64,000 nt of DNA. Source: Jaapia argillacea MUCL 33604 (taxonomy: Eukaryota > Basidiomycota > Agaricomycetes > Jaapiales > Jaapiaceae). The notes under the pieces were generated by a model. The model did not search any database. It had not been told where the DNA came from and was given only the letters and a program-made list of their open reading frames with translations. The stretch is taken from positions 12,192 to 76,191 of the forward strand of contig KL197742.1 of assembly GCA_000697665.1 (NCBI GenBank), given 5' to 3'. Below are positions 1 through 64,000 of the stretch, in pieces (positions within the stretch are counted from its first letter, which is position 1; the number at the start of each line of letters is the position of its first letter). The position numbers and the translations under genes are program-made.

Positions 1-139
1 AGGTACGTCAAACCGACCTCAATCAATGACAAGGTGACCTCGAGTGCGAGACCGTTGTCGTGCCTCTGAATCGACCTCTGGAAAACATCCCCCCGGTATG
101 GTGGTGTACGTGGATTCTCCCAGTTCACACTGTGCATCG

Positions 140-2160
140 ATGTTGAGAACCCGTGATCAAGAATCGCGCACCAGGAATGAGCCTCAAGATTGTCAACCTA
201 GGACGGGGTAGCCTGATGGGCTATCAAGGCTCGATCACTACCTCATTTCCTCATCCCACCCATCCTCCTCCCTTCCCCAATCCCCGCCGCCACCAATACA
301 CTGCTCTCGCCATTCCGCTCCTCACTCTTCACCCACCACTCCTTCACCACTCGTATCCTCCGAGATGAATACACCTTGGCGTGGTCTTGGCTACAGCCTT
401 ACGGGTTGTTGGAGGTGCATTCTGTCGGTGAGATCGTCAAGGTCGATGGGGGCACTGTTGTGGAGTAGGTTGAGCCGTATTTCGAGGGAAGGGCTAGGAC
501 GCTCAGAGTCTCAAGGATCCAGTGCGTATACCCACACCATTATCGATCTTTTGCGTGTTGATTGACGGAAAATGTAGCTCATCAAGAATGTCATCCTCCT
601 CCAACAGACCAACAATGTCAAAACATGATTCTCCCCCCCTCAGTTCTTTCCCCTACAATCGCAGTTCGGAGTGTCACCTCTTTATCGATAAAGAAGGCTG
701 AGTGGGAGAGAAGTTGGGCAGTTGTGTCGGAAGGGGTGTTGAGACTTTGTATAGACCGGAAGGTATGTCGTTCACTTGGTGTAGTCTATTTTTTCGAGCC
801 CCTCTGGCTCTAAGTTTCCACCTGGTAGTTGTTGGCTACCGTTTCAACCCTTTCCTCTTCACGAACTAAGTGTTACCTCATCTTCCCCTCCAGGGCCTTG
901 CCTCAGGTCAGTCATGGCACCTCTCGACCCTTCACGCCCTCCACTGCTCTGAACATCTCTCAACAGCAGTAGTCTCCTCCTCATCGACCTCTGCTACAAT
1001 CACTTCAACTCAGACGACTCGGTGGAATTGAAAACATTTCATCACATACACGAAATTCACTCGAGGACATCCCGTAGGACGAAACGTATATCTCTCCTTG
1101 GGACATGGTAGTGGGAGTCATCCTCTTGGTAGTGCTGGCAATAGCGGTGGAAGAGGGGCGACAGCGGGAGGGTGTCTGCACCTATTTCGCCATTGTCACG
1201 AGTGGGTTTGTTACTTCCCCTCAGGCGTATCGTTTGGAAGTGCGGGTGGAGGTGGAGGATAGGGGTGTTTACAGGCCAGGGGGCTCACGGGCTAGGAGAG
1301 GGAGTTTGTCTAGTTTGTTTGAGTGAGTGGGTCGGGAGGTGCAGGGAGTTCGTTGGGTGAGAAGGAGAGAGGGAGGGATCAGGAGGGTAGGAAGGATCAG
1401 GCCAGGGAGGGGAACAAGATGGTGGGAACAAGAAGAAGGATAAGGAGGAAGGTACAATTTGAATTGTATTAGATTTGTTGGATGAGTTTGGTACGTTTTC
1501 ATTTCTTGGTAGTTGTTATTTGATTCGTGACTGATCCGTCTCTGGTGTAGCATATACGAGCCTTTTGAGGATCTTACACCTGCATTCCGGACCTCATTTG
1601 TCGTCATCCTTCCCCCCGGCCTGCAGTGACTTCTTCACATCCTTTTACTCGTACGTTGAATCCATCGACCTCTTACTCTGGATTAACATCAAAGCCTTTA
1701 ACGACAACTTCTTCTGTATCAACGGGAACTATTTCGTCGTTCTCTACTATTTCGTCCATGTCGACGGCGACTGCCACTTCGAACCTCTCTGCTCCGGCGA
1801 CCAGTTCAAATTGCCCAGCTCCGAGTAAATCGAACTCGAATCCTAATCTTCGCCCAGCTACGGCTTCTAATGCTGGGTTATCAGCGCATATGCGTACTAT
1901 GTCTGTTTCGGCTTCGGTTCGACTGGCTACATCTGTGGGAGTTTTGCCGTCGGGTTCTGTGGGTGTTCGACCGAGTATGCTGACTGCTTCGAGCCTTAAT
2001 CATGTTTCTGCTGTTGCTAAAGGGAGGGTGAGGTCGGGGAGGGAGCCGTACCCTACTTGGAGGGTGAGGACGGTGAGGAAGGCGAGACGGGTTGGGATAG
2101 GTGTGCTCGAAGGTTTGAGTCGGACTTGGTGTTGGGTTTCGGTTTGGAATGAGAGGTTGG
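140..2160 (+). pseudogene. Decayed copy A of the F-box/PH-gene block
   Basis: This stretch is a broken relative of the 7.2-10.4 kb region. Bases 140-235 (minus strand) still read as LRLIPGARFLITGSQHRCTV, matching the F-box pseudogene at 7.2 kb. They then jump directly into sequence like exon 1 of the PH gene (parent about 8.45 kb). From there the order follows the parent: exon 1 end (365-520), start of the PH domain (about 655-765, SLSIKKAEWERSW), the Gly-rich part (about 1040-1470), and exon 4 (about 1550-2160, LRILHLHSGPHLSS). Frames are interrupted by stops and indels, although parent splice sites such as that near 1550 are still visible. No intact product is expected. The 1-140 stretch upstream shows nothing recognisable. 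Confidence 0.8.
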
Positions 2161-2214
2161 TGGGGATTGTTGCTCAACCTATGGGTGTGTTGAACAAGGA
2201 GGGGTTGACGGAAC

Positions 2215-2445
2215 ATGGTAGCGGCGACTCTGGCTCCGATTCGGACTCGACCCAACCTTCCAGTAACGAATCCGATTCTGGCTCCTACTCGACAAAATAT
2301 TACAGGAGCCAATCTGATGCTGGCTCTCACTCGACGAAGCATTCAAACAACGGGTCCGAGTCCGATGGCTCCGATTCGACAAGATGTTTTAGCGATGAAT
2401 CCGACTCTGGCTCCAACTCGACAAACAACTCCGACATCACCAACG
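2215..2445 (+). repeat. Degenerate Ser/Asp-coding minisatellite
   Basis: A low-complexity stretch has repeated units built on gattctggctccnactcgac, several copies in imperfect register. In one open frame it encodes Ser/Asp/Asn-rich text (SDSGSYSTK, SDAGSHSTK, SDGSDSTR, SDSGSNSTN). It lies exactly between the PH-gene remnant and the old-yellow-enzyme remnant, so it may mark the junction where the two were joined. The repeat itself is directly visible; its origin is inference. Confidence 0.6.
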
Positions 2446-2479
2446 AAAACTCTACTCATGATTATAATGGTCGTATCCA

Positions 2480-2905
2480 GCCTACGGAGATGACGAAGGA
2501 GGTGATTGATCAGGTTGTGAAGGCTTCTGATGATGCTGCTCGACGGGCGGTCAAGGCAGGGTTTGACGTTGTTGAGATTGACTGCGGATTGGGTACGTCG
2601 AGATGGGGAACCCGCTTTTTTCTGTCCTTTTACTTAGGTTAGGGTTTGATTTAGGAAGCCTGTTCAGTTTGTTCCTGAACCCGAATGTCAATCGCCGGAC
2701 GGATCGGTATGGGGGGACGTTTGAGGGAAGGATGGGGTTGGTTTTGGAGGCTGTTGATCGTGTACGTGCCGTCGTTCCGGATAGTATGCCGTTTTTCGTT
2801 TGGTAAGTTTTCGTTTCGAAAGGCGAACCATCGACCATAGATTGAAGGAGCTGTTCTTTGTGCTTTGTAGGGTTTCACCAAAGGATGGACTTCGACCGTT
2901 TGGGA
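2480..2905 (+). pseudogene. Fragment of an old yellow enzyme (NADH:flavin oxidoreductase)
   Basis: Two exon-like pieces match the C-terminal half of the FMN-dependent old-yellow-enzyme barrel. The first (about 2485-2590) reads AARRAVKAGFDVVEIDCG, like the family segment before the usual GAHGYLLxQF motif. After a 60-bp intron-like gap (ends ttag near 2655), the second reads NVNRRTDRYGGTFEGRM and continues to VPDSMPFFVW at about 2801, followed by a GT..AG gap (gtaagt at 2802, ttgtag at 2870). The family motif SPxxNxRtDeYGGs is therefore well kept. The N-terminal half and the end of the barrel are absent, and the reading frame enters from an unrelated Ser-rich repeat. It is a gene fragment, not a working enzyme. 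Confidence 0.75.
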
Positions 2906-3019
2906 TGCACGTGACTCGCCCGAACTCACCGAGAGTGCCCTAAGACGTTAGAAACGGCGCTGCGAGCAATGGAAGGCATTTTTTTTTGAATCAGGAACAA
3001 CCCGAATACGGCTAAATAA

Positions 3020-4180
3020 TCCAGAAAGTCGAACCTAGGAGGGAATGGGCTCGGAGCCATGGGCTCGCAGAGCCCAAAGCCTTTCAGCCACCATTCGGAG
3101 AGTCCCGCGGGCTCGCAGCCAAATCGGGTGGGCTCTCTGTCCCGACGTCCCGACGCGTCGCAAACAATCCACAACGCGTGCCCGCCGCGTTTGTTGATTC
3201 CCATCATCGGCGCTCGTCGAGCCCATCACTATATGCATGCGTCACTCAACAGACCTCCACCCCACCCAACAACACGTGGTTACCTCGTCACCCTCATGGT
3301 CCCCTGCGACGCGTCCTGGCGGCGCGTTCCCGACGCGAACGGCGCCCCCTATCACGCTGACCGGTTCATTTGCTGGTGTCTCGTTCGTGGCAAATTTTGT
3401 GATGTCGAGGTAAGTTTTATGCCATGCCAGCATCCCTGATGCATGCCGATGCCGATGCTCGTTTTGCGTCCACTAACCTTGAATGCCTCATTCACACCTT
3501 ACCACCACTTCACACCTTTCTATTCCCTACTTCATGAGTCTTGCTCTGTGCCCTTCATCCCCATTTACATTCGCTTTTTTTTTCTCCCTCTCCACTCTCC
3601 CCCTCTCCCCACTCCCCCCCTCCCTTCCATCTCTCCTCCCTGTCACATCCCAAATTTTCTCCTTCCCTCCCCCTTCTCCCTTCCAACTTCTCCTCCCCCT
3701 TGCCCTTTCTCCCCCCTATCTTCCTGCTCCTCATCTCCCTCCATTCCCTCCTCCTACCTCTTCCTCTCTCTCATCCCCAACCTCTATTAGGGCTCCCTGT
3801 GGCATCTGTATAACAATGAATATATTTTCGATTTTTTAATCATTTAATTGACCCTGTACAATCCATTTGTAAAGTAAGCCTGCTGAAACCAAAACTGAAC
3901 TATTTGATAATGTGAGATGTCCACACTCTCCATATAAGCCAAAATTTACGAAAATCTATTAAATTTCGTGGCAGGACAACGATACATCCGTTGTCGTCGT
4001 CGGAAACGACGAGCAGGAAGGTTTAAGCTTTGACGCGATCAGACCACGCGTCGTTCCTTTCCATATTGGGATTATCCAGTATTTCCACGCGCCTCGCAAA
4101 TCACCGGGCTCTGGACTCTGGGCTCCCAGAGCCTGGGCTCCGAGCCCAATCCCTCCTAGTCTCGACGTTCCCAAATAATC
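3020..4180. mobile_element. Possible short non-autonomous element with terminal inverted repeats
   Basis: Two arms about 1.1 kb apart are imperfect inverted repeats. The left arm (3023-3062) contains ctaggagggaatgggctcgg. The right arm (about 4130-4170), read on the minus strand, contains ctaggagggattgggctcgg, and flanking bases extend the match to about 35 bp. The outer edges are not sharp and no target-site duplication was identified. The interior has no transposase: only GC-rich text at 3100-3430 and a pyrimidine tract. It resembles a MITE-like relic, but two inverted copies of another short repeat would look the same. Confidence 0.35.
3495..3790. repeat. Polypyrimidine (CT-rich) tract
   Basis: Nearly 300 bp consist almost entirely of C and T on the plus strand, with runs such as ctccccctctcccc. 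Open frames across it encode only Pro/Ser/Leu/Phe-rich text and are a by-product of the composition. It lies inside the interval bounded by the inverted repeats at 3.02 and 4.18 kb. Confidence 0.8.
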
Positions 4181-4887
4181 GGAGCAAGCAAAAAAGTAAC
4201 ACAAAAATCGAAAGGGCGCTTCGCGCCCGATATCCCTGGCCAACCCAAGGCGTGACAGCCCTATTTGGATTTCCCTTGCCATGACCGATTCATCCGAACC
4301 TCACCGTTTGTCTAGTTGGCAGAAAAGCATCATCGAAACAGACAGGATCAAGTTTCCGGACCGTGGCTATTTTAAGGAAGTAAATGAGGATCCGGAGGAC
4401 CTCGCAGACGAGGGGACTGGTGAAGTGATGTCGAGTTGAATTCTTGACGAATCATTGTACTATCGTATTGAATTATTTGTCTCTACATCATGTTGAATCA
4501 ACCTGGTCATTTGGGACATCATCAAGTCAAATTACTGGGGATCGGGGGTGGGTTCGACTGATGGAAAACAGTAGCTTGACGCTCCGAAACCCACGGCCCC
4601 CATCTTGGTAACCCGCGTCCTATCGGCCGTTTAAAATCCTATCTCCTCCGTATTGCGGTGTACCTTGGAGGGGACGTTGAGAGGTGGGGTGACCGAGTTC
4701 CGGGTGTGACCAAGTTCCCGAAGTTACACCCGATCTCGGCAAAATCGGCACCCGGTCATCCTAAAAACTCCGACATGTGCTCGAATGACCTACCAGCCCC
4801 ACCGGACCGTTCTCCTCATGCCTACGACGCCATCCTCTTTTCCAAGACCTCCTACAATTTGAGGAACCCAATACTACGAGTCGACCA
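4181..4887. other. Intergenic, no convincing gene
   Basis: The stretch holds a short hairpin (gggcgcttcgcgccc near 4217) and an open frame of 52 codons at 4281-4439 that resembles nothing known to me. Around 4440-4550 the DNA is AT-richer. The part next to 4888 is probably the promoter and leader of the trypsin-like gene. No motif there is strong enough to call. Confidence 0.5.
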
Positions 4888-6594
4888 ATGTCAGCCAATA
4901 TCGAACTAGCTTATATGCACCATTTTCCCCGACGCAATCCGCCTACCAATGCTCCCTACGTTCCTTCCGACGTCGAAGCGAGGAATTACTACTACGGCCT
5001 ACTATCTAAGCCCCGCTTTATTGCTCGTTCCAGTCCTGACGTCTGGATAAAGCCATCAGGCCCTGAAGCATACTTGCAACCGAAACAATTGACTCCTCTC
5101 GGAGCGCACCTTCTCAACGAAGTCTGGGAGAAGACTGTCGGTCCCGCCATGGATCGATATCTCCAGGGGAAGGGGGTTCAGAGTACCAGCATGAATCCGC
5201 TTCGCATCGGGATAGTTGGCCAATCTTCCCCTCCCGCCGTCATCTTCATAGGAGTCAACCCTGGCACTCTCTCTCACGAACTTGGCATCGAGGTTGCTGT
5301 CCATTGTCGATCGATCCTTGTCCGGAATGGTATCGACGATGTTCATGTCGAAATCCGTGAATCCAAGTTCACCCGTGCTGCCTTAATGTACAAGCCTGCC
5401 ATCAGCGCTAACCCCGCCACCGTCGTCCGCGAGTCCTTCTCCACTTCTCTAGGGCTCCCCATCTGCAACGAAAAGACCAGCAACTTTGAGGGAACTGGTG
5501 GCTTCTTCTTCATCGACCCTGCGAAGCCCGGCATCCTCTACCTCCTCACCACTAGGCACGTCTTATTTCACCCTGATAACGATCAAAACGAGCTCTACGA
5601 CTTCTACGATGGCACTGGTGCGCCTCGCAGGAACGTCATGATGTTGGGCGAGGCTGCCTTCAAGGCTCGTCTCAGGGATATCGAGGCTGCGATCCGTGTC
5701 AATCAGATCATTATCGATCAGCTCAACATGCGTTTGGTGCTGGTTAAAAAGGTGGGGGACGAAGACGACGCTACCGCACAGCGGAAGGCGGTCAAGTACA
5801 AGATAGATAAGGCGATCGAAGCGATCGAAGCATTCGAGAGGTTGCTCTCCGAAGTTATCAGAGATTGGCAGAAGGACGAGAACCGTGTCATTGGCCACGT
5901 TGTCTTGTCGCCCCCCATTGGTCTCGACGACGGCGACGACGGCTTTACCGATGATTGGGCGGTTGTCGAGATGCACCCCGACAAAATTGCCGGGCTGAAC
6001 TTCATTGGCAATGCCATTGACCTTAGCTACGTCCAGGTCAACGATCTTGTCACATGGATGTGCCCTCACCCCGCCAACCCTAGTTCGCTCCAGTACCAAG
6101 GCGACCCTCTTCTCCAGTGCTTCGGGACCGTCTCGGACCAGGAGATGTTCAGGCCTGATCCAAAGAACAAAGACCACGATAACGACTCGGCCATTATGGT
6201 CCTAAAGAACGGCAACACCTCCAAACTCACCATCGGCCGCTTAAACACCATCTGTGCCTTCGTTCGAGAATACATCAACGGCGTAGCCGGTGAGATGTCG
6301 AAGGAGGTATCCGTATTGCCTCGTGACTCGACGTCTGGCCCATTCTCCGCGCCTGGAGACTCTGGGTCTGTGGTTATCGACACCGTCGGCAGGATCTGCG
6401 GCATCATCACCGGCGGAGACGGAGCCGCTGACGACTTTGACTGCACTTTCATCACCTCCATCAACTTCCTCGTCAAGCGCTTGGCGGTGTTTGGCATCGA
6501 GGCCAATATCTTCCCCTTGCCAACCGATCTCTACTCCTGTCCCCAACACTTGCCGCCTCCTCGCTCAGCTTCTTCTTCGGTAGCGAGATTATAG
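4888..6594 (+). CDS. Trypsin-fold (chymotrypsin-like) peptidase domain protein
   Basis: A single-exon gene of 568 residues. The C-terminal two thirds carry the hallmarks of a chymotrypsin-fold serine peptidase: LLTTRHVLFH with His224, DDWAVVEMH with Asp356, and APGDSGSVV with Ser492. These are in the usual order and make a plausible catalytic triad, followed by the GRICGIITGG strand typical after the nucleophile. Between His and Asp is an insert of about 100 residues, rich in charged residues and probably helical (about 250-325). The first 200 residues match no domain I recognise. There is no signal peptide, so a cytosolic location is likely. Similar uncharacterised single-exon proteins are common in Agaricomycetes, which is recalled rather than searched. 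The ATG at 4888 is the first in frame. Activity and substrate are unknown. Confidence 0.8.
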   Translation: MSANIELAYMHHFPRRNPPTNAPYVPSDVEARNYYYGLLSKPRFIARSSPDVWIKPSGPEAYLQPKQLTPLGAHLLNEVWEKTVGPAMDRYLQGKGVQSTSMNPLRIGIVGQSSPPAVIFIGVNPGTLSHELGIEVAVHCRSILVRNGIDDVHVEIRESKFTRAALMYKPAISANPATVVRESFSTSLGLPICNEKTSNFEGTGGFFFIDPAKPGILYLLTTRHVLFHPDNDQNELYDFYDGTGAPRRNVMMLGEAAFKARLRDIEAAIRVNQIIIDQLNMRLVLVKKVGDEDDATAQRKAVKYKIDKAIEAIEAFERLLSEVIRDWQKDENRVIGHVVLSPPIGLDDGDDGFTDDWAVVEMHPDKIAGLNFIGNAIDLSYVQVNDLVTWMCPHPANPSSLQYQGDPLLQCFGTVSDQEMFRPDPKNKDHDNDSAIMVLKNGNTSKLTIGRLNTICAFVREYINGVAGEMSKEVSVLPRDSTSGPFSAPGDSGSVVIDTVGRICGIITGGDGAADDFDCTFITSINFLVKRLAVFGIEANIFPLPTDLYSCPQHLPPPRSASSSVARL

Positions 6595-7145
6595 ATAAGG
6601 CTTGTCGTCGAGTCGTGATGTGCTTTTGCGAGGCGGAGTTCCTTGCCATTAGTTGTTTGGTGTCATTTGGGAAGACGAGGACGATAACGTTGGATGAAAG
6701 GAAGGGAGGGTAAGATGGGAAGGGAAGAGCGTACAAATATGGATTAATGAGACGTGGGGCGGGAGGAAGATGGGGGAGAGTCGTGCACGAGAGAAGTAAA
6801 CATGGTTACTCGCCACTTCCTATACTCTAAACTCTCCTCGTCCAACGAATCATCATGAGTCTCTTTCTTTATTGCTGTTTTCTTTACTGTTTTCATATAT
6901 ACTGTAAATCACACTTTTCCTTTGTATTATTTGAAATTATATAGCTCCAAAACGGTGGGAGGCATAGTTGTGATCTGAGATTTAGCGTAGATTTTGTACG
7001 CAGAATGCGAAGAGAAGCGCGACCACGTTGCCGGGGAGCCGTGCAATGAGACCAAGCTCCGATCATTTGACTCGTCTGAATCTATTGCGAGAGTAAAAGG
7101 TGAATTGCGGAAATGCATCACGATAAAGGGCTGCCAGTGAGATTG
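6595..7145. other. Intergenic, possible tail of F-box pseudogene
   Basis: AT-rich DNA after the trypsin-like gene (6830-6950) probably contains its 3' end. The 6930-7145 part has minus-strand open text that could be a decayed continuation of the F-box pseudogene, but no diagnostic motif is left. Nothing else was seen. Confidence 0.4.
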
Positions 7146-7675
7146 TTAGGGGAAGGCAGGGATTAACGCTGAGGGCGTACAACCCAAATCCCAAAGATCC
7201 ACGGTGCATCTATGTTGGGAACCAGTGAGCAAGACTCGTCCACCGGGAAGTAGCCTCAGCGTCATCAAACGAGGAAGAGGTAAACCAGATGGGCCATCAA
7301 GGCTGAGTAGTCGGGTGGAAATGGGTATCAGCTTTTTGTGTCCTTTGTTCAAAGATTTTCGGATTAGGGAAACGAATCGGCGGGGGTGATGGCGAGGTAT
7401 TCCAGCTGGGTCAACGACATTGTCCCTGTTTGAAAAGATGGCCCGTTTCCTTTGGATGTGGAGAGGATAGCATGGGCGGCGTCCATCCAGACTACTCGCT
7501 GAAGACTTGCTTCGCGAAGGGATTTACAACACTGACGTGAGGATTAGTGATTGAGAACGGGACACATGATGATGATCTGGGTACGAACCCGACGAAGATT
7601 GAGGATTTCATGGGGATCCAGGTGTGACAAGATTCGAACGAGGATATCAGTGCAGAGGTTTAGTAGCGAACTCAT
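7146..7675 (-). pseudogene. F-box/WD-like protein, frameshifted and truncated
   Basis: On the minus strand an F-box start is clear from 7675 (LCTDILVRILSHLDPHEIL). It is followed by a short intron (gttcgt..cgtcag) and the usual CCKSLREASLQRVVWMDA continuation. The frame then shifts by one base near a run of C (about 7400), after LEYLAIT, and resumes in another frame as PRRFVSLIRK, PISTRLLSL and LLPGGRVLLTGS..VDLWDLG. A stop follows at 7146, where the family would still have several hundred residues of propeller-like sequence; the paralogue at 31.2-32.9 kb has 510 residues. Frameshift plus truncation make it a pseudogene. It lies head to head with the PH gene. Confidence 0.7.
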
Positions 7676-8040
7676 CGCAACAAATCGCCCTCGTACTACG
7701 AGATCCAGGTTTAATGCCATTCAGGACCTCGTATTACGTCCGACAGTCTGGGTGAGGTAGACGAGAGATAACGTTAACGCCATGAGGATAGCCATCACTT
7801 CAAAGTTCGAGCTTGAAGCAGGCAATTCGGTTCGGGAATCGGGAGGATGTTTAGAATTTGATATCTCGACTTGTGATGTCCCTGTTGTTCTCGAGGATAT
7901 CCAGAATGTCTTCGTCGTCGTCGCCATCGTCGTCGACCACTTGAACTCGACCACCATCCACGCCAGCCCATCTTACAGCTATCATTCATCCACCATCGCT
8001 TAGACTAGCCGGACCACTTACCACTCGCGCTGGGAACATC
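7676..8040. promoter_or_regulatory. Upstream region of the PH-domain gene
   Basis: This 365-bp gap lies between the F-box pseudogene start and the PH gene ATG. It has a pyrimidine-rich patch close to the ATG (8000-8040). No TATA box or other defined motif can be named, and the short open frames here look random. Confidence 0.35.
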
Positions 8041-11000
8041 ATGGATCCAGACACGCCGCCACACCAAATCATCCCCCTCTCCTTCCGCTACATCCCATAT
8101 GATCTCTACTTGACAACACACGTAGACTCCTCCTGGAAGGTCAAACAACTCAAACAATACATTTTATCGAAATGTATTGATCCTGGTGTGTATAAACGAA
8201 GTAAAGCGCCAGATCCTCCGTCTCACAGACCACTTTCGCCTATTACGTTTGCTGGGCTGTTGGCTGGCGGGAATGGGAAGGGTGTTGAAGGAGACGAAGG
8301 AGAGGAGAGGGAAGGGGAGGAGGCGGATACAGAGAAGAGGGGAAAGAGAAGTGAGGATGGGTTACTTGGAGGGTTGGATGATGAAGACGACGAGGATGAA
8401 CGAGGGTATTGTTTCGCGAATGGAAGTACTTATGCCAGGACCTCAATCCCTTCCTCCCTTCCCTCGTCGTACCCTTCATCCTCCTCTCCTCCGCCCACCC
8501 CCGCCGCCACCAACACACCGCTCTCGCCATTCCATTATTCCCTATTTACACTTCTCTCCTTCTCCACCACCCGTATACTCCAGGATGAATATACCTTGGC
8601 GTGGTATGGGCTACAACCTTACGAGCTGGTGGAAATGCATCCTGTCGGTGGGATCGTCAAGGTTGATAGGGGCATCGTTGCGAAATACGTCGAGCCTTAT
8701 TTCGAGGGGAGGGTGAGGACACTCAGAGTCGTTTGGAAAGAGGTTAAGGATCCAGTGCGTACACCTTCTCCTTCTTTTGTTTCTTGTTTAACGCTCTATG
8801 TTGCTTTGTTTGATGGGTGATGTAGGCAGACCAACGAAAAGACGCCTCGTCGATAGCGTCCTCCTCCAATAGACTAACGAAATCAAAACCCGATTCTCTA
8901 CCGTTTTCAGACCCTTCGCCTATAATCCCAGTTCGGAGTTCCCCTTCTTTACCGATAAAGAAGAGCAGTAAGATTGAGTGGAGGGAGAGGTGGGTGGTCA
9001 TTTCGGGTGGGGTGTTGAGGCTTTGTAAAGATCGCAAGGTAAGTTTCGTTTTCATGATGTTGGTAGTCTCGCTCCCCATAGCACGTGTTTGGCTACCTCC
9101 GATCCCTTTTTTAATTACTCAAACACTTATTAACCCCCGTTACTCCCCTTCCCCGCGTCTCAGGACCCCTCCTCGGGCCAGTCATGGCCCCTCTCAACCC
9201 TCCACGCCCTCCGCGGCTCCGAGCATCTCTCCAAAGCAGTTGTCTCATCCTCTTCATCCTCCTCCACCACACTTCCATCAACCCCAGACGACCAAACCAA
9301 ATCAAAGCATTCCATTATATGTGCGAAATTCACTCAAGGACACCCGGTGGGACGCAATGTCCATTTTTCTCTGGGACATGGCGCTGGCGGTGGTGGGAAT
9401 CATACCTCGAGTAATGGTGGGAGGGTTGGGACGGGTGGAGGCGGGGTGATGTCGGCACCTACCTCGCCGTTGTCACCGCCACCGAATTTGTTCACGAGTG
9501 GGTTTGTTAGTTCGCCTCAGGCGTATTCATTTGGGAGTGCCGGGGGAGGGGGAGGGGAGGGGTATTTACAGGCTGGGGGGGATTTGTGGGCAAGGAGAGG
9601 GAGCTTGCCTAGCTTGTTTGAGGGAAGTGGGTTGGGAGGTCCGGGGGGTGAAAAGGAGAAAGGGAAGGATGTGGATGGTAGAAAGGATAAGGACGGGGAG
9701 GGGAAGAAGGATAGTGGGAAGAAGGAGAAGGAAAAGGAGGAAGATGCGATCTGGATCGTGTTAGATTTGTTGGATGAGTGTGGTACGTTAATATTTTTTT
9801 CTCTTCGTACTTGTGATTTGATTTGTGACTGACGCATTTTTGGTGTAGCGTATACAAGTCTTTTGAGGATCTTACACCTGCATTCCGGGCCTCATCTGTC
9901 GTCTTCCTTCCTCCCTCGGCCTGCATCGACTTCTTCAAATCCTTCCACGCACACTTCGAATTCGTCGACGTCTTACTCTGGGTTAATCTCGAAACCTTCA
10001 TCCACAACTTCTTCCGTATCAACGGGAACTAGTTCGTCGTTCTCTACCATTTCGTCCCTGTCGACGGCGACGGCCACTTCGAAACTCTCCACTCCAACTA
10101 CCAATTCGAATCGCCCGGCTCCGAGTAAATCAAACTCGAATCCTAATCTTAATCGTCCGGCTACGGCTTCTAATCCTGGCTTATCGGTACATATGCGGGC
10201 TACGTCTGTTTCGCCTTTGGTTCGACCGGCTACTTCTGTGGGGGTACCGTCAGCTTCTGTGGGTGTTCGACCGAGTATAATTACTGGTTCGAGTCTTAAT
10301 CATGTTGCTGCTAATGGGAGGGAGAGGTTGGGGAGGGAGCCGTACCCTGCTTGGAGGGTGGGGATGGTGAGGAAGGCGAGACAGGTCGGGATGGGTGGGC
10401 TTGGAGGGTTGAGTGGGGCTTGGTGTTGGGTTTTGTTTGGGAATGAGGGGATCGGGAAGAGGAGGGAGGAGGGTGTGGGTGTGGGGTTGGAGGTTGGGTC
10501 CGGGGTTGGACGAGGGAAGATGGAGGGGGGAGATATAGAGGAGAGTGTTTTGGGTGATTTGGATCGGGATGAAATCGAGTGTGGAGAGGATGAAGTTGGG
10601 TTGAGTGAGGATCGTGAGGGGAGGGAAGGGAGGGATGAAGAGGATGTTTATGATGATCCTACACCGGGGTATAAAGAGGAATCGTTGAGAAGGGAGGCGA
10701 TGTCACTTTCGTTGACGTTGTCGCATCATGATGAGGAAGGAGAGGGAGAGGAAGATAGTGAGATGGAGTGGGAGGGGTGGGTTGAGGATGTTGTGTTGAG
10801 GCTTGAGAGGGAGAAGGAGGGCGTTGGGGTTGGTGTTGGTGTTGGTGGGCATGGGTATGGAGAAAGAGAAGGTTGGGGGTTGGGAGTGGGAGCTGGTGAA
10901 ACTGATCTTGGTGAGTTGTGCCTTTCTTTCTGTGTGGGGAGGTTTCGGTTTTCGCGGGATTCTTCTTCATCCTTTCATTTGAACCTGCTGTTCGAGGCAA

Positions 11001-11913
11001 ATTCATTCATTCTATTCACTGTATGCGTGGCTCTACAGATCCTGTATCGGTGGCTTTTACCATGCCCTGGCATCCTTCCGCTACGACCACGACAACGACA
11101 ATCACTAGCGCTGTAAGCGTAGGTCGAGCAGGTGGTACGAATGCCAATTCTACCAACTCTAGCTCCAACTCCAAATCAAAATCAAAAGTACGGTCGAGGA
11201 TGAGAAGTTCGAGTGTTTGTGTCGGAGGGAGTCCACCCGTGCCATCATCATCCTCAAACCCCTTCGTCTCTCAGTTCGGCGATGTTGATGGAGTTGGAGG
11301 TGTGAAGAAGAAGAGAGGGCTCAAGTTGACGCTACCGTCGTTTTCGAACCCGTTTTCGTCCAAGGATGGAGATGATGTTAGAGAGAATGCGGTGGGAGTT
11401 CGAAGTCAACCTGAGAGTGCTATCACACCTCTTGCGCCGACCAGTAACTTTATTGATATGAAGGGGAAGAGTAGGAGGGGGAATGCTGGGGGTAGCGTTC
11501 GAGATAAATCGTTTTCGCATTCTGGTCATTTGAAGGGAGGTGGGGGAGTGGGGCATTTGAGACATGCGAGTTCTGTTGGGAGTTTGCAGGGATCTTCGAT
11601 TGCGAGTCGGTCTTTGATTGAGGATTGGGATGGGTTTGATACTAGTGTTGGGGAGGATGGGTTGTTGCCTTTGCCTTTGCCTTCGACTCATGTGGTCTAT
11701 GGAGGCGGGGTTGGGAAGCATCATGGGAATGGGAATGGGAATGGGAATGCGGGAGGGGGAGTGGGAGGAGGGGAAGGGGGGAAGAAGAAGGGGAAGGGAG
11801 GGTTGATGAGAGCTGTTTCGGTTAGGACTGGTGGTGTTGGAGGTGCTGCTAATGGTGCTGCGAAATTGGTCAGGAGGTTTGATGGATCGGGGGATCTTCC
11901 TGATGGGAGGTGA
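8041..11913 (+). CDS. PH-domain protein with low-complexity tail
   Basis: Five exons read cleanly in phase: 8041-8754, 8826-9038, 9164-9782, 9849-10910 and 11039-11913, giving 1160 residues. The N-terminus (about 1-238) looks like a divergent ubiquitin-like or Ras-association fold interrupted by an acidic insert: RYIPYDLYLTTHVD at the start, LAWYGLQPYELVEMHPVGG near 190. A pleckstrin-homology start follows (IEWRERWVVISGGVLRLCKD, about 290-310). The domain is stretched by Ser/Gly-rich insertions and appears to end at DAIWIVLDLLDECAYTSLLR (about 505-525). The remainder is Ser/Thr- and Gly-rich. A role in phosphoinositide binding at membranes is inferred from the PH domain only. Three decayed partial copies lie at 0.2-2.2, 43.4-44.5 and 55.1-56.2 kb. 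Confidence 0.8.
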
Positions 11914-12251
11914 GGCGTGTAGAGGGGATTGAGGTGGACGAGTTGTTTGTATTTTATGCTATTTGGATCGGGATCACTCTCATTTTTCTGATTTACTGTG
12001 GTCTGTGGTCGTACAATGGAAAATGCGCTGGTCGTGCTTTTTTGCGCCCAAGGCAAAGACAGAAAGTGAATTTCAATATTTCAAGGTGATGGTCGCTTGC
12101 GAACAACGCTTATGCTTGGGATCGTCCTGGGATGAATGGATCGAAGCTCAGTCGCGTCGCGTCGCGGTCACGCCACAAACGCGTTCAGACTCAGATTGGT
12201 CCAACTTGATCAACAACCACGACGACCACGACGACCACGACGAGTTCGACC
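11914..12251 (+). promoter_or_regulatory. Intergenic between PH gene and condensin gene
   Basis: This 338-bp gap lies between two genes on the same strand and must hold the end of the first and the promoter of the second. A run of cgaccacga repeats sits at 12218-12245, just before the condensin ATG. Nothing else stands out. Confidence 0.4.
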
Positions 12252-15200
12252 ATGGCCGACTCTTTCGATCTTCAGGAGGAGGTCCAGGGCTTACTCGACC
12301 TGGAAAACTACATCATTCCAAACGAACACGATATCAGGAACTCAGACGCTTCTGATATCTCGGCACTCCTCGAAGGTCCGTACTCTGTCTCACACCCTCC
12401 TACTCCACTGAAAACGCCATATCTTATCGTCTCTAGGTGCGGTTGAAGCCGTCGCAGAGTCATCCGACGCAATCACAGACCCTCAAGTCTTTGACGTTTA
12501 CCGGAGTCTTCTCAGATATGCAGACGCACTCCAAGGTCCCCTCATGTCCAAACTCCTCGACTCCATTTCCTCAGGCCTCGCGGCCCAACTAGAAAGTACA
12601 CTCCACGATCTCGATAACGAAGATCAACAAACAGCCGTTTCGCACAAGGCTCCTCTGGAGATGTATGCGTTCTTGTTGCAGTGGTTTGTTAGTGCGGCTG
12701 AAAAGGTCAAGGGAGCTGGTGAGGAGGAGGATGCACCCGCTGTTCCTGTCAAGGGCCGGAAAGGGAAGGGCGGGAAGGCTGGAGGGAAAGCTGGGACTTC
12801 GAGAGGTACAGCTGCGAAGCAGAAGGGTGAATGGACTTGGGCTCATCAAATACCACCTACCCTGGCGTTGATCAGTAAGATCCTTCAGCGGCTGAGAACC
12901 CAACGGATATGGACGACTACAGCCGAACGCGACACCTACATCACGTTCGTCCCTCTCTACTCTCACATCCACCCTTACGAACTAACCACACCACCTCGCT
13001 CGTCTCCAGATGTCTTACTCGTCCAGCATACCACCTTACAATATCCGAACAATATATGAAAACCGAATCCATCAGACTAGGCGTTTACAAAGTCATCTGT
13101 CTAGCAGTCAAACACCACTCCCACTCTCCGACTGCCCAAACCACGATCATGCAGTCGTTACAATATTATGAACACTTGTCGGAACCGATGGCTGAATGCC
13201 TTTCGATCTTGAGCAAGGAATTCGATCATGCTCAGCTTGGCGACGAGATTATACGAGAAATCGCCCAGAAGACGTTTAGTGGACAGGATACGAAAGGGCC
13301 GCGAGCGTTTTCGAGGTTTGTGGTTAGGTATGCGGAGTTGGCTCCTAGGGCTGTGTTGAAGCAGATTAGTTTGTTGTTGACGCATCTGGATTCAGAGGTA
13401 CGCGGATTACTCGTCTCAAAAGTCCCCTTTGGAGCTGACTTTTGATGTGCCAGTCATATCCTATGCGAATGGCCATGGTTGAAGTAATGGGTTGTCTAAT
13501 CCGTGAACTAGCCTCCTCAGAAGACCTAACCTCCGACTCAAACAACTCCGACACCACCCAAAACCAATCCCAAAAACAAATAAACGGGTTATACGACCTC
13601 CTCCTCGAACGCACACTCGACCTCTCCTCCTACGTCCGAACCAAAGTCCTCTCCGTCCTCTCCAAACTATGTTCCCTCCCCGTCAAATTCCCAAAACAAC
13701 GTTTGGCGATCACGCGGGCGGCGATTGGGGCGTTGGAGGATAAAGCCGCGGGGGTTAGGAAGAATGCTATTGGATTGATTGTGAAATTGGTTGTGACGCA
13801 TCCGTATGGGTTGATGCATGGTGGGTTGTTGGGGTTGGAGGAGTGGGAGGAGAGGTATAGACAGACTGGGGAGGAGTTGGAGAAGTTGGAGGGAGGGATT
13901 GGGAAGGTTGTTGAGAGGGAGGGGAGTGGGGATGGGGAGGAAGAGGAGGAGGGAGAAGGTGAGGAGGAGGAAGGGGCAGAAGAAGAAGAGGAGGGAGATG
14001 ATACGGAAACGGAAACGCCCAAGAAGCGGAAGGGCAAGAAACAGTGAGCTTGTTTTCTTCGTTGCACGCGCCTTGCTGAGATTTTCTAACATAGATCGCG
14101 TAAACGGCCTGACGATGAAGACGACTCGATGCAAGTCGATGGGGAAGAAGAGTCAGGAAACGAGGACGAGGAGATGGCCGAAGGGGAGGGATCCGAGGAC
14201 GAAGCCTCTCAGCGGAAGAAACCAAAGAAGAAGAAGGCCCGGAAATCAGAAATCAACGTTGCCGCTTTATCAGAGGAAGCTGCACTGGCCGCACTCGAAT
14301 CCGACGAGGTACTCCACTTGAGGTTGAAGAAGAAATATTACGCCGAAGCTCTCAATTTCATTCGTCAAATCGAGGGGGCGATGGACGTGCTTGGACAGCT
14401 GCTGGGGAGTACGAATAAGTTGGAGGTACTGGAGGCTATGGAGTTTTTTAGAGTGGCGAAGGAGTATGAATTTGATAGTGCCCAGGTTAGTGACTCTGAC
14501 GTGCTCATGAACGGAGGGGTGTTGATGAGGTCTGGGAGTAGGTCGGGATTAAGAGGATGTTGCACCTTGTCTGGTCCAAAGACCACAGCTCGACATCGGA
14601 GGATGGGAAGGAGCTCAAGGGCGTTCGATCAAGATTACTCGAATGTTATCGAAGCTTATACTTTGATGCTTTGCCTGACATGGAACCCAAACAGCAGGTC
14701 AACCGGATCGCTAAGAATATGATCGAGTACGTCTTTCATTCCACTTTTTTCAACCGCCTTGGCTAACCGTCTCTTGCGACTTCTTGTGCACTGTAGGTTA
14801 ACTTATGAAGCGACGTTGGCCGAATTGACGAGTTTGGAAGAGATGATGAGGAGTATGATGGATGATGACCAGATTCATCCTGATGTCGTTGCGAAGCTGT
14901 GGCAAGTCTATAGTAAGTTCCCCTTACGCTGGGTTCTGTCGACCGCGACACCCTCCGAGATGCTGACGCTGTTCAAACTGCAGGCTCGGATAGACCTCTT
15001 CCCAAAGCTCAGAGACGTGGGGCTATCATTATCATTGGGATGTTGGCCTTGGCGAAACGAGCGGTTGTGACGGACCATGTGGACACTATGCTGAGGGTGG
15101 GATTGGGAGCGTTCGGGAAGGTATGGTCTACCTTGGATCGAGGAACCCCCTGCTTAATTCGAGCATTCCCCACACAGGCGGATCCGACTCTTGCGAGATA

Positions 15201-17265
15201 TACATGTGTCGCTCTGCAACGGCTCAACGGTAGTGCGAAGAAGGTCAAAGGTAAGAGCTGCTGGATCGTGAGGTATCAGCCCGTTTACACATGCCGCTCC
15301 CTTGTGCAGGATCACTGTTGGACAAGACTCTGCGAATTTCCATGGACAACGCCATCTTCCGTAGGTTGCAAGAAACTATCGAATATCCCTGTCGGTCCAA
15401 GGAATGGTTCGGCTTGGCTGAGCAAGCGATCAACACTGTCTACGCCCTTGGCGAGCATCCCGATATGTTATGCGATGACTTGATTAAAAACCTCACAAGA
15501 CGAGCGTTTACCCGGAGAAATGCTCGCCCTCCGTCGCCGCCAGCGAAAGATCCTGACGCAATGGACGAAGATGTTCCTGCCGACGGAGAGCCTCCCGAGA
15601 CGCAGACCCAAGAAACTGGCAGTCAGAATGACAAGGATGTTGGAGATGCGTTCGAGCTCAGCCAACTTCTATTCGTTGTGGGCCACGTTGCTATCAAGCA
15701 CATCGTTTACCTTGAGTTGGTCGAAAGGGAGTGGAAACGGCAAAAGGAGGAGAAGCAAGCTGGTAAGAGATTTTACTTATCATCCCGACAGGAACTAACA
15801 TCGCTACAGCCGAAAAAATGGCAGCTGGTACCAGCAGTCCTTCACGTGTTAAAGAAGGGGAAGAGCTTGACCAAGTCGCGGGAAATGCAGAAGACGAAAT
15901 TGGTGAACGGATAGCGGCTGTTAGAGAGACTGAGCTGCTCTACGGAGAGCAGTCACTGTTGTCAATCTACGGTCCCATGATTGTTCATATCTGCGGTAGT
16001 CCACACAAGTTCAAGGTCAGTTCCCGGCTTACAATTCAAGCCTGTCAGCGACTTATCCTCTCCTCCTCAGAACCGGACGTTGCGAGCTGCAGCGACCCTT
16101 GCCTTCAGCAAGTTTTTATGCGTTAGTTCTCAATTTTGCGACCAACACCATCGACTCCTTTTCAAGATCCTCGAGACCTCAAAGGATGCCGATATCCGTA
16201 GCAATATTGTCATCGCTCTCGGTGACGTCGCAGTCTGCTTTAGCAATATCATCGACGAGAATACAAACGAGCTCTACAAGGGATTGTCGGACGATAACTT
16301 GGTCGTCAAGAAGAACACGCTCATGGTACTGACCCACTTGATCCTAAATGGTATGATCAAGGTAAAGGGACAACTGGGGGAGATGGCGAAGTGTCTAGAA
16401 GACCCAGAACCGAGGATAGCCGACCTCGCTAAGTTGTTCTTCACCGAGCTGTCCACCAAGGAGAACGCGATCTACAACAACTTACCGGATGGTATGCCTC
16501 AATGTCTTTAGTTCTCTTGCCCGCGCTGACGGCCTCTGTTTCTTCTAGTTATCAGCCACCTGTCTGTCGGAGAGCATGCTGTTGACGAGGAGACCTTCCA
16601 AAGTACCATGAGATATATTTTCTCGTTTATCGAAAAGGTACTCGGCCCCTCAATTCGTATTCCTGCTTTGCTCATCTCTTGTTGCAGGAGAAACAAGCGG
16701 AAAGCATCGTCGAGAAGTTGTGCCAACGGTTCCGCCTGTCAGAGGAGCCCAGACAATGGCGGGATATCGCGTTCTGCTTATCTCTCCTACCCTTCAAATC
16801 CGAACGGTCCGTCAAGAAGCTCATCGAAGGTCTCCAATATTACCGGGATAAACTTCACGAAGAGACCGTCTTTAGTCTGTTCACTGAGATATTGACCAAG
16901 GTGCGCTTGCCTGCTTTGTCGATCGACGGCCATCAGACGAACTTCGATTTTACCAGGCTCGGGCCAACAAGTCCGCCGGGAAACCCGAGTCAGAGCTCGA
17001 CGAATTTGAACGGGTGAGTCAATCACAGGAATGCCTATTCCGGTGTTGATGCGGCGACAGATATTGGACGAACATCGACAACAAGGAGAAGAAGATCAGG
17101 CCTTTGAGAAGCGGGTGGAAAAGAAGAAGGCTGCCGCCAAGAAAAAGGCCACCAGACGAAGTAAGCATCATTCTTGATTCCGGGTTTCCTCATCTCATAG
17201 AACGTCTGCCCCAAGGTGCTCGGAAGAAAGCCCCAGTAGCAACAGAACCAGATGATTCAGAGTAG
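12252..17265 (+). CDS. YCS4: Condensin complex subunit 1 (CND1/YCS4/CAP-D2)
   Basis: Seventeen exons join in phase to 1371 residues: 12252-12375, 12437-12944, 13010-13397, 13454-14043, 14095-14485, 14542-14726, 14797-14912, 14984-15120, 15178-15250, 15310-15762, 15810-16015, 16071-16491, 16549-16637, 16688-16900, 16957-17013, 17061-17160 and 17201-17265. It is the HEAT-repeat non-SMC subunit of condensin, which compacts chromosomes in mitosis. The C-terminal Cnd1 core is diagnostic (about 1055-1300): NTLMVLTHLILNGMIKVKGQ, LEDPEPRIADLAKLFF, LSTKENAIYNNLPDVISHLS. A very acidic stretch with KKRKGKK lies at about 485-600, and the tail is Lys/Arg-rich, both fitting a nuclear protein. The length is normal for the family. 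Two broken copies of its exon 4-5 region lie beside the CHAT genes. Confidence 0.95.
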
Positions 17266-17679
17266 ATTTCTATTGTTCTGGTTGATGTTTATGATGTATT
17301 CTTGTATGTTCAGTGTACCAGCAGTCATACTAGCAAATGGCGTTCGCTTTCTTAATCTATTAGGATAATATAGACATGCCTGTAAACCAGACAAGGTCCG
17401 ATGCTGTGAGGAAGAACGCGGAAGGAGAGTGGTCATGTAGCCGACTAGTACTCTGTCGACGAACGGATATAATAAGTACAAAAGGAGAGTGGATGGGCGA
17501 GCAGAGTCGCGAGGGTGAGCCCAAGGAAGAGACAAGAAACGAAAGGAAATAGGTTAGAGAATACATGACGAAATGCAGGAGTCCAAAGTGCTGAATGAGT
17601 GGATGATCCAAATGGTTCCCGAGAGGAGACAGGAGAGAAAAGTGAGGTATACGACAAACAGGAAGGAATGTGTAGCGCA
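17266..17679. other. Convergent intergenic region
   Basis: This 414-bp gap lies between the stop codons of condensin (+) and PIP5K (-). It must contain both 3' ends. AT-rich patches at 17270-17370 fit polyadenylation signals. No gene was seen. Confidence 0.5.
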
Positions 17680-20559
17680 CTACTTTTCCTCCTTGAACCG
17701 TTCGCCACCACCTCCGCCGCGCATGATCGCTCTCATGAAGGAGAAAAAACGATCGGAATACTCGGGAGGAGGGACGGGACTGATTTTATGCTACAAAATT
17801 CGGCCAACGTATCAGTCTCAGGCAAGCGAAGAAGGAAAAGAAGGGCTCACTCGATCATCCTTCAACCCCTTCCAAAAGTGTTCAATCTTCTTCAACGATC
17901 CATACGGCGTAAGGATATCAATAATACCCAAATAATAAATAGTATCCATCAAGTCGTTTGCCTCGTCCGTAGCTCGTAATCCACCTTCATCTTGGTAGAA
18001 TATGAGTTGTTGACGGTCACGAGAATCGACTTCAGGGAGGGTATCTGTTGGTGAGGTTCCGAGACGTTTTGGATCCGATTCGCGCATTGCTCGACGGATG
18101 GCGATGGCTTCGGGTGAGAAGCTTTTGAGTTGTGTGAGTTTCCGTTTGAGCGGTGGCATATCCGGCTACGCAAAAAAAAAAAACAGTCAACATCAGATAA
18201 CTCACACAGGGAGAAGAAGGGTCTCATCAAACGATAGACAAGACAGCACACTCACCGAAAACACCTTCAGGGTATTCCTCCTAACATTATCCCTGTTCCC
18301 TCTCTGCATATTATGGATCCCCACCAACAAACTATAATCCATAACGTTCACCTCCTTCAACAATTCCGAATCCCTCCTCAACTGTTCAGTCAACAACGCC
18401 CTCTTCTCCGGGCCCAACTCCAACATCTTCCCCCTATTAATCCAATTCAAATCCTTCAAAACGGCTCTCGGGTTCTTCTCCGCCTTCTCCTCCGGGTACT
18501 CCCTACCCACAGTCGACCCTTTCAAATCATACGTCTCGTGAATATCTCGATGAGGAGGAAAGAGGTTGTTCATGATCACGAAATGTATCTTCTTCCCATG
18601 AGGTAACTTGACTCGATGTAATCCATAAAACCTCGAGAGGAGGGTATGTGGGTTACTCTTCACGTGTTCGTAATACCTCTTCAAGATCGATCGAAGGAAG
18701 TTATGTTCGGAATGGTGGATCGTTTTGATGATGAACCGATAGTCTCTTGAAAAGTAGAAGAATGAACCGGATTTGCCAGGGGAGCCTAGTTCGGAGAGGA
18801 TGTATTTTGCGGTGAGGGAGACGAGGTAGTCTGAAGGGTCGAGGTGGAAATAGTCTTCTCGGAGTTCGCGGAAGACCCATGGCGCGTAGTCTTTGAATTT
18901 GAAATCGTATTTAGCAGCTGGGGTAAGTTCGTTGCCCAAGCTGATGGGACAAGGTGAGGACGGTTCGAAGAACTCGGGGCGGCGAAGAAAAGGGACACGC
19001 ACATATCAAAGGAGTACTTATGACGTGCCGTGAAATCCTCATCCGTGAGCGTTCGCTTGATCTTCGCCTGACACCGTGATACCTGAAAGCGAGAGTAAAA
19101 GAATCAGAATCAGAATCAAGAACCAAGAACGAACGGATCCACTGACCGCTATCCGAATCCCCGTCAACATGTTATACATCAACACATAATTGACGTGATC
19201 CTCCCCAATCAAATTGCCCACCACGACCCTATTATCCTCATCCCTACCACCCGCAGCCGCCACGCTCAATTTCCTAGTCAGCGCAGCCTCAGCTTCCTGT
19301 TGCGCTTTCGCCCTCTTACTCTGCCTCTCCCTCCGAATCTGCTCCGCTTGTATCTGGATATCAGTGGCGAGCTCCAAATCGCTATCGCCCACACCGCCTG
19401 CTTCGACCTCTTCGATATGAGAGTGAGAACCGATTTGGAGGGGAGAGACGGATTGACCGCCTGTCATTCGTCGACCGTGTTTGGTGGGTGAACTACCGGG
19501 AGAACCGGATGAACCTGTGGTGTTTCGGCGTGTTGGACGGGGGTGGGATGATGAGGAAGGTGGAGGAGGTTGGAGGTATCCATCAGAAGAGACGTTTCGA
19601 GAGCTTGAACTTCTTTCCTTTTCTCGGTCCTCGGTATACGGCGTCGTAGCAGATGTAGAAGTCTCGCCAGAGTGATTCAGCGAGCGGTTCATGCGCGGGG
19701 ATGAGGTATATGAGTTGGCGAGGGATGTGCGGGTATCGGTTGATGATCTGTGTAGACTCGAAGGGCCTGCGACGGGCGGTTGCGAGGAGGAGGAAGTCCA
19801 ATTGCTCGGCCCAGCATCACGAGAACTACTCGAAGAACCCTCCCTTCTCCTCCCAGTGCTTTCTTCGAACGTAACCGCCGGTTCTGATCTCGTCATCGTC
19901 ACCTTCGGTGGTAGGGGCAAGCTCGAAGATTGACCTCGATCGAACCCATCACCGCGTACAGCGCCCAAGATACCCTCTTGATCTTTCGGACTTTCAGAGA
20001 GCGGCGGTGGATCTTCTTCGAACCGTGCTCTCTCCTCGCTAGCGGGTGGAGAAGGTGGAGGAGGACCAAAGGTGTAGGCCTCGGTATCTGGATGAATCTG
20101 AATGGCTTCGACATCAACCTGGCCAGCAAGTCTCGCCAAACCCCTCCCCATCTTTTCACAAAACCCATCCGGTTGTGGACCTGTCTCAATCCGAACGGTA
20201 TCGTCTGTGACTCTGACGATGTGTACTTCCTGAGTAACAGCGCCAGCGCCCGAGTGTAAATTATGAGAATGGGGCATGTTGTGGAGAGGGTTTACGGTAG
20301 GTTGTTGGTGTGGTTGGTGTGGTTGTTGTTCGACCACGCGGCTGTTATTGGGCGCGTTAAGGGTGTGCGCCGAAGATGATCGAGATGACGAGCCTGACAT
20401 TGAATTATTCTGAGATCCCGCAGCTGAGACCTCCCGCGCCGTTTGTCTTGAAGTGGCGGTATGAAAGGACCCAGTAGACGCCGAAACCGCAGATTCTCTC
20501 CTGGAATCAAGAGCTCTGGCTGGTGAGGGAGGGCGTACAAGGACTGCAGCAGAGGCCAT
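17680..20559 (-). CDS. MSS4: Phosphatidylinositol-4-phosphate 5-kinase
   Basis: Five exons on the minus strand (20559-19147, 19082-19003, 18940-18256, 18165-17851, 17790-17680) join in phase to 867 residues. It makes PI(4,5)P2 from PI4P at the plasma membrane, controlling actin, endocytosis and cell-wall signalling in fungi. The catalytic signatures are complete: [19 protein letters not shown] (glycine-rich loop and ATP-binding Lys), [25 protein letters not shown], the activation loop [12 protein letters not shown], and [12 protein letters not shown] (IID metal-binding motif). It ends with [13 protein letters not shown] as in other family members. The first 470 residues are Ser/Thr/Pro-rich and probably disordered, as in yeast Mss4. 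The last exon is short (37 codons including the stop) and is easily missed. Confidence 0.95.
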
Positions 20560-20863
20560 AAAGGAGGTGAGAAAAACAAGTCAAGTCGCCGGAGCGAGCG
20601 AGTGGGAGTGATTAGGCGATGACTGTAGGCTAAATAGCTATTGATAGCTGCCTTGAGAATAAACGCAGCCTTACGGTCGTTTCACTGTCCTTTGTCGTGT
20701 ATCGGCTGGTCTGAGTGTGCGCGGATGCGTGAAAGGAATATTGCTCGGTAGTTGCGATGCGCCCATCGCCGTCGGCAACCGTGCCATCATCGCCTTCATC
20801 ATCACTCCGTCTGCCGTAACTCCACTCAGCCACTTGAATTCCCCAACTATACATCCAATAAAA
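20560..20863 (-). promoter_or_regulatory. Intergenic between separase and PIP5K
   Basis: Both neighbours are on the minus strand, so this 304-bp gap carries the separase 3' end and the PIP5K promoter. No individual element can be named. Confidence 0.4.
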
Positions 20864-23800
20864 TCATAGATAAAATGGAATCCCATAAACAACCGGAGCA
20901 GCCCCAGTCAAATACTTCAACTTGCAACACTCCCGAGACTCCGCAACAGCCGTCACAATCGACATCTCATCCTTCTCGCTTCCTTCCTGAGTGGCCCGCT
21001 GCTTAACGTCCCGGACCGTAAGACGAAGTCTATCAAAGACTTCCTGCGAGAACTTGTCGATATCCCTATCAGTCACGTCCCATAGATTCGCAACCAATGT
21101 CGGGCTATCGCCGGCGCCCGAAAACGTCCGTTAGGTGCGATGCTGGGCTGAGGGGAATGAAAGGGTAGGAAGGGTACGCACCATCCAGCCAACATATAAT
21201 TGTATGGCGTCCCAACTCTATCAAACTCTCCCATCTCTCTCAACGCACCAGACGAACACCCCCAAAGCATAGTAGCAGCGCACTTTGGCAAATGCCTAAT
21301 CTTATGCGAACGCACATACTGCTCCGCACCTCCATGTCCAAAATATCTACAACCACCTTTAGCATCCAAAGTTGATCAAAGATGGAAGGAATAAACGCAC
21401 ATGACAAGGTCCCTCTTCCCGAGAGCATCAACCATCTCCTGCTCACTAGGAGCTCTCCCAATAACCCCATCCCACCCAACCTTCTTCATATCCTTCACCC
21501 AATCTTTAAACCTCTTCTCCGTCCCTTTCAAATCGCCACTAGGATTCAACACATAATACGCATTCCTAGGATCCACCACACCCCGATCCACCACCTCCTC
21601 CTCGCCCTGAGTTGAAGCAGACTTCTTCGGAGTGTCACCTAACTTGGATCCAGCACCTCGTCGCTGCATCCTCGCAAACTCTAACCGGTCCACCAAAAAC
21701 TCAACCCCAGGTATCCGACTAACACTCCTTCCCCTCAAAACCGGTATACTCTCCCACGGAATGCCCTGCACGTTCTTATCCAATACCAAAAACACATGTC
21801 CATCCTCTCCTGCTCCCCCCTCCTTGGCCTCACTCGACGGAGCCTTACTCCTCAAAAACGACACCTCCTCAAGCAACCCCCTCAAATCAACCCCAACCAT
21901 ATCAACATCAACCTCAGCAATAGCAACCTGCACTCCACAAAACTGATACCCATCCAAAATAAAATAAACGAAATCTTCCAATTCCTCATCCCGACATTTG
22001 GGGGGGAGAGATAGGAAACATTCGAGGAGGGTGGGGGAGAAGGAGAAGGTGGTGGGATGGGATGAGGTTGGGTGAGAGTAGGTGTTTGTGCGGGAGGTAG
22101 ACGGACGAGTGCGTGTTTGGGTGTTGGTGGTTGATTGGTTGGCTTGGCTTTGACTTTGTGTCGTAGCGTCTGATTGAGGAGTCTGGGAATCTGAACGAGC
22201 TTGAGAACGTTCCGAACGTGTTCGCGACAAGGTCTTTCGTTGATGCTTCTGTTTCGCCTTGTCTTGAGCAGGCAAAATCGGCGCAAAGATCTTCTCAAGG
22301 CGCATCCGTACCATCTCCAGGAGATCAGCGGAGTTCGACATCGCTGGACTCAAAATTGTCTGTGAAGCAACTATCATCAATCGACCGCACAACATGGGAG
22401 AATGTAGTAAACGAACCTTGAAAGCTCCCAGCCAACAAAACTCAATATTCTCCAACAACTCCTTCATCCTTCCATCCAACTCTGTCCTCTCCGCCCACCA
22501 CTCCGCCCTCGCATTCTTATCCTCAGAAAGCCTGACCACACTCGCTCTCTTCGCACTCTCATCACTCAACCTAATAATCTCCCTCAATTCTGCCATCGCA
22601 TCGTCAAATGTCAAATGCTCGTCATCTTCGTTATCCCTTCGTCCTTTCAGGGGTAAACAGAAAATGAGAGGGGAAGAATGGGGACGTTGACGGGATATGA
22701 ATATTGTGTTCTTGTCGGATGTGAGGTTGATAGTAATCACGGTCCAGTTCGAAGGGAGCTGGTCGATCGGAGAAGGGGAGAGGGAGGTAGGAGAGAAGGT
22801 CTGAGAGTAGTATTTTTCGCGGATAGTTGACCAATACTCTCTGAGTGTAGGGTCATCCAGGACGTCGTCCTCGTCACCAGAATCGTAGCCTGAAACCTGT
22901 CGGACGGGTTTGCGGCTCGTTGGTTGAGGAAGAGGTGAGCCATTCGGTGTTATCAAGGGCCATTTCAGATCGTCTGGAGACTGAGAATCAAGGAACTTGT
23001 GTTGGATCGCTTCCAGCATCTCTCTGCGGAGAGTGATCGCCGAGGAATTGTCTGCAAGAAACCCATCAGTCCGTTTGAATCAAGTTCAACTTGGAAGGGA
23101 GCATCTCACTGAGAATATTCGCAGCCAAAGTTGTCGATTCTTCACTACCATTTCCTAACGACGTTTGCAGCGCTCGGATCAAAGCCAGCGAAACAGCAGC
23201 GTCGCGTACGGATCGAACAGTCCCCTTACGCGACGTGAACGCTAGATTCGCCCAAAAGAGCTTCTCTGCTTGACCCAACGACATCAGGACGTCCTGGCTG
23301 GCAGGAGATAGAGAGAAAATCTTGTCAGCAGATAGACCCATGGGGAGAGATATAGCTAAAGCGATAAACTCATTCGTTAGCATTCAAAACAGGGAGTGGG
23401 GAGGTAACGAACTGGAATCCGTGAGGGAACTGAGGAACATATCGCTTCGGAAGCGATCAAAGACATCGCGCAGAGTGAGCCTTGCCATCAAACCATCTTC
23501 TTCAGCCTTCACAATTCGAGGTCAATGTCAACTCCAATAACACATGAGCTGGCGAACCTTTGTCTCTGCAGATGGAGGAAGCCCCAGAAACTTGCTAATA
23601 ACGGCTTGGAATCCATCTCCCCCGTCCTCGCGTAGAAGCCAAACTACGAATCGCATTCAGACAGTAATTGGAACTCGACATAGTGCGAGACTCACTTTGT
23701 TGCTTCAAGATAGACGCAAGCAGCTCCGGCGCCAACGTCTCTTCTGGTGACTTGGTCTTGGGAGACTTCGGACCGACGACACTGGACCTCCTGCGGGGTT

Positions 23801-26800
23801 TCCCCATCAGCCACAGAATACTTTGCCAAGCAAAGCACCAACCTTAAAGTGAGCGTGTCCATAGACACAAAGACCTTGTTCAGCTCAGCGAGGATAGTGA
23901 TAGCCTCGTCGTACATGACCTGAGCATCCTCTCCCCGACCCGTCACCTGAGCATACTGCCCGTGCAGGCGCCGAATATCTGCGGCATCGGGTCCCAGACA
24001 CTCCCCAAGTAACTCAGCCGCCTTCATGATACATTGATGACTTTGATCCAGATGGCCGAGTGAGAGGAGTATTTCACCCTTTTTCGCCAACGCACGGCTA
24101 AGGATCGCTGGGATGTTCAACGACTCGGCGAGGTCTCGGGCCTGTTCGATGAAATATTCGGCCTCTCGTGCAAATCCGCGGTGGAAGTAAGCCTGAGCGA
24201 GAGCGAACAATGTCGACAGCAGTCCCTCAGCTATGCGCCACTCCAGTCCATCCGTAGACGAAGTGGAACGGGGAGTTTTGGGAAGGGAATCGGCCTGGGA
24301 GTCCACGCCACCACTTGTATTCGTCAAAGCGTCTTTAATATCCGCCATATCGAATGGATTCGAAGGCTGGGTGGGCTTGCTGGTTGGCGCGACAGAAGGG
24401 CCGAGTCGCGTTAGGTTTTCCATGGCTCGATTCCACAGCCGGAGGGACTGCAGCAGGCCATTCAACGAAGTCGATGGGTCGTCCTATCCACAACATGAGA
24501 ATATACCACAGCAGGAGGTTGTGAACATACCTTCGAATACTGTATAATCGCAAACGTACTAGCCGCCATCGCAGCACGCTCAAGACGATACACCCGCACT
24601 CGAACTCTCTGAGCAGTAGACAAACCCTTTTCCTCAATGGTCAAAGCGTCAGCGAGTCCCAGAGCTTCACAATATACCGTCGAACTGCAACTCCAAAATT
24701 CAGTACAGACAGGGTGAGTGAACACAGGACAACCCGCCTTTTCAGAACATTGTCGATAACCGCCAACGACTCCGCAAAACGGAGGTAGAACAGCACTCGG
24801 ACTTCCTCTGACGATTGTGGGCCACGAGCAACCTCGAGAGCTTGGGTGAATATCTTCCCTGCTCGTTCGTTCTTACCCAATTTGACATACTCGTGGGCGA
24901 GATCGACGCTCGACTTGATATAGGCTGGAGGACCGATCAGAATACGGAGTCAGAGGTAGAGCGCAGCACGAAACCATACCGTCACCATTGGTAGCTACAT
25001 TTCGTTCACTCAATCGACGAATAACGTTCAGAGTTCGAATCTTCACCACAACGAGTCCGAGCAAGCCCACAAGGTGCGAAGCCGTTTCTGTACAGGGAGG
25101 TTAAATCGAGGACTTGGAACAAGCGAGCACAGACGCACGAAGGAGGGTTATAAGCTTCTCAATATCATCCAACATTAGCACCGGCTTCTTGACTTCAGTC
25201 GACTGGGTAGGCGTTGCCTGCGGAGCATTGAGCGACACCGCCTCCAAAGCTTCAGAAACACCAATTAGCGATACCCCTTAACAACCAATTGATCCCCACC
25301 TTTCCGAGCAGGCCTCGGCGGCGTAACAGGAGCCCTCTTCGGCACTCTGCTCACCCTCGACTTCACCACCGTCACAGCGCGAGCAGCATTCAAAACCTTC
25401 TTTCCCGATCCCCTCCTACTCGCAGCAAGACCTTTCGGAGACATGACGCCTTTCGGCTGCGACTGTGGAAGAAGTACCAAAGTCCGAAGCAACCGACAAG
25501 CCTCGTCGACGTGTTCCGCAACCAAGGTCGATTGCAGGGGGTCTGCTCGGCGATGTGCATGAAGAGCTAGCCATACGTGTGCTGTTGCGCGATACTGCGT
25601 CGACAGATGCGCGAGATTCGCATCACAGCCAAAATCCTACGAGGAAATTCATCAACAATCATCATGAGGTAAATCAAAGGAATAACGCACCTCACGCGTT
25701 AAGAGAGCCTCGACCTCCTGGCCAACGTCACCAAGAGGTCGCCCAGAAACTTCATCCAATCCCGAAGCATCCTGTCCTCCTTTATACGTGACCTCCAAGC
25801 ACCTCAACAAAACCCTAGCCCTCTTCACCGGTCTCTTCTGCTGATCATAAACCGATAGAGCGTCGAGGAGCAAACACTTGGTGGCAGTACGGACATTCTC
25901 CTTCCAAATACTCCCTTCAAGCCCATCAATTTGTCGTTCAATCAACGCTCCAACAACCGAGGACAACTCGGCGACACCGTACAATTGCTGGAGGGCGGAT
26001 TTCAAAGACACATCCTCCGGCGCCTTGAACAACTCGCACACCCCCATATACGTCACTCTATCCACCACAACCCCAAGTTGCCTATGCACAGGCGACATTT
26101 CAAACATCTGTGAAGGCAACGAACTATTCACCAGTTGCAGTAACGGAGGTTCACTTAGCGGGAAAGACAAGATGGACTGAACCGACGCATCATACGCAAG
26201 CTAGAAGCCAAGATTTAAGTCAATAACCCGTAAATTGGGGATGGAGAACCAACAAACCTGTCGATCACCCATCTTCGAATAACAAACCCCAAGCAACTCC
26301 CACCTCCTATGCAACTGCTCCTTCATCTGTCTCCACGCATCCTCCAACTTCTCCCCTTCCCCATCCCCCTTCCTCATGCTTAACGCCATCCTACCAAGCG
26401 GACATCCAACACGAAGGAACCGAACAGCTCCACCATACTTCTCGGCGTGATAGAGCGTCAACGCGATATTATGAAAAGCACCTGAGAGACAGCGAACGAA
26501 GTTTGGGTGGGATGAAGAATCGGATGTTGGGGATGAGATTTCGCCTTTGGGACTGATGGATAGTCCGATGAGTGAAGAGGCGCGTATGAGGAGGTTGTAT
26601 GATGGAGTGTATGTATCGGGGTTTGTGGGTACTAGAGAGGTACGAGCAAGGACGAAGAGGGTTTCGAGTGCGGGGCTGATGAGATCTGAAGCGGATTTCT
26701 ACGAATATCGTGTTAGGTCGGTTCGTAACCCGTGAAATACGAGAGGTTCACCTGTTTGCAAGCGATTTCGAGAACCTCAACAATATCACTTAACAAGTCT

Positions 26801-28542
26801 CGAACACCATTCACAACTACCCCGTGGCTCGACGCTGTAGTCTCAACGAGCTTCACAGCAACTCGTCTCAGCTTCTCTAAAGCCCGTTTGACCTTCGCGC
26901 TAGCCCGTGACAAGCCTTCATCCCGGTCTTCTTCAGAGGCGTCGCTTTCATAGATCAAGAAGGACGATGATCTTGCAAGGCACGCCTTGCCATCTTGAAC
27001 GCGACGCGTGACGTCATCGTTCGCATCTACGGCCAAGTTGAATACACGACACAAGGAAGAAGGGAGTTGGAGAAGCTTACCATCTCCTGCCTTCCACTGT
27101 TCGAGGAGTGCAGTGACTTGTGTCAGAGTAGCACAAATTTTCGCTGCGTCTATCGTAGTTTTGTCCTTCTCCTTAGACGTTCTGCCTGTCGGGGCAGGAT
27201 TTGATGAGTCGTCCACACCGACTGGTTGCGGTTCCGCATCTACTTTGATGACGTCCTCCGAGGAGCTAGAAGGGGTTACGGAAGGAGATGTAGACACTCT
27301 TTGCATCAAGCTCGAGATCCTATCCACAATAGCGAGGTCTCCTTTCTACAGAACCAATACTCAGCGGGCATCACAAGCTTTACAGGAACCATACATACCC
27401 GTGTAGCAATTCCCATCCAGTATTCACAAAACCCAACGAACGCCCGCCCATTGACGAACTCTCGTCGGTCCTCCCGAGCTTCCGCACCCTCCACCACTTG
27501 ACACAAACCTTCCGAAACGAGATCCATCGCCTCCATTTCCGAGACCGTCGACGAAGAAGCAACCGATTTCACAAATGTGGTCACAAACTTCAGGGCTTGG
27601 TCCCAGAAAGTATCCGGTTGAATCGTAGAAGGACTTGTGGATAATAAACAACATAATGCATAGCATCGTGCTCGAAAAGCTTGCGGCGAGTGGGTAGGTG
27701 ATTGAGATATTGAGTTGGATGCCTTGACTAGGGCTGTGTATGCCCGAGTGAGAATGGAATCTGTGTGTTTGGCGGGGAGATGGGTGAAATGGGGTATCCA
27801 ATGCAATAGTGATGGGGTATCGAATAGTGTGCTTGTGAACGAAGGAGATTGATCGGGGTTGGCGTCTAGGCAAGAGTAGGATAGAGATTGTAACGTATTG
27901 AGAAGGTACGTGGAGAGTAGAGTGAGTTGGATGGGATCCATTGGGTCATTTGTGGACGGAGGGAGAGGCAGGGAGAGCAAGTGAAGTTGTCCTGCATGTA
28001 TCAGGCCGGAAGGAGTCTCGCTGGGGTTTAGCAGCTTGAGCATCATAGGATGCATATCGGAAAGAATGTCCAGAGACACGATAAACTACCAGTCACCGAG
28101 TTCAGATCATTATGCAGTACAAGGATATCGTGGCGCTCACCAGCTCCAGAGCAATAAGCTTCCCCGACATACTACAAGCCGCTCGTTCCACATCGACAGC
28201 ATCCTTCTCAGTCGTGCCTTTCCGTAACAATTGCAAAGACTTCTTCGCAGACTGAACGCAGGAGGTGACTTTCGAAAGATTGCCAGACGTCGCGGTAGAT
28301 TTCTGAGCAGCTCTCCACCCTGTTTGCGCCAGCGCAGAGAGTGTCTGAGATGCAGCATTCACTGAACGCATGGCGGCAGCTCTATCCTCCCCAGACTTGT
28401 GGGCGGGAGCATTTCTATGGGCTTTGGCGTCGATGACGAGGCCTGAGGCGAGTTTGTCGGCTAGATCATTGACAGTTATAGGTTTTGGGGGTGCTCTTGA
28501 AGTTGGTGGACGACGTTTTGTAGGTTGTGATGCGGTGGGCAT
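20864..28542 (-). CDS. ESP1: Separase (cysteine peptidase family C50)
   Basis: A long minus-strand gene of many exons, roughly 2,200 residues. The protease cleaves the cohesin kleisin at anaphase. The peptidase region is unmistakable: LPSNWTVITINL, LIFCLPLKGR and LTFDDAMAELREIIRLS (about 22.5-22.8 kb), VFLVLDKNVQGIPWESIP (21.8 kb), then YFGHGGAEQY with the catalytic His (codon 21334-21336) and MLWGCSSGALREMGEF with the catalytic Cys (codon 21256-21258). The last intron rebuilds AGCPTLVANLWDVTDRDIDK across its junction. The N-terminal two thirds are helical TPR-like sequence (for example AYFHRGFAREAEYFIEQA near 24.2 kb), with a basic Ser/Arg/Lys patch near 25.3-25.5 kb. I chose the Met at 28542 (MPTASQPTKRR); an in-frame Met at 28584 would add 14 residues. 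Individual exon borders in the middle are approximate. Confidence 0.93.
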
Positions 28543-28739
28543 AGCGGTTGATATGAAAACAGTTTGGTGGATGATGTGAACCAAGGCGAAACGCGTCGGT
28601 GGCGTGGGCGCGATGGCTCAGCTGACCGTGTCAGACTCAGGCTGCTCACGACGTCATTCACTCAGACCACTGCGACCCCCATCATGTATTCCTACCAACA
28701 GCACGGTCGTACACACATCCAGAAATTGTTCATATCAGC

Positions 28740-30711
28740 CTACACATGTTCATTCTCATGCAGCGTCATCTCATCAAACTCCTCCAACAGCTCATCCAAC
28801 GCAACATCAGGGAAATCAGCCTCCTCCTCTCCCCTCTCACCCTCTTCACCCATCTCACCCGTCCCTTCCACACCAGTACCAGGACCCTCATCAACATCCA
28901 TCGCAAACTGTGTCTTCTTCCTCGACTTCCCACCCGCAAGTCCCGACCCAACTCCCATCTTAACATCCTTCGCCTTATACAAATTCACAGTCCCTCTCAA
29001 CTCCGGATCTTCCTCCAAATCTCTCAAAAAGATCTCATAATCCTCCTCAACCTTCTTCTGATCTCTACCCCCCATTCGCCCAACAACTCCCTTCCCATCA
29101 TCCTCAACCTCCTTCGCAATACTCTTCAACTTCCAAGCTCTGGATTTCTTATTCTTGCGGCGGTTCGGATAGAACTTCTTGACGAGGATGATATCAGGTA
29201 TACGATGACTAGGGAGCTTTGCATAATCGTCCGAATTGAAGTTCGTATTCGAGAGGTGGTATCCAAGCACCGAATCTCCCGGTTGGAGTATGGCACCAAG
29301 GTGCGTCCGAGTATGATATATTTGGTTGGTGAACGTAGATGATTCGTAATCCATCATCCCGTCATCTTCATGAAGACCTGAAGACCGAAAAGCCCCAGCC
29401 ATAGCGACCTGTGCATCGGCAAGCACAAGCTTTCCCCGCGTCGGGCCAGATGGCTCGATATCCAGCACCGTAAACTCCACGAGGTCGGTAACGGTGGCCA
29501 AAGAGTCAAAGGCACCTCGCCAATATACGGGCGACGTCAACTCGCTTGATTGAAGTGTCGATGGATCGAGCAATTGAATCGAGTTTCCTACACGACTGCA
29601 GATCACCAACGGGTTGATGTTGCCAAGTTGTCGTGCGAGTTTCGATGGGATGCAAACGAGGTCGTCCTTGCATATCGGCATGATCTCTACGGAGTAGGTG
29701 AATTTATAGTTGGCAGTGTTCGAGTGCGTGTCGGCAGATAGCAGCTGCTCGGATGATTTTGATCTACATAAGACACCAAGTCAGTCGAGCGTTCATAGCG
29801 AAAAAGGCTGGAAACAACGCTCACCGGATAGGCACCACACTAGCCAAAAAATCAACCATTTTGATAGCATGACTCCGCTGACTATAAAAAAAGTCAAGTC
29901 CATCTCTGACTTCCTTCACCGAGATGGTATCCTTTTGAGCGGCATGTTTGAGGATGAGTTGTTCCAAATACATGAACGTCCGTTTATGCGGAACCTTCTG
30001 CCTAACTTGCACAACCGCTTTCCAAGTATTCTTAGCCGCCTGTCTCGCACAATCAGGACATTGTGTATACTGCACCAAATATTCAATCTCGAATACTTGT
30101 TCGAGGATAGTCGAAGTGAGGACCTACAACAACTTCATCAAGACTCTCCCTCGTACGACGAGTATGCGATGAAAGACGTACCTCTTTTTGAATAGTCAAC
30201 GAAACCCTCAATCGTTTCGAATGCGGCTCCGTCCAAATAAAATGAGCCTCCGTCAACCGAACTTTATTCAGCCCTTTCAACCTCTTCAAACAAATCGCCA
30301 ACAACTCTTGCGATTCAGGTTGTGCGATCACCCACGATGTAGGCGGTGTCAAAAACCTTTCGCAATTCCTACAAAACGACAACGATGCTAAAAATCACCC
30401 ACCAGCATGAGTACGCGAACCACTATAGAAGGTAGATGGATAGTATACTCACATTGTTTTGGGATCCCTTCTGTTATATCGACGCTGGGTCGGAACCGCC
30501 ATCAGTAGAGAAGACCTGCGTAACAGACCTTCGTCAAAACCGACTCACGTATTCCGCAAGCATGGTACACAAAGATTTGCAGAATTCGGTACGATCGGTG
30601 TACCTAATCTCTCATCTTCAGTCTCCTCTTTCACAATCCAACAATCGTGGAGTACTCACCGCAATCGGCGCATAGGACTCGGTGAACAGGTGCTGAGGGT
30701 ACGAACTCCAT
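28740..30711 (-). CDS. NMD3: 60S ribosomal export protein NMD3
   Basis: Six exons (30711-30660, 30603-30549, 30484-30453, 30387-30182, 30123-29825, 29763-28740) join in phase to 555 residues. NMD3 binds nascent 60S subunits and recruits CRM1 for nuclear export. The N-terminal zinc-binding cysteines are spread over four tiny exons: VLCADCGTPIVP, CVPCLRNTVDITEGIPKQ, FCRNCERFLTPP, then QYTQCPDCARQ in exon 5. The core motifs ANYKFTYSVEIMPICKDDL and DYEIFLRDLEEDPELR are typical of the family. The acidic C-terminus with EFDEMTLHE fits the leucine-rich export-signal region. The gap to separase is only 197 bp. Without the small 5' exons the gene would appear to start at an internal Met. Confidence 0.95.
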
Positions 30712-31168
30712 ATCGGCTGAAACGAGTACCCTCTAGGGTAATTGGGTGTCCGACGAGTGTTATCTTATGGCAGAAAAACGAGAAAGGCGTCTCGGTATAT
30801 ATACAAGCTTGGAGAGAGATGCGGAGCCGCAGAGGCTTTGAAAGCAGGAGGAAAGAAATTTCGAGCGCTGAGTCAGCAGATCTTCACTCTCTCGAGTCAA
30901 GATAAGGAGAGACTGATGGTTTCGAACGAATTTACATTTTATTCACGGAGACCTTCCAGGATCTCAGGGATGTAGGAGGGGATGCGCGTATACGAAACAT
31001 GGGGGAAAAGCGGGACTTTACAGAGATAGATCTATAAAAATCGAAAGAACCGCCCTCGTAGAGATGTTTCGCAACCAAGATCTGGTACCCAGACACACCG
31101 TACTAGAACGATGCGTATCAAGATTTCAGCCAGATACCCAACACATCGAGGCGGAGGTTACACTTACC
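30712..31168 (-). promoter_or_regulatory. Intergenic upstream of NMD3
   Basis: This 457-bp gap lies between two minus-strand genes and holds the NMD3 promoter and the 3' end of the F-box gene. Open frames in it are short and unlike any family. No tRNA-like fold was noticed. Confidence 0.4.
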
Positions 31169-32882
31169 TCAGGTGGACGGGGGAGATCGTAAATAATCCA
31201 TGACAAGTATCTGGGTTCCTTCCCCGACACATAATCGACCCGAGACAGGACAGTAGTCCATAGGAACAAGTCTCTCATTACTCATCCATACGCAGAGTGC
31301 ACTCCCAGTCAGGCTTGCCCGTAATGTGTATTGAGAAGACGGTGACCAATCCAAAAACACTTCCTGGTCTTTGTCTTGCACTCCGGGAAGAGTAGTGGTG
31401 CGATCAAGGGGCTTATGTGACGAGTCGAAGAGGCCAGGAACGGACATCGGTGGGACCTTTCCGTATAGATTACCCATGGCATGCAATGCGTATTGAGAAG
31501 ATGTTCCATCATCTCGTGCGATGCGTAGGCGCCAAAACCCAGTGTTAGTCAAGGAAACCTGTGAGTTCGCTGGGGTGGCTACCCATACGGCCTCTTCACC
31601 GAATGTGGTTTCAGGTATATCCGCCGCCGTTTCGGTAGTGGCTTCCGCGTCGGGATTCCGGGGATGGAGAAATGGCAAGCGATAAACGAGCATAACGCCG
31701 TTGGACCGATCGACAGCGATCAGTTCATTATCGCGGACGGTGATCTTTTGCATCGAAAGTGTCAGTATGTGAAAGGATTAGGGAGTCGACGAAGAGACCT
31801 ACCATGTCCATGTCGTATGGTACTTCGGTGAGGCATCCCCAAGAATCCGAGACATAATTCCAAACAGTGATCTCCGAGTCGATGCATGCTAGAATAAGGT
31901 CGGGTCCAAAATATATCGATCCTCCACCTATCTGGTCCACGGAAATCGCGTACTTTCCAACGTGATGGAAATTCGGGGAAGGTGTGAATATGTTGAGGAT
32001 GAAGACGTCCAACTGAACTTCACTTAGCGATATAACATCAACGTCTTCGTCAATCGAACGATCATCTCAGTACGGGTGATGACACTCACTCTTCTTCGTC
32101 GGATATGGCGAGCATATATATACCAGTGCCATCATTGACTGGCGTTTCAATAAGCTGGATGCCCTCGTGTCCGAAATTCATGTCCCCAACTTCCACTGTA
32201 GCCATCGGTTTCGACTTTTTAGGGAATGATGCCGAAGAATCTAGACCAAGATCCCAAAGTTCAACCAGGCCGAGTTGTGTTGCTGTTACAACAAACCTTC
32301 CACCTGGGACAAGCTTCAGTGCGGTGAATTTGTGGAGAATTCGATGACGGCTTCGCCCTGTGGTGAGGCTTCGGGTAGACAATGGTTCCAATTTGGCACC
32401 GGCGTCTTCGAGGACACCGCGACGCAGACGGGCAAGGAACCGGTGAGGCGACGTGGATATGTGCTCTAACATCTTCTGGTTTGAAGTCTCGATGGGGAAA
32501 GTGGAGGGTAAGATGTTGTGGGTTGCAAGGAGTTCACGAAACAAGCGAATCCACAATATTCGAGCGTGTGAGGCCGATTGCAGAGTTTTGGAGCACTGGG
32601 GGGCCAAGACGCGTCAAAAGTGAGCAAAGTGATTACAGGTGTGTAACTTACACGCCGAAGAGACAGAATGTCCGGAGCATCCAACAGAGCCATTATCTGC
32701 ACGAGGATATCCTGGAAGACCCCGGACAAGTTCGCCTGGGCATCGTTGTGCATGACGGCGGGGCGCAGGAGGTCCAAAAGGGTGGAAGCTTGAGTCAAAG
32801 ATTGTTGGCAAATAGGCAACTTGAGTAGAACCCTTGATTCTGAGTCGCTGCCATGGTCTTCATGGCAACCGGACGATCCCAA
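31169..32882 (-). CDS. F-box protein with WD/propeller-like C-terminus
   Basis: Four exons (32882-32652, 32595-32090, 32022-31803, 31744-31169) join in phase to 510 residues. The F-box is at about 50-77 (FQDILVQIMALLDAPDILSLRR) and continues across the first intron with CSKTLQSASHARILWIRLF, the usual fungal arrangement. The rest contains propeller-like strands such as LKLVPGGRFVVTATQLGLVELWDLG and LILACIDSEITVWNYVSDSW. F-box proteins are adaptors of SCF ubiquitin ligases; the target cannot be guessed. Agaricomycetes have very many such genes. The pseudogene at 7.1-7.7 kb is a relative. The last exon stops at TGA just before a gtaagt, so a longer 3' model is not excluded. Confidence 0.8.
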
Positions 32883-33089
32883 ACATTTTCCGTTCCGTAT
32901 TACACCTACGCTGGCGCTGCAGTTGTCGGAATACAGTATCTGAACTTGCAGGCTCGAAGAGTTACAATTCTGAAGATTTGAACACCGTTTGATTGGAGGA
33001 CTTCAGAGGAGAGCTTAGTCAGCCAAGCTGAATTTACAGTGAACGCCCGTCGTCCAGTCCTTGTCATCTTTGCCCTCCTTGCGGCCATC
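32883..33089. promoter_or_regulatory. Bidirectional promoter, F-box gene / RPB10
   Basis: Only 207 bp separate the divergent start codons, so both genes must share this region. No defined core-promoter motif was found by eye. Confidence 0.5.
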
Positions 33090-33523
<434 letters not shown>

Positions 33524-33956
33524 TATCTCATATCCGATACTCTTTAGACGTGTTGTATAGTACCAGTCGCCATAATCGCAATACGGCTACTTGGCCTGTA
33601 TCACGCGTCTTTGCCGAAAATGCCTGGTCATCAACCCCAGCCACACGCTCCGCCACCAGCTATGGCTCCCTTTGCCTCGTTGTCGTTCAAACTTGGCCCC
33701 CTCAACCCCAATACCACCACCCTCATTGGCTCCGATATCGCCATCAAATTCGCTTCAAAGCACCATTATCTCTCCCGACCTGCCCTTGTTCTCGTTCACT
33801 CTTGTGGTCTTTGTTGCCTTCGTCCATGTCACGTGACACAGTTTTCCTGAAGGACCATGCGTGCCACCGTGCGGTAGTATAAGAACGCTCGATGATTTCG
33901 AAAGCCACATCTCCGAACCTGACCGATTTTCTTTCTCTCTTTTAATTCTTTCAATC
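33524..33956. other. Intergenic, short open frames only
   Basis: This 433-bp stretch lies between RPB10 and the next gene. Overlapping open frames at 33590-33880 are Pro/Ser-rich in all frames and show no family motif. The pyrimidine-rich part just before 33957 fits a leader. Confidence 0.45.
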
Positions 33957-35037
33957 ATGGCCCTTCACGACCCCCGTAGACCGGGTTTACTCACTCCCCT
34001 TTCCAACTTTCCCTCTCTATTCCTTCCTCCCCTCGGAACCACATCTGTCGTCGTCGAAGGTCATATTCCGTATGAAGGTTTACAACCACCCGTGATCCCT
34101 GTTGAGGATCCTGATCATAGTCTCCGAGGGGAGGTGTACGAGGTGAGACTTGTCGCATATAGTGGAATAATATCTCGCAGCAGCGTCACTGATGGCTCTC
34201 CCCCTTGGATTGTGAAGGTCGGCGAAGAGGTGGACGTGCGTCGGCTCGACTGTACGCTAAGAAAATTCTCGGAATGGACGAGAGGTCGAGTGATCAAGAA
34301 AGGACACAGCCGGTTCTTCGTCAGTCATTCATCCTATCGAATCTTTCTTAGCTCAGGTCACTAAACCTTGTTTATCTCTCTACAAATCCCCTGAACGGGT
34401 TATTCAATCTGTTTTACCAAAGCGTAGTTGGGCGCCGTCATTGCCTACCTCGAAGTCGAACTCTACTTGAAGGCTTCCGAGACCTCTCGTTACGCAACGG
34501 GCGGAACCTTCAGGGCCCACCCTCTTCTAGGCGAGGCGCATCGTCTCAAATCTCCGTTTCCTACCTTCAGTTTTGAACAAGCTCTCAATCGGTACAGACG
34601 GATAGTGAGCATCCAGTTCTTCCTATCTGCTTCTGTTTCTATGATATTCGACCGCCAACCACTAACCGAAATCTCATGGCGTTCTAGAGAACTGTCTTCG
34701 CCAAAGCGACGGTGCGACCACATGGGCTTAGAAGACCGCCCCTAACAATCTGGACGCCGGCTGTCCTCGATGTACGTGCGCCCTTCCCGTTCCCCTGGTT
34801 CTGCCCCACTTACGTATCCCTCAGACACACAGCGACACCTTCCAAGGACCCTTTCCCGTCACCTTCTTTCCTGGCTCCCTAGCAGCGGAAGATTATGGTC
34901 ACTCCAAACATGGCAAGCCGATCCCTCTGCGTGTGTGCGACCTCTTCCAAGCCCTCGAGGTACTACCCTACACTAGGGGCACTGCTATGGCGCTGAGAGC
35001 GAATGGGCAGGTTATTGATGTCACCTCGCGTTTGTGA
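33957..35037 (+). CDS. Hypothetical protein, four exons
   Basis: Exons 33957-34319, 34428-34604, 34688-34771 and 34825-35037 join in phase to 278 residues. The splice phases and uninterrupted frames make a real gene likely. An extra intron at 34143-34217 (75 bp, starting gtgaga) would keep the frame and give 253 residues, so the first exon is uncertain. Recognisable text includes SNFPSLFLPPLGTTSVVVEG near the start and VTFFPGSLAAEDYGHSKHGK near the end. I do not recognise a family. There is no signal peptide or clear membrane segment. It is convergent with UGGT. Confidence 0.65.
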
Positions 35038-35459
35038 TCGAGGTGGGGCGTGCTTGAGGTGGTGGTTTAATTCGGTCGGGCTGGGGGGTGCTTGAATGAG
35101 TTTATGATGGGCTGGTCCCCTTTCTTCACGATGTTTAACGATACTAACCTGAAGATCACATTCCTTATTGGCGAGGTGTTGCTCGGTTGTCTGTGGGTTG
35201 AAAACCGGTCTCTGATCTCTCGACTCCTCGATGAACGTTAGACCAACGGATTGAGATTGACTCTTGGATGCTTCACAACCCGTTCAGGGGGCGTTGTTCA
35301 GTTTGTGAGAAGCTCACCGACTTCAGTCCTTCAGACGTCGTTTTGAAACTCCCTGAGGCTGGACGAAATGGACAAACGAGACAGGGAGGACTTCGCTAAA
35401 TATCAAACCGAAGCTGCACAGCGAGCAGTAGATACCATCTAAATGACCGGAACCGGAGC
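35038..35459. other. Convergent intergenic region
   Basis: A 422-bp gap between the stop codons of the hypothetical gene (+) and UGGT (-). It must carry both 3' ends. No gene was seen. Confidence 0.5.
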
Positions 35460-38400
35460 TTACAACTCATCTCTCTCATGACCCTCAGCAAGTCTCGCAG
35501 ACTCACTCTCCACATCTGAGTTGGGAGGTGTCTGTTCTGAAGAGGGCTCCGCCGATGTCTTACCTGCTGCTGCATTCGCCAACGCATTCACGTCAGTGGC
35601 AGTCACGTCCGAACGAATCAACCCTTCCTCGGCCAGCTTGCGCGCAAAGCGTGCGATCTCCGAGTCGTACTCCTCCCATTCAGGTATCTGGCGTGCTCGG
35701 GCTAGCTTGGGCTCTTTCTGGAAAGTCATACCGCGAGAGGACGGAGAAATGTCAGGGAAAATGTAAGCTGTCTACAGACGGACGTACCGTGAGGGGATTC
35801 TGACATAAATCTATGGTCTTTGCGCGGTGAAGACGGTCTTTGCTGCCTAGATGCCACAGCTTTGATGAGCCGCGATCGCCGAATGGAAAGTGGTCATAAC
35901 CTACACCAAGTTTCACACTGATCAAAGGGGTTAACCACATGCATAAACCAGGGAGTAAGTGGGACTTACCCATAGCCAATCTTCATTTAGCGAGAACTGT
36001 TGGAAGATCAGCAGGTTTCGCGCAATATCGTACATCCAAACTTACAATAGGGACCTCTCGTTGCAAATTGTTTGGCAGATCTGGTGGCGCTGCGGGTCAA
36101 TGTAATGTATCCGATCCACCGCCAAGAAAACAGACCTTGATCCAAGTTTGATAGAGAGTTTGGGTCGGCAGAGAGTTGTTGATAATGTCCACGAAGAATA
36201 TCCTGCAATGCATAGTCAAGATTGGTTGATCTCCCCAAATACGACAAATGAATTCGGACGTACTCCGGCAGCAATCTAAGAACGTTTGAGGATAAGCATA
36301 TAGGAAGATGCGAAAGAAGGATCTGACTGACCTGGCGGAATCGTATGAGGTCGACGACGTATAGGGCACTACAAAAATCTAATTGGCATCAGATCTCCCA
36401 AAGGTCAACACAACCCTACCTGATGTGATACGGACGACCCTGGAGGAAATCCTTCCAGTACCCAGTCTTCCAGAACCGAAAGCCTTCCATATCAGTATTA
36501 TCATCACCCATAGGAGTATATCCGTAGGGTGCGCCATGAAGATCCAGATCAACTAATTCTTTCAAATCGGCTCGCACGATTTGATCTGCATCGACGAAGA
36601 TGACTTTGTCCAGGTCCATGGGGAAGAGGACGTCAAGGAAAAGGATTTTGTAAGCCCAAATTATGCGCTGCTTCTCCTTCTGTGCTCTGAGCCATGATGG
36701 CCATTTGTAGGTGACGAGCTCGTACTGGAAGCCGTACACCTCCGCAAAGTGAGGGATGAATTCCTGTGGACAATATTGAGTAGTCGAAATGGGCTCAACA
36801 CAGGATCTCGCTCACCAAGAACGATGGAGAAAGGAAATTTTCAATAAACCAGAACTTCACGGTACTGTTGGTGTTTCGCAGCACACTGAGAATCATGATG
36901 GATGCAAAGCGCTATTTCTCACGTAAATTATTGTTCCCTGATTGAATCGAACTATCCTCTCACCTCGTACAGAAGGCCAGAAGCGACGGTGAAGATGTTG
37001 ATATCGGCCTGTTTAGTTGAAGAGACAATGAGGTCTGTAGTGGGCTCAGGCGAGCTTCCAAAGAGAGATAACATCCTGAAAGTCGAGATGGTCAGCTTCT
37101 GTACCCTCTTTCGTTTGAAGATATACTGACTGGTCCCACATCTGCTCAAATAAGCTCTTGGAGACAGGAGCCTCCGGCGCGACGGCGATAGTTAAAACAT
37201 CTTCCATCTCCATACCAGGTAACCTCACTAAGCGAGGATAGAGGGTCAATCCCTCGAAGCTCGTCAGCGCGATTTCATTTCCAGCTTTCTCTACGGTCGG
37301 ACTCTCCCATCCTTCACTGCCAACGCTCTCCATCTTGTAAATCTCCCTCCCTCTCCCCTCTCTGATTTCTAACTGGAACACACCAGGCTTCGCCCTAAAT
37401 TGCAAGTATCCAAGGTTGGCCACAACCTGTGTGTCAGCAATGGCCGTGGAGTTCGAGGTTGTCAGCTGAAGTTGGAGCCCACGAGGGGGCGAGTTCGTGA
37501 GGGTGTCCCGGGCGTGGCCCTCAATGACTAAATAATCTAAATCATATACCGCTTCGATGCCTTGCTGCTGTTCTTTATCTGTTAATGTGCTCAGTTGGAT
37601 GTTGTCCAGGTCATAAGGAGCTTCTCGTGGTCGAGGGAGCCAAGACTGTGGTACATCCATACCGAGGGTATAGATTGGGTCGATAGGAAGGTTTTGGAAC
37701 TCAGCGCGAGCAGGAATCTCTTGCCTGGTCATCGTGAGCGTCAGCGCGGCAAAGGGCACGATATGAAGAGGACTTACCCATTCTCATCAAAGGATAGTCG
37801 AGGAAGAACGTTGTATCGATAGAATCGTTTCAAAGGGATCTGTAACGGTTGGAGTGAACTTCTGGCACCGCAAGGCATGAATCATCACAAACCTCTCGAT
37901 ATTGCGCCGGATTGAGATAAACCTCGATGAACACCTCAGGAATCGAAGACAGCCACTACGTAGAAAAGGATTAAGAGAACAATTCACGTCTATCCAGATG
38001 AAGAAATCATACCTCTAACAAACTCGGCCATTTCTGACCTGCCTCACTCAACGGGTCCAAGATGACGCCGAAGTGATACAACGCCGTCTCGTTATTGCCG
38101 ACTCGGAAAGACCTGCGAATGTGAGTGATGGTTAGCATCGACGGTCTGAATGAAGGGCGACGATTTCGACGATTTCGACTCACGTGTAATCTCCATCTAA
38201 AAGTTGATAGTTTCGAGTTCGAGGACGTTGGGGCGTGTTGAACAATCCAATTTCACTTGGGCCAGGGATCTGAATCGACGAGATGATGGATGAAGCCAGA
38301 GACACCAAATGGGCGAGCCCCGCTCTTCGAGTAACATAACGAGGTAAGAATCACTCGCAAAGCCGGGATGGTGCAAACTCACTTGTCATTGGCGTCGATA

Positions 38401-41400
38401 TCTGGCAGCACATCTTTCAGTGCTTCATGAACCGGCTCGACTCTGCGTTTCATTTCATAGTCCTCCAATAGCTTGAAATCGGCGGCTTCGAACTCTCCAG
38501 GTAACACCGGTCCCACAACCTAATGGCCAAGACATGATCAGAAAAGCCGAATACTGAGAAAGCAAAAGGTCAAACCACTCACTCTACCGTTGATCACCAG
38601 CGCGCCGGCTCCAGGGTTCAAACCCAATCGATCAACAACGACCCTACTCATCTTCAGAAACTCATCATACACATCGGCGTCCAGAGCACCGCCGCCTTCT
38701 AGTTCGTCCTCACTCATAATCACCGTTTGTGGCCCACTGTTGGGGGTTGCGATTTGTGAAGAGAGGCCTAAGACGCGGAGAAGCCGCGATGACGAGAGTT
38801 TGTACAAGAAGGGGTTAGAAAGGACATGGGACTTCAGCGAGGAATGCATCTGGTCGACGTGGTGAGGAGGTGGCGGGGCATCTCGAGGGTTATGAATGAA
38901 CCCAACACGAGTCCGGGACTCCGGTGTCTGTCGGGGGACGTAACGATAAGGGGGGAGGCGAAGCGATCGGTGAAAGAGTACCGACCAAGGATTCCAAAGC
39001 TTCTTTCACGAGCAATAACCCATCATCACTATCAAGATCCGCAACCACCCAAACCGTCACTGGAACGAAGTCACTCTTTTCTACAACACCCATCAGTAAC
39101 CAAACCCTCACAAACGACAATGAGAGCTGTCAAAATTTTAACTTACCAGGATATATGAACGGCCCCTGCATCCCGCCATCCCTCCCAAACACTTTCGCCA
39201 AGTCCATGATCTTCAAACCCCGGCCAGGCTTGTTCGAAGGATATATATGTTTATTCCGTTTCGGAGCTGTAGTAGGTCGGTCGTAGAAGTAGTTATCGAT
39301 GGCATCGTCATCTGCGTCAGTGATTGTACCGGTGTACACCTGACACAAACCAAGGAAGTTACATTGGGAAGAGGTGACATGAGGAGAAGAGGACCGACCA
39401 TAGCTTGAAGGAATTGTAACTGCTGTCCAATCTCGGCTTGCATATTCCTCAAGAAATCCTGCGTAAAATCAATTAGCCCCAACGCACACGTTCTCAAATC
39501 CCAACCGCAAGTTTCAAGCAAGATGGGTAAGGAAAGAGGAACGAAACAAAGACATACATCATCCATATCGAAGGGTTTCCCGTTCACAAATACGTGGCCC
39601 AACTCCCCATTACCACTTCCATCTACAGCCAACCTCTTCGCATAAGCGCTCGCCTTCGCCAACTCCTCCTCCTTCTCGCCGTCCCCAACCACGCTGTCCA
39701 AATCGCGCGGAACAAAAATCTCGGACTCCGACTCGGCGAGAACGAGGGTGTCATACTCGGAACGTATGATGGGCCAGTTGATGGACGTAGCGGTTGGGTC
39801 GGTAAGAGTCTGAATCTGTGATACCTAGAATTATTGAGGGCAAGGCATGTCGGCATTCGCATGCGTCGGCGAGTGATGAGAAGGCCCTGACCTTCTTGAA
39901 AAACCCCATTGTCTTCGCTCTCCCAAAGTTCTCGATCATATAATAAAACAACCTCCCCATCTTCCGACCTACGCCCCAACCAATCAATCAATCAACATGT
40001 TCCTGTCGCAAAAGAGGGACAGAAACGTACCCTCATCGTTCGACAAAACAGGAACGACACCCCACCTAAACCCAAATCCCCTCTGGATAATCCCACTCAC
40101 AGCCTGACTCAAAAAGTTGATACTGCTCGTTTTTGAAAGATCAAGAACGGCGACGATGTTGAACAGGTTGTGTTTAGTTTGGGGGAAGGTGCCGGGGTAA
40201 GAAGGTCGGAGGAGCTGGAATATGCGACGAATTAGTGATTAGAGAGAGAGAGAAAGGAAAAGGGGACGGGGCGCTCACAACTTCCAATGACTCGCTCCAT
40301 TTCTTATACCTAAACATAACGTCCATCGTCAGCCTAGATCCCATTTCACACGCGCACAATCAAGAATACTCACCTCGAATCCTTCCTCAAGTCATTCCAC
40401 CAAACCACAACACCCCCTCCCTCCTGCCTATCGCTGGCATCAAACAACCCTTCGAGCACACCAACTTCCTCTCCTTGTGCAGCCGCGATAGTCGGGTGGG
40501 TCAACAATGTGATTGCTTGGCGAGGTGTTAGAGACAGAGGTTCTGAAGTGAGCGAAAGGACGAGTGGACGTTCACGGTGTAAAAGACGAAGGAGCCTATC
40601 GCATCACCGATCCGAGTTTGAGAAGGATTGGGATGAGAGGGGGGTAGGTAATGACGTACCCGAAAGGGTTTACTTCTCCCTCCCCTACAACGCCTCCATT
40701 CAACCACATGGCACCGATACCCCCCTGAACCTTCCCAACTTGGTTATTCCTGATTTCTTGGTCTAATTCTTCGTCCACGACGACGCGACGAGCCAGTAAG
40801 GAAGCGTAAGAGGGGAAGTTCTGAGTAAGTTTGGTTAGGGTTGTGAGAGGGTTGGTAGAGGAGGTGATAAGTTGAGTCGCTTGGATGCCTATGGCTGCGG
40901 GGTAGAGGTGTGGGGTGAGCACGGAAGAAATGGAAGGGGAAGAGGAACAAACCTAGCAGCTCGTCTTCCGTTAATGGGTGACTTGAATCCCGAGTGTAGT
41001 TCTCGGGGACTGGGTAGCTTTCGATCAGCTCCAAGATAGAATCTACCAATTCTTCTGAGGACTCGTCGATAGTCCGACCTCCAGACTCTGCACCTGCTCA
41101 GAATAAACTCATCATTAACACCTGAGGAGGGAGGTGAAGAGAGGTGAGAACGTACCAGAGGACTTCGAACCAGATCGTCTATCATCTAGCGCCAGGTAGT
41201 CCGTCTTTTTCAAATCCAGGGACACACCATACCCTGACAAATAGCTCCTTTCCTCGGCGCCAACCCCATCTTTCGAAGGAGGGGGAGCCCACCTCAAGAT
41301 ATACTCCACCCTCGGATTGACCCCACTCGATAACGAATAAAGATATGAGTGAAGAGCGCGGAAGTTGGAAGAGGAGGGAGAGGCGTAGAGGATTGCTGTG

Positions 41401-42124
41401 TGTGGTGGACGAGCGAGGGTTTTCGGGTGGATGTGGTCGAAGGGGAGGATTTTTGGTTTCAGTTTCGACGAGCTATAGTTGCGGTTCAACCCGTCAATTG
41501 CCATCCCAATATAAGAACAAAACATCAGCGTACCTCGTACCGGAGATTTGGGAACCACTAGATGGAGCATCAATTGTCTCATGCCCAGCCAACCTAACCA
41601 GTTCCTCTACCTCACACAACCTCTCCCCATACCAATCAACCCAACTCCCACATTCCTTGTCCACATCCACATCCTCTCCCTCCCCTCTTTGACTCTGTGT
41701 GTCTCTATACCACTCAAACATAGCCTCCAGCTTGGGTGTAGCCGAATGCAACGCCAAATTTATCTCCACCATCTCTTTCGCACTGGGGTCGGTGAGCCAT
41801 CCGTCTTTGAGTGCTGTTTGTAAGGCGAGGTGGTACGTCGCTTCGGGTGAACTGGGAGGGGGGAGGGAAGGATCTGTGAGGGCGTCAACCAGGGGGAAGA
41901 AGGAGGCAGGGTTCTCTAGGGCGATGGTTTCACTGAAATAAAGGGTATGAGTTGATGGTTCGATGGGAGCGAGAGGCATAGGATATTGGGGCTACTCACA
42001 TAACTTCGAGGAGGAAGGGCGGTGCGGACCACGAAGTTCGCAAGGAAACTTTTAATGGTGGACTAGTTGCAGCCCGAGTGGCGATGAAGAGCCATGGTAA
42101 GACGATGATACGTCGAAGTAACAT
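35460..42124 (-). CDS. UDP-glucose:glycoprotein glucosyltransferase (UGGT)
   Basis: A long minus-strand gene of many short exons, roughly 1,600-1,700 residues. UGGT is the ER folding sensor that re-glucosylates N-glycans on misfolded glycoproteins. The start at 42124 gives a signal peptide ([19 protein letters not shown]) followed by the thioredoxin-like sensor domains (38-42 kb; [15 protein letters not shown] near 41.3 kb). The C-terminal GT24 catalytic domain is clear: [31 protein letters not shown] with the DAD metal-binding motif (36584-36592), [18 protein letters not shown], and KTIDLCQNP. The protein ends HERDEL, an ER-retrieval signal. Decayed partial copies of its N-terminal half lie downstream of both CHAT genes. 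Exon borders are approximate. Confidence 0.93.
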
Positions 42125-42465
42125 CCTGCCAGTGCACTTGTCCGAGAGTTCAACAAACGGTCGTGCTGCGCCCCTCCAGTCACTAAGCGAGTGTGGTTCC
42201 TGTCAGGCTAAGCTCTCTATATTTGACGCGTCTAATGGGACAGTAAATGGTTGAAAATGCAGCAATGAATCACCACAAGGGCTGAGGTTGTCGAGGTACA
42301 AGGACACGTATCTGCCACATCGTCCTGTTGGGCAGCTGTAGACATGATCAAAGTCATCATCTCAACAACTCACATCTGGACAGTCCTCTGCCCATTGCTT
42401 GACATGAATTGAATCGCTGTTTTCATCCGGATTTCTCTCCTTCTAAATCGCTTCTATATACTCCA
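42125..42465. other. Intergenic upstream of UGGT
   Basis: This holds the UGGT promoter (minus strand) and the left edge of the first duplicated block. Nothing coding was seen. Confidence 0.4.
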
Positions 42466-42832
42466 TGTGTGAAGACGCTCTTATTCAGTCCACCGTCCAC
42501 CGTCGCAGCGTCCAAATCCTCTGCTATGATAGATCGAACCGACGCCGAATCCCTCAGATGCCCTCTCCCGACAAGATCACGCGGGCCTTACCCTCCTCCG
42601 GCGTCTCCTCAACAACCTCTCCGTCAGTATAGCCGCCCGCAGATCCGACGACTAACTTGGACACCACGGCTTCCTTGATATTTGTTGAAAACAACGAAGC
42701 ATCCGACCGCGAGGATTGTTTGGTGTTCGGGTTTGTTTGACCTGGGGTGCCACCAAAGGACGAGACATTGATAAGATCAGCTACATGATCGGGGAGAATC
42801 AAAGCGAAGCTGACCATATACTCCATAGGCAA
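42466..42832 (-). pseudogene. Duplicated fragment of unknown origin, copy 1
   Basis: The minus strand has an open frame (about 42832-42554) reading MPMEYMVSFALILPDHVADL, then GTPGQTNPNTKQSSRSD and GKARVILSGEG. The same text, slightly diverged, is at 54.4-54.75 kb. Its start abuts the end of the condensin fragment: condensin codons run to ALESDEV and then leave the parent sequence. No parent gene was found in this window and I do not recognise the family. Confidence 0.5.
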
Positions 42833-43385
42833 TGAAGACCCCTCGTGAAATTTGTGTAGGGAACCTCGTCAGATTCAAGCGCGGCAAGTGCAAGTTCGTC
42901 TGTCAACTTGAAAGTGGCGACGTTGATTTCCCATTTGCAGACCCTCTTCCTCTTCTTTGGCTCACGAAGCTTCGGCTTCAGATCCCTCCCCTTCGGCCAT
43001 CTCCTCGTCCTCCCCCTCGACTTGCATCGAGTCGTCTTCATCGTCAGGCCATTTACGCGATCTAAAAGTCGTGAAATCTCAGCAAGGCCCGGGAAACGAA
43101 GAAAACGGGCTAACCGTTTATCGCCATTACGCTTTTGGGCGCCCTCATCTCCGTTTGTTCCTCCTCCTCCTCCTCCTCCTCCTCCTCCTCCTCCCCCTCC
43201 CCATACCCCACTCCCCTCCTCTCAACAACCTTCCCAACCCCCCTCGAACCTCCCCAACTGCTCCCCAGTCCTCCTACGCCTCTTCTCCCGCTCCTCCCGC
43301 TCCTCCAATCCTCCATGCATCAACCAATACAGGTGCGTATCCACCGACTCCACAATCAACCCAATAGTGTTCTTCCTCGGCCCTG
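42833..43385 (-). pseudogene. Condensin (CND1) fragment, copy 1
   Basis: Minus-strand sequence matches condensin exon 4-5 (parent about 13.76-14.32 kb): RKNTIGLIVESVDTHLYWLMHGG at the top end, the acidic stretch in the middle, and LALAALESDEV at the low end. Where the parent encodes a Glu-rich run, this copy has a ctc microsatellite. The ends are abrupt: PH-gene sequence above about 43385 and unknown sequence below 42850. Frames are broken in places. Confidence 0.8.
43158..43196. repeat. (CTC)n microsatellite
   Basis: About a dozen ctc triplets lie within the condensin fragment, in the segment corresponding to the Glu-rich part of the parent. The segment is missing from the copy at 55 kb. 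Confidence 0.85.
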
Positions 43386-44475
43386 CACCTCCTCCCTCAA
43401 ACGAACAGGACAAACTCCCCATCCTAACCCACAAATCCTCCCCAGCCTGTGGATACTCCCCTCCACCTCCTCCCGCACTCCCAAAGAATACGCCTGAGGC
43501 GAACTTCCAAACCCATTTGCAAACAAACTCGGTGGCGGTGACAACGGTGAGGTAGGAACTGACATCGCCCCGCTTCCCTCCGTCCCAACTCTCCCACCGT
43601 TATTGCAGAGGGACGATCACCACCGCCGCCATGTCCCAAAGAGATATGGGCATTCCCTCCCACCGGGTGGCCTTGAGTGAACTTTGCGCATATAATCGAA
43701 TGTTTCGATTTCGTTTGATCCTCTGGGGTTGGTGGAAGGGTGGCGAGGGAGGAGGAGGCGACGGCCGCTTTTGAGAGATGCTCGGAACCGCGGAGGGCGT
43801 AGAGGGTCGAGACGAGCCGAAGTTGGCCCGAGGAGGGATCCTGTCAGGTGGGGAAGGAGAGTCAATGAACGATCGGGCCAGAAAGAAAGGGATTGGAGGA
43901 GGAGCCAAACAAGTGCTACGGGGGAAGAAATGTATTAATATCATACAAACGAAACATGTCTTCATATCTTTACAAAGCCTCAGCACCCGCCCGAAATAAT
44001 CACCCATCCTTCTCTCCACTCAATCTTGCTGTTCTTCTTTAAGGGTAAAGAGGGGAAACCCCGAACTGGGATTGTAGGGGAAGGACTGAAGGGAGAGAAA
44101 ATCGGGTTTTGACTTATCAGTCTGTTGGAGGAGGATGTCATTCTTGATGAGGTATCTTTCGTGGAGCTGCCTACATCGCCCGTCGATCAAAACAACAAAG
44201 GGTTGATAATGGTGTGGGTGTACGCACTGAATCCTCAAGACTCTGATCGTCCTGACTTCCCCTCGAAATAGGGCTCAAGGATGCCCCTATCGATCTTGAC
44301 GATCCGAGCAACAGGGTGCACCTCCAACAACTTGTAAGGCTGTGGAATGGCGAGAGCGGTGAAGTGATTGAGTATTGATAGCCCATCAGGCTACCCCGTA
44401 TGACGAACTTGAGACTCATCTCAACATCAATGCAGCGACCATGATGCGAAGACGACACACTGAGGAAACAGCTTC
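43386..44475 (-). pseudogene. PH-gene fragment with F-box remnant, copy C
   Basis: Read on the minus strand, this begins with an F-box remnant (about 44475-44380) containing ggggtagcctgatgggctat, the same junction as copy A at 0.2 kb. It then passes into PH-gene exon 1 (parent about 8.52 kb, internally deleted), exon 2 (LRLCKD near 43.98 kb), exon 3 (GSSRPSTPSAVPS; LWVRMGSLSCSFEG near 43.4 kb) and stops. It is joined there, in frame, to condensin sequence. Stops and indels exclude a full product. It lies head to head with the first CHAT gene. Confidence 0.8.
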
Positions 44476-44569
44476 GAGTCTGTGGTTGAACGCGCGGTCT
44501 TTCTTAAAATCAATCGAGTTGGATGAGCGCTCCTCGTGCTCACATTCATGGGCGGCAATCGCGACCATG

Positions 44570-44736
44570 TGATTGGCCATTCAGCTTCATTATTCTTATC
44601 AGCATCGACGAACTGGGCGAATCGATACAGATAAAGTTCGGATAGACACCAAGGCGACACCTTGGGAACGGAATCCGGGCGTTGCATGGCAATCCGCAAC
44701 CTCCCTCGCGGTCGGCCCTGTTCACCATCTACCACC
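44570..44736 (+). promoter_or_regulatory. Conserved upstream region of CHAT gene 1
   Basis: The 170 bp before the ATG are recognisably shared with the region before the second CHAT gene, including ggcgacacc and cggccctgttcaccat immediately before the ATG context accaccATGG. They begin where the PH fragment ends, so they are probably the original CHAT promoter. No TATA box could be assigned. Confidence 0.5.
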
Positions 44737-47700
44737 ATGGACCCTCTTCCGTACGTCCCTTCCTGCGTCGTTAGACAAGTACTGATATTGCGACATATCT
44801 GCAGAGTGATCCATCTTACAGGTGACTTTCTAGTTTGCATTCATGGCTCAAGTGTCTGACCCACAGACGCACTAGATTTCACAATCACATCGTTGCATGG
44901 CGGAGGTTCTTCGCCTCTCGACGATGCCCAGATATTCCTCCAGCTCACGCTGGATGGTGATGTCGTATATGAGACAGCGCGAGGCGAGAGAGAACCCGAC
45001 GAGCATGTGTGGAAGGTACAAGACCGTGTCAACGTGTGAGTTACATTCCTTCTCTTGTAGCTAGACGAGTTTGGGTAGACATGCTGACCTACCACCGTAG
45101 ACCTGATTTGGAGGATATTTCCCTATTCTCAATCGCAGTGATGCTTGACAGCGCCAGTCATATCACGACGCAACTCGGTTCCGTAGAGCTGACGAGCCAA
45201 GATATTCCAGCCAGTGGGCTGACATCGAGTTCGTACTATGGACTTCTGATTACCTCTGATTGCATTCTAATCATCTGAGTATCTGTAGAAATCACTCGAG
45301 ATCTCGCAGGTCTCAACATCATATTGGAGTTTTCCATCAACCACGGGCCCGATGGTCCAGGTTCTCCTTCGTCGCCGACAAGCATACATTGTGAACCTGC
45401 TGCACCAACTGGTACACCCGACACAGGTATGGATTTTGTCGCTGATGGTTCATTCACAGCCTTATCTACCCATTAGCAGATGTATGCAATACTCAAATAC
45501 TACCCGAGGATGAGAGGATAACTCCCTCCCAGATTATCGAGGGATTGGGTCCTGATTTCACCTATCCCAGTGCATTTATTGAACCGGATGTGGACAAGAG
45601 AGCAGCAATGCTTAATGCATTGGGTCATGTGCTACTGGGGCACTATAAAAACCATCACGGGATAGAGAGCCTAAATCGGGCAGTCGCGGTTTATACTGAG
45701 GCCGTACAGATGGTTGCCCCAGATAGCCCCCAGAAGTCAGTCTATCTGGACAATCTTGGTACTTCATTGGTGATCTGTTTCAATTGCCTCAGTGACATTG
45801 CCGACAACGACAATTCAATCTTGAACCTTCAGGATGCAGTACAACTCACTCCTGATGGCCACCCTGATAAGCCAGGCTGCCTGAACAATCTTGGCATTGC
45901 ATTGTGCCGCCGTTTTCAGCGTCTTGGTGATGTCACTGACATTGACAAGTCAATCTCAATGCTTCAAGATGCTGTGCAACTCACTCCTGATGGCCATCCT
46001 GGCAAACTAGGTCGTCTGAACAACCTTGGAAATTCATTGCTTCACCATTTTCTGCATCTTGGTGACATCACAAACATTGACAGGACAATCTCAACACTTC
46101 AGGATGCAGTGCGACTTACTCCTGATGGCCACCCTAACAAACCAGGCTGTCTGAACAAGCTTGGACATTCATTGCTCTGCCGTTTTCAGCATCTCAGTGA
46201 CATCACTGACATCAACAAGGCAATCTCAACACTGCAGGATGCAGTGCAACTTATGCCTGATGGCCACCCTGGAAAGCCAGGCTGTTTGAACAACCTTGGC
46301 ATTGCATTGTGCTGCCGTTTTCAGTGTCTCAGTGGCATTATTGATATCAACAAGTCAATCTCAACACTTCAGGATGCAGTGCACCTCACTCCTAATGGCC
46401 ATCCTGACAAGCCAGGCTATCTGAACAACCTTGGAAATTCACTACTTGACCGTTTTGAGTATCTTGGTGACATGGCCAACCTTGACAATTCAATCAGGGT
46501 GGGAGGAGATGCAGTGCAACTGACACCTGATGGCCATCCTGACAAACCAAGCCATCTGAGCAACCTCGGAAATTCATTGCGCCGCCATTTTCAATGTATC
46601 AGTGACATTCCCACAATCAACAAGGCAATCTTGGCACTTCAGAATGCTGTGCAACTCACTCCTGATGGCCATCCCAACAAGCCAGGTGTTCTGAACAACC
46701 TTGGCACTTCATTGGTACTCCGTTTCAATTGTCTTGGTGACATTGCCGACATTGACAAGTCAGTATCAACACTTGAGGATGCAGTACGACTCACTCCTGA
46801 TGGCCACCCTGAAAAGCCAGGTGTTCTGAACAACCTCGGAATTTCATTGCGCAGCCATTTTCAGCAACTTAGTGGCATTGCCTACATCAACAGGTCGATC
46901 TTGACACTTCAGGATGCTGTGCAACTCACTCCTAATGGTCACTCTACAAAGCCAGGTCATCTGGGCAACCTTGGGCATTCATTGCTCTGGCGTTTTCAGC
47001 ATCTTGGTGACATCACCGACATTGACAATTCAATCAGGGTGACAGATGATGCTGTGCAACTCACTCCCAATGGCCACCCTGACAAGCCAGGCCATCTGAA
47101 CAACCTTGGAAATTCATTGTTCCGCCGTTTTCAGCGTCTTGGTGACATTGCTGATATCGACAAGTCGGTATTGACACTCCAGGATGCCGTGCAACTCACA
47201 CCTGATGGTCACCCTGACAAGCCAGTCCATCTGAGCAACCTCGGAAATTCATTGCTTTGCCGTTTTGAGCGTCTCGGTAACATAGCCAACATCGACAATT
47301 CAACCAGGGTGAAAGAAGATGCAGTACAATTGACTCCTGATGGCCACCCTGAAAAACCAGGCCGTCTAACGAACCTCAGCACATCATTGTTTCGCCATTT
47401 TGAGCTTCTCAGTGACATTGCTGACCTTGAAAAGTCAATCTCAATATCTCGAGATGTGGTGCAACTCCTTCCTGATGGCCACCCTGCGAAGCCGGGCAGT
47501 CTGGACAACCTTAGCATTGCATTGTGTTGCCGTTTTGGGCATCTTGGTGACATCACTGACTCCGACAAGTCCATCTCCATAATTCAGGATGCAGTGCGAC
47601 TCACTCCCGATGGCCACCCTGGCAAGCCAACCCATCTGCGCAATCTCGGAAATTCACTGCTCTACCGTTTCGAGCATCTTGGTGACCAGGCCACTTTTGA

Positions 47701-49424
47701 ACTGGCCATGGAGACACTGTCCATTGCTGCACGGTCTAATGTGGGCTCTCCATCAGTTCGGTTTCAAGCTGGGATCATGTGGGCTCGATGGGCTCAGAAA
47801 ACTCATCACGCATCTCTGTTAATGGCAAATTCGACTTTGTTAGCCCTCCTACCCCAATTGGCATGGCTGGGGCTTCCGATGCATGAACGTCACCGTGAAC
47901 TTATAGAGGCAGGAAGTTTGGCCAGGGATGCAGCATCGGCTGCAATTGAGGCTGGACAATTTGAAACTGCTGTCGAATGGCTTGAACAAGGACGTTCAGT
48001 AGTTTGGGGCCAGTTGTCGCAGCTACGCACTCCAATTGATGACCTCCGACAGGTCCAACCCCAGCTGGCAGCTCGATTTACTCAGGTCTCGAATCAACTT
48101 CAGCAGACGAGCACCCCGTCTCATAAATCTGATGCTGGCAGTGACCAGCACTCCTTGGAAGAGGTCGCTCAGGAACACCGTCGACTCACTGCGGAGTGGG
48201 AAGCACTTTTGGGAGAGATCCGTGGAATCCAAGGTTTTGACAGGTTTTTGTTGCCAAGGTCATTCTCGCAGCTCAAGGGTGCTGCACACTCAGGCCCAGT
48301 TGTCATCCTCAATGTGAGCAATGTTCAATGTGATGCCCTTGTTTTGATGCCTGGCCTGGACGACGTGCTCCACATTCCTCTCCCCAATCTTACCCAATCC
48401 ATTGCCGAAGCCCTACAGAATGAGCTCAACAACTTACTTTCTGAACCTGGCCGTCTGCCATCGCAGTTGGAGAGGCCGGTCAGAAGGAGGCCACTGGCAC
48501 TCGATTACAATTCAAGGTTCAAAATGATCCTTGCTCAACTCTGGTCCGACCTAGTCAAACCTATCCTCGACATGCTAGCCATGACAGTCAGTTTTCCATT
48601 TCCAATTCCTTGTGCTGTTCTCGGGAACTGACTTACTACAGTCTCCGCCCAGTAACCCTACCCGTGTTTGGTGGTGCCCAACTGGCCCACTTGCCTTTCT
48701 TCCCATCCACGCCGCTGGCATTTATGACACCCCAGATCCTGGGAACTGCATCTCTGACTTTGCCATCTCGTCATACATACCAACGTTGAGCACACTCATT
48801 GACAATCCCCAGGTTACCACACCACACCCTTTCCAGCTACTCGCCGTTGCCCAGCCAAATGCACCCCACCACAGTCCCCTTCCAGGGACTGGGAAAGAGC
48901 TCAAGCTCATCGAAAATCGTGCAGAAGGCGTCCGTTTTGTGCCTCTCATGGATGGTGCAGCCACTATGGAGAATGTGCTTCGCCACATGGGCGAATCCAC
49001 CTGGGTACACTTTGCGTGTCACGGGGTGCAAGATGTTTCCAACCCCACCGACAGTGGCCTCATCCTTACCAATGGATCTCGGTTGAAACTCTCCGCCATC
49101 ATCGATCTCTCCCTTTCGCATGCTGAGTTGGCATTTCTCTCCGCGTGCGAGACCGCTACGGGTTCGAAAGATCTTCCTGAGGAGGCAGTTCACCTGGCAG
49201 CAGGAATGTTGTTGGCTGGTTATCGTGGGGTTATTGCGACGATGTGGTCAATTGGAGACTCGGACGCCCCTCGCATCGCAGATGATGTCTACTCTCACAT
49301 CTTGATGGGAGGAAAACCAGACTATACCCAAGCTGCGCTTGCTTTGCATCAGGCTGTGCGGCGACTCCGTTCGCAAGGGGCATCCTTTCTCTCTTGGGTG
49401 CCATACATCCACATTGGGTTCTAA
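44737..49424 (+). CDS. TPR-CHAT protein 1 (C2-like, TPR array, CHAT peptidase)
   Basis: Seven exons (44737-44750, 44805-44821, 44867-45035, 45101-45228, 45289-45426, 45480-48586, 48642-49424) join in phase to 1451 residues. Residues 1-160 look like a C2-type beta sandwich: ALDFTITSLHGGG, AQIFLQLTLDGDVVYETARG, DISLFSIAVMLD. An array follows of 14 clear 42-residue repeats plus a divergent leading one, typed as LTPDGHPDKPGHLNNLGNSL, a TPR-like helical solenoid. A linker (AVEWLEQGRSVVWGQLSQL, about 1000) leads to the CHAT domain with VHFACHGVQ (His1318) and AFLSACETATG (Cys1360), then GYRGVIATMWSIGD. CHAT is a caspase-like clan CD peptidase; bacterial TPR-CHAT proteases act in defence and cell death. 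A sensor role here is inference. The last intron (48587-48641) splits the CHAT domain. Confidence 0.9.
45720..47690 (+). repeat. 126-bp tandem repeats coding TPR-like units, gene 1
   Basis: Roughly 15 direct repeats of 126 bp (42 codons) centre on actcctgatggccaccctg. Units differ at many positions, including non-synonymous ones (FQHLSDIT, FNCLGDIA, FELLSDIA), so this array is moderately diverged compared with that of gene 2. Confidence 0.85.
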
Positions 49425-49879
49425 TGGCAGCCCGAAACAATGTTGGGATGGTTGATTTCCCTCATGACGGTGTGGGCATCGGTACTAAGGCTCCCTCACT
49501 ACTAAGTACGATAGCACTAGTACTTGGTTCCCTTTTGTGCTGGACTATTTTTCGGATCGTAGTGTGGATGTACATCTGCTGTGGTATCTTTCTTGAAGTG
49601 TTCGTCAATCTGTGTGTAGATCAAGCTGAATGAAAAGTAATGATTTGACCGGAATTTTTGGTTTGGCCGGGCTGGGAGTGAGGTCGCTCACGATATTTAA
49701 AAATAATAACTTAGGGCCGCATTGTTTCGACGGAGGTGGGTGAACAAACGGTCTCCGATTCCTTGACTCCTTTATCAGCGCCGTTTAGTCTGTTTCGCAG
49801 CCCACTCAGTTCAAAAGAGTGTTGTTCGCTCTGCGATCCCCGAAGGACGCGATGAATAAATGAAAGAGAGGAGTACAAG
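49425..49879. other. 3' region of CHAT gene 1
   Basis: The first 250 bp are close to the region after the second CHAT gene (shared atggttgatttccc, gtacgatagcactagtactt), consistent with a conserved 3' UTR. The remainder, up to the UGGT fragment, shows no coding sequence. Confidence 0.55.
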
Positions 49880-51720
49880 CGCAGCCGCTCCATGGCTCCA
49901 ACGCAATCGATCGACAAGGACGAACCTTCTGATGCCAGCAAATTCATGATACACATCGGCGTCAAGAGCGCCACCTCATTCCAGGTCGTCCTCGTTCATG
50001 ACTAACGTTTGCAGTGCATTGTTGGATGTCGTGATCAGTGAATATTGGCTTACGAAGCGGAAGAGGCGTGACCACGAGACAAGAGGGGGCTAGAAAAGAT
50101 GTAGAGCAATGAATGCATTTGGTCGATGTGGTTGGAGGCAATTGAGGTGTCTCGAAGGTTGTGGATGAAGTCAATACGAGTGAGAGGTTTGGGCGCCTAG
50201 TCGGGGAAAGTCGCGATCAGGAGAGTGTAGCGAAAGGATAGTTGAAACGGAGCTGACCATAGGCCATTATCCAATCTCGGTTTGAATATTCCTCGAGAAA
50301 TCCCATAAAAGGCTAATAAGAAACGATGCCCACCTTCTCAAATGCCAACCGAAAGCCTAAACGCAAAAAATGAAGTGAAGGAAAGAGAAAAGTAACGGAG
50401 ACGTACGTCGTCCATGTGAAAAGGTTTCCCGTTCACAAACGATGTGCCAACTCTCCGCCGCTACGAACGTCTACACCCAACCTCATAAGCCCTAGCCTTG
50501 GCCAACCCCCCCACCCACCACCCCTAACCACGCCGACCAAATCGCGCCAAACGAAACTCTCAGACTCGGAGTCAGCGAGAACGAGGGCGTCGTGCCCGGA
50601 ACGTATGGTAGACCGATTGATGGACGTAGCAGTTGTCTGAAATTGTGACACCTACAAATCAAAGCGGGCGATACGTGTCAGTATGCGCGTATCGATGAGC
50701 GAGGAGGAGGGCCCAAACTTCTTAAAGAACCCCATTGACTTCGCTCTCTCGAATTTCCCGATCATATAATAAAATAACCTCCCCAATTTCTGATCTACAC
50801 CCGAATCAAGCAATGAATAGCTCAACGCTCACATCCCGCATCTTCCTTTGGCAAAGGAAGGGAAGAAACATACCTTCTTCGTTCGACAAAATAGGAACGA
50901 TTCCCTACCTGAAATCGAAGCTTCTCTGACCCACAGCCTGTCTCAAACAATTGACACCACTCGTTTTTGAAAGGTCAGGAACGGCGAAGAAGTTAAGAAG
51001 TTATGTTTGGTCCGTGGAAAGCCGCCTTGGGTATAGACGACGGAGGAGCTAGATATATGCGCACGAAATTAGCAGAGAGAAAAAGGAAGAAGGGAGGGAC
51101 ACTCACAACTTCCAAAGACTCGCTCCATCTCTCGGACCTACGCTCCCATCCATTATCAGCTCAAACCCCATACCACAGACACGGAACCAAAGAAATAATC
51201 TCACCTACAATAGTTCTTCAGATCGTTCCACCAAAATACCGCGCCACCTCCCTCTTGTCTCTTACCGGCATCGAACGACCCTTCCAATATACCAACCTCT
51301 TCTCGCGCAGTGGCGATGGGGTTAACAAAGCGATGCTTGCAATTGGCGAGACGTCAGAGACCGAGAGGACGAGTGGACGTTCGGGATGCAAAAGCCGGAG
51401 GAGCCTATCATCCTACGGAATTGAAGTTGAGACAGATTAGATGAGATGGAGGGTAAACGACCCGCTCAACTCAGCCACAGCACACTAACTCCACCTCGGA
51501 CCTGACATAGAGGGTTGCTATATGTTGTGGACGTGGGAGGGTTTTTGGGCGGATGAAGCGATCTTGAGTCTGACTCAGTTTCGGCGAGCTATAGCCACAA
51601 GCCAAATCATCAGCTGTCGTTCTGAGTTTACGGAGAAGAAAAATAGCAGAACGTCAAACTCACCATCAACAGCTACTTATCAACGTTCGCATAGGTGCCC
51701 TCTACACATTTTGGAGTGTT
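49880..51720 (-). pseudogene. Decayed UGGT fragment, copy 1
   Basis: The minus strand follows UGGT from about 38.6 to 41.6 kb in order but with deletions and stops. Matches include the segment coding DADVYDEF (near 49.95 kb), the tccaatctcggtttg..attcctc stretch (50.27 kb, parent 39.43 kb), the cgcgccaaacga segment (50.54 kb), and ttgtggacg..gagggtttttgg (51.53 kb, parent 41.4 kb). Neither the catalytic domain nor the signal peptide is present. It cannot make a functional enzyme. Confidence 0.8.
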
Positions 51721-51769
51721 AGGGATGCAATCAATTTAGGCGAGTTTAGACTCGTCCCAACGCATCGCG

Positions 51770-52520
51770 TCTCCACAAGCGTCCACAATCAAACAAACCC
51801 AGATCAGCCGGTACTCTCAGCACTGGTTCACGCAGTTGGGGGCAAGAGGGAAAAAGTACGTTTCTTCTCGGTGTTTCAATTTTGTCATGGAGAGCTGACA
51901 ATAAAAAACGGCAGCTCGAAGAGAAAGTTAGGCATCACCGAGGGAAACTGGAGAAGACCGGGCAGAGGTTGGATAGTTAGGCTTCGGAGAAGGATTGAGT
52001 TAGGTGAGGCCCCTCTCTTACTTTCCATGTTCTTCCATCCATCTCACGACGAACCTGGTAACCCCTATAGTCAATTACATAGCCACGGAAGATCTACTTG
52101 ATACCCTCTCCAGGCTGGTATAGATCAACGTGATTTAGAACGAGTGATCAAGTTGAAAGAGGTTCAGGGGTATGACCGAGGGTTTTTCCTGGTGAAACGT
52201 CCATGTATACCCCCGCACTTCTTGGTTTTGGTCCCCATTATGAGCTCTTAGTGATTGATTTGGTTTGTAGGCGTTTGGGGACGAGTGGTGGGGCTGTGCG
52301 GACGTATCCAGCAAAAATACGAAGCTGTAAACTCGATGGTGTCGGGGAAGAATATAGGGTGCTCTAACAGATGGGAGTCCACGAGATACAATGATGTATT
52401 AAGGATAAGATAAGTTGATGTATCATGCTAAAAGGATCCACGAGAGAGAGGCTACCTGCGACTTTCAAGCAGGTAACGGGCACCCCACGTGACTCCTTCA
52501 AACACAAGAGATCCCACCCT
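51770..52520. other. Inter-block spacer, left part
   Basis: Plus-strand text near 51.84-51.97 kb could be two small exons (GKREK, then after a gt..ggcag gap LEEKVRHHRGKLEKTGQRLD, coiled-coil-like), but stops follow at once. The rest holds no gene I can support. Confidence 0.4.
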
Positions 52521-54190
52521 GACCACAGTAGGGTGAATCAACTTGATGGCTTGATTGAACGCGCCAACATTAACGATTGCAGAAGACGGAGGGATGGTCG
52601 AACGCGTCCCAATCTGTTCACATACAGGTCATCTCCAGTTGATCGATAGCGGCAGACATTGAAAGTACTTACTTTGGAGGAAGCGAAGGAGGACGCAGGC
52701 CGGTGAACGGTTGGAGAGTAGAGAGCAAAGATCCCCTCGTACGGATTTTGAAGTTGACATCGATTAGATTCGGCCACGCATATGCTACTCTCGATGTCAG
52801 CATATGCCCACGTCCATCCATCCTCTTGAGCAACAGCGAAGCCAAGGTGTACAAACTTCAAGGGGCGGAGAGAAAGTACCCGTCTCAAGAAGGTCGTCAG
52901 GTTTGAAGGACCGTCTAAGGTACACTCTGACGAACAGAAGGAGGTCGAGCGAGATAACCGCTCGTACGCGGGGATGTCAAGTGACCTGAGACCGTCCCCG
53001 CTGGGATCGTCTATCGACTGGATGCTGCTAAGTTAAACCGATACCAACAGAAGTTGAACGTAGTGTTAGGTTCGACTTTGCGGATGGGCGACTCGCGATA
53101 GGAACGCCAGAAGAGCTCAATGGCGTGACAGGCAACGTGGACAGTGAGGGGGGCTGACAAGTAAAATTTAGATGTCAGTAAAGTGAAATCGTAGAGGAAA
53201 TGGGAGTGCGTGGAAGTCGAACGTACCCATCTGGAAATCGATACTTCCCACACATGATCAAGGAGTAGGCGCGAAGATAACGACATGCTATGTTTACCTG
53301 TAATTGTCCCCGCACGACGAATCTGGCAAGGAAAGGTATTCTGTATCTCGCGGAAACATCAAACGTCGGGAGCCTCTCCACCAACCGTGATACAACGCAC
53401 AAAGGCGGTCCAGATGTGACACTGGATATGGAGCGCAGCGCAATCGGATATTACTCTGCGCCAGTGCTGCCATGCTCGTGCGCTAACGCAAAAAACCTGG
53501 ATAGAAGTGCATCATCAATCACCGGCGACCGACATCAAGCGGCGAAAAAAATCACAACTCACCCTAGCCCCAATTTCTCAGGGCCAAGATCAATTGCTTC
53601 GGCCATTACGAACCTGCCACCTGATTTTCGGGCGATGATAATGGAGGAGGGCGATGCCACCAGGTCACCGAGATGGCGTAGGCTCGATCGATGTCTGGCG
53701 ATGACGATGGGAGGTGTGTCAACGGGTAAGCAGTGGGCGTTGTATATCACCGAACAGGCGGGGAGAGGCGGTCCTGTTGCGATAGCAATGGTCGACCGAC
53801 GGTAGCTAAAAAAGAGTAAAAGAGATAAGGGTTTGAGAACAGCAACGAGGCACTCACTGGCTCGTCAATTGCCGCCTCGCAATCACTCTCATCAGCCCTC
53901 GTCATCTGAACTGCCTTCGAACTCCAAGCTGTCCTGTTTTCGCTCAAATAATTGCACCAGACTAGTACAGAGTTAACGATCGCTCCTACGGTGAGCCTGT
54001 GCAAGGTCATTTCCCAAGGGCTCGAGATGAACGAGAGGCAGTTGTTCTTGTCTATGTCCATTGAGAGAAATAAATGAGCCCATTTCACACTCACATTTTT
54101 TAAGTATCCCCCATGTCCGTATGCTAACCACAAACAGCTGCTATCGTTTGGTTATGCCAAATGGCTATGTCCGTCCTCCCCAGCATGGTA
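52521..54190 (-). pseudogene. Possible eroded multi-exon gene of unknown function
   Basis: Several minus-strand pieces look coding and are separated by GT..AG gaps. About 54135-54080 reads WLAYGHGGYLKN. About 54050-53860 reads SFISSPWEMTLHRLTVGAIV, with hydrophobic NSVLVWCNYL, ending before a gtgagt. About 53815-53560 reads IYNAHCLPVDTPPIVIAR then GRFVMAEAIDLGPEKLGLG, again before gtgagt. Further pieces lie at 53.0-53.4 and 52.5-52.9 kb. No complete phase-consistent model could be built and no family is recognised. It may be a real, diverged gene or a remnant. It lies in the unique spacer between the two duplicated blocks. Confidence 0.3.
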
Positions 54191-54387
54191 TATTATGATC
54201 AAATTTAGATGGCTATTTCAACAATATGTCAGGTAGGGTTATCCTCACCCATCTGCGTGAATGAAGAACGATGCTCACTTCGTCGGGTGGCATTTTTCTT
54301 GGCGGCAGCCTACGCTCAGACTGCAGTTCCTGGCCTTACAACAGAGTGTAAAACTCCGCCCCCGATTGCCCAGCGCCTCCATGTGTG

Positions 54388-54747
54388 AACACGATCTTGT
54401 TCAGCCTCCCGTCCACCGTCGCAGCCTCCAATCCTCTACCATAATAGATCGAACTGACGCCGAATCCCTCGGAAGCCCTCTCCCGACAAGATCACGCGAG
54501 CCTTACCGTCCTCCAGCATATCCTCAACAAGCTCTCCATCAGCAGAGCCACCCACAGATCCGACAACCAACTTGGACCCCAGGGGTTCTTTGGTATTTGC
54601 TGAGAATAACGAAGCATCCGACCGCGAGGATTGTTTGGCGTTCGGGTTTGTTTGACCTGGGGTGCCACCAATGAACGGGGCATCGGTAAGGTCAGCTCCA
54701 TAATCGGGGGGAATCCAAGCAAAGCTGACCATATCATCCATAGGCAA
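54388..54747 (-). pseudogene. Duplicated fragment of unknown origin, copy 2
   Basis: A minus-strand open frame from 54747 reads MPMDDMVSFAWIPPDYGADL, GTPGQTNPNAKQSSRSD and GKARVILSGEG, parallel to copy 1 at 42.5-42.8 kb. The frame has stayed open for about 100 codons in both copies despite substitutions. Origin and function are unknown. Confidence 0.5.
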
Positions 54748-55110
54748 TGAAGACCCCTCGTGAAATTCGTATGGAGTACATCGTCAGATTCAAGTGCGGC
54801 GAGTGCAAGTTCGTCCGTAAAAGCGGCGACGTTGATTTCCGATTGGCGGACCTTCTTCTTCTTCTTAGGCTCGCGACGCTTCGGCTTCAGATCCCTCCCC
54901 TTCAGCCACCTCCTCGTCCTCCCCGTCGACTTGCATCAAATCGTCTTTATCGTCAAGCCGTTTAGGCGATCTAAATGTCGTGAAATCTCAGCAAGGCCAT
55001 ACCCCATACCCCTCTTCTCAACAACCTTCCCAATCCCCCCTCGGACCCGTATCCACCGACTCCACAATCAACCCAATAGTGTTCTTCCTCACCCCCGCAC
55101 CTCCTCCCTC
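54748..55110 (-). pseudogene. Condensin (CND1) fragment, copy 2
   Basis: This is the same fragment as at 42.83-43.39 kb but more deleted: the microsatellite and part of the Glu-rich segment are missing (the join lies near 55000). The PH/condensin junction at about 55108 is the same as in copy 1, so the junction predates the block duplication. A stop next to the junction breaks the chimeric frame that is open in copy 1. Confidence 0.75.
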
Positions 55111-56215
55111 AAATTAACAAGATAAACTCCTCGAAGCCTACAAATCCTCCCAAGCCTGTAAATATCCCCCTCCTCCCCGCACTACCAAAAGAATACGCCC
55201 GAAGCGAACCAACAAACCCACTGGTCAATAAATTCGGTGGCTGTGACCATAGCAAGGCGGGCGCAGACATCACACCGCCAACCCCCTGTCCCGACTCTCC
55301 CACCATTATTCCTAGTACCAGCAAATGGATGATCACCAGCTCTGCCATGTCCCAAAGAGAGATGGACATTCCGTCCCACCGGGTGGCCTTGGGTGGACTT
55401 TGCGCATATAATCGAATGTTTCGACTTCGTTCGATCCTCTGGGGTTGATGAGAGGATGGCAGAGGAGACAACTGATTTTGAGCGATGCTTTGAGCCGCGG
55501 AAGGCGTGGAGGGGCGAGAGGAGCCATGATTGGCCCGGGGAAGGATACTGTCAGGTGGGAAGGAGAGTTAATGAGTGATCGGGCCAGTAAGAAAGGCATT
55601 GAAGGAGTAGCCAAACAAGTGCTACGGGGAACAAAGGTATCACCTTCCGATCTGAACAAAGCCCGAAATAACCACCCACCTCTCTCCACTCCATCTCACC
55701 GCTCTTCTTTATCGGTAAGGAAGGTGAACTCCGTACTGGGATTGTCGGTGAAGGATCTGAAAAGGGCAGAGACTCGGGTTTTGACGTCATTAGTCTATTG
55801 AAGGATGAGACTATCGATGTGGCGCCTTTTCGTTGGTCTGCCTACACCATCCGTCAAGCGAAACGACATAAGGGTTTAACGAAAGAAGCAAAAAGAGAAG
55901 AAGGTGTACACACGAATCCCTGACCTCTTTCCAAACGACTCTGAGCATTCTAACCCTCCCCTCGAAATACAGCTCAAGATACTTCAAGTTGGCAAGGACG
56001 CCGCTGTGATCTTGACGATCCCACAGACAGGATGCACCCCCCAACAACTCGTAAGTCTGTAGCCCATCAGCTACCACGCCAAGGTGTATTCATCTTGGAG
56101 GATACGGGCGGTGGAGGAGGAGAGGAGGGTGAAGAGCGGATAGTGGAATGGCGAGAGGATGGCGAGGGGTAGGACGAGGGAAGGAAGGAAGGGATTGAGG
56201 CCTCAACGTTGATAG
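55111..56215 (-). pseudogene. PH-gene fragment, copy D
   Basis: The minus strand follows the PH gene from exon 1 (FEGRVRMLRVVWKEV near 55.93 kb) through exon 2 (LPIKKSGEMEW near 55.70 kb) into exon 3 (PPNLLTSGFVGSLRAYSFGS near 55.2 kb). It ends at the same junction with condensin as copy C. Frameshifts and stops interrupt it. Around 56.08-56.20 kb it keeps more of exon 1 than copy C does. Confidence 0.8.
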
Positions 56216-56289
56216 GCTGACGAACTACAGGCTCGTGTTGATGCACGTTGATGGGCGGCAATCGCCCATCGCTCTATCGCTACCATGCA

Positions 56290-56465
56290 ATTGGCCGTTG
56301 AGCCTCATTATTTGAACCAGCAATGACGAATTCGTCGAATCGATATACTAAGATAAAGACGTGAAGGCGACACCTCGGGAATGGAAAGCGACGGGCGCTG
56401 CGTGGCAATGCAGCTGTGAAAATTCCAACCCTCCTCGCAGCCGGCCCTGTTCACCATCCACCACC
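56290..56465 (+). promoter_or_regulatory. Conserved upstream region of CHAT gene 2
   Basis: This is homologous to 44570-44736: shared gcgacacct, cggccctgttcaccat and the accaccATGG start context. It has more indels than the coding part. No core element can be assigned. Confidence 0.45.
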
Positions 56466-59400
56466 ATGGACCCTCATCCGTACGTGCCTTCCTGCGTTGT
56501 TAGACAAGCACTGATTTGCGCCATTTTCTGCAGAGTGATTCATCTTACAGGTGACTTCCTATTAGCTTGCAGCCACGTCTCAAGCGTCTGATCCCCAGAT
56601 GCACTAGACTTTACAATCATGTCATCGCATGGCGAACATTCTTCGCTTCTTGACAATGCCCAGATATTCCTCCAGCTCACGCTGGATGGCGATGTCGTAT
56701 ACGAGACATTGCGAGGCGAGAGAGAACCCAACAAGCAGGTGTGGAGGGTGCATGACTGTGTCAACGTGTGAGTTGCATTGCTTGTCGTGTCGCTGGAAGA
56801 GTTCGGGGACACGCGTTGAACTACCACCGTAGACCCGACTCCGATGATATTTCCCTTTTCTCAATCACAGTGATGCTCGACAGCGCGAGTCATATCACAA
56901 CGCAAATCGGTTCCGTCGACCTCACCAGCCAAGATATTTCAGCCAAGGGGCAGACATTGAGTGTGTATTATGTACTTCTGAGTGCCGCTAATTCCCTTCT
57001 AATCATCCAAATACCTGCAGAAATCACTCGAAATCTTGTATGTCCCAACATCGTATTGGAGTTTTCAGTCGGCCGCGGGCCCGATGGTTCAAGCTCTCCT
57101 TTGTCGCCAAAAAGTGCACATTGTGAACCTGATGCAGCAACTGGTACACCGCTCAACACAGGTACGGATTTCGTTGTCAATGATTGATTGACAGCCTTAT
57201 CTATGTGTTGGCAGATGTGGACAATAAACAAACACCACTTTCTGATGATGAGAGGATATCTTCCTTACAGATCAATGACGACCTGGATTTCAAGGTCCTG
57301 GATTCCATCTACGCCAGTACACTGGTTGAACCAGATGTGGAAAAAAGAGCAGCAATGTTGAATGAGTTGGGTGACAGGTTATTGAGGCACTATCAAAACC
57401 ATCACAGGTTGGAGAGTCTACACAGGGCAGTCTCAGTTTATGCAGATGCAGTACAGATGGCTGCCCCAGACAGCCCCCAGAAGTTCATCTATCTGAATGA
57501 CCTTGGCACCTCATTGCAAAGCCGTTTTGAGCACCTCGGAAACATCACCGACATTGACAAGTCAATCTTGACACTTCAGGATGGTGTACGACTCACTCCT
57601 GATGGTGACCCCAACAAGCCAGGCTATCTGAACAATCTCAGCATCTCATTGCTCTGCCGTTTTGAGCATCTCGGTAACATCACTGACATTGACAATTCAA
57701 TCAGGGTGCAAGAGAATGTTGTGCAACTCACTCCTGATGGCCACCCTAACAAGCCAGGTCGTCTAAACAACCTCGGAAGTTCATTGCTCTATCGTTTTGA
57801 TCGTTTTGGTAACATCACCGACATCGACAATTCAATCAGGTTGCAAGAGGATGCCTTGCAACTTACTCCTGACGGTCACCCTGACAAGCCAGGCCATCTG
57901 AGCAACCTCGGATGTTCTTTGCTCCGTCGCTTTGAGCGTCTCGGTAACATCACCGACATCAACAATTCAATCAGGGTGCAAGAGGATGCCATGCAACTCA
58001 CCTCTGATGGCCCTGGCAAGCCAGGCCATCTGAATAACCTTGGAAGTTCTTTGCTCCGTCGCTTTGAGTGTCTTGGTAACATCACTGACATCAACAATTC
58101 AATCAGGGTGCGAGAGGACGCCTTGAGACTCACTCCTGATGGCCACCCTGGCAAGCCAGGCCGTCTGAGCAACCTCGGAAGTTCATTGCTCCGTCGTTTT
58201 GAGCGTCTCAGTAACATCACTGACATCGACAATTCAATCAGGGTGCAAGAGGATGCCTTGCAACTCACTCCTGATGGTCACCCTGACAAGCCAGGCCGTC
58301 TAAACAACCTTGGAAGTTCATTGGGCTGTTGTTTTGAGCGTCTTGGTAACATCACCGACATCAACAATTCAATCAGGGTGCGAGAGGATGCCTTGCAACT
58401 CACTCCTGATGGCCACCCTGACAAGCCAGTCCATCTAAGCAACCTCGGAAGTTCATTACTCCGTCGTTTTGAGCATCTCAGTAACATCACCGACATTAAC
58501 AATTCAATCAGGGTGCAAGAGGATGCTGTGCGGCTCACTCCTGATGGCCATCCTGACAAGCCAGGCCATCTGAACAACCTCGGAAGTTCATTGCTCCATC
58601 GTTTTGAGCATTTCGGTAACATAACCGACATCGACAATTCAATCAGGGTGCAAGAGGATGCCTTGCAACTCACTCCTGATGGCCACCCTGACAAGCCAGG
58701 CCATCTGAGCAGCCTTGGAAGTTCATTGCTCCGTCGCTTTGAGCATCTCGGTAATATCACCAACATCAACAATTCAATCAGGGTGCGAGAGGAGGCTGTA
58801 CGACTCACTCCTGATGGCCATCCTGGCAAGCCAGGCCATCTGAACAATCTTGGTGGTTCATTGCTTCGACATTTTGAGCATCTTGGTAATATTGCCGACA
58901 TCGACAATTCAATCAGGGTGCGAGAGGATGCTTTGCGACTCATTCCTGATGGCCACCCTGCCAAGCCAGGGGGTCTGAACAACCTTGGAACTTCATTGCT
59001 CCGTCGTTTTGAGCGTCTCGGTAACATCACTGACATCGACAATTCAATCAGGGTGCAAGAGGATGCTGTACACCTCACCCCTGATGGCCACCCTGGCAAG
59101 CCAGGCCATCTGAACAACCTCAGTAGTTCATTGCTCTACCGTTTTGATCGTCTTGGTAACATCACCGACATTGACAATTCAATCAGGGTGCAAGAGAATG
59201 CCTTGCAACTCACTCCTGATGGCCACCCTGACAAGCCAGGCTATCTGAGCAACCTTGGTGGTTCATTGCTCTGTCGTTTTGAGCATCTCAGTAACATCAC
59301 CGACATCGACAATTCAATCAGGGTGCGAGAAGATGCCTTGCAACTCACTCCTGATGGCCACCCTGACAAGCCAGGCCATCTGACCAACCTCGGTGGTTCA

Positions 59401-61300
59401 TTGCTCCATCGTTATCACCATCTCGGTAACATCACCGACATCAACAAATCAATCAGGTTGCGAGAGGATGCTGTGCGACTCACTCCTGATGGCCACCCTA
59501 ACAAGCCAAGCTATCTGAAAAACCTCGGAAATTCATTGCTCTGCTGTTTTGAGCATCTCGGTGACCAGGCCATTCTTGCACTGGCCATTGAGGCACTGTC
59601 CACCACTGCTCTGTTTAATGTGGGCTCTCCATCAGTTCGGTTTCGAGCTGGAATTGCATGGGCTCAACAGGCCCAGAAAATTCATCACACATCCCTGTTA
59701 ACGGCATATTCCACTTTGTTAACCCTCCTACCCCAATTTGCATGGCTAGGGCTCCCAATGCATGAACGCCATCGTGAACTCACAAAGGCAGGAAACCTGG
59801 CCAGAGATGCAGCATCGGCTGCAATTGAGGCTGGACAATTTGAAACTGCCATTGAATGGCTTGAGCAAGGACGGTCGGTTGTTTGGGGTCAGTTGTTGCA
59901 GCTACGCACTCCAATCGATGAACTCCGACATGTCCAACCCCAGCTGGCAGCTCGATTTACTCAGGTCTCGAATCGACTTCAGCAGACAAGCACCCCATTC
60001 CGTACATCTGAGGCTAGTGACCGCCACTCATTGGAAGAGGTCGCTCGGGAACATCGTCGACTCACTGCGGAGTGGGAAGTGATTTTGGGAGAGATTCGCG
60101 GAATCGAAGGTTTCGGCAGGTTTTTGTTGCCAAAGCCGTTCTCACAACTCAAAAGTGCTGCTCGTTCTGGCCCGGTCATCATCCTTAACATGAGCAATGC
60201 TCGATGCGATGCCCTTGTTTTGATGCCTGGCCTAGACGACGTGCTTCACATCCCTCTCCCCAATCTTACCCAAGCCGTTGCCGAAGCCCTACAGAATGAG
60301 CTCAATGACTTACTTTCCGAACCTGGTCGTCTGCCATCACAGTTGGAGAGGCCGGTCAGAAGGAAGCCACTGGCACTTGACTACAATTCAAAGTTCAAAA
60401 TGATCCTTGCCCGACTCTGGTCCGATGTGGTCAAACCTGTCCTGGATGCACTAGCCTTTACGGTTAGTATTTCATTTCCAATTCCTTGTGCTGTTCTTGG
60501 GATCTGACTCACTACAGTCTCCGCCCAGTAACCCTTCCCGTATTTGGTGGTGCCCAACTGGCCCACTTGCATTCCTTCCCATCCACGCCGCTGGCATTTA
60601 TGACGCCCCAGATCCTGGGAACTGCATCTCCGACTTTGTCATCTCGTCATACATACCAACGTTGAGCACGCTCATCGACAATCCCCAGGTTACCACACCA
60701 CACCCTTTCCAGCTGCTCGCTGTTGCCCAGCCAAATGCACCCCACCACAAGCCCCTTCCAGGGACTAGGAAAGAGCTCAAACTCATCGAAAATTGTGCTA
60801 AAGACATCCATTTTGTGGCTCTAATAGATGACACGGCCACCGTGGAGAATGTCCTTCGCCACATGGGCAAATCCACCTGGGTACACTTTGCGTGTCATGG
60901 GGTGCAAGATATTTCCAATCCCACCGATAGCGGCCTCATTCTTGCCAATGGATCTCGGTTGAAACTCTCCGAAATTATCAATCTTTCCCTGTCTCATGCT
61001 GAGTTGGCTTTTCTCTCCGCGTGCGAGACCGCTACCGGTTCCGATGATCTTTCCGAGGAGGCTGTTCACTTGGCGGCAGGGATGCTGTTGGCTGGTTATC
61101 GTGGAGTTATTGCGACAATGTGGACAATTGGAGACAGGGATGCTCCTCTGATTGCGGATGATGTTTATTCTCACATCTTGATGGGAGGAAAACCAGACTA
61201 TACCCAAGCTGCACTTGCTTTACATCAGGCGGTGCGGCGACTCCGTTCGCAAGGGGCATCCTTTCTCTCTTGGGTGCCATACATCCACATTGGGTTCTAA
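56466..61300 (+). CDS. TPR-CHAT protein 2 (C2-like, TPR array, CHAT peptidase)
   Basis: This has the same seven-exon structure as its paralogue (56466-56479, 56534-56550, 56599-56767, 56833-56960, 57021-57161, 57215-60462, 60518-61300), joining in phase to 1499 residues. The extra 48 residues are mainly one more repeat: 15 clear copies of the 42-residue unit plus a divergent leading one. One copy lacks a residue (TSDGPGKPG). Most units are nearly identical (NITDIDNSIRVQEDALQLTP). The CHAT domain keeps VHFACHGVQ (His1366) and AFLSACETATG (Cys1408), so activity is plausible. The N-terminal C2-like part is kept (AQIFLQLTLDGDVVYETLRG). Both genes look intact and could be expressed. The repeat surface is the natural candidate for ligand or partner recognition; that role is inference. 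Confidence 0.9.
57460..59560 (+). repeat. Highly homogeneous 126-bp tandem repeats, gene 2
   Basis: About 16 direct repeats of 126 bp have long identical runs between units (for example gacaattcaatcagggtgc and actcctgatggccaccctga occur again and again). Differences are concentrated at a few codons per unit. Such uniformity suggests recent amplification or gene conversion. Confidence 0.9.
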
Positions 61301-61799
61301 TGGCAGCCCGAAACGATGTTGGGATGGTTGATTTCCCCGATGACAGTGTGGGTGTTGGTACTAAGGCTCCCTCACTAAGTACGATAGCACTAGTACTTGG
61401 TCCCTTTTTGTGCTGGACTTTTTTTGGATTGTAGCGTGGATGTATGTCTGTTGTAGTATCTCTCTTGAAGTGTTCGTCGATCTGTCACGGTGTGTAGGCC
61501 AAGCTGAATGAAAAGTAACGACTCGGCTGGAATTTCGGTATGGTTTGGTTTGGTTAGGAGTGAGGTTATTCACGATGTTGAGCAACACTGACTTGGCTGC
61601 ATTGTTTCGTCGGGTTGACAATCGGTCGACCAACGAACTCATTGCAACGAGTATCGTCACAGGCTGTGCACGTCATCCTAGTATTGTGGAGGCACGGATG
61701 AGATTTTCAGAGGCTCCGAACCGTTTGTAAGTTAGAAGCAGACTCAACCGTTCAACAGAATCGACTCTGGTGTGATTGCGATCGGGGCTTTCTGACTTT
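61301..61799. other. 3' region of CHAT gene 2
   Basis: The first 250 bp parallel the region after CHAT gene 1 and are probably 3' UTR. Further on, a 61-codon plus-strand frame (61545-61730) has no recognisable content. Confidence 0.5.
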
Positions 61800-63245
61800 C
61801 GCCCCATTCAGCCGACAGTCTCGAGGAGGGAGATAGCTGAATGCAAGAGACAAGAATAAGTGCTGCTGCTACAGGACTCAACCCAATTGATCGACGAGGG
61901 CCCCACTCGTCCTAACAAATTCATTGTACACATTCAACGTCGGGAGCACCACCGCTGTTTGCAACCTATTGTTGGGTATCGCAATTTCGGAAAACGGGCC
62001 TAAGACGCGGCGGAGACATGACTTCGAGAGTTTGTACAGGAGAAAGAGATGCGACTTGAGCGATCGATGCATTTCGTCGACGCGACGGAGGGAGGTGAGG
62101 CATCTGGAGGGTTCTGGATGAAGCCAGTACGAGCGAAGGAGTCTATCGTATTACGGAATTGAAGTTAAGATGAATTAAGATGAGACGGAGGGTGAATGAC
62201 GTACCAAGAAGGATTCAACTCTTCTTCCCCTACAACCTCTCCATTCAACCGCAGTGCACTGACCCCGCCCGCACCTTCGCAACCTAGTTATGCCTGATTT
62301 CTTGAAACTCCCACCAGAACGCGATGTCTGAGCTAGTTTGGATAGCGTTGTGAGAGGGTTGCTTGAGGAAATGATAGACTGCGTATTGCTGGACGGTAGA
62401 GGTGGGTGGGTGATCGAAGCAGAAATGAAAAGAGAAGAAGGGCAGACCTAGCAGCTCGTCTTCCGTTTTGAATCCAGGGTGTTTTTATCTGGTGCTGGGT
62501 AGCTTTCCCTCGATTCCAAGATCGAGTCTGCCACTTCTTCTGACGACTCGTCGACACCCCGACCTCCAGATTATGTCCCTGCTCAAAATAAACTCGCATG
62601 AACGCCGGAGGGTGGATGGAAGAGAAGAGAGAGCGTACCAGATGGCTTTGAACCGGAATGTCTGTCGTCTATTGTCCAGCGCTAAATAGTCCATCTTAGC
62701 CACACTGTACCCTGATAAATGGTTCCTGCCCACGCGTCCATCGCCATCTTTCGAAGCAGGAGGCGCCCACTTCAAAACATACATCGGAGTCACCTCCATC
62801 CGACAAGCCATAGATATACGAATGAAGAGCACGGAAGTTGGAAGAAGAGGGAGGGGCGTGGAGGATCGTCGTGTATTTTGGACGAGTGAGGGTTTTGGGG
62901 TGGATATGGTCGAAGGGGAGGGTTTTCGGTTTCGATTTTGAAGCGCTATAGATACAGGCCAAATCGTCAACGGTCGTTCTAAGTCTTAACGGCAGAACGA
63001 CAGCTTACCTCGTCCCAGAAGTTTGAGAACCGTTAGATGCCTCTGCCCACTGCCAACCTGACCACCCCATTCACCCTCTCCCCTTACCAGCCAACCGGGC
63101 CCAATTACTATGTACCTTGTCCACATCGACACATTCTCGCCCTCCCTCCCATCTTCGACTCTGCGCATCCATATACCACTGAAAGTGAAACAAAGGCTCC
63201 AACTTGGCAGTGGGTGCAACGCCAAATGTGTGTCCACCACGTTTT
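61800..63245 (-). pseudogene. Decayed UGGT fragment, copy 2
   Basis: Minus-strand matches to UGGT run in parental order: LYKLSKSCLRRVLG near 62.0 kb (parent 38.8 kb), the region near 62.1-62.6 kb (parent 40.6-41.1 kb), [18 protein letters not shown] near 62.9 kb (parent 41.4 kb), and HLALHPLPSWSLCF near 63.2 kb (parent about 41.75 kb). The middle is largely deleted compared with copy 1 (49.9-51.7 kb). No functional product is expected. Confidence 0.8.
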
Positions 63246-63430
63246 CTGTTGGATTAGTTCAATAACCTCGCTCTGTGAGAGTGAGGTACAGCCTGTGATC
63301 ATATACATGGAAGGAAATCTCACCTGTATGACTGTGTTGTTCCGAGCTCAAAGCACAAGGTAACCACTGGCAAATCGTTCAGGGCCCAGATGGCCGGCCC
63401 TCTCCCATCCAACGGAACAGATCCAATGAA

Positions 63431-63948
63431 TTAGACTCGTCCCAACGCATCGCGACGCCCCATACTACCAGGCCCTAGCCCATCAATCAAATTCTGCCTT
63501 GACTCCAATCTCTGCTGTGTATTTAGGTCCTCGCTCTCTACGAACTCTTGGCTTTGTGATTTAGTCGGACCTTTGAGTTGGAAGCATCGAGCCTGAGCTC
63601 TCCTGTTCAATGCGAAAATGTCGGGGTGCAAGAAGCTCGGGCTGAACAATGGGAGAGTGATCATCCCCATATCCGTTGAAGGAGGATGGAGAAGATTAGG
63701 ATGATGCACAATTGGAATATGAGGACGATGAAACGTACTGAAGTAGACCTGGGTACTGATGGCATGGCCCGTCTGGCCATTTGTTAGTTCGACGGCATAG
63801 TATACAGACCTACAAGTCACAATCAAACCTCCTTGGCTGTGCCCAACATTGGGTGCACTATGTAGATGGGGAGGGCTCACTGAATGAAGATAGTGACGAT
63901 GATAAAGGCAAGACACAAGGTTCGACGGGTGTTCTTCTCGATAGCCAT
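63431..63948 (-). CDS. Small protein with one N-terminal hydrophobic segment
   Basis: Two exons (63948-63881, 63809-63431) join in phase to 148 residues. The start, MAIEKNTRRTLCLAFIIVTI, is a basic stretch followed by a hydrophobic segment of about 18 residues, suggesting a signal anchor or signal peptide. The rest is Pro/His/Gln-rich (IPIVHHPNLLHPP) with no recognised domain. A second intron within the large exon is possible. The last codons coincide with the right border of the duplicated block. The neighbour upstream is outside the window. Moderately confident that it is a gene; function unknown. Confidence 0.45.
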
Positions 63949-64000
63949 GGCCCTCGACAACCCTGTATCCTGTCGACGGAAGAAGTAGCGTTTGACTCGA

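Follow-up and report, generated by a model that had tools for sequence, protein, structure and literature searches.

CHAT proteases have been described as activators of fungal gasdermins (PMC10197012, PMC12881547), and the available part of PMC10197012 states that 19% of fungal gasdermin genes are located within 10 kb of CHAT genes, an association that the original prediction had also named. One of these activators, a TPR-bearing CHAT protease, is from Podospora anserina (Clave et al. 2022, cited in the available part of PMC12881547). The same pairing of TPR and CHAT is present in Csx29 of the type III-E CRISPR system (Craspase), and a bacterial hypermutating system has a target in which CHAT is named (PMC10907252, available part). 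The NLRs of agaricomycetes are also organized as large families that join an N-terminal module, with combined C2 plus Goodbye-like N-termini among them, to a repeat sensor (PMC9815663, available part). We found no paper in the open-licence literature on the gene subfamily described here.

The window that we analyzed is a 64,000-nucleotide stretch (C34:12192-76191) of the 43.7 Mb, 95-contig genome of Jaapia argillacea MUCL 33604. It contains two real and intact genes, A and B (Table 1), which belong to a known kind, TPR-CHAT. Judged by description, both resemble the Podospora protein: each is a fungal protein that combines TPR-type repeats with a caspase-like CHAT protease. However, the Podospora protein has a gasdermin partner while none was found for A and B, which carry an additional conserved N-terminal segment. 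Csx29 shares TPR, CHAT, the same fold and aligned His and Cys residues with A and B, but identity in its Foldseek rows is 16-20%, and its NCBIfam model scores the two proteins at 47 and 51.4 bits, below the cut-off of 300. Actinobacterial CHAT proteins, exemplified by L046 of Kibdelosporangium and L103 of Amycolatopsis, have best CHAT segments that are 35-46% identical, with the difference that CHAT in L103 is preceded by a caspase domain and by a P-loop match (NPHP3_N) that stays under the cut-off. Fungal NLRs resemble A and B in family size and in layout, whereas A and B show no NACHT or NB-ARC match (Pfam, E up to 10) and their N-terminal segment shows no C2 similarity. C2 and NACHT matches do lie 1.4-1.6 kb apart at five places in this genome.

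Table 1. Features of genes A and B, in window coordinates.
Feature	Position	Strand	Description
Gene A	44737..49424	+	7 exons, 1451 aa; open spliced frame, GT-AG introns, phases as in B
Gene A exons	44737-44750, 44805-44821, 44867-45035, 45101-45228, 45289-45426, 45480-48586, 48642-49424	+	
Gene A N-terminal segment	44737..45426	+	unclassified; conserved in 9 aligned rows; no C2 match
Gene A linker and about 15 TPR-like 45-residue units	45480..47737 (approximate)	+	135-nt spacing; TPR_10 32.2 bits
Gene A conserved segment between array and CHAT exon	47738..48586 (boundary approximate)	+	A-B identity 84%, dN/dS 0.23
Gene A CHAT exon	48642..49424	+	PF12770, E 2.9e-39; predicted fold
Gene B	56466..61300	+	7 exons, 1499 aa; spliced frame open
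Gene B exons	56466-56479, 56534-56550, 56599-56767, 56833-56960, 57021-57161, 57215-60462, 60518-61300	+	
Gene B N-terminal segment	56466..57161	+	75% identity to gene A counterpart
Gene B linker and about 16 units (45 residues, but 44 in one)	57215..59616 (approximate)	+	repeat spacing
Gene B conserved segment between array and CHAT exon	59617..60462 (boundary approximate)	+	comparison with gene A
Gene B CHAT exon	60518..61300	+	PF12770, E 4.1e-40
Duplicated segment with gene A	42461..49733	.	piecewise similar to 54377-61613 (gene B); self-comparison

The gene models were assembled directly from the window sequence. All six introns are common to A and B, are GT-AG and 45-65 nt long, and have identical phases (2,1,2,1,1,0), and neither frame contains an internal stop; the two seven-exon genes with shared exon phases that had been predicted thus stand as complete models. 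Spliced alignment of nine stretches from other family copies recovered an identical start, identical phases and the first five introns in five of them (L011, L014, L019, L027 and L031), while one L010 stretch gave five exons in a similar layout and the alignments of the other L010 stretch, L013 and L030 were partial, that of L030 containing stops. Comparison of the window with itself pairs 44558-47683 with 56276-59427 and 45839-49733 with 57721-61613, as well as 42461-43089 with 54377-54998 located 5' of the genes. This upstream part of the duplication also holds relics of other window sequence. Neighbors in the window include condensin subunit 1, PIP5K, separase, NMD3 and UDP-glucose:glycoprotein glucosyltransferase, and these genes together with the short introns fit what is typical of a fungus.

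The long TPR-type array that had been noted in both genes is composed of 15 units in A and 16 in B, spaced at 135 nt with one 132-nt step in B. The Pfam TPR_10 model scores 32.2 bits on the long exon of A, 25.6 on the whole A protein and 17.4 on the long exon of B, relative to a cut-off of 27.5 that is exceeded by the exon of A only, and B stays under the Pfam TPR cut-offs in general. Pfam alone is weak evidence for TPR because unrelated families score similarly on these repetitive sequences. An HMM built from the fungal units matched 67 of 80 actinobacterial CHAT frames at a modal spacing of 45, and none of the 80 when shuffled; the 13 frames that it missed comprise eight short ones (306 or fewer residues before CHAT) and five long ones. 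A phmmer search of PDB with the repeat exon gave no match at 0.001. An AlphaFold model of this exon, made from two rows, had a pLDDT of 46 with the array mostly as strands, and we treat it as a failed model and not as evidence against TPR. As read from their sequences, A and B are classed as proteins with a TPR array in front of CHAT.

Both CHAT exons score far above the Pfam cut-off of 24 with PF12770 (135.7 bits for A and 138.5 bits for B). The His codon is located at 49020-49022 in A and 60896-60898 in B, and the Cys codon at 49146-49148 and 61022-61024, respectively. These two residues, which the original prediction listed as kept, are invariant in all 34 aligned CHAT rows (two from the window and 32 bacterial) as well as in 11 of 11 rows of a second CHAT alignment. 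The motif is also present in 20 of 20 CHAT regions fetched from the genome, one of which has a stop between His and Cys. The predicted structure of the CHAT exon of A (pLDDT 81.3, pTM 0.83) matches Csx29, DdvA, SAVED-CHAT, separase and caspases by Foldseek and VIA-align. This exon is thus predicted to have a caspase/separase-type fold with His and Cys retained, and A and B would by this measure be putative proteases.

In regards to the N-terminal segment, it is spread over five exons and conserved across nine aligned rows. The order of its beta-like stretches invites the label of a C2 domain, and a C2-like start that confers membrane targeting had indeed been predicted. Neither idea gained support from the sequence tests that we applied. 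Pfam gave no C2 match with the segment alone, nor with any of the nine aligned rows at E up to 10, and a PDB profile search likewise gave no C2 match. Hhalign comparisons with four C2 domains, run beside fold controls and shuffled and reversed sequences, were at background level, and so were those with seven C2 stretches of this genome; shuffled sequences often gave the higher score. The comparison with the seven stretches has little power, since four known C2-C2 comparisons scored a Prob of only 0.4-2.8. Finally, a genome-wide C2 search returned 21 places, none of which coincides with the 11 places where the N-terminal segment is found. We accordingly do not retain a C2 identity on these sequence comparisons, and note that the segment may be a divergent C2.

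We also compared the rates at which the parts of A and B have diverged. The A-B dN/dS is 0.185 for CHAT, 0.232 for the segment preceding the CHAT exon, 0.367 for the linker together with unit one, 0.527 at the N-terminal end and 0.469 for the array, the last value being only a guide because the arrays of A and B are out of register. CHAT has 29.5 replacement changes over 589.5 sites versus 44.5 silent changes over 190.5 sites (Fisher p ~5e-12), while constraint on the N-terminal segment is weakly significant (p 0.02). The segment before the CHAT exon has tblastn matches in all 20 fetched CHAT regions. The inner repeats show no A-B register, with a mean nucleotide identity of 0.727 in register and 0.733 one unit off, and only the first (0.76) and last (0.81) repeat pairs stand out in their rows. 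Within genes, repeat identity is higher in B (0.796) than in A (0.707).

The distribution of replacement changes within the repeats was analyzed at the eight most variable positions, chosen from 62 units of seven other copies with first and last units dropped. At these positions pN/pS is 1.06 in the 13 units of A (bootstrap 0.85-1.30) versus 0.44 elsewhere, and 1.65 in the 14 units of B (1.06-4.08) versus 0.30 elsewhere, where one of the B units has 44 residues and lies partly off register. Random sets of eight positions did at least as well in six of 200 draws for A and one of 200 for B. For the seven discovery copies the test is circular and the outcome mixed (five copies had 4 to 15 of 200, L011 and L013 had 28 and 26), with ratios that are unstable where silent changes are few and with stops in six of the seven. 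As far as the sequences go, this pattern is consistent with a variable surface and is not proof of positive selection.

A profile search of the genome gave at least 50 CHAT matches, a count in which a fragmented gene can appear twice. Among the 11 places with the N-terminal segment, which include A and B, ten have a CHAT match within ~9 kb downstream; at the remaining place (C34:118668), N makes up 3951 of the 8001 bases fetched. A CHAT tree that combines 17 genomic sequences with 12 taken from the 32 bacterial rows, to be read with a long-branch warning, separates fungal from bacterial rows (100/99) and groups ten subfamily members (100/98); whether A and B are sisters, or mutual closest relatives, is not resolved in it.

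The most likely reading, which we hold to be somewhat better than even, is that A and B are TPR-CHAT sensor-proteases that act in regulated cell death or in recognizing non-self. A molecule that is non-self or altered-self would be recognized by the array of TPR-like 45-residue units, and the binding signal would travel via the conserved segment to CHAT. The His/Cys pair of this domain would then cleave a partner, which is most likely an executor of cell death, and the N-terminal segment may serve to dock either the protein itself or this partner. From this reading we infer proteolytic activity, a recognition function for the repeats, the nature of the substrate, docking by the N-terminal segment and a role in non-self recognition or regulated cell death. 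The reading fits the predicted fold, the retained His/Cys pair, a CHAT domain under constraint next to repeats that turn over, the large family and the printed precedent. With respect to the sensor-protease role as first proposed, these lines of evidence support it in part, while C2-based targeting drew no support from the sequence tests and no gasdermin partner was found with the PF04598 model.

An alternative is that these are CHAT proteases of stress or developmental signaling, in which the array would bind host partners and cleavage would adjust a regulator, a mode at which DdvA might hint. TPR arrays often bind host proteins, and there is no gasdermin-model match in the genome, both of which favor such a role. 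DdvA, a bacterial transmembrane anti-sigma factor and CHAT domain-containing protein according to its PDB entry, is also the best structural match to the CHAT model by Z (19.9 and 19.2). However, this match reflects a shared fold, which reveals no function, and a housekeeping regulator would not usually come with some 50 CHAT matches, with repeats that turn over and with several copies holding stops. We thus regard a signaling role as unlikely.

Another alternative is that the CHAT family undergoes birth-and-death decay without having been selected for recognition, and that A and B are open by chance. Twelve subfamily members were examined, with a thirteenth at C21:689-694k located outside this set. 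Four of the twelve are open (A, B, L010 and L019), seven are interrupted by in-frame stops, either in the array or in the exon for CHAT (L011, L013, L014, L016 with L031, L018, L027 and L030), and the frame of the last, L021, is not readable since 6002 of its 9901 bases are N. L018 and L021 were assigned to the subfamily by CHAT sequence alone, and parts missing from L018, L021 and L030 mean nothing because these stretches hold long N runs. Genome-wide, a stop falls within 13 of 50 CHAT matches, introns not being excluded from this count. Such losses are what decay would produce, but the strong A-B constraint on CHAT and the conservation of all six introns between A and B argue against it, making chance survival of two open genes quite improbable.

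Finally, a contracted gasdermin pathway, in which A or B would cleave a gasdermin-like protein whose gene lies elsewhere in the genome, has the Podospora and gene-proximity precedents in its favor (PMC12881547 and PMC10197012, available parts) but is regarded as very doubtful. The gasdermin model PF04598 has no match in the whole genome at E up to 1, which is weak evidence against such a pathway because, in our judgement, this model may well miss fungal gasdermins. The same search agrees with the earlier observation that no gasdermin-like gene is recognizable in the window. A Pfam scan of ten selected frames located elsewhere in the window revealed no pore-forming family among them. PADLOC models gave no match to the long exon or the CHAT exon of A, and clustering of neighbor genes around 80 bacterial relatives yielded no convincing recurrent partner.

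Non-self recognition in fungi beyond the ascomycete models is poorly understood. In the available part of PMC9815663, for example, 23% of basidiomycete NLR N-termini are annotated versus 72% in ascomycetes. Extending the sensor-protease reading, we tentatively raise the possibility of a second, NLR-independent repertoire, with dozens of TPR-CHAT sensor-proteases per genome built on 45-residue repeats shared across kingdoms, inner units that are shuffled and homogenized into new recognition surfaces, and an undescribed N-terminal module in one subfamily. The common 45-residue unit ties the fungal to the actinobacterial CHAT families. If A and B are sensor-proteases, then dozens of candidate receptors would be present in this genome, and one could search directly for what triggers them and for what they cleave.

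Self-comparison of the window, together with Pfam, shows that pieces of the region of a UDP-glucose:glycoprotein glucosyltransferase gene are repeated downstream of both gene A and gene B, indicating that the duplication unit extends past both CHAT genes. The self-comparison also shows inverted, incomplete copies of left-hand window sequence upstream of these two genes. The same window additionally contains a separase gene (Peptidase_C50, E 2e-82, Pfam), a further caspase-fold protease in addition to those of the CHAT genes.

In gene B, intron 4 spans 60 nt and has a reading frame that is open throughout, so its retention would, judging from the sequence, add 20 residues to the protein; read-through of its gene A counterpart runs into a stop. 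Regarding other copies of this subfamily, the fetched genome stretches contain long runs of N bases (3231 in L018, 6002 in L021, 1176 in L027 and 3951 in L030), and gene parts missing from them are thus not interpretable as absence. An actinobacterial relative from Amycolatopsis (L103) has an open frame that combines a caspase domain with a weak P-loop match, units of the 45-residue repeat and CHAT.

Coordinates of the features (window positions unless a contig or stretch is named)
Feature	Position	Strand
Repeated piece	39426-40473 with 50270-51304	
Repeated piece	40886-41478 with 62380-62951	
Inverted partial copying	8521-9625, 13757-14152, 43004-44197, 55136-56157	
Separase gene	21379-23079	minus
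Gene B intron 4	56961-57020	
Amycolatopsis frame	L103:1549-6798	
C2/NACHT pair	C6:176696 and 178151	
C2/NACHT pair	C6:205880 and 207332	
C2/NACHT pair	C6:188137 and 186628	
C2/NACHT pair	C40:246730 and 248172	
C2/NACHT pair	C5:1731166 and 1729618	

Elsewhere in the genome of the source fungus (G000; contigs C5, C6 and C40), five pairs of C2 and NACHT matches each lie on the same strand with a start-to-start spacing of 1.4-1.6 kb, an arrangement that is as would be expected for C2-bearing NLR genes.
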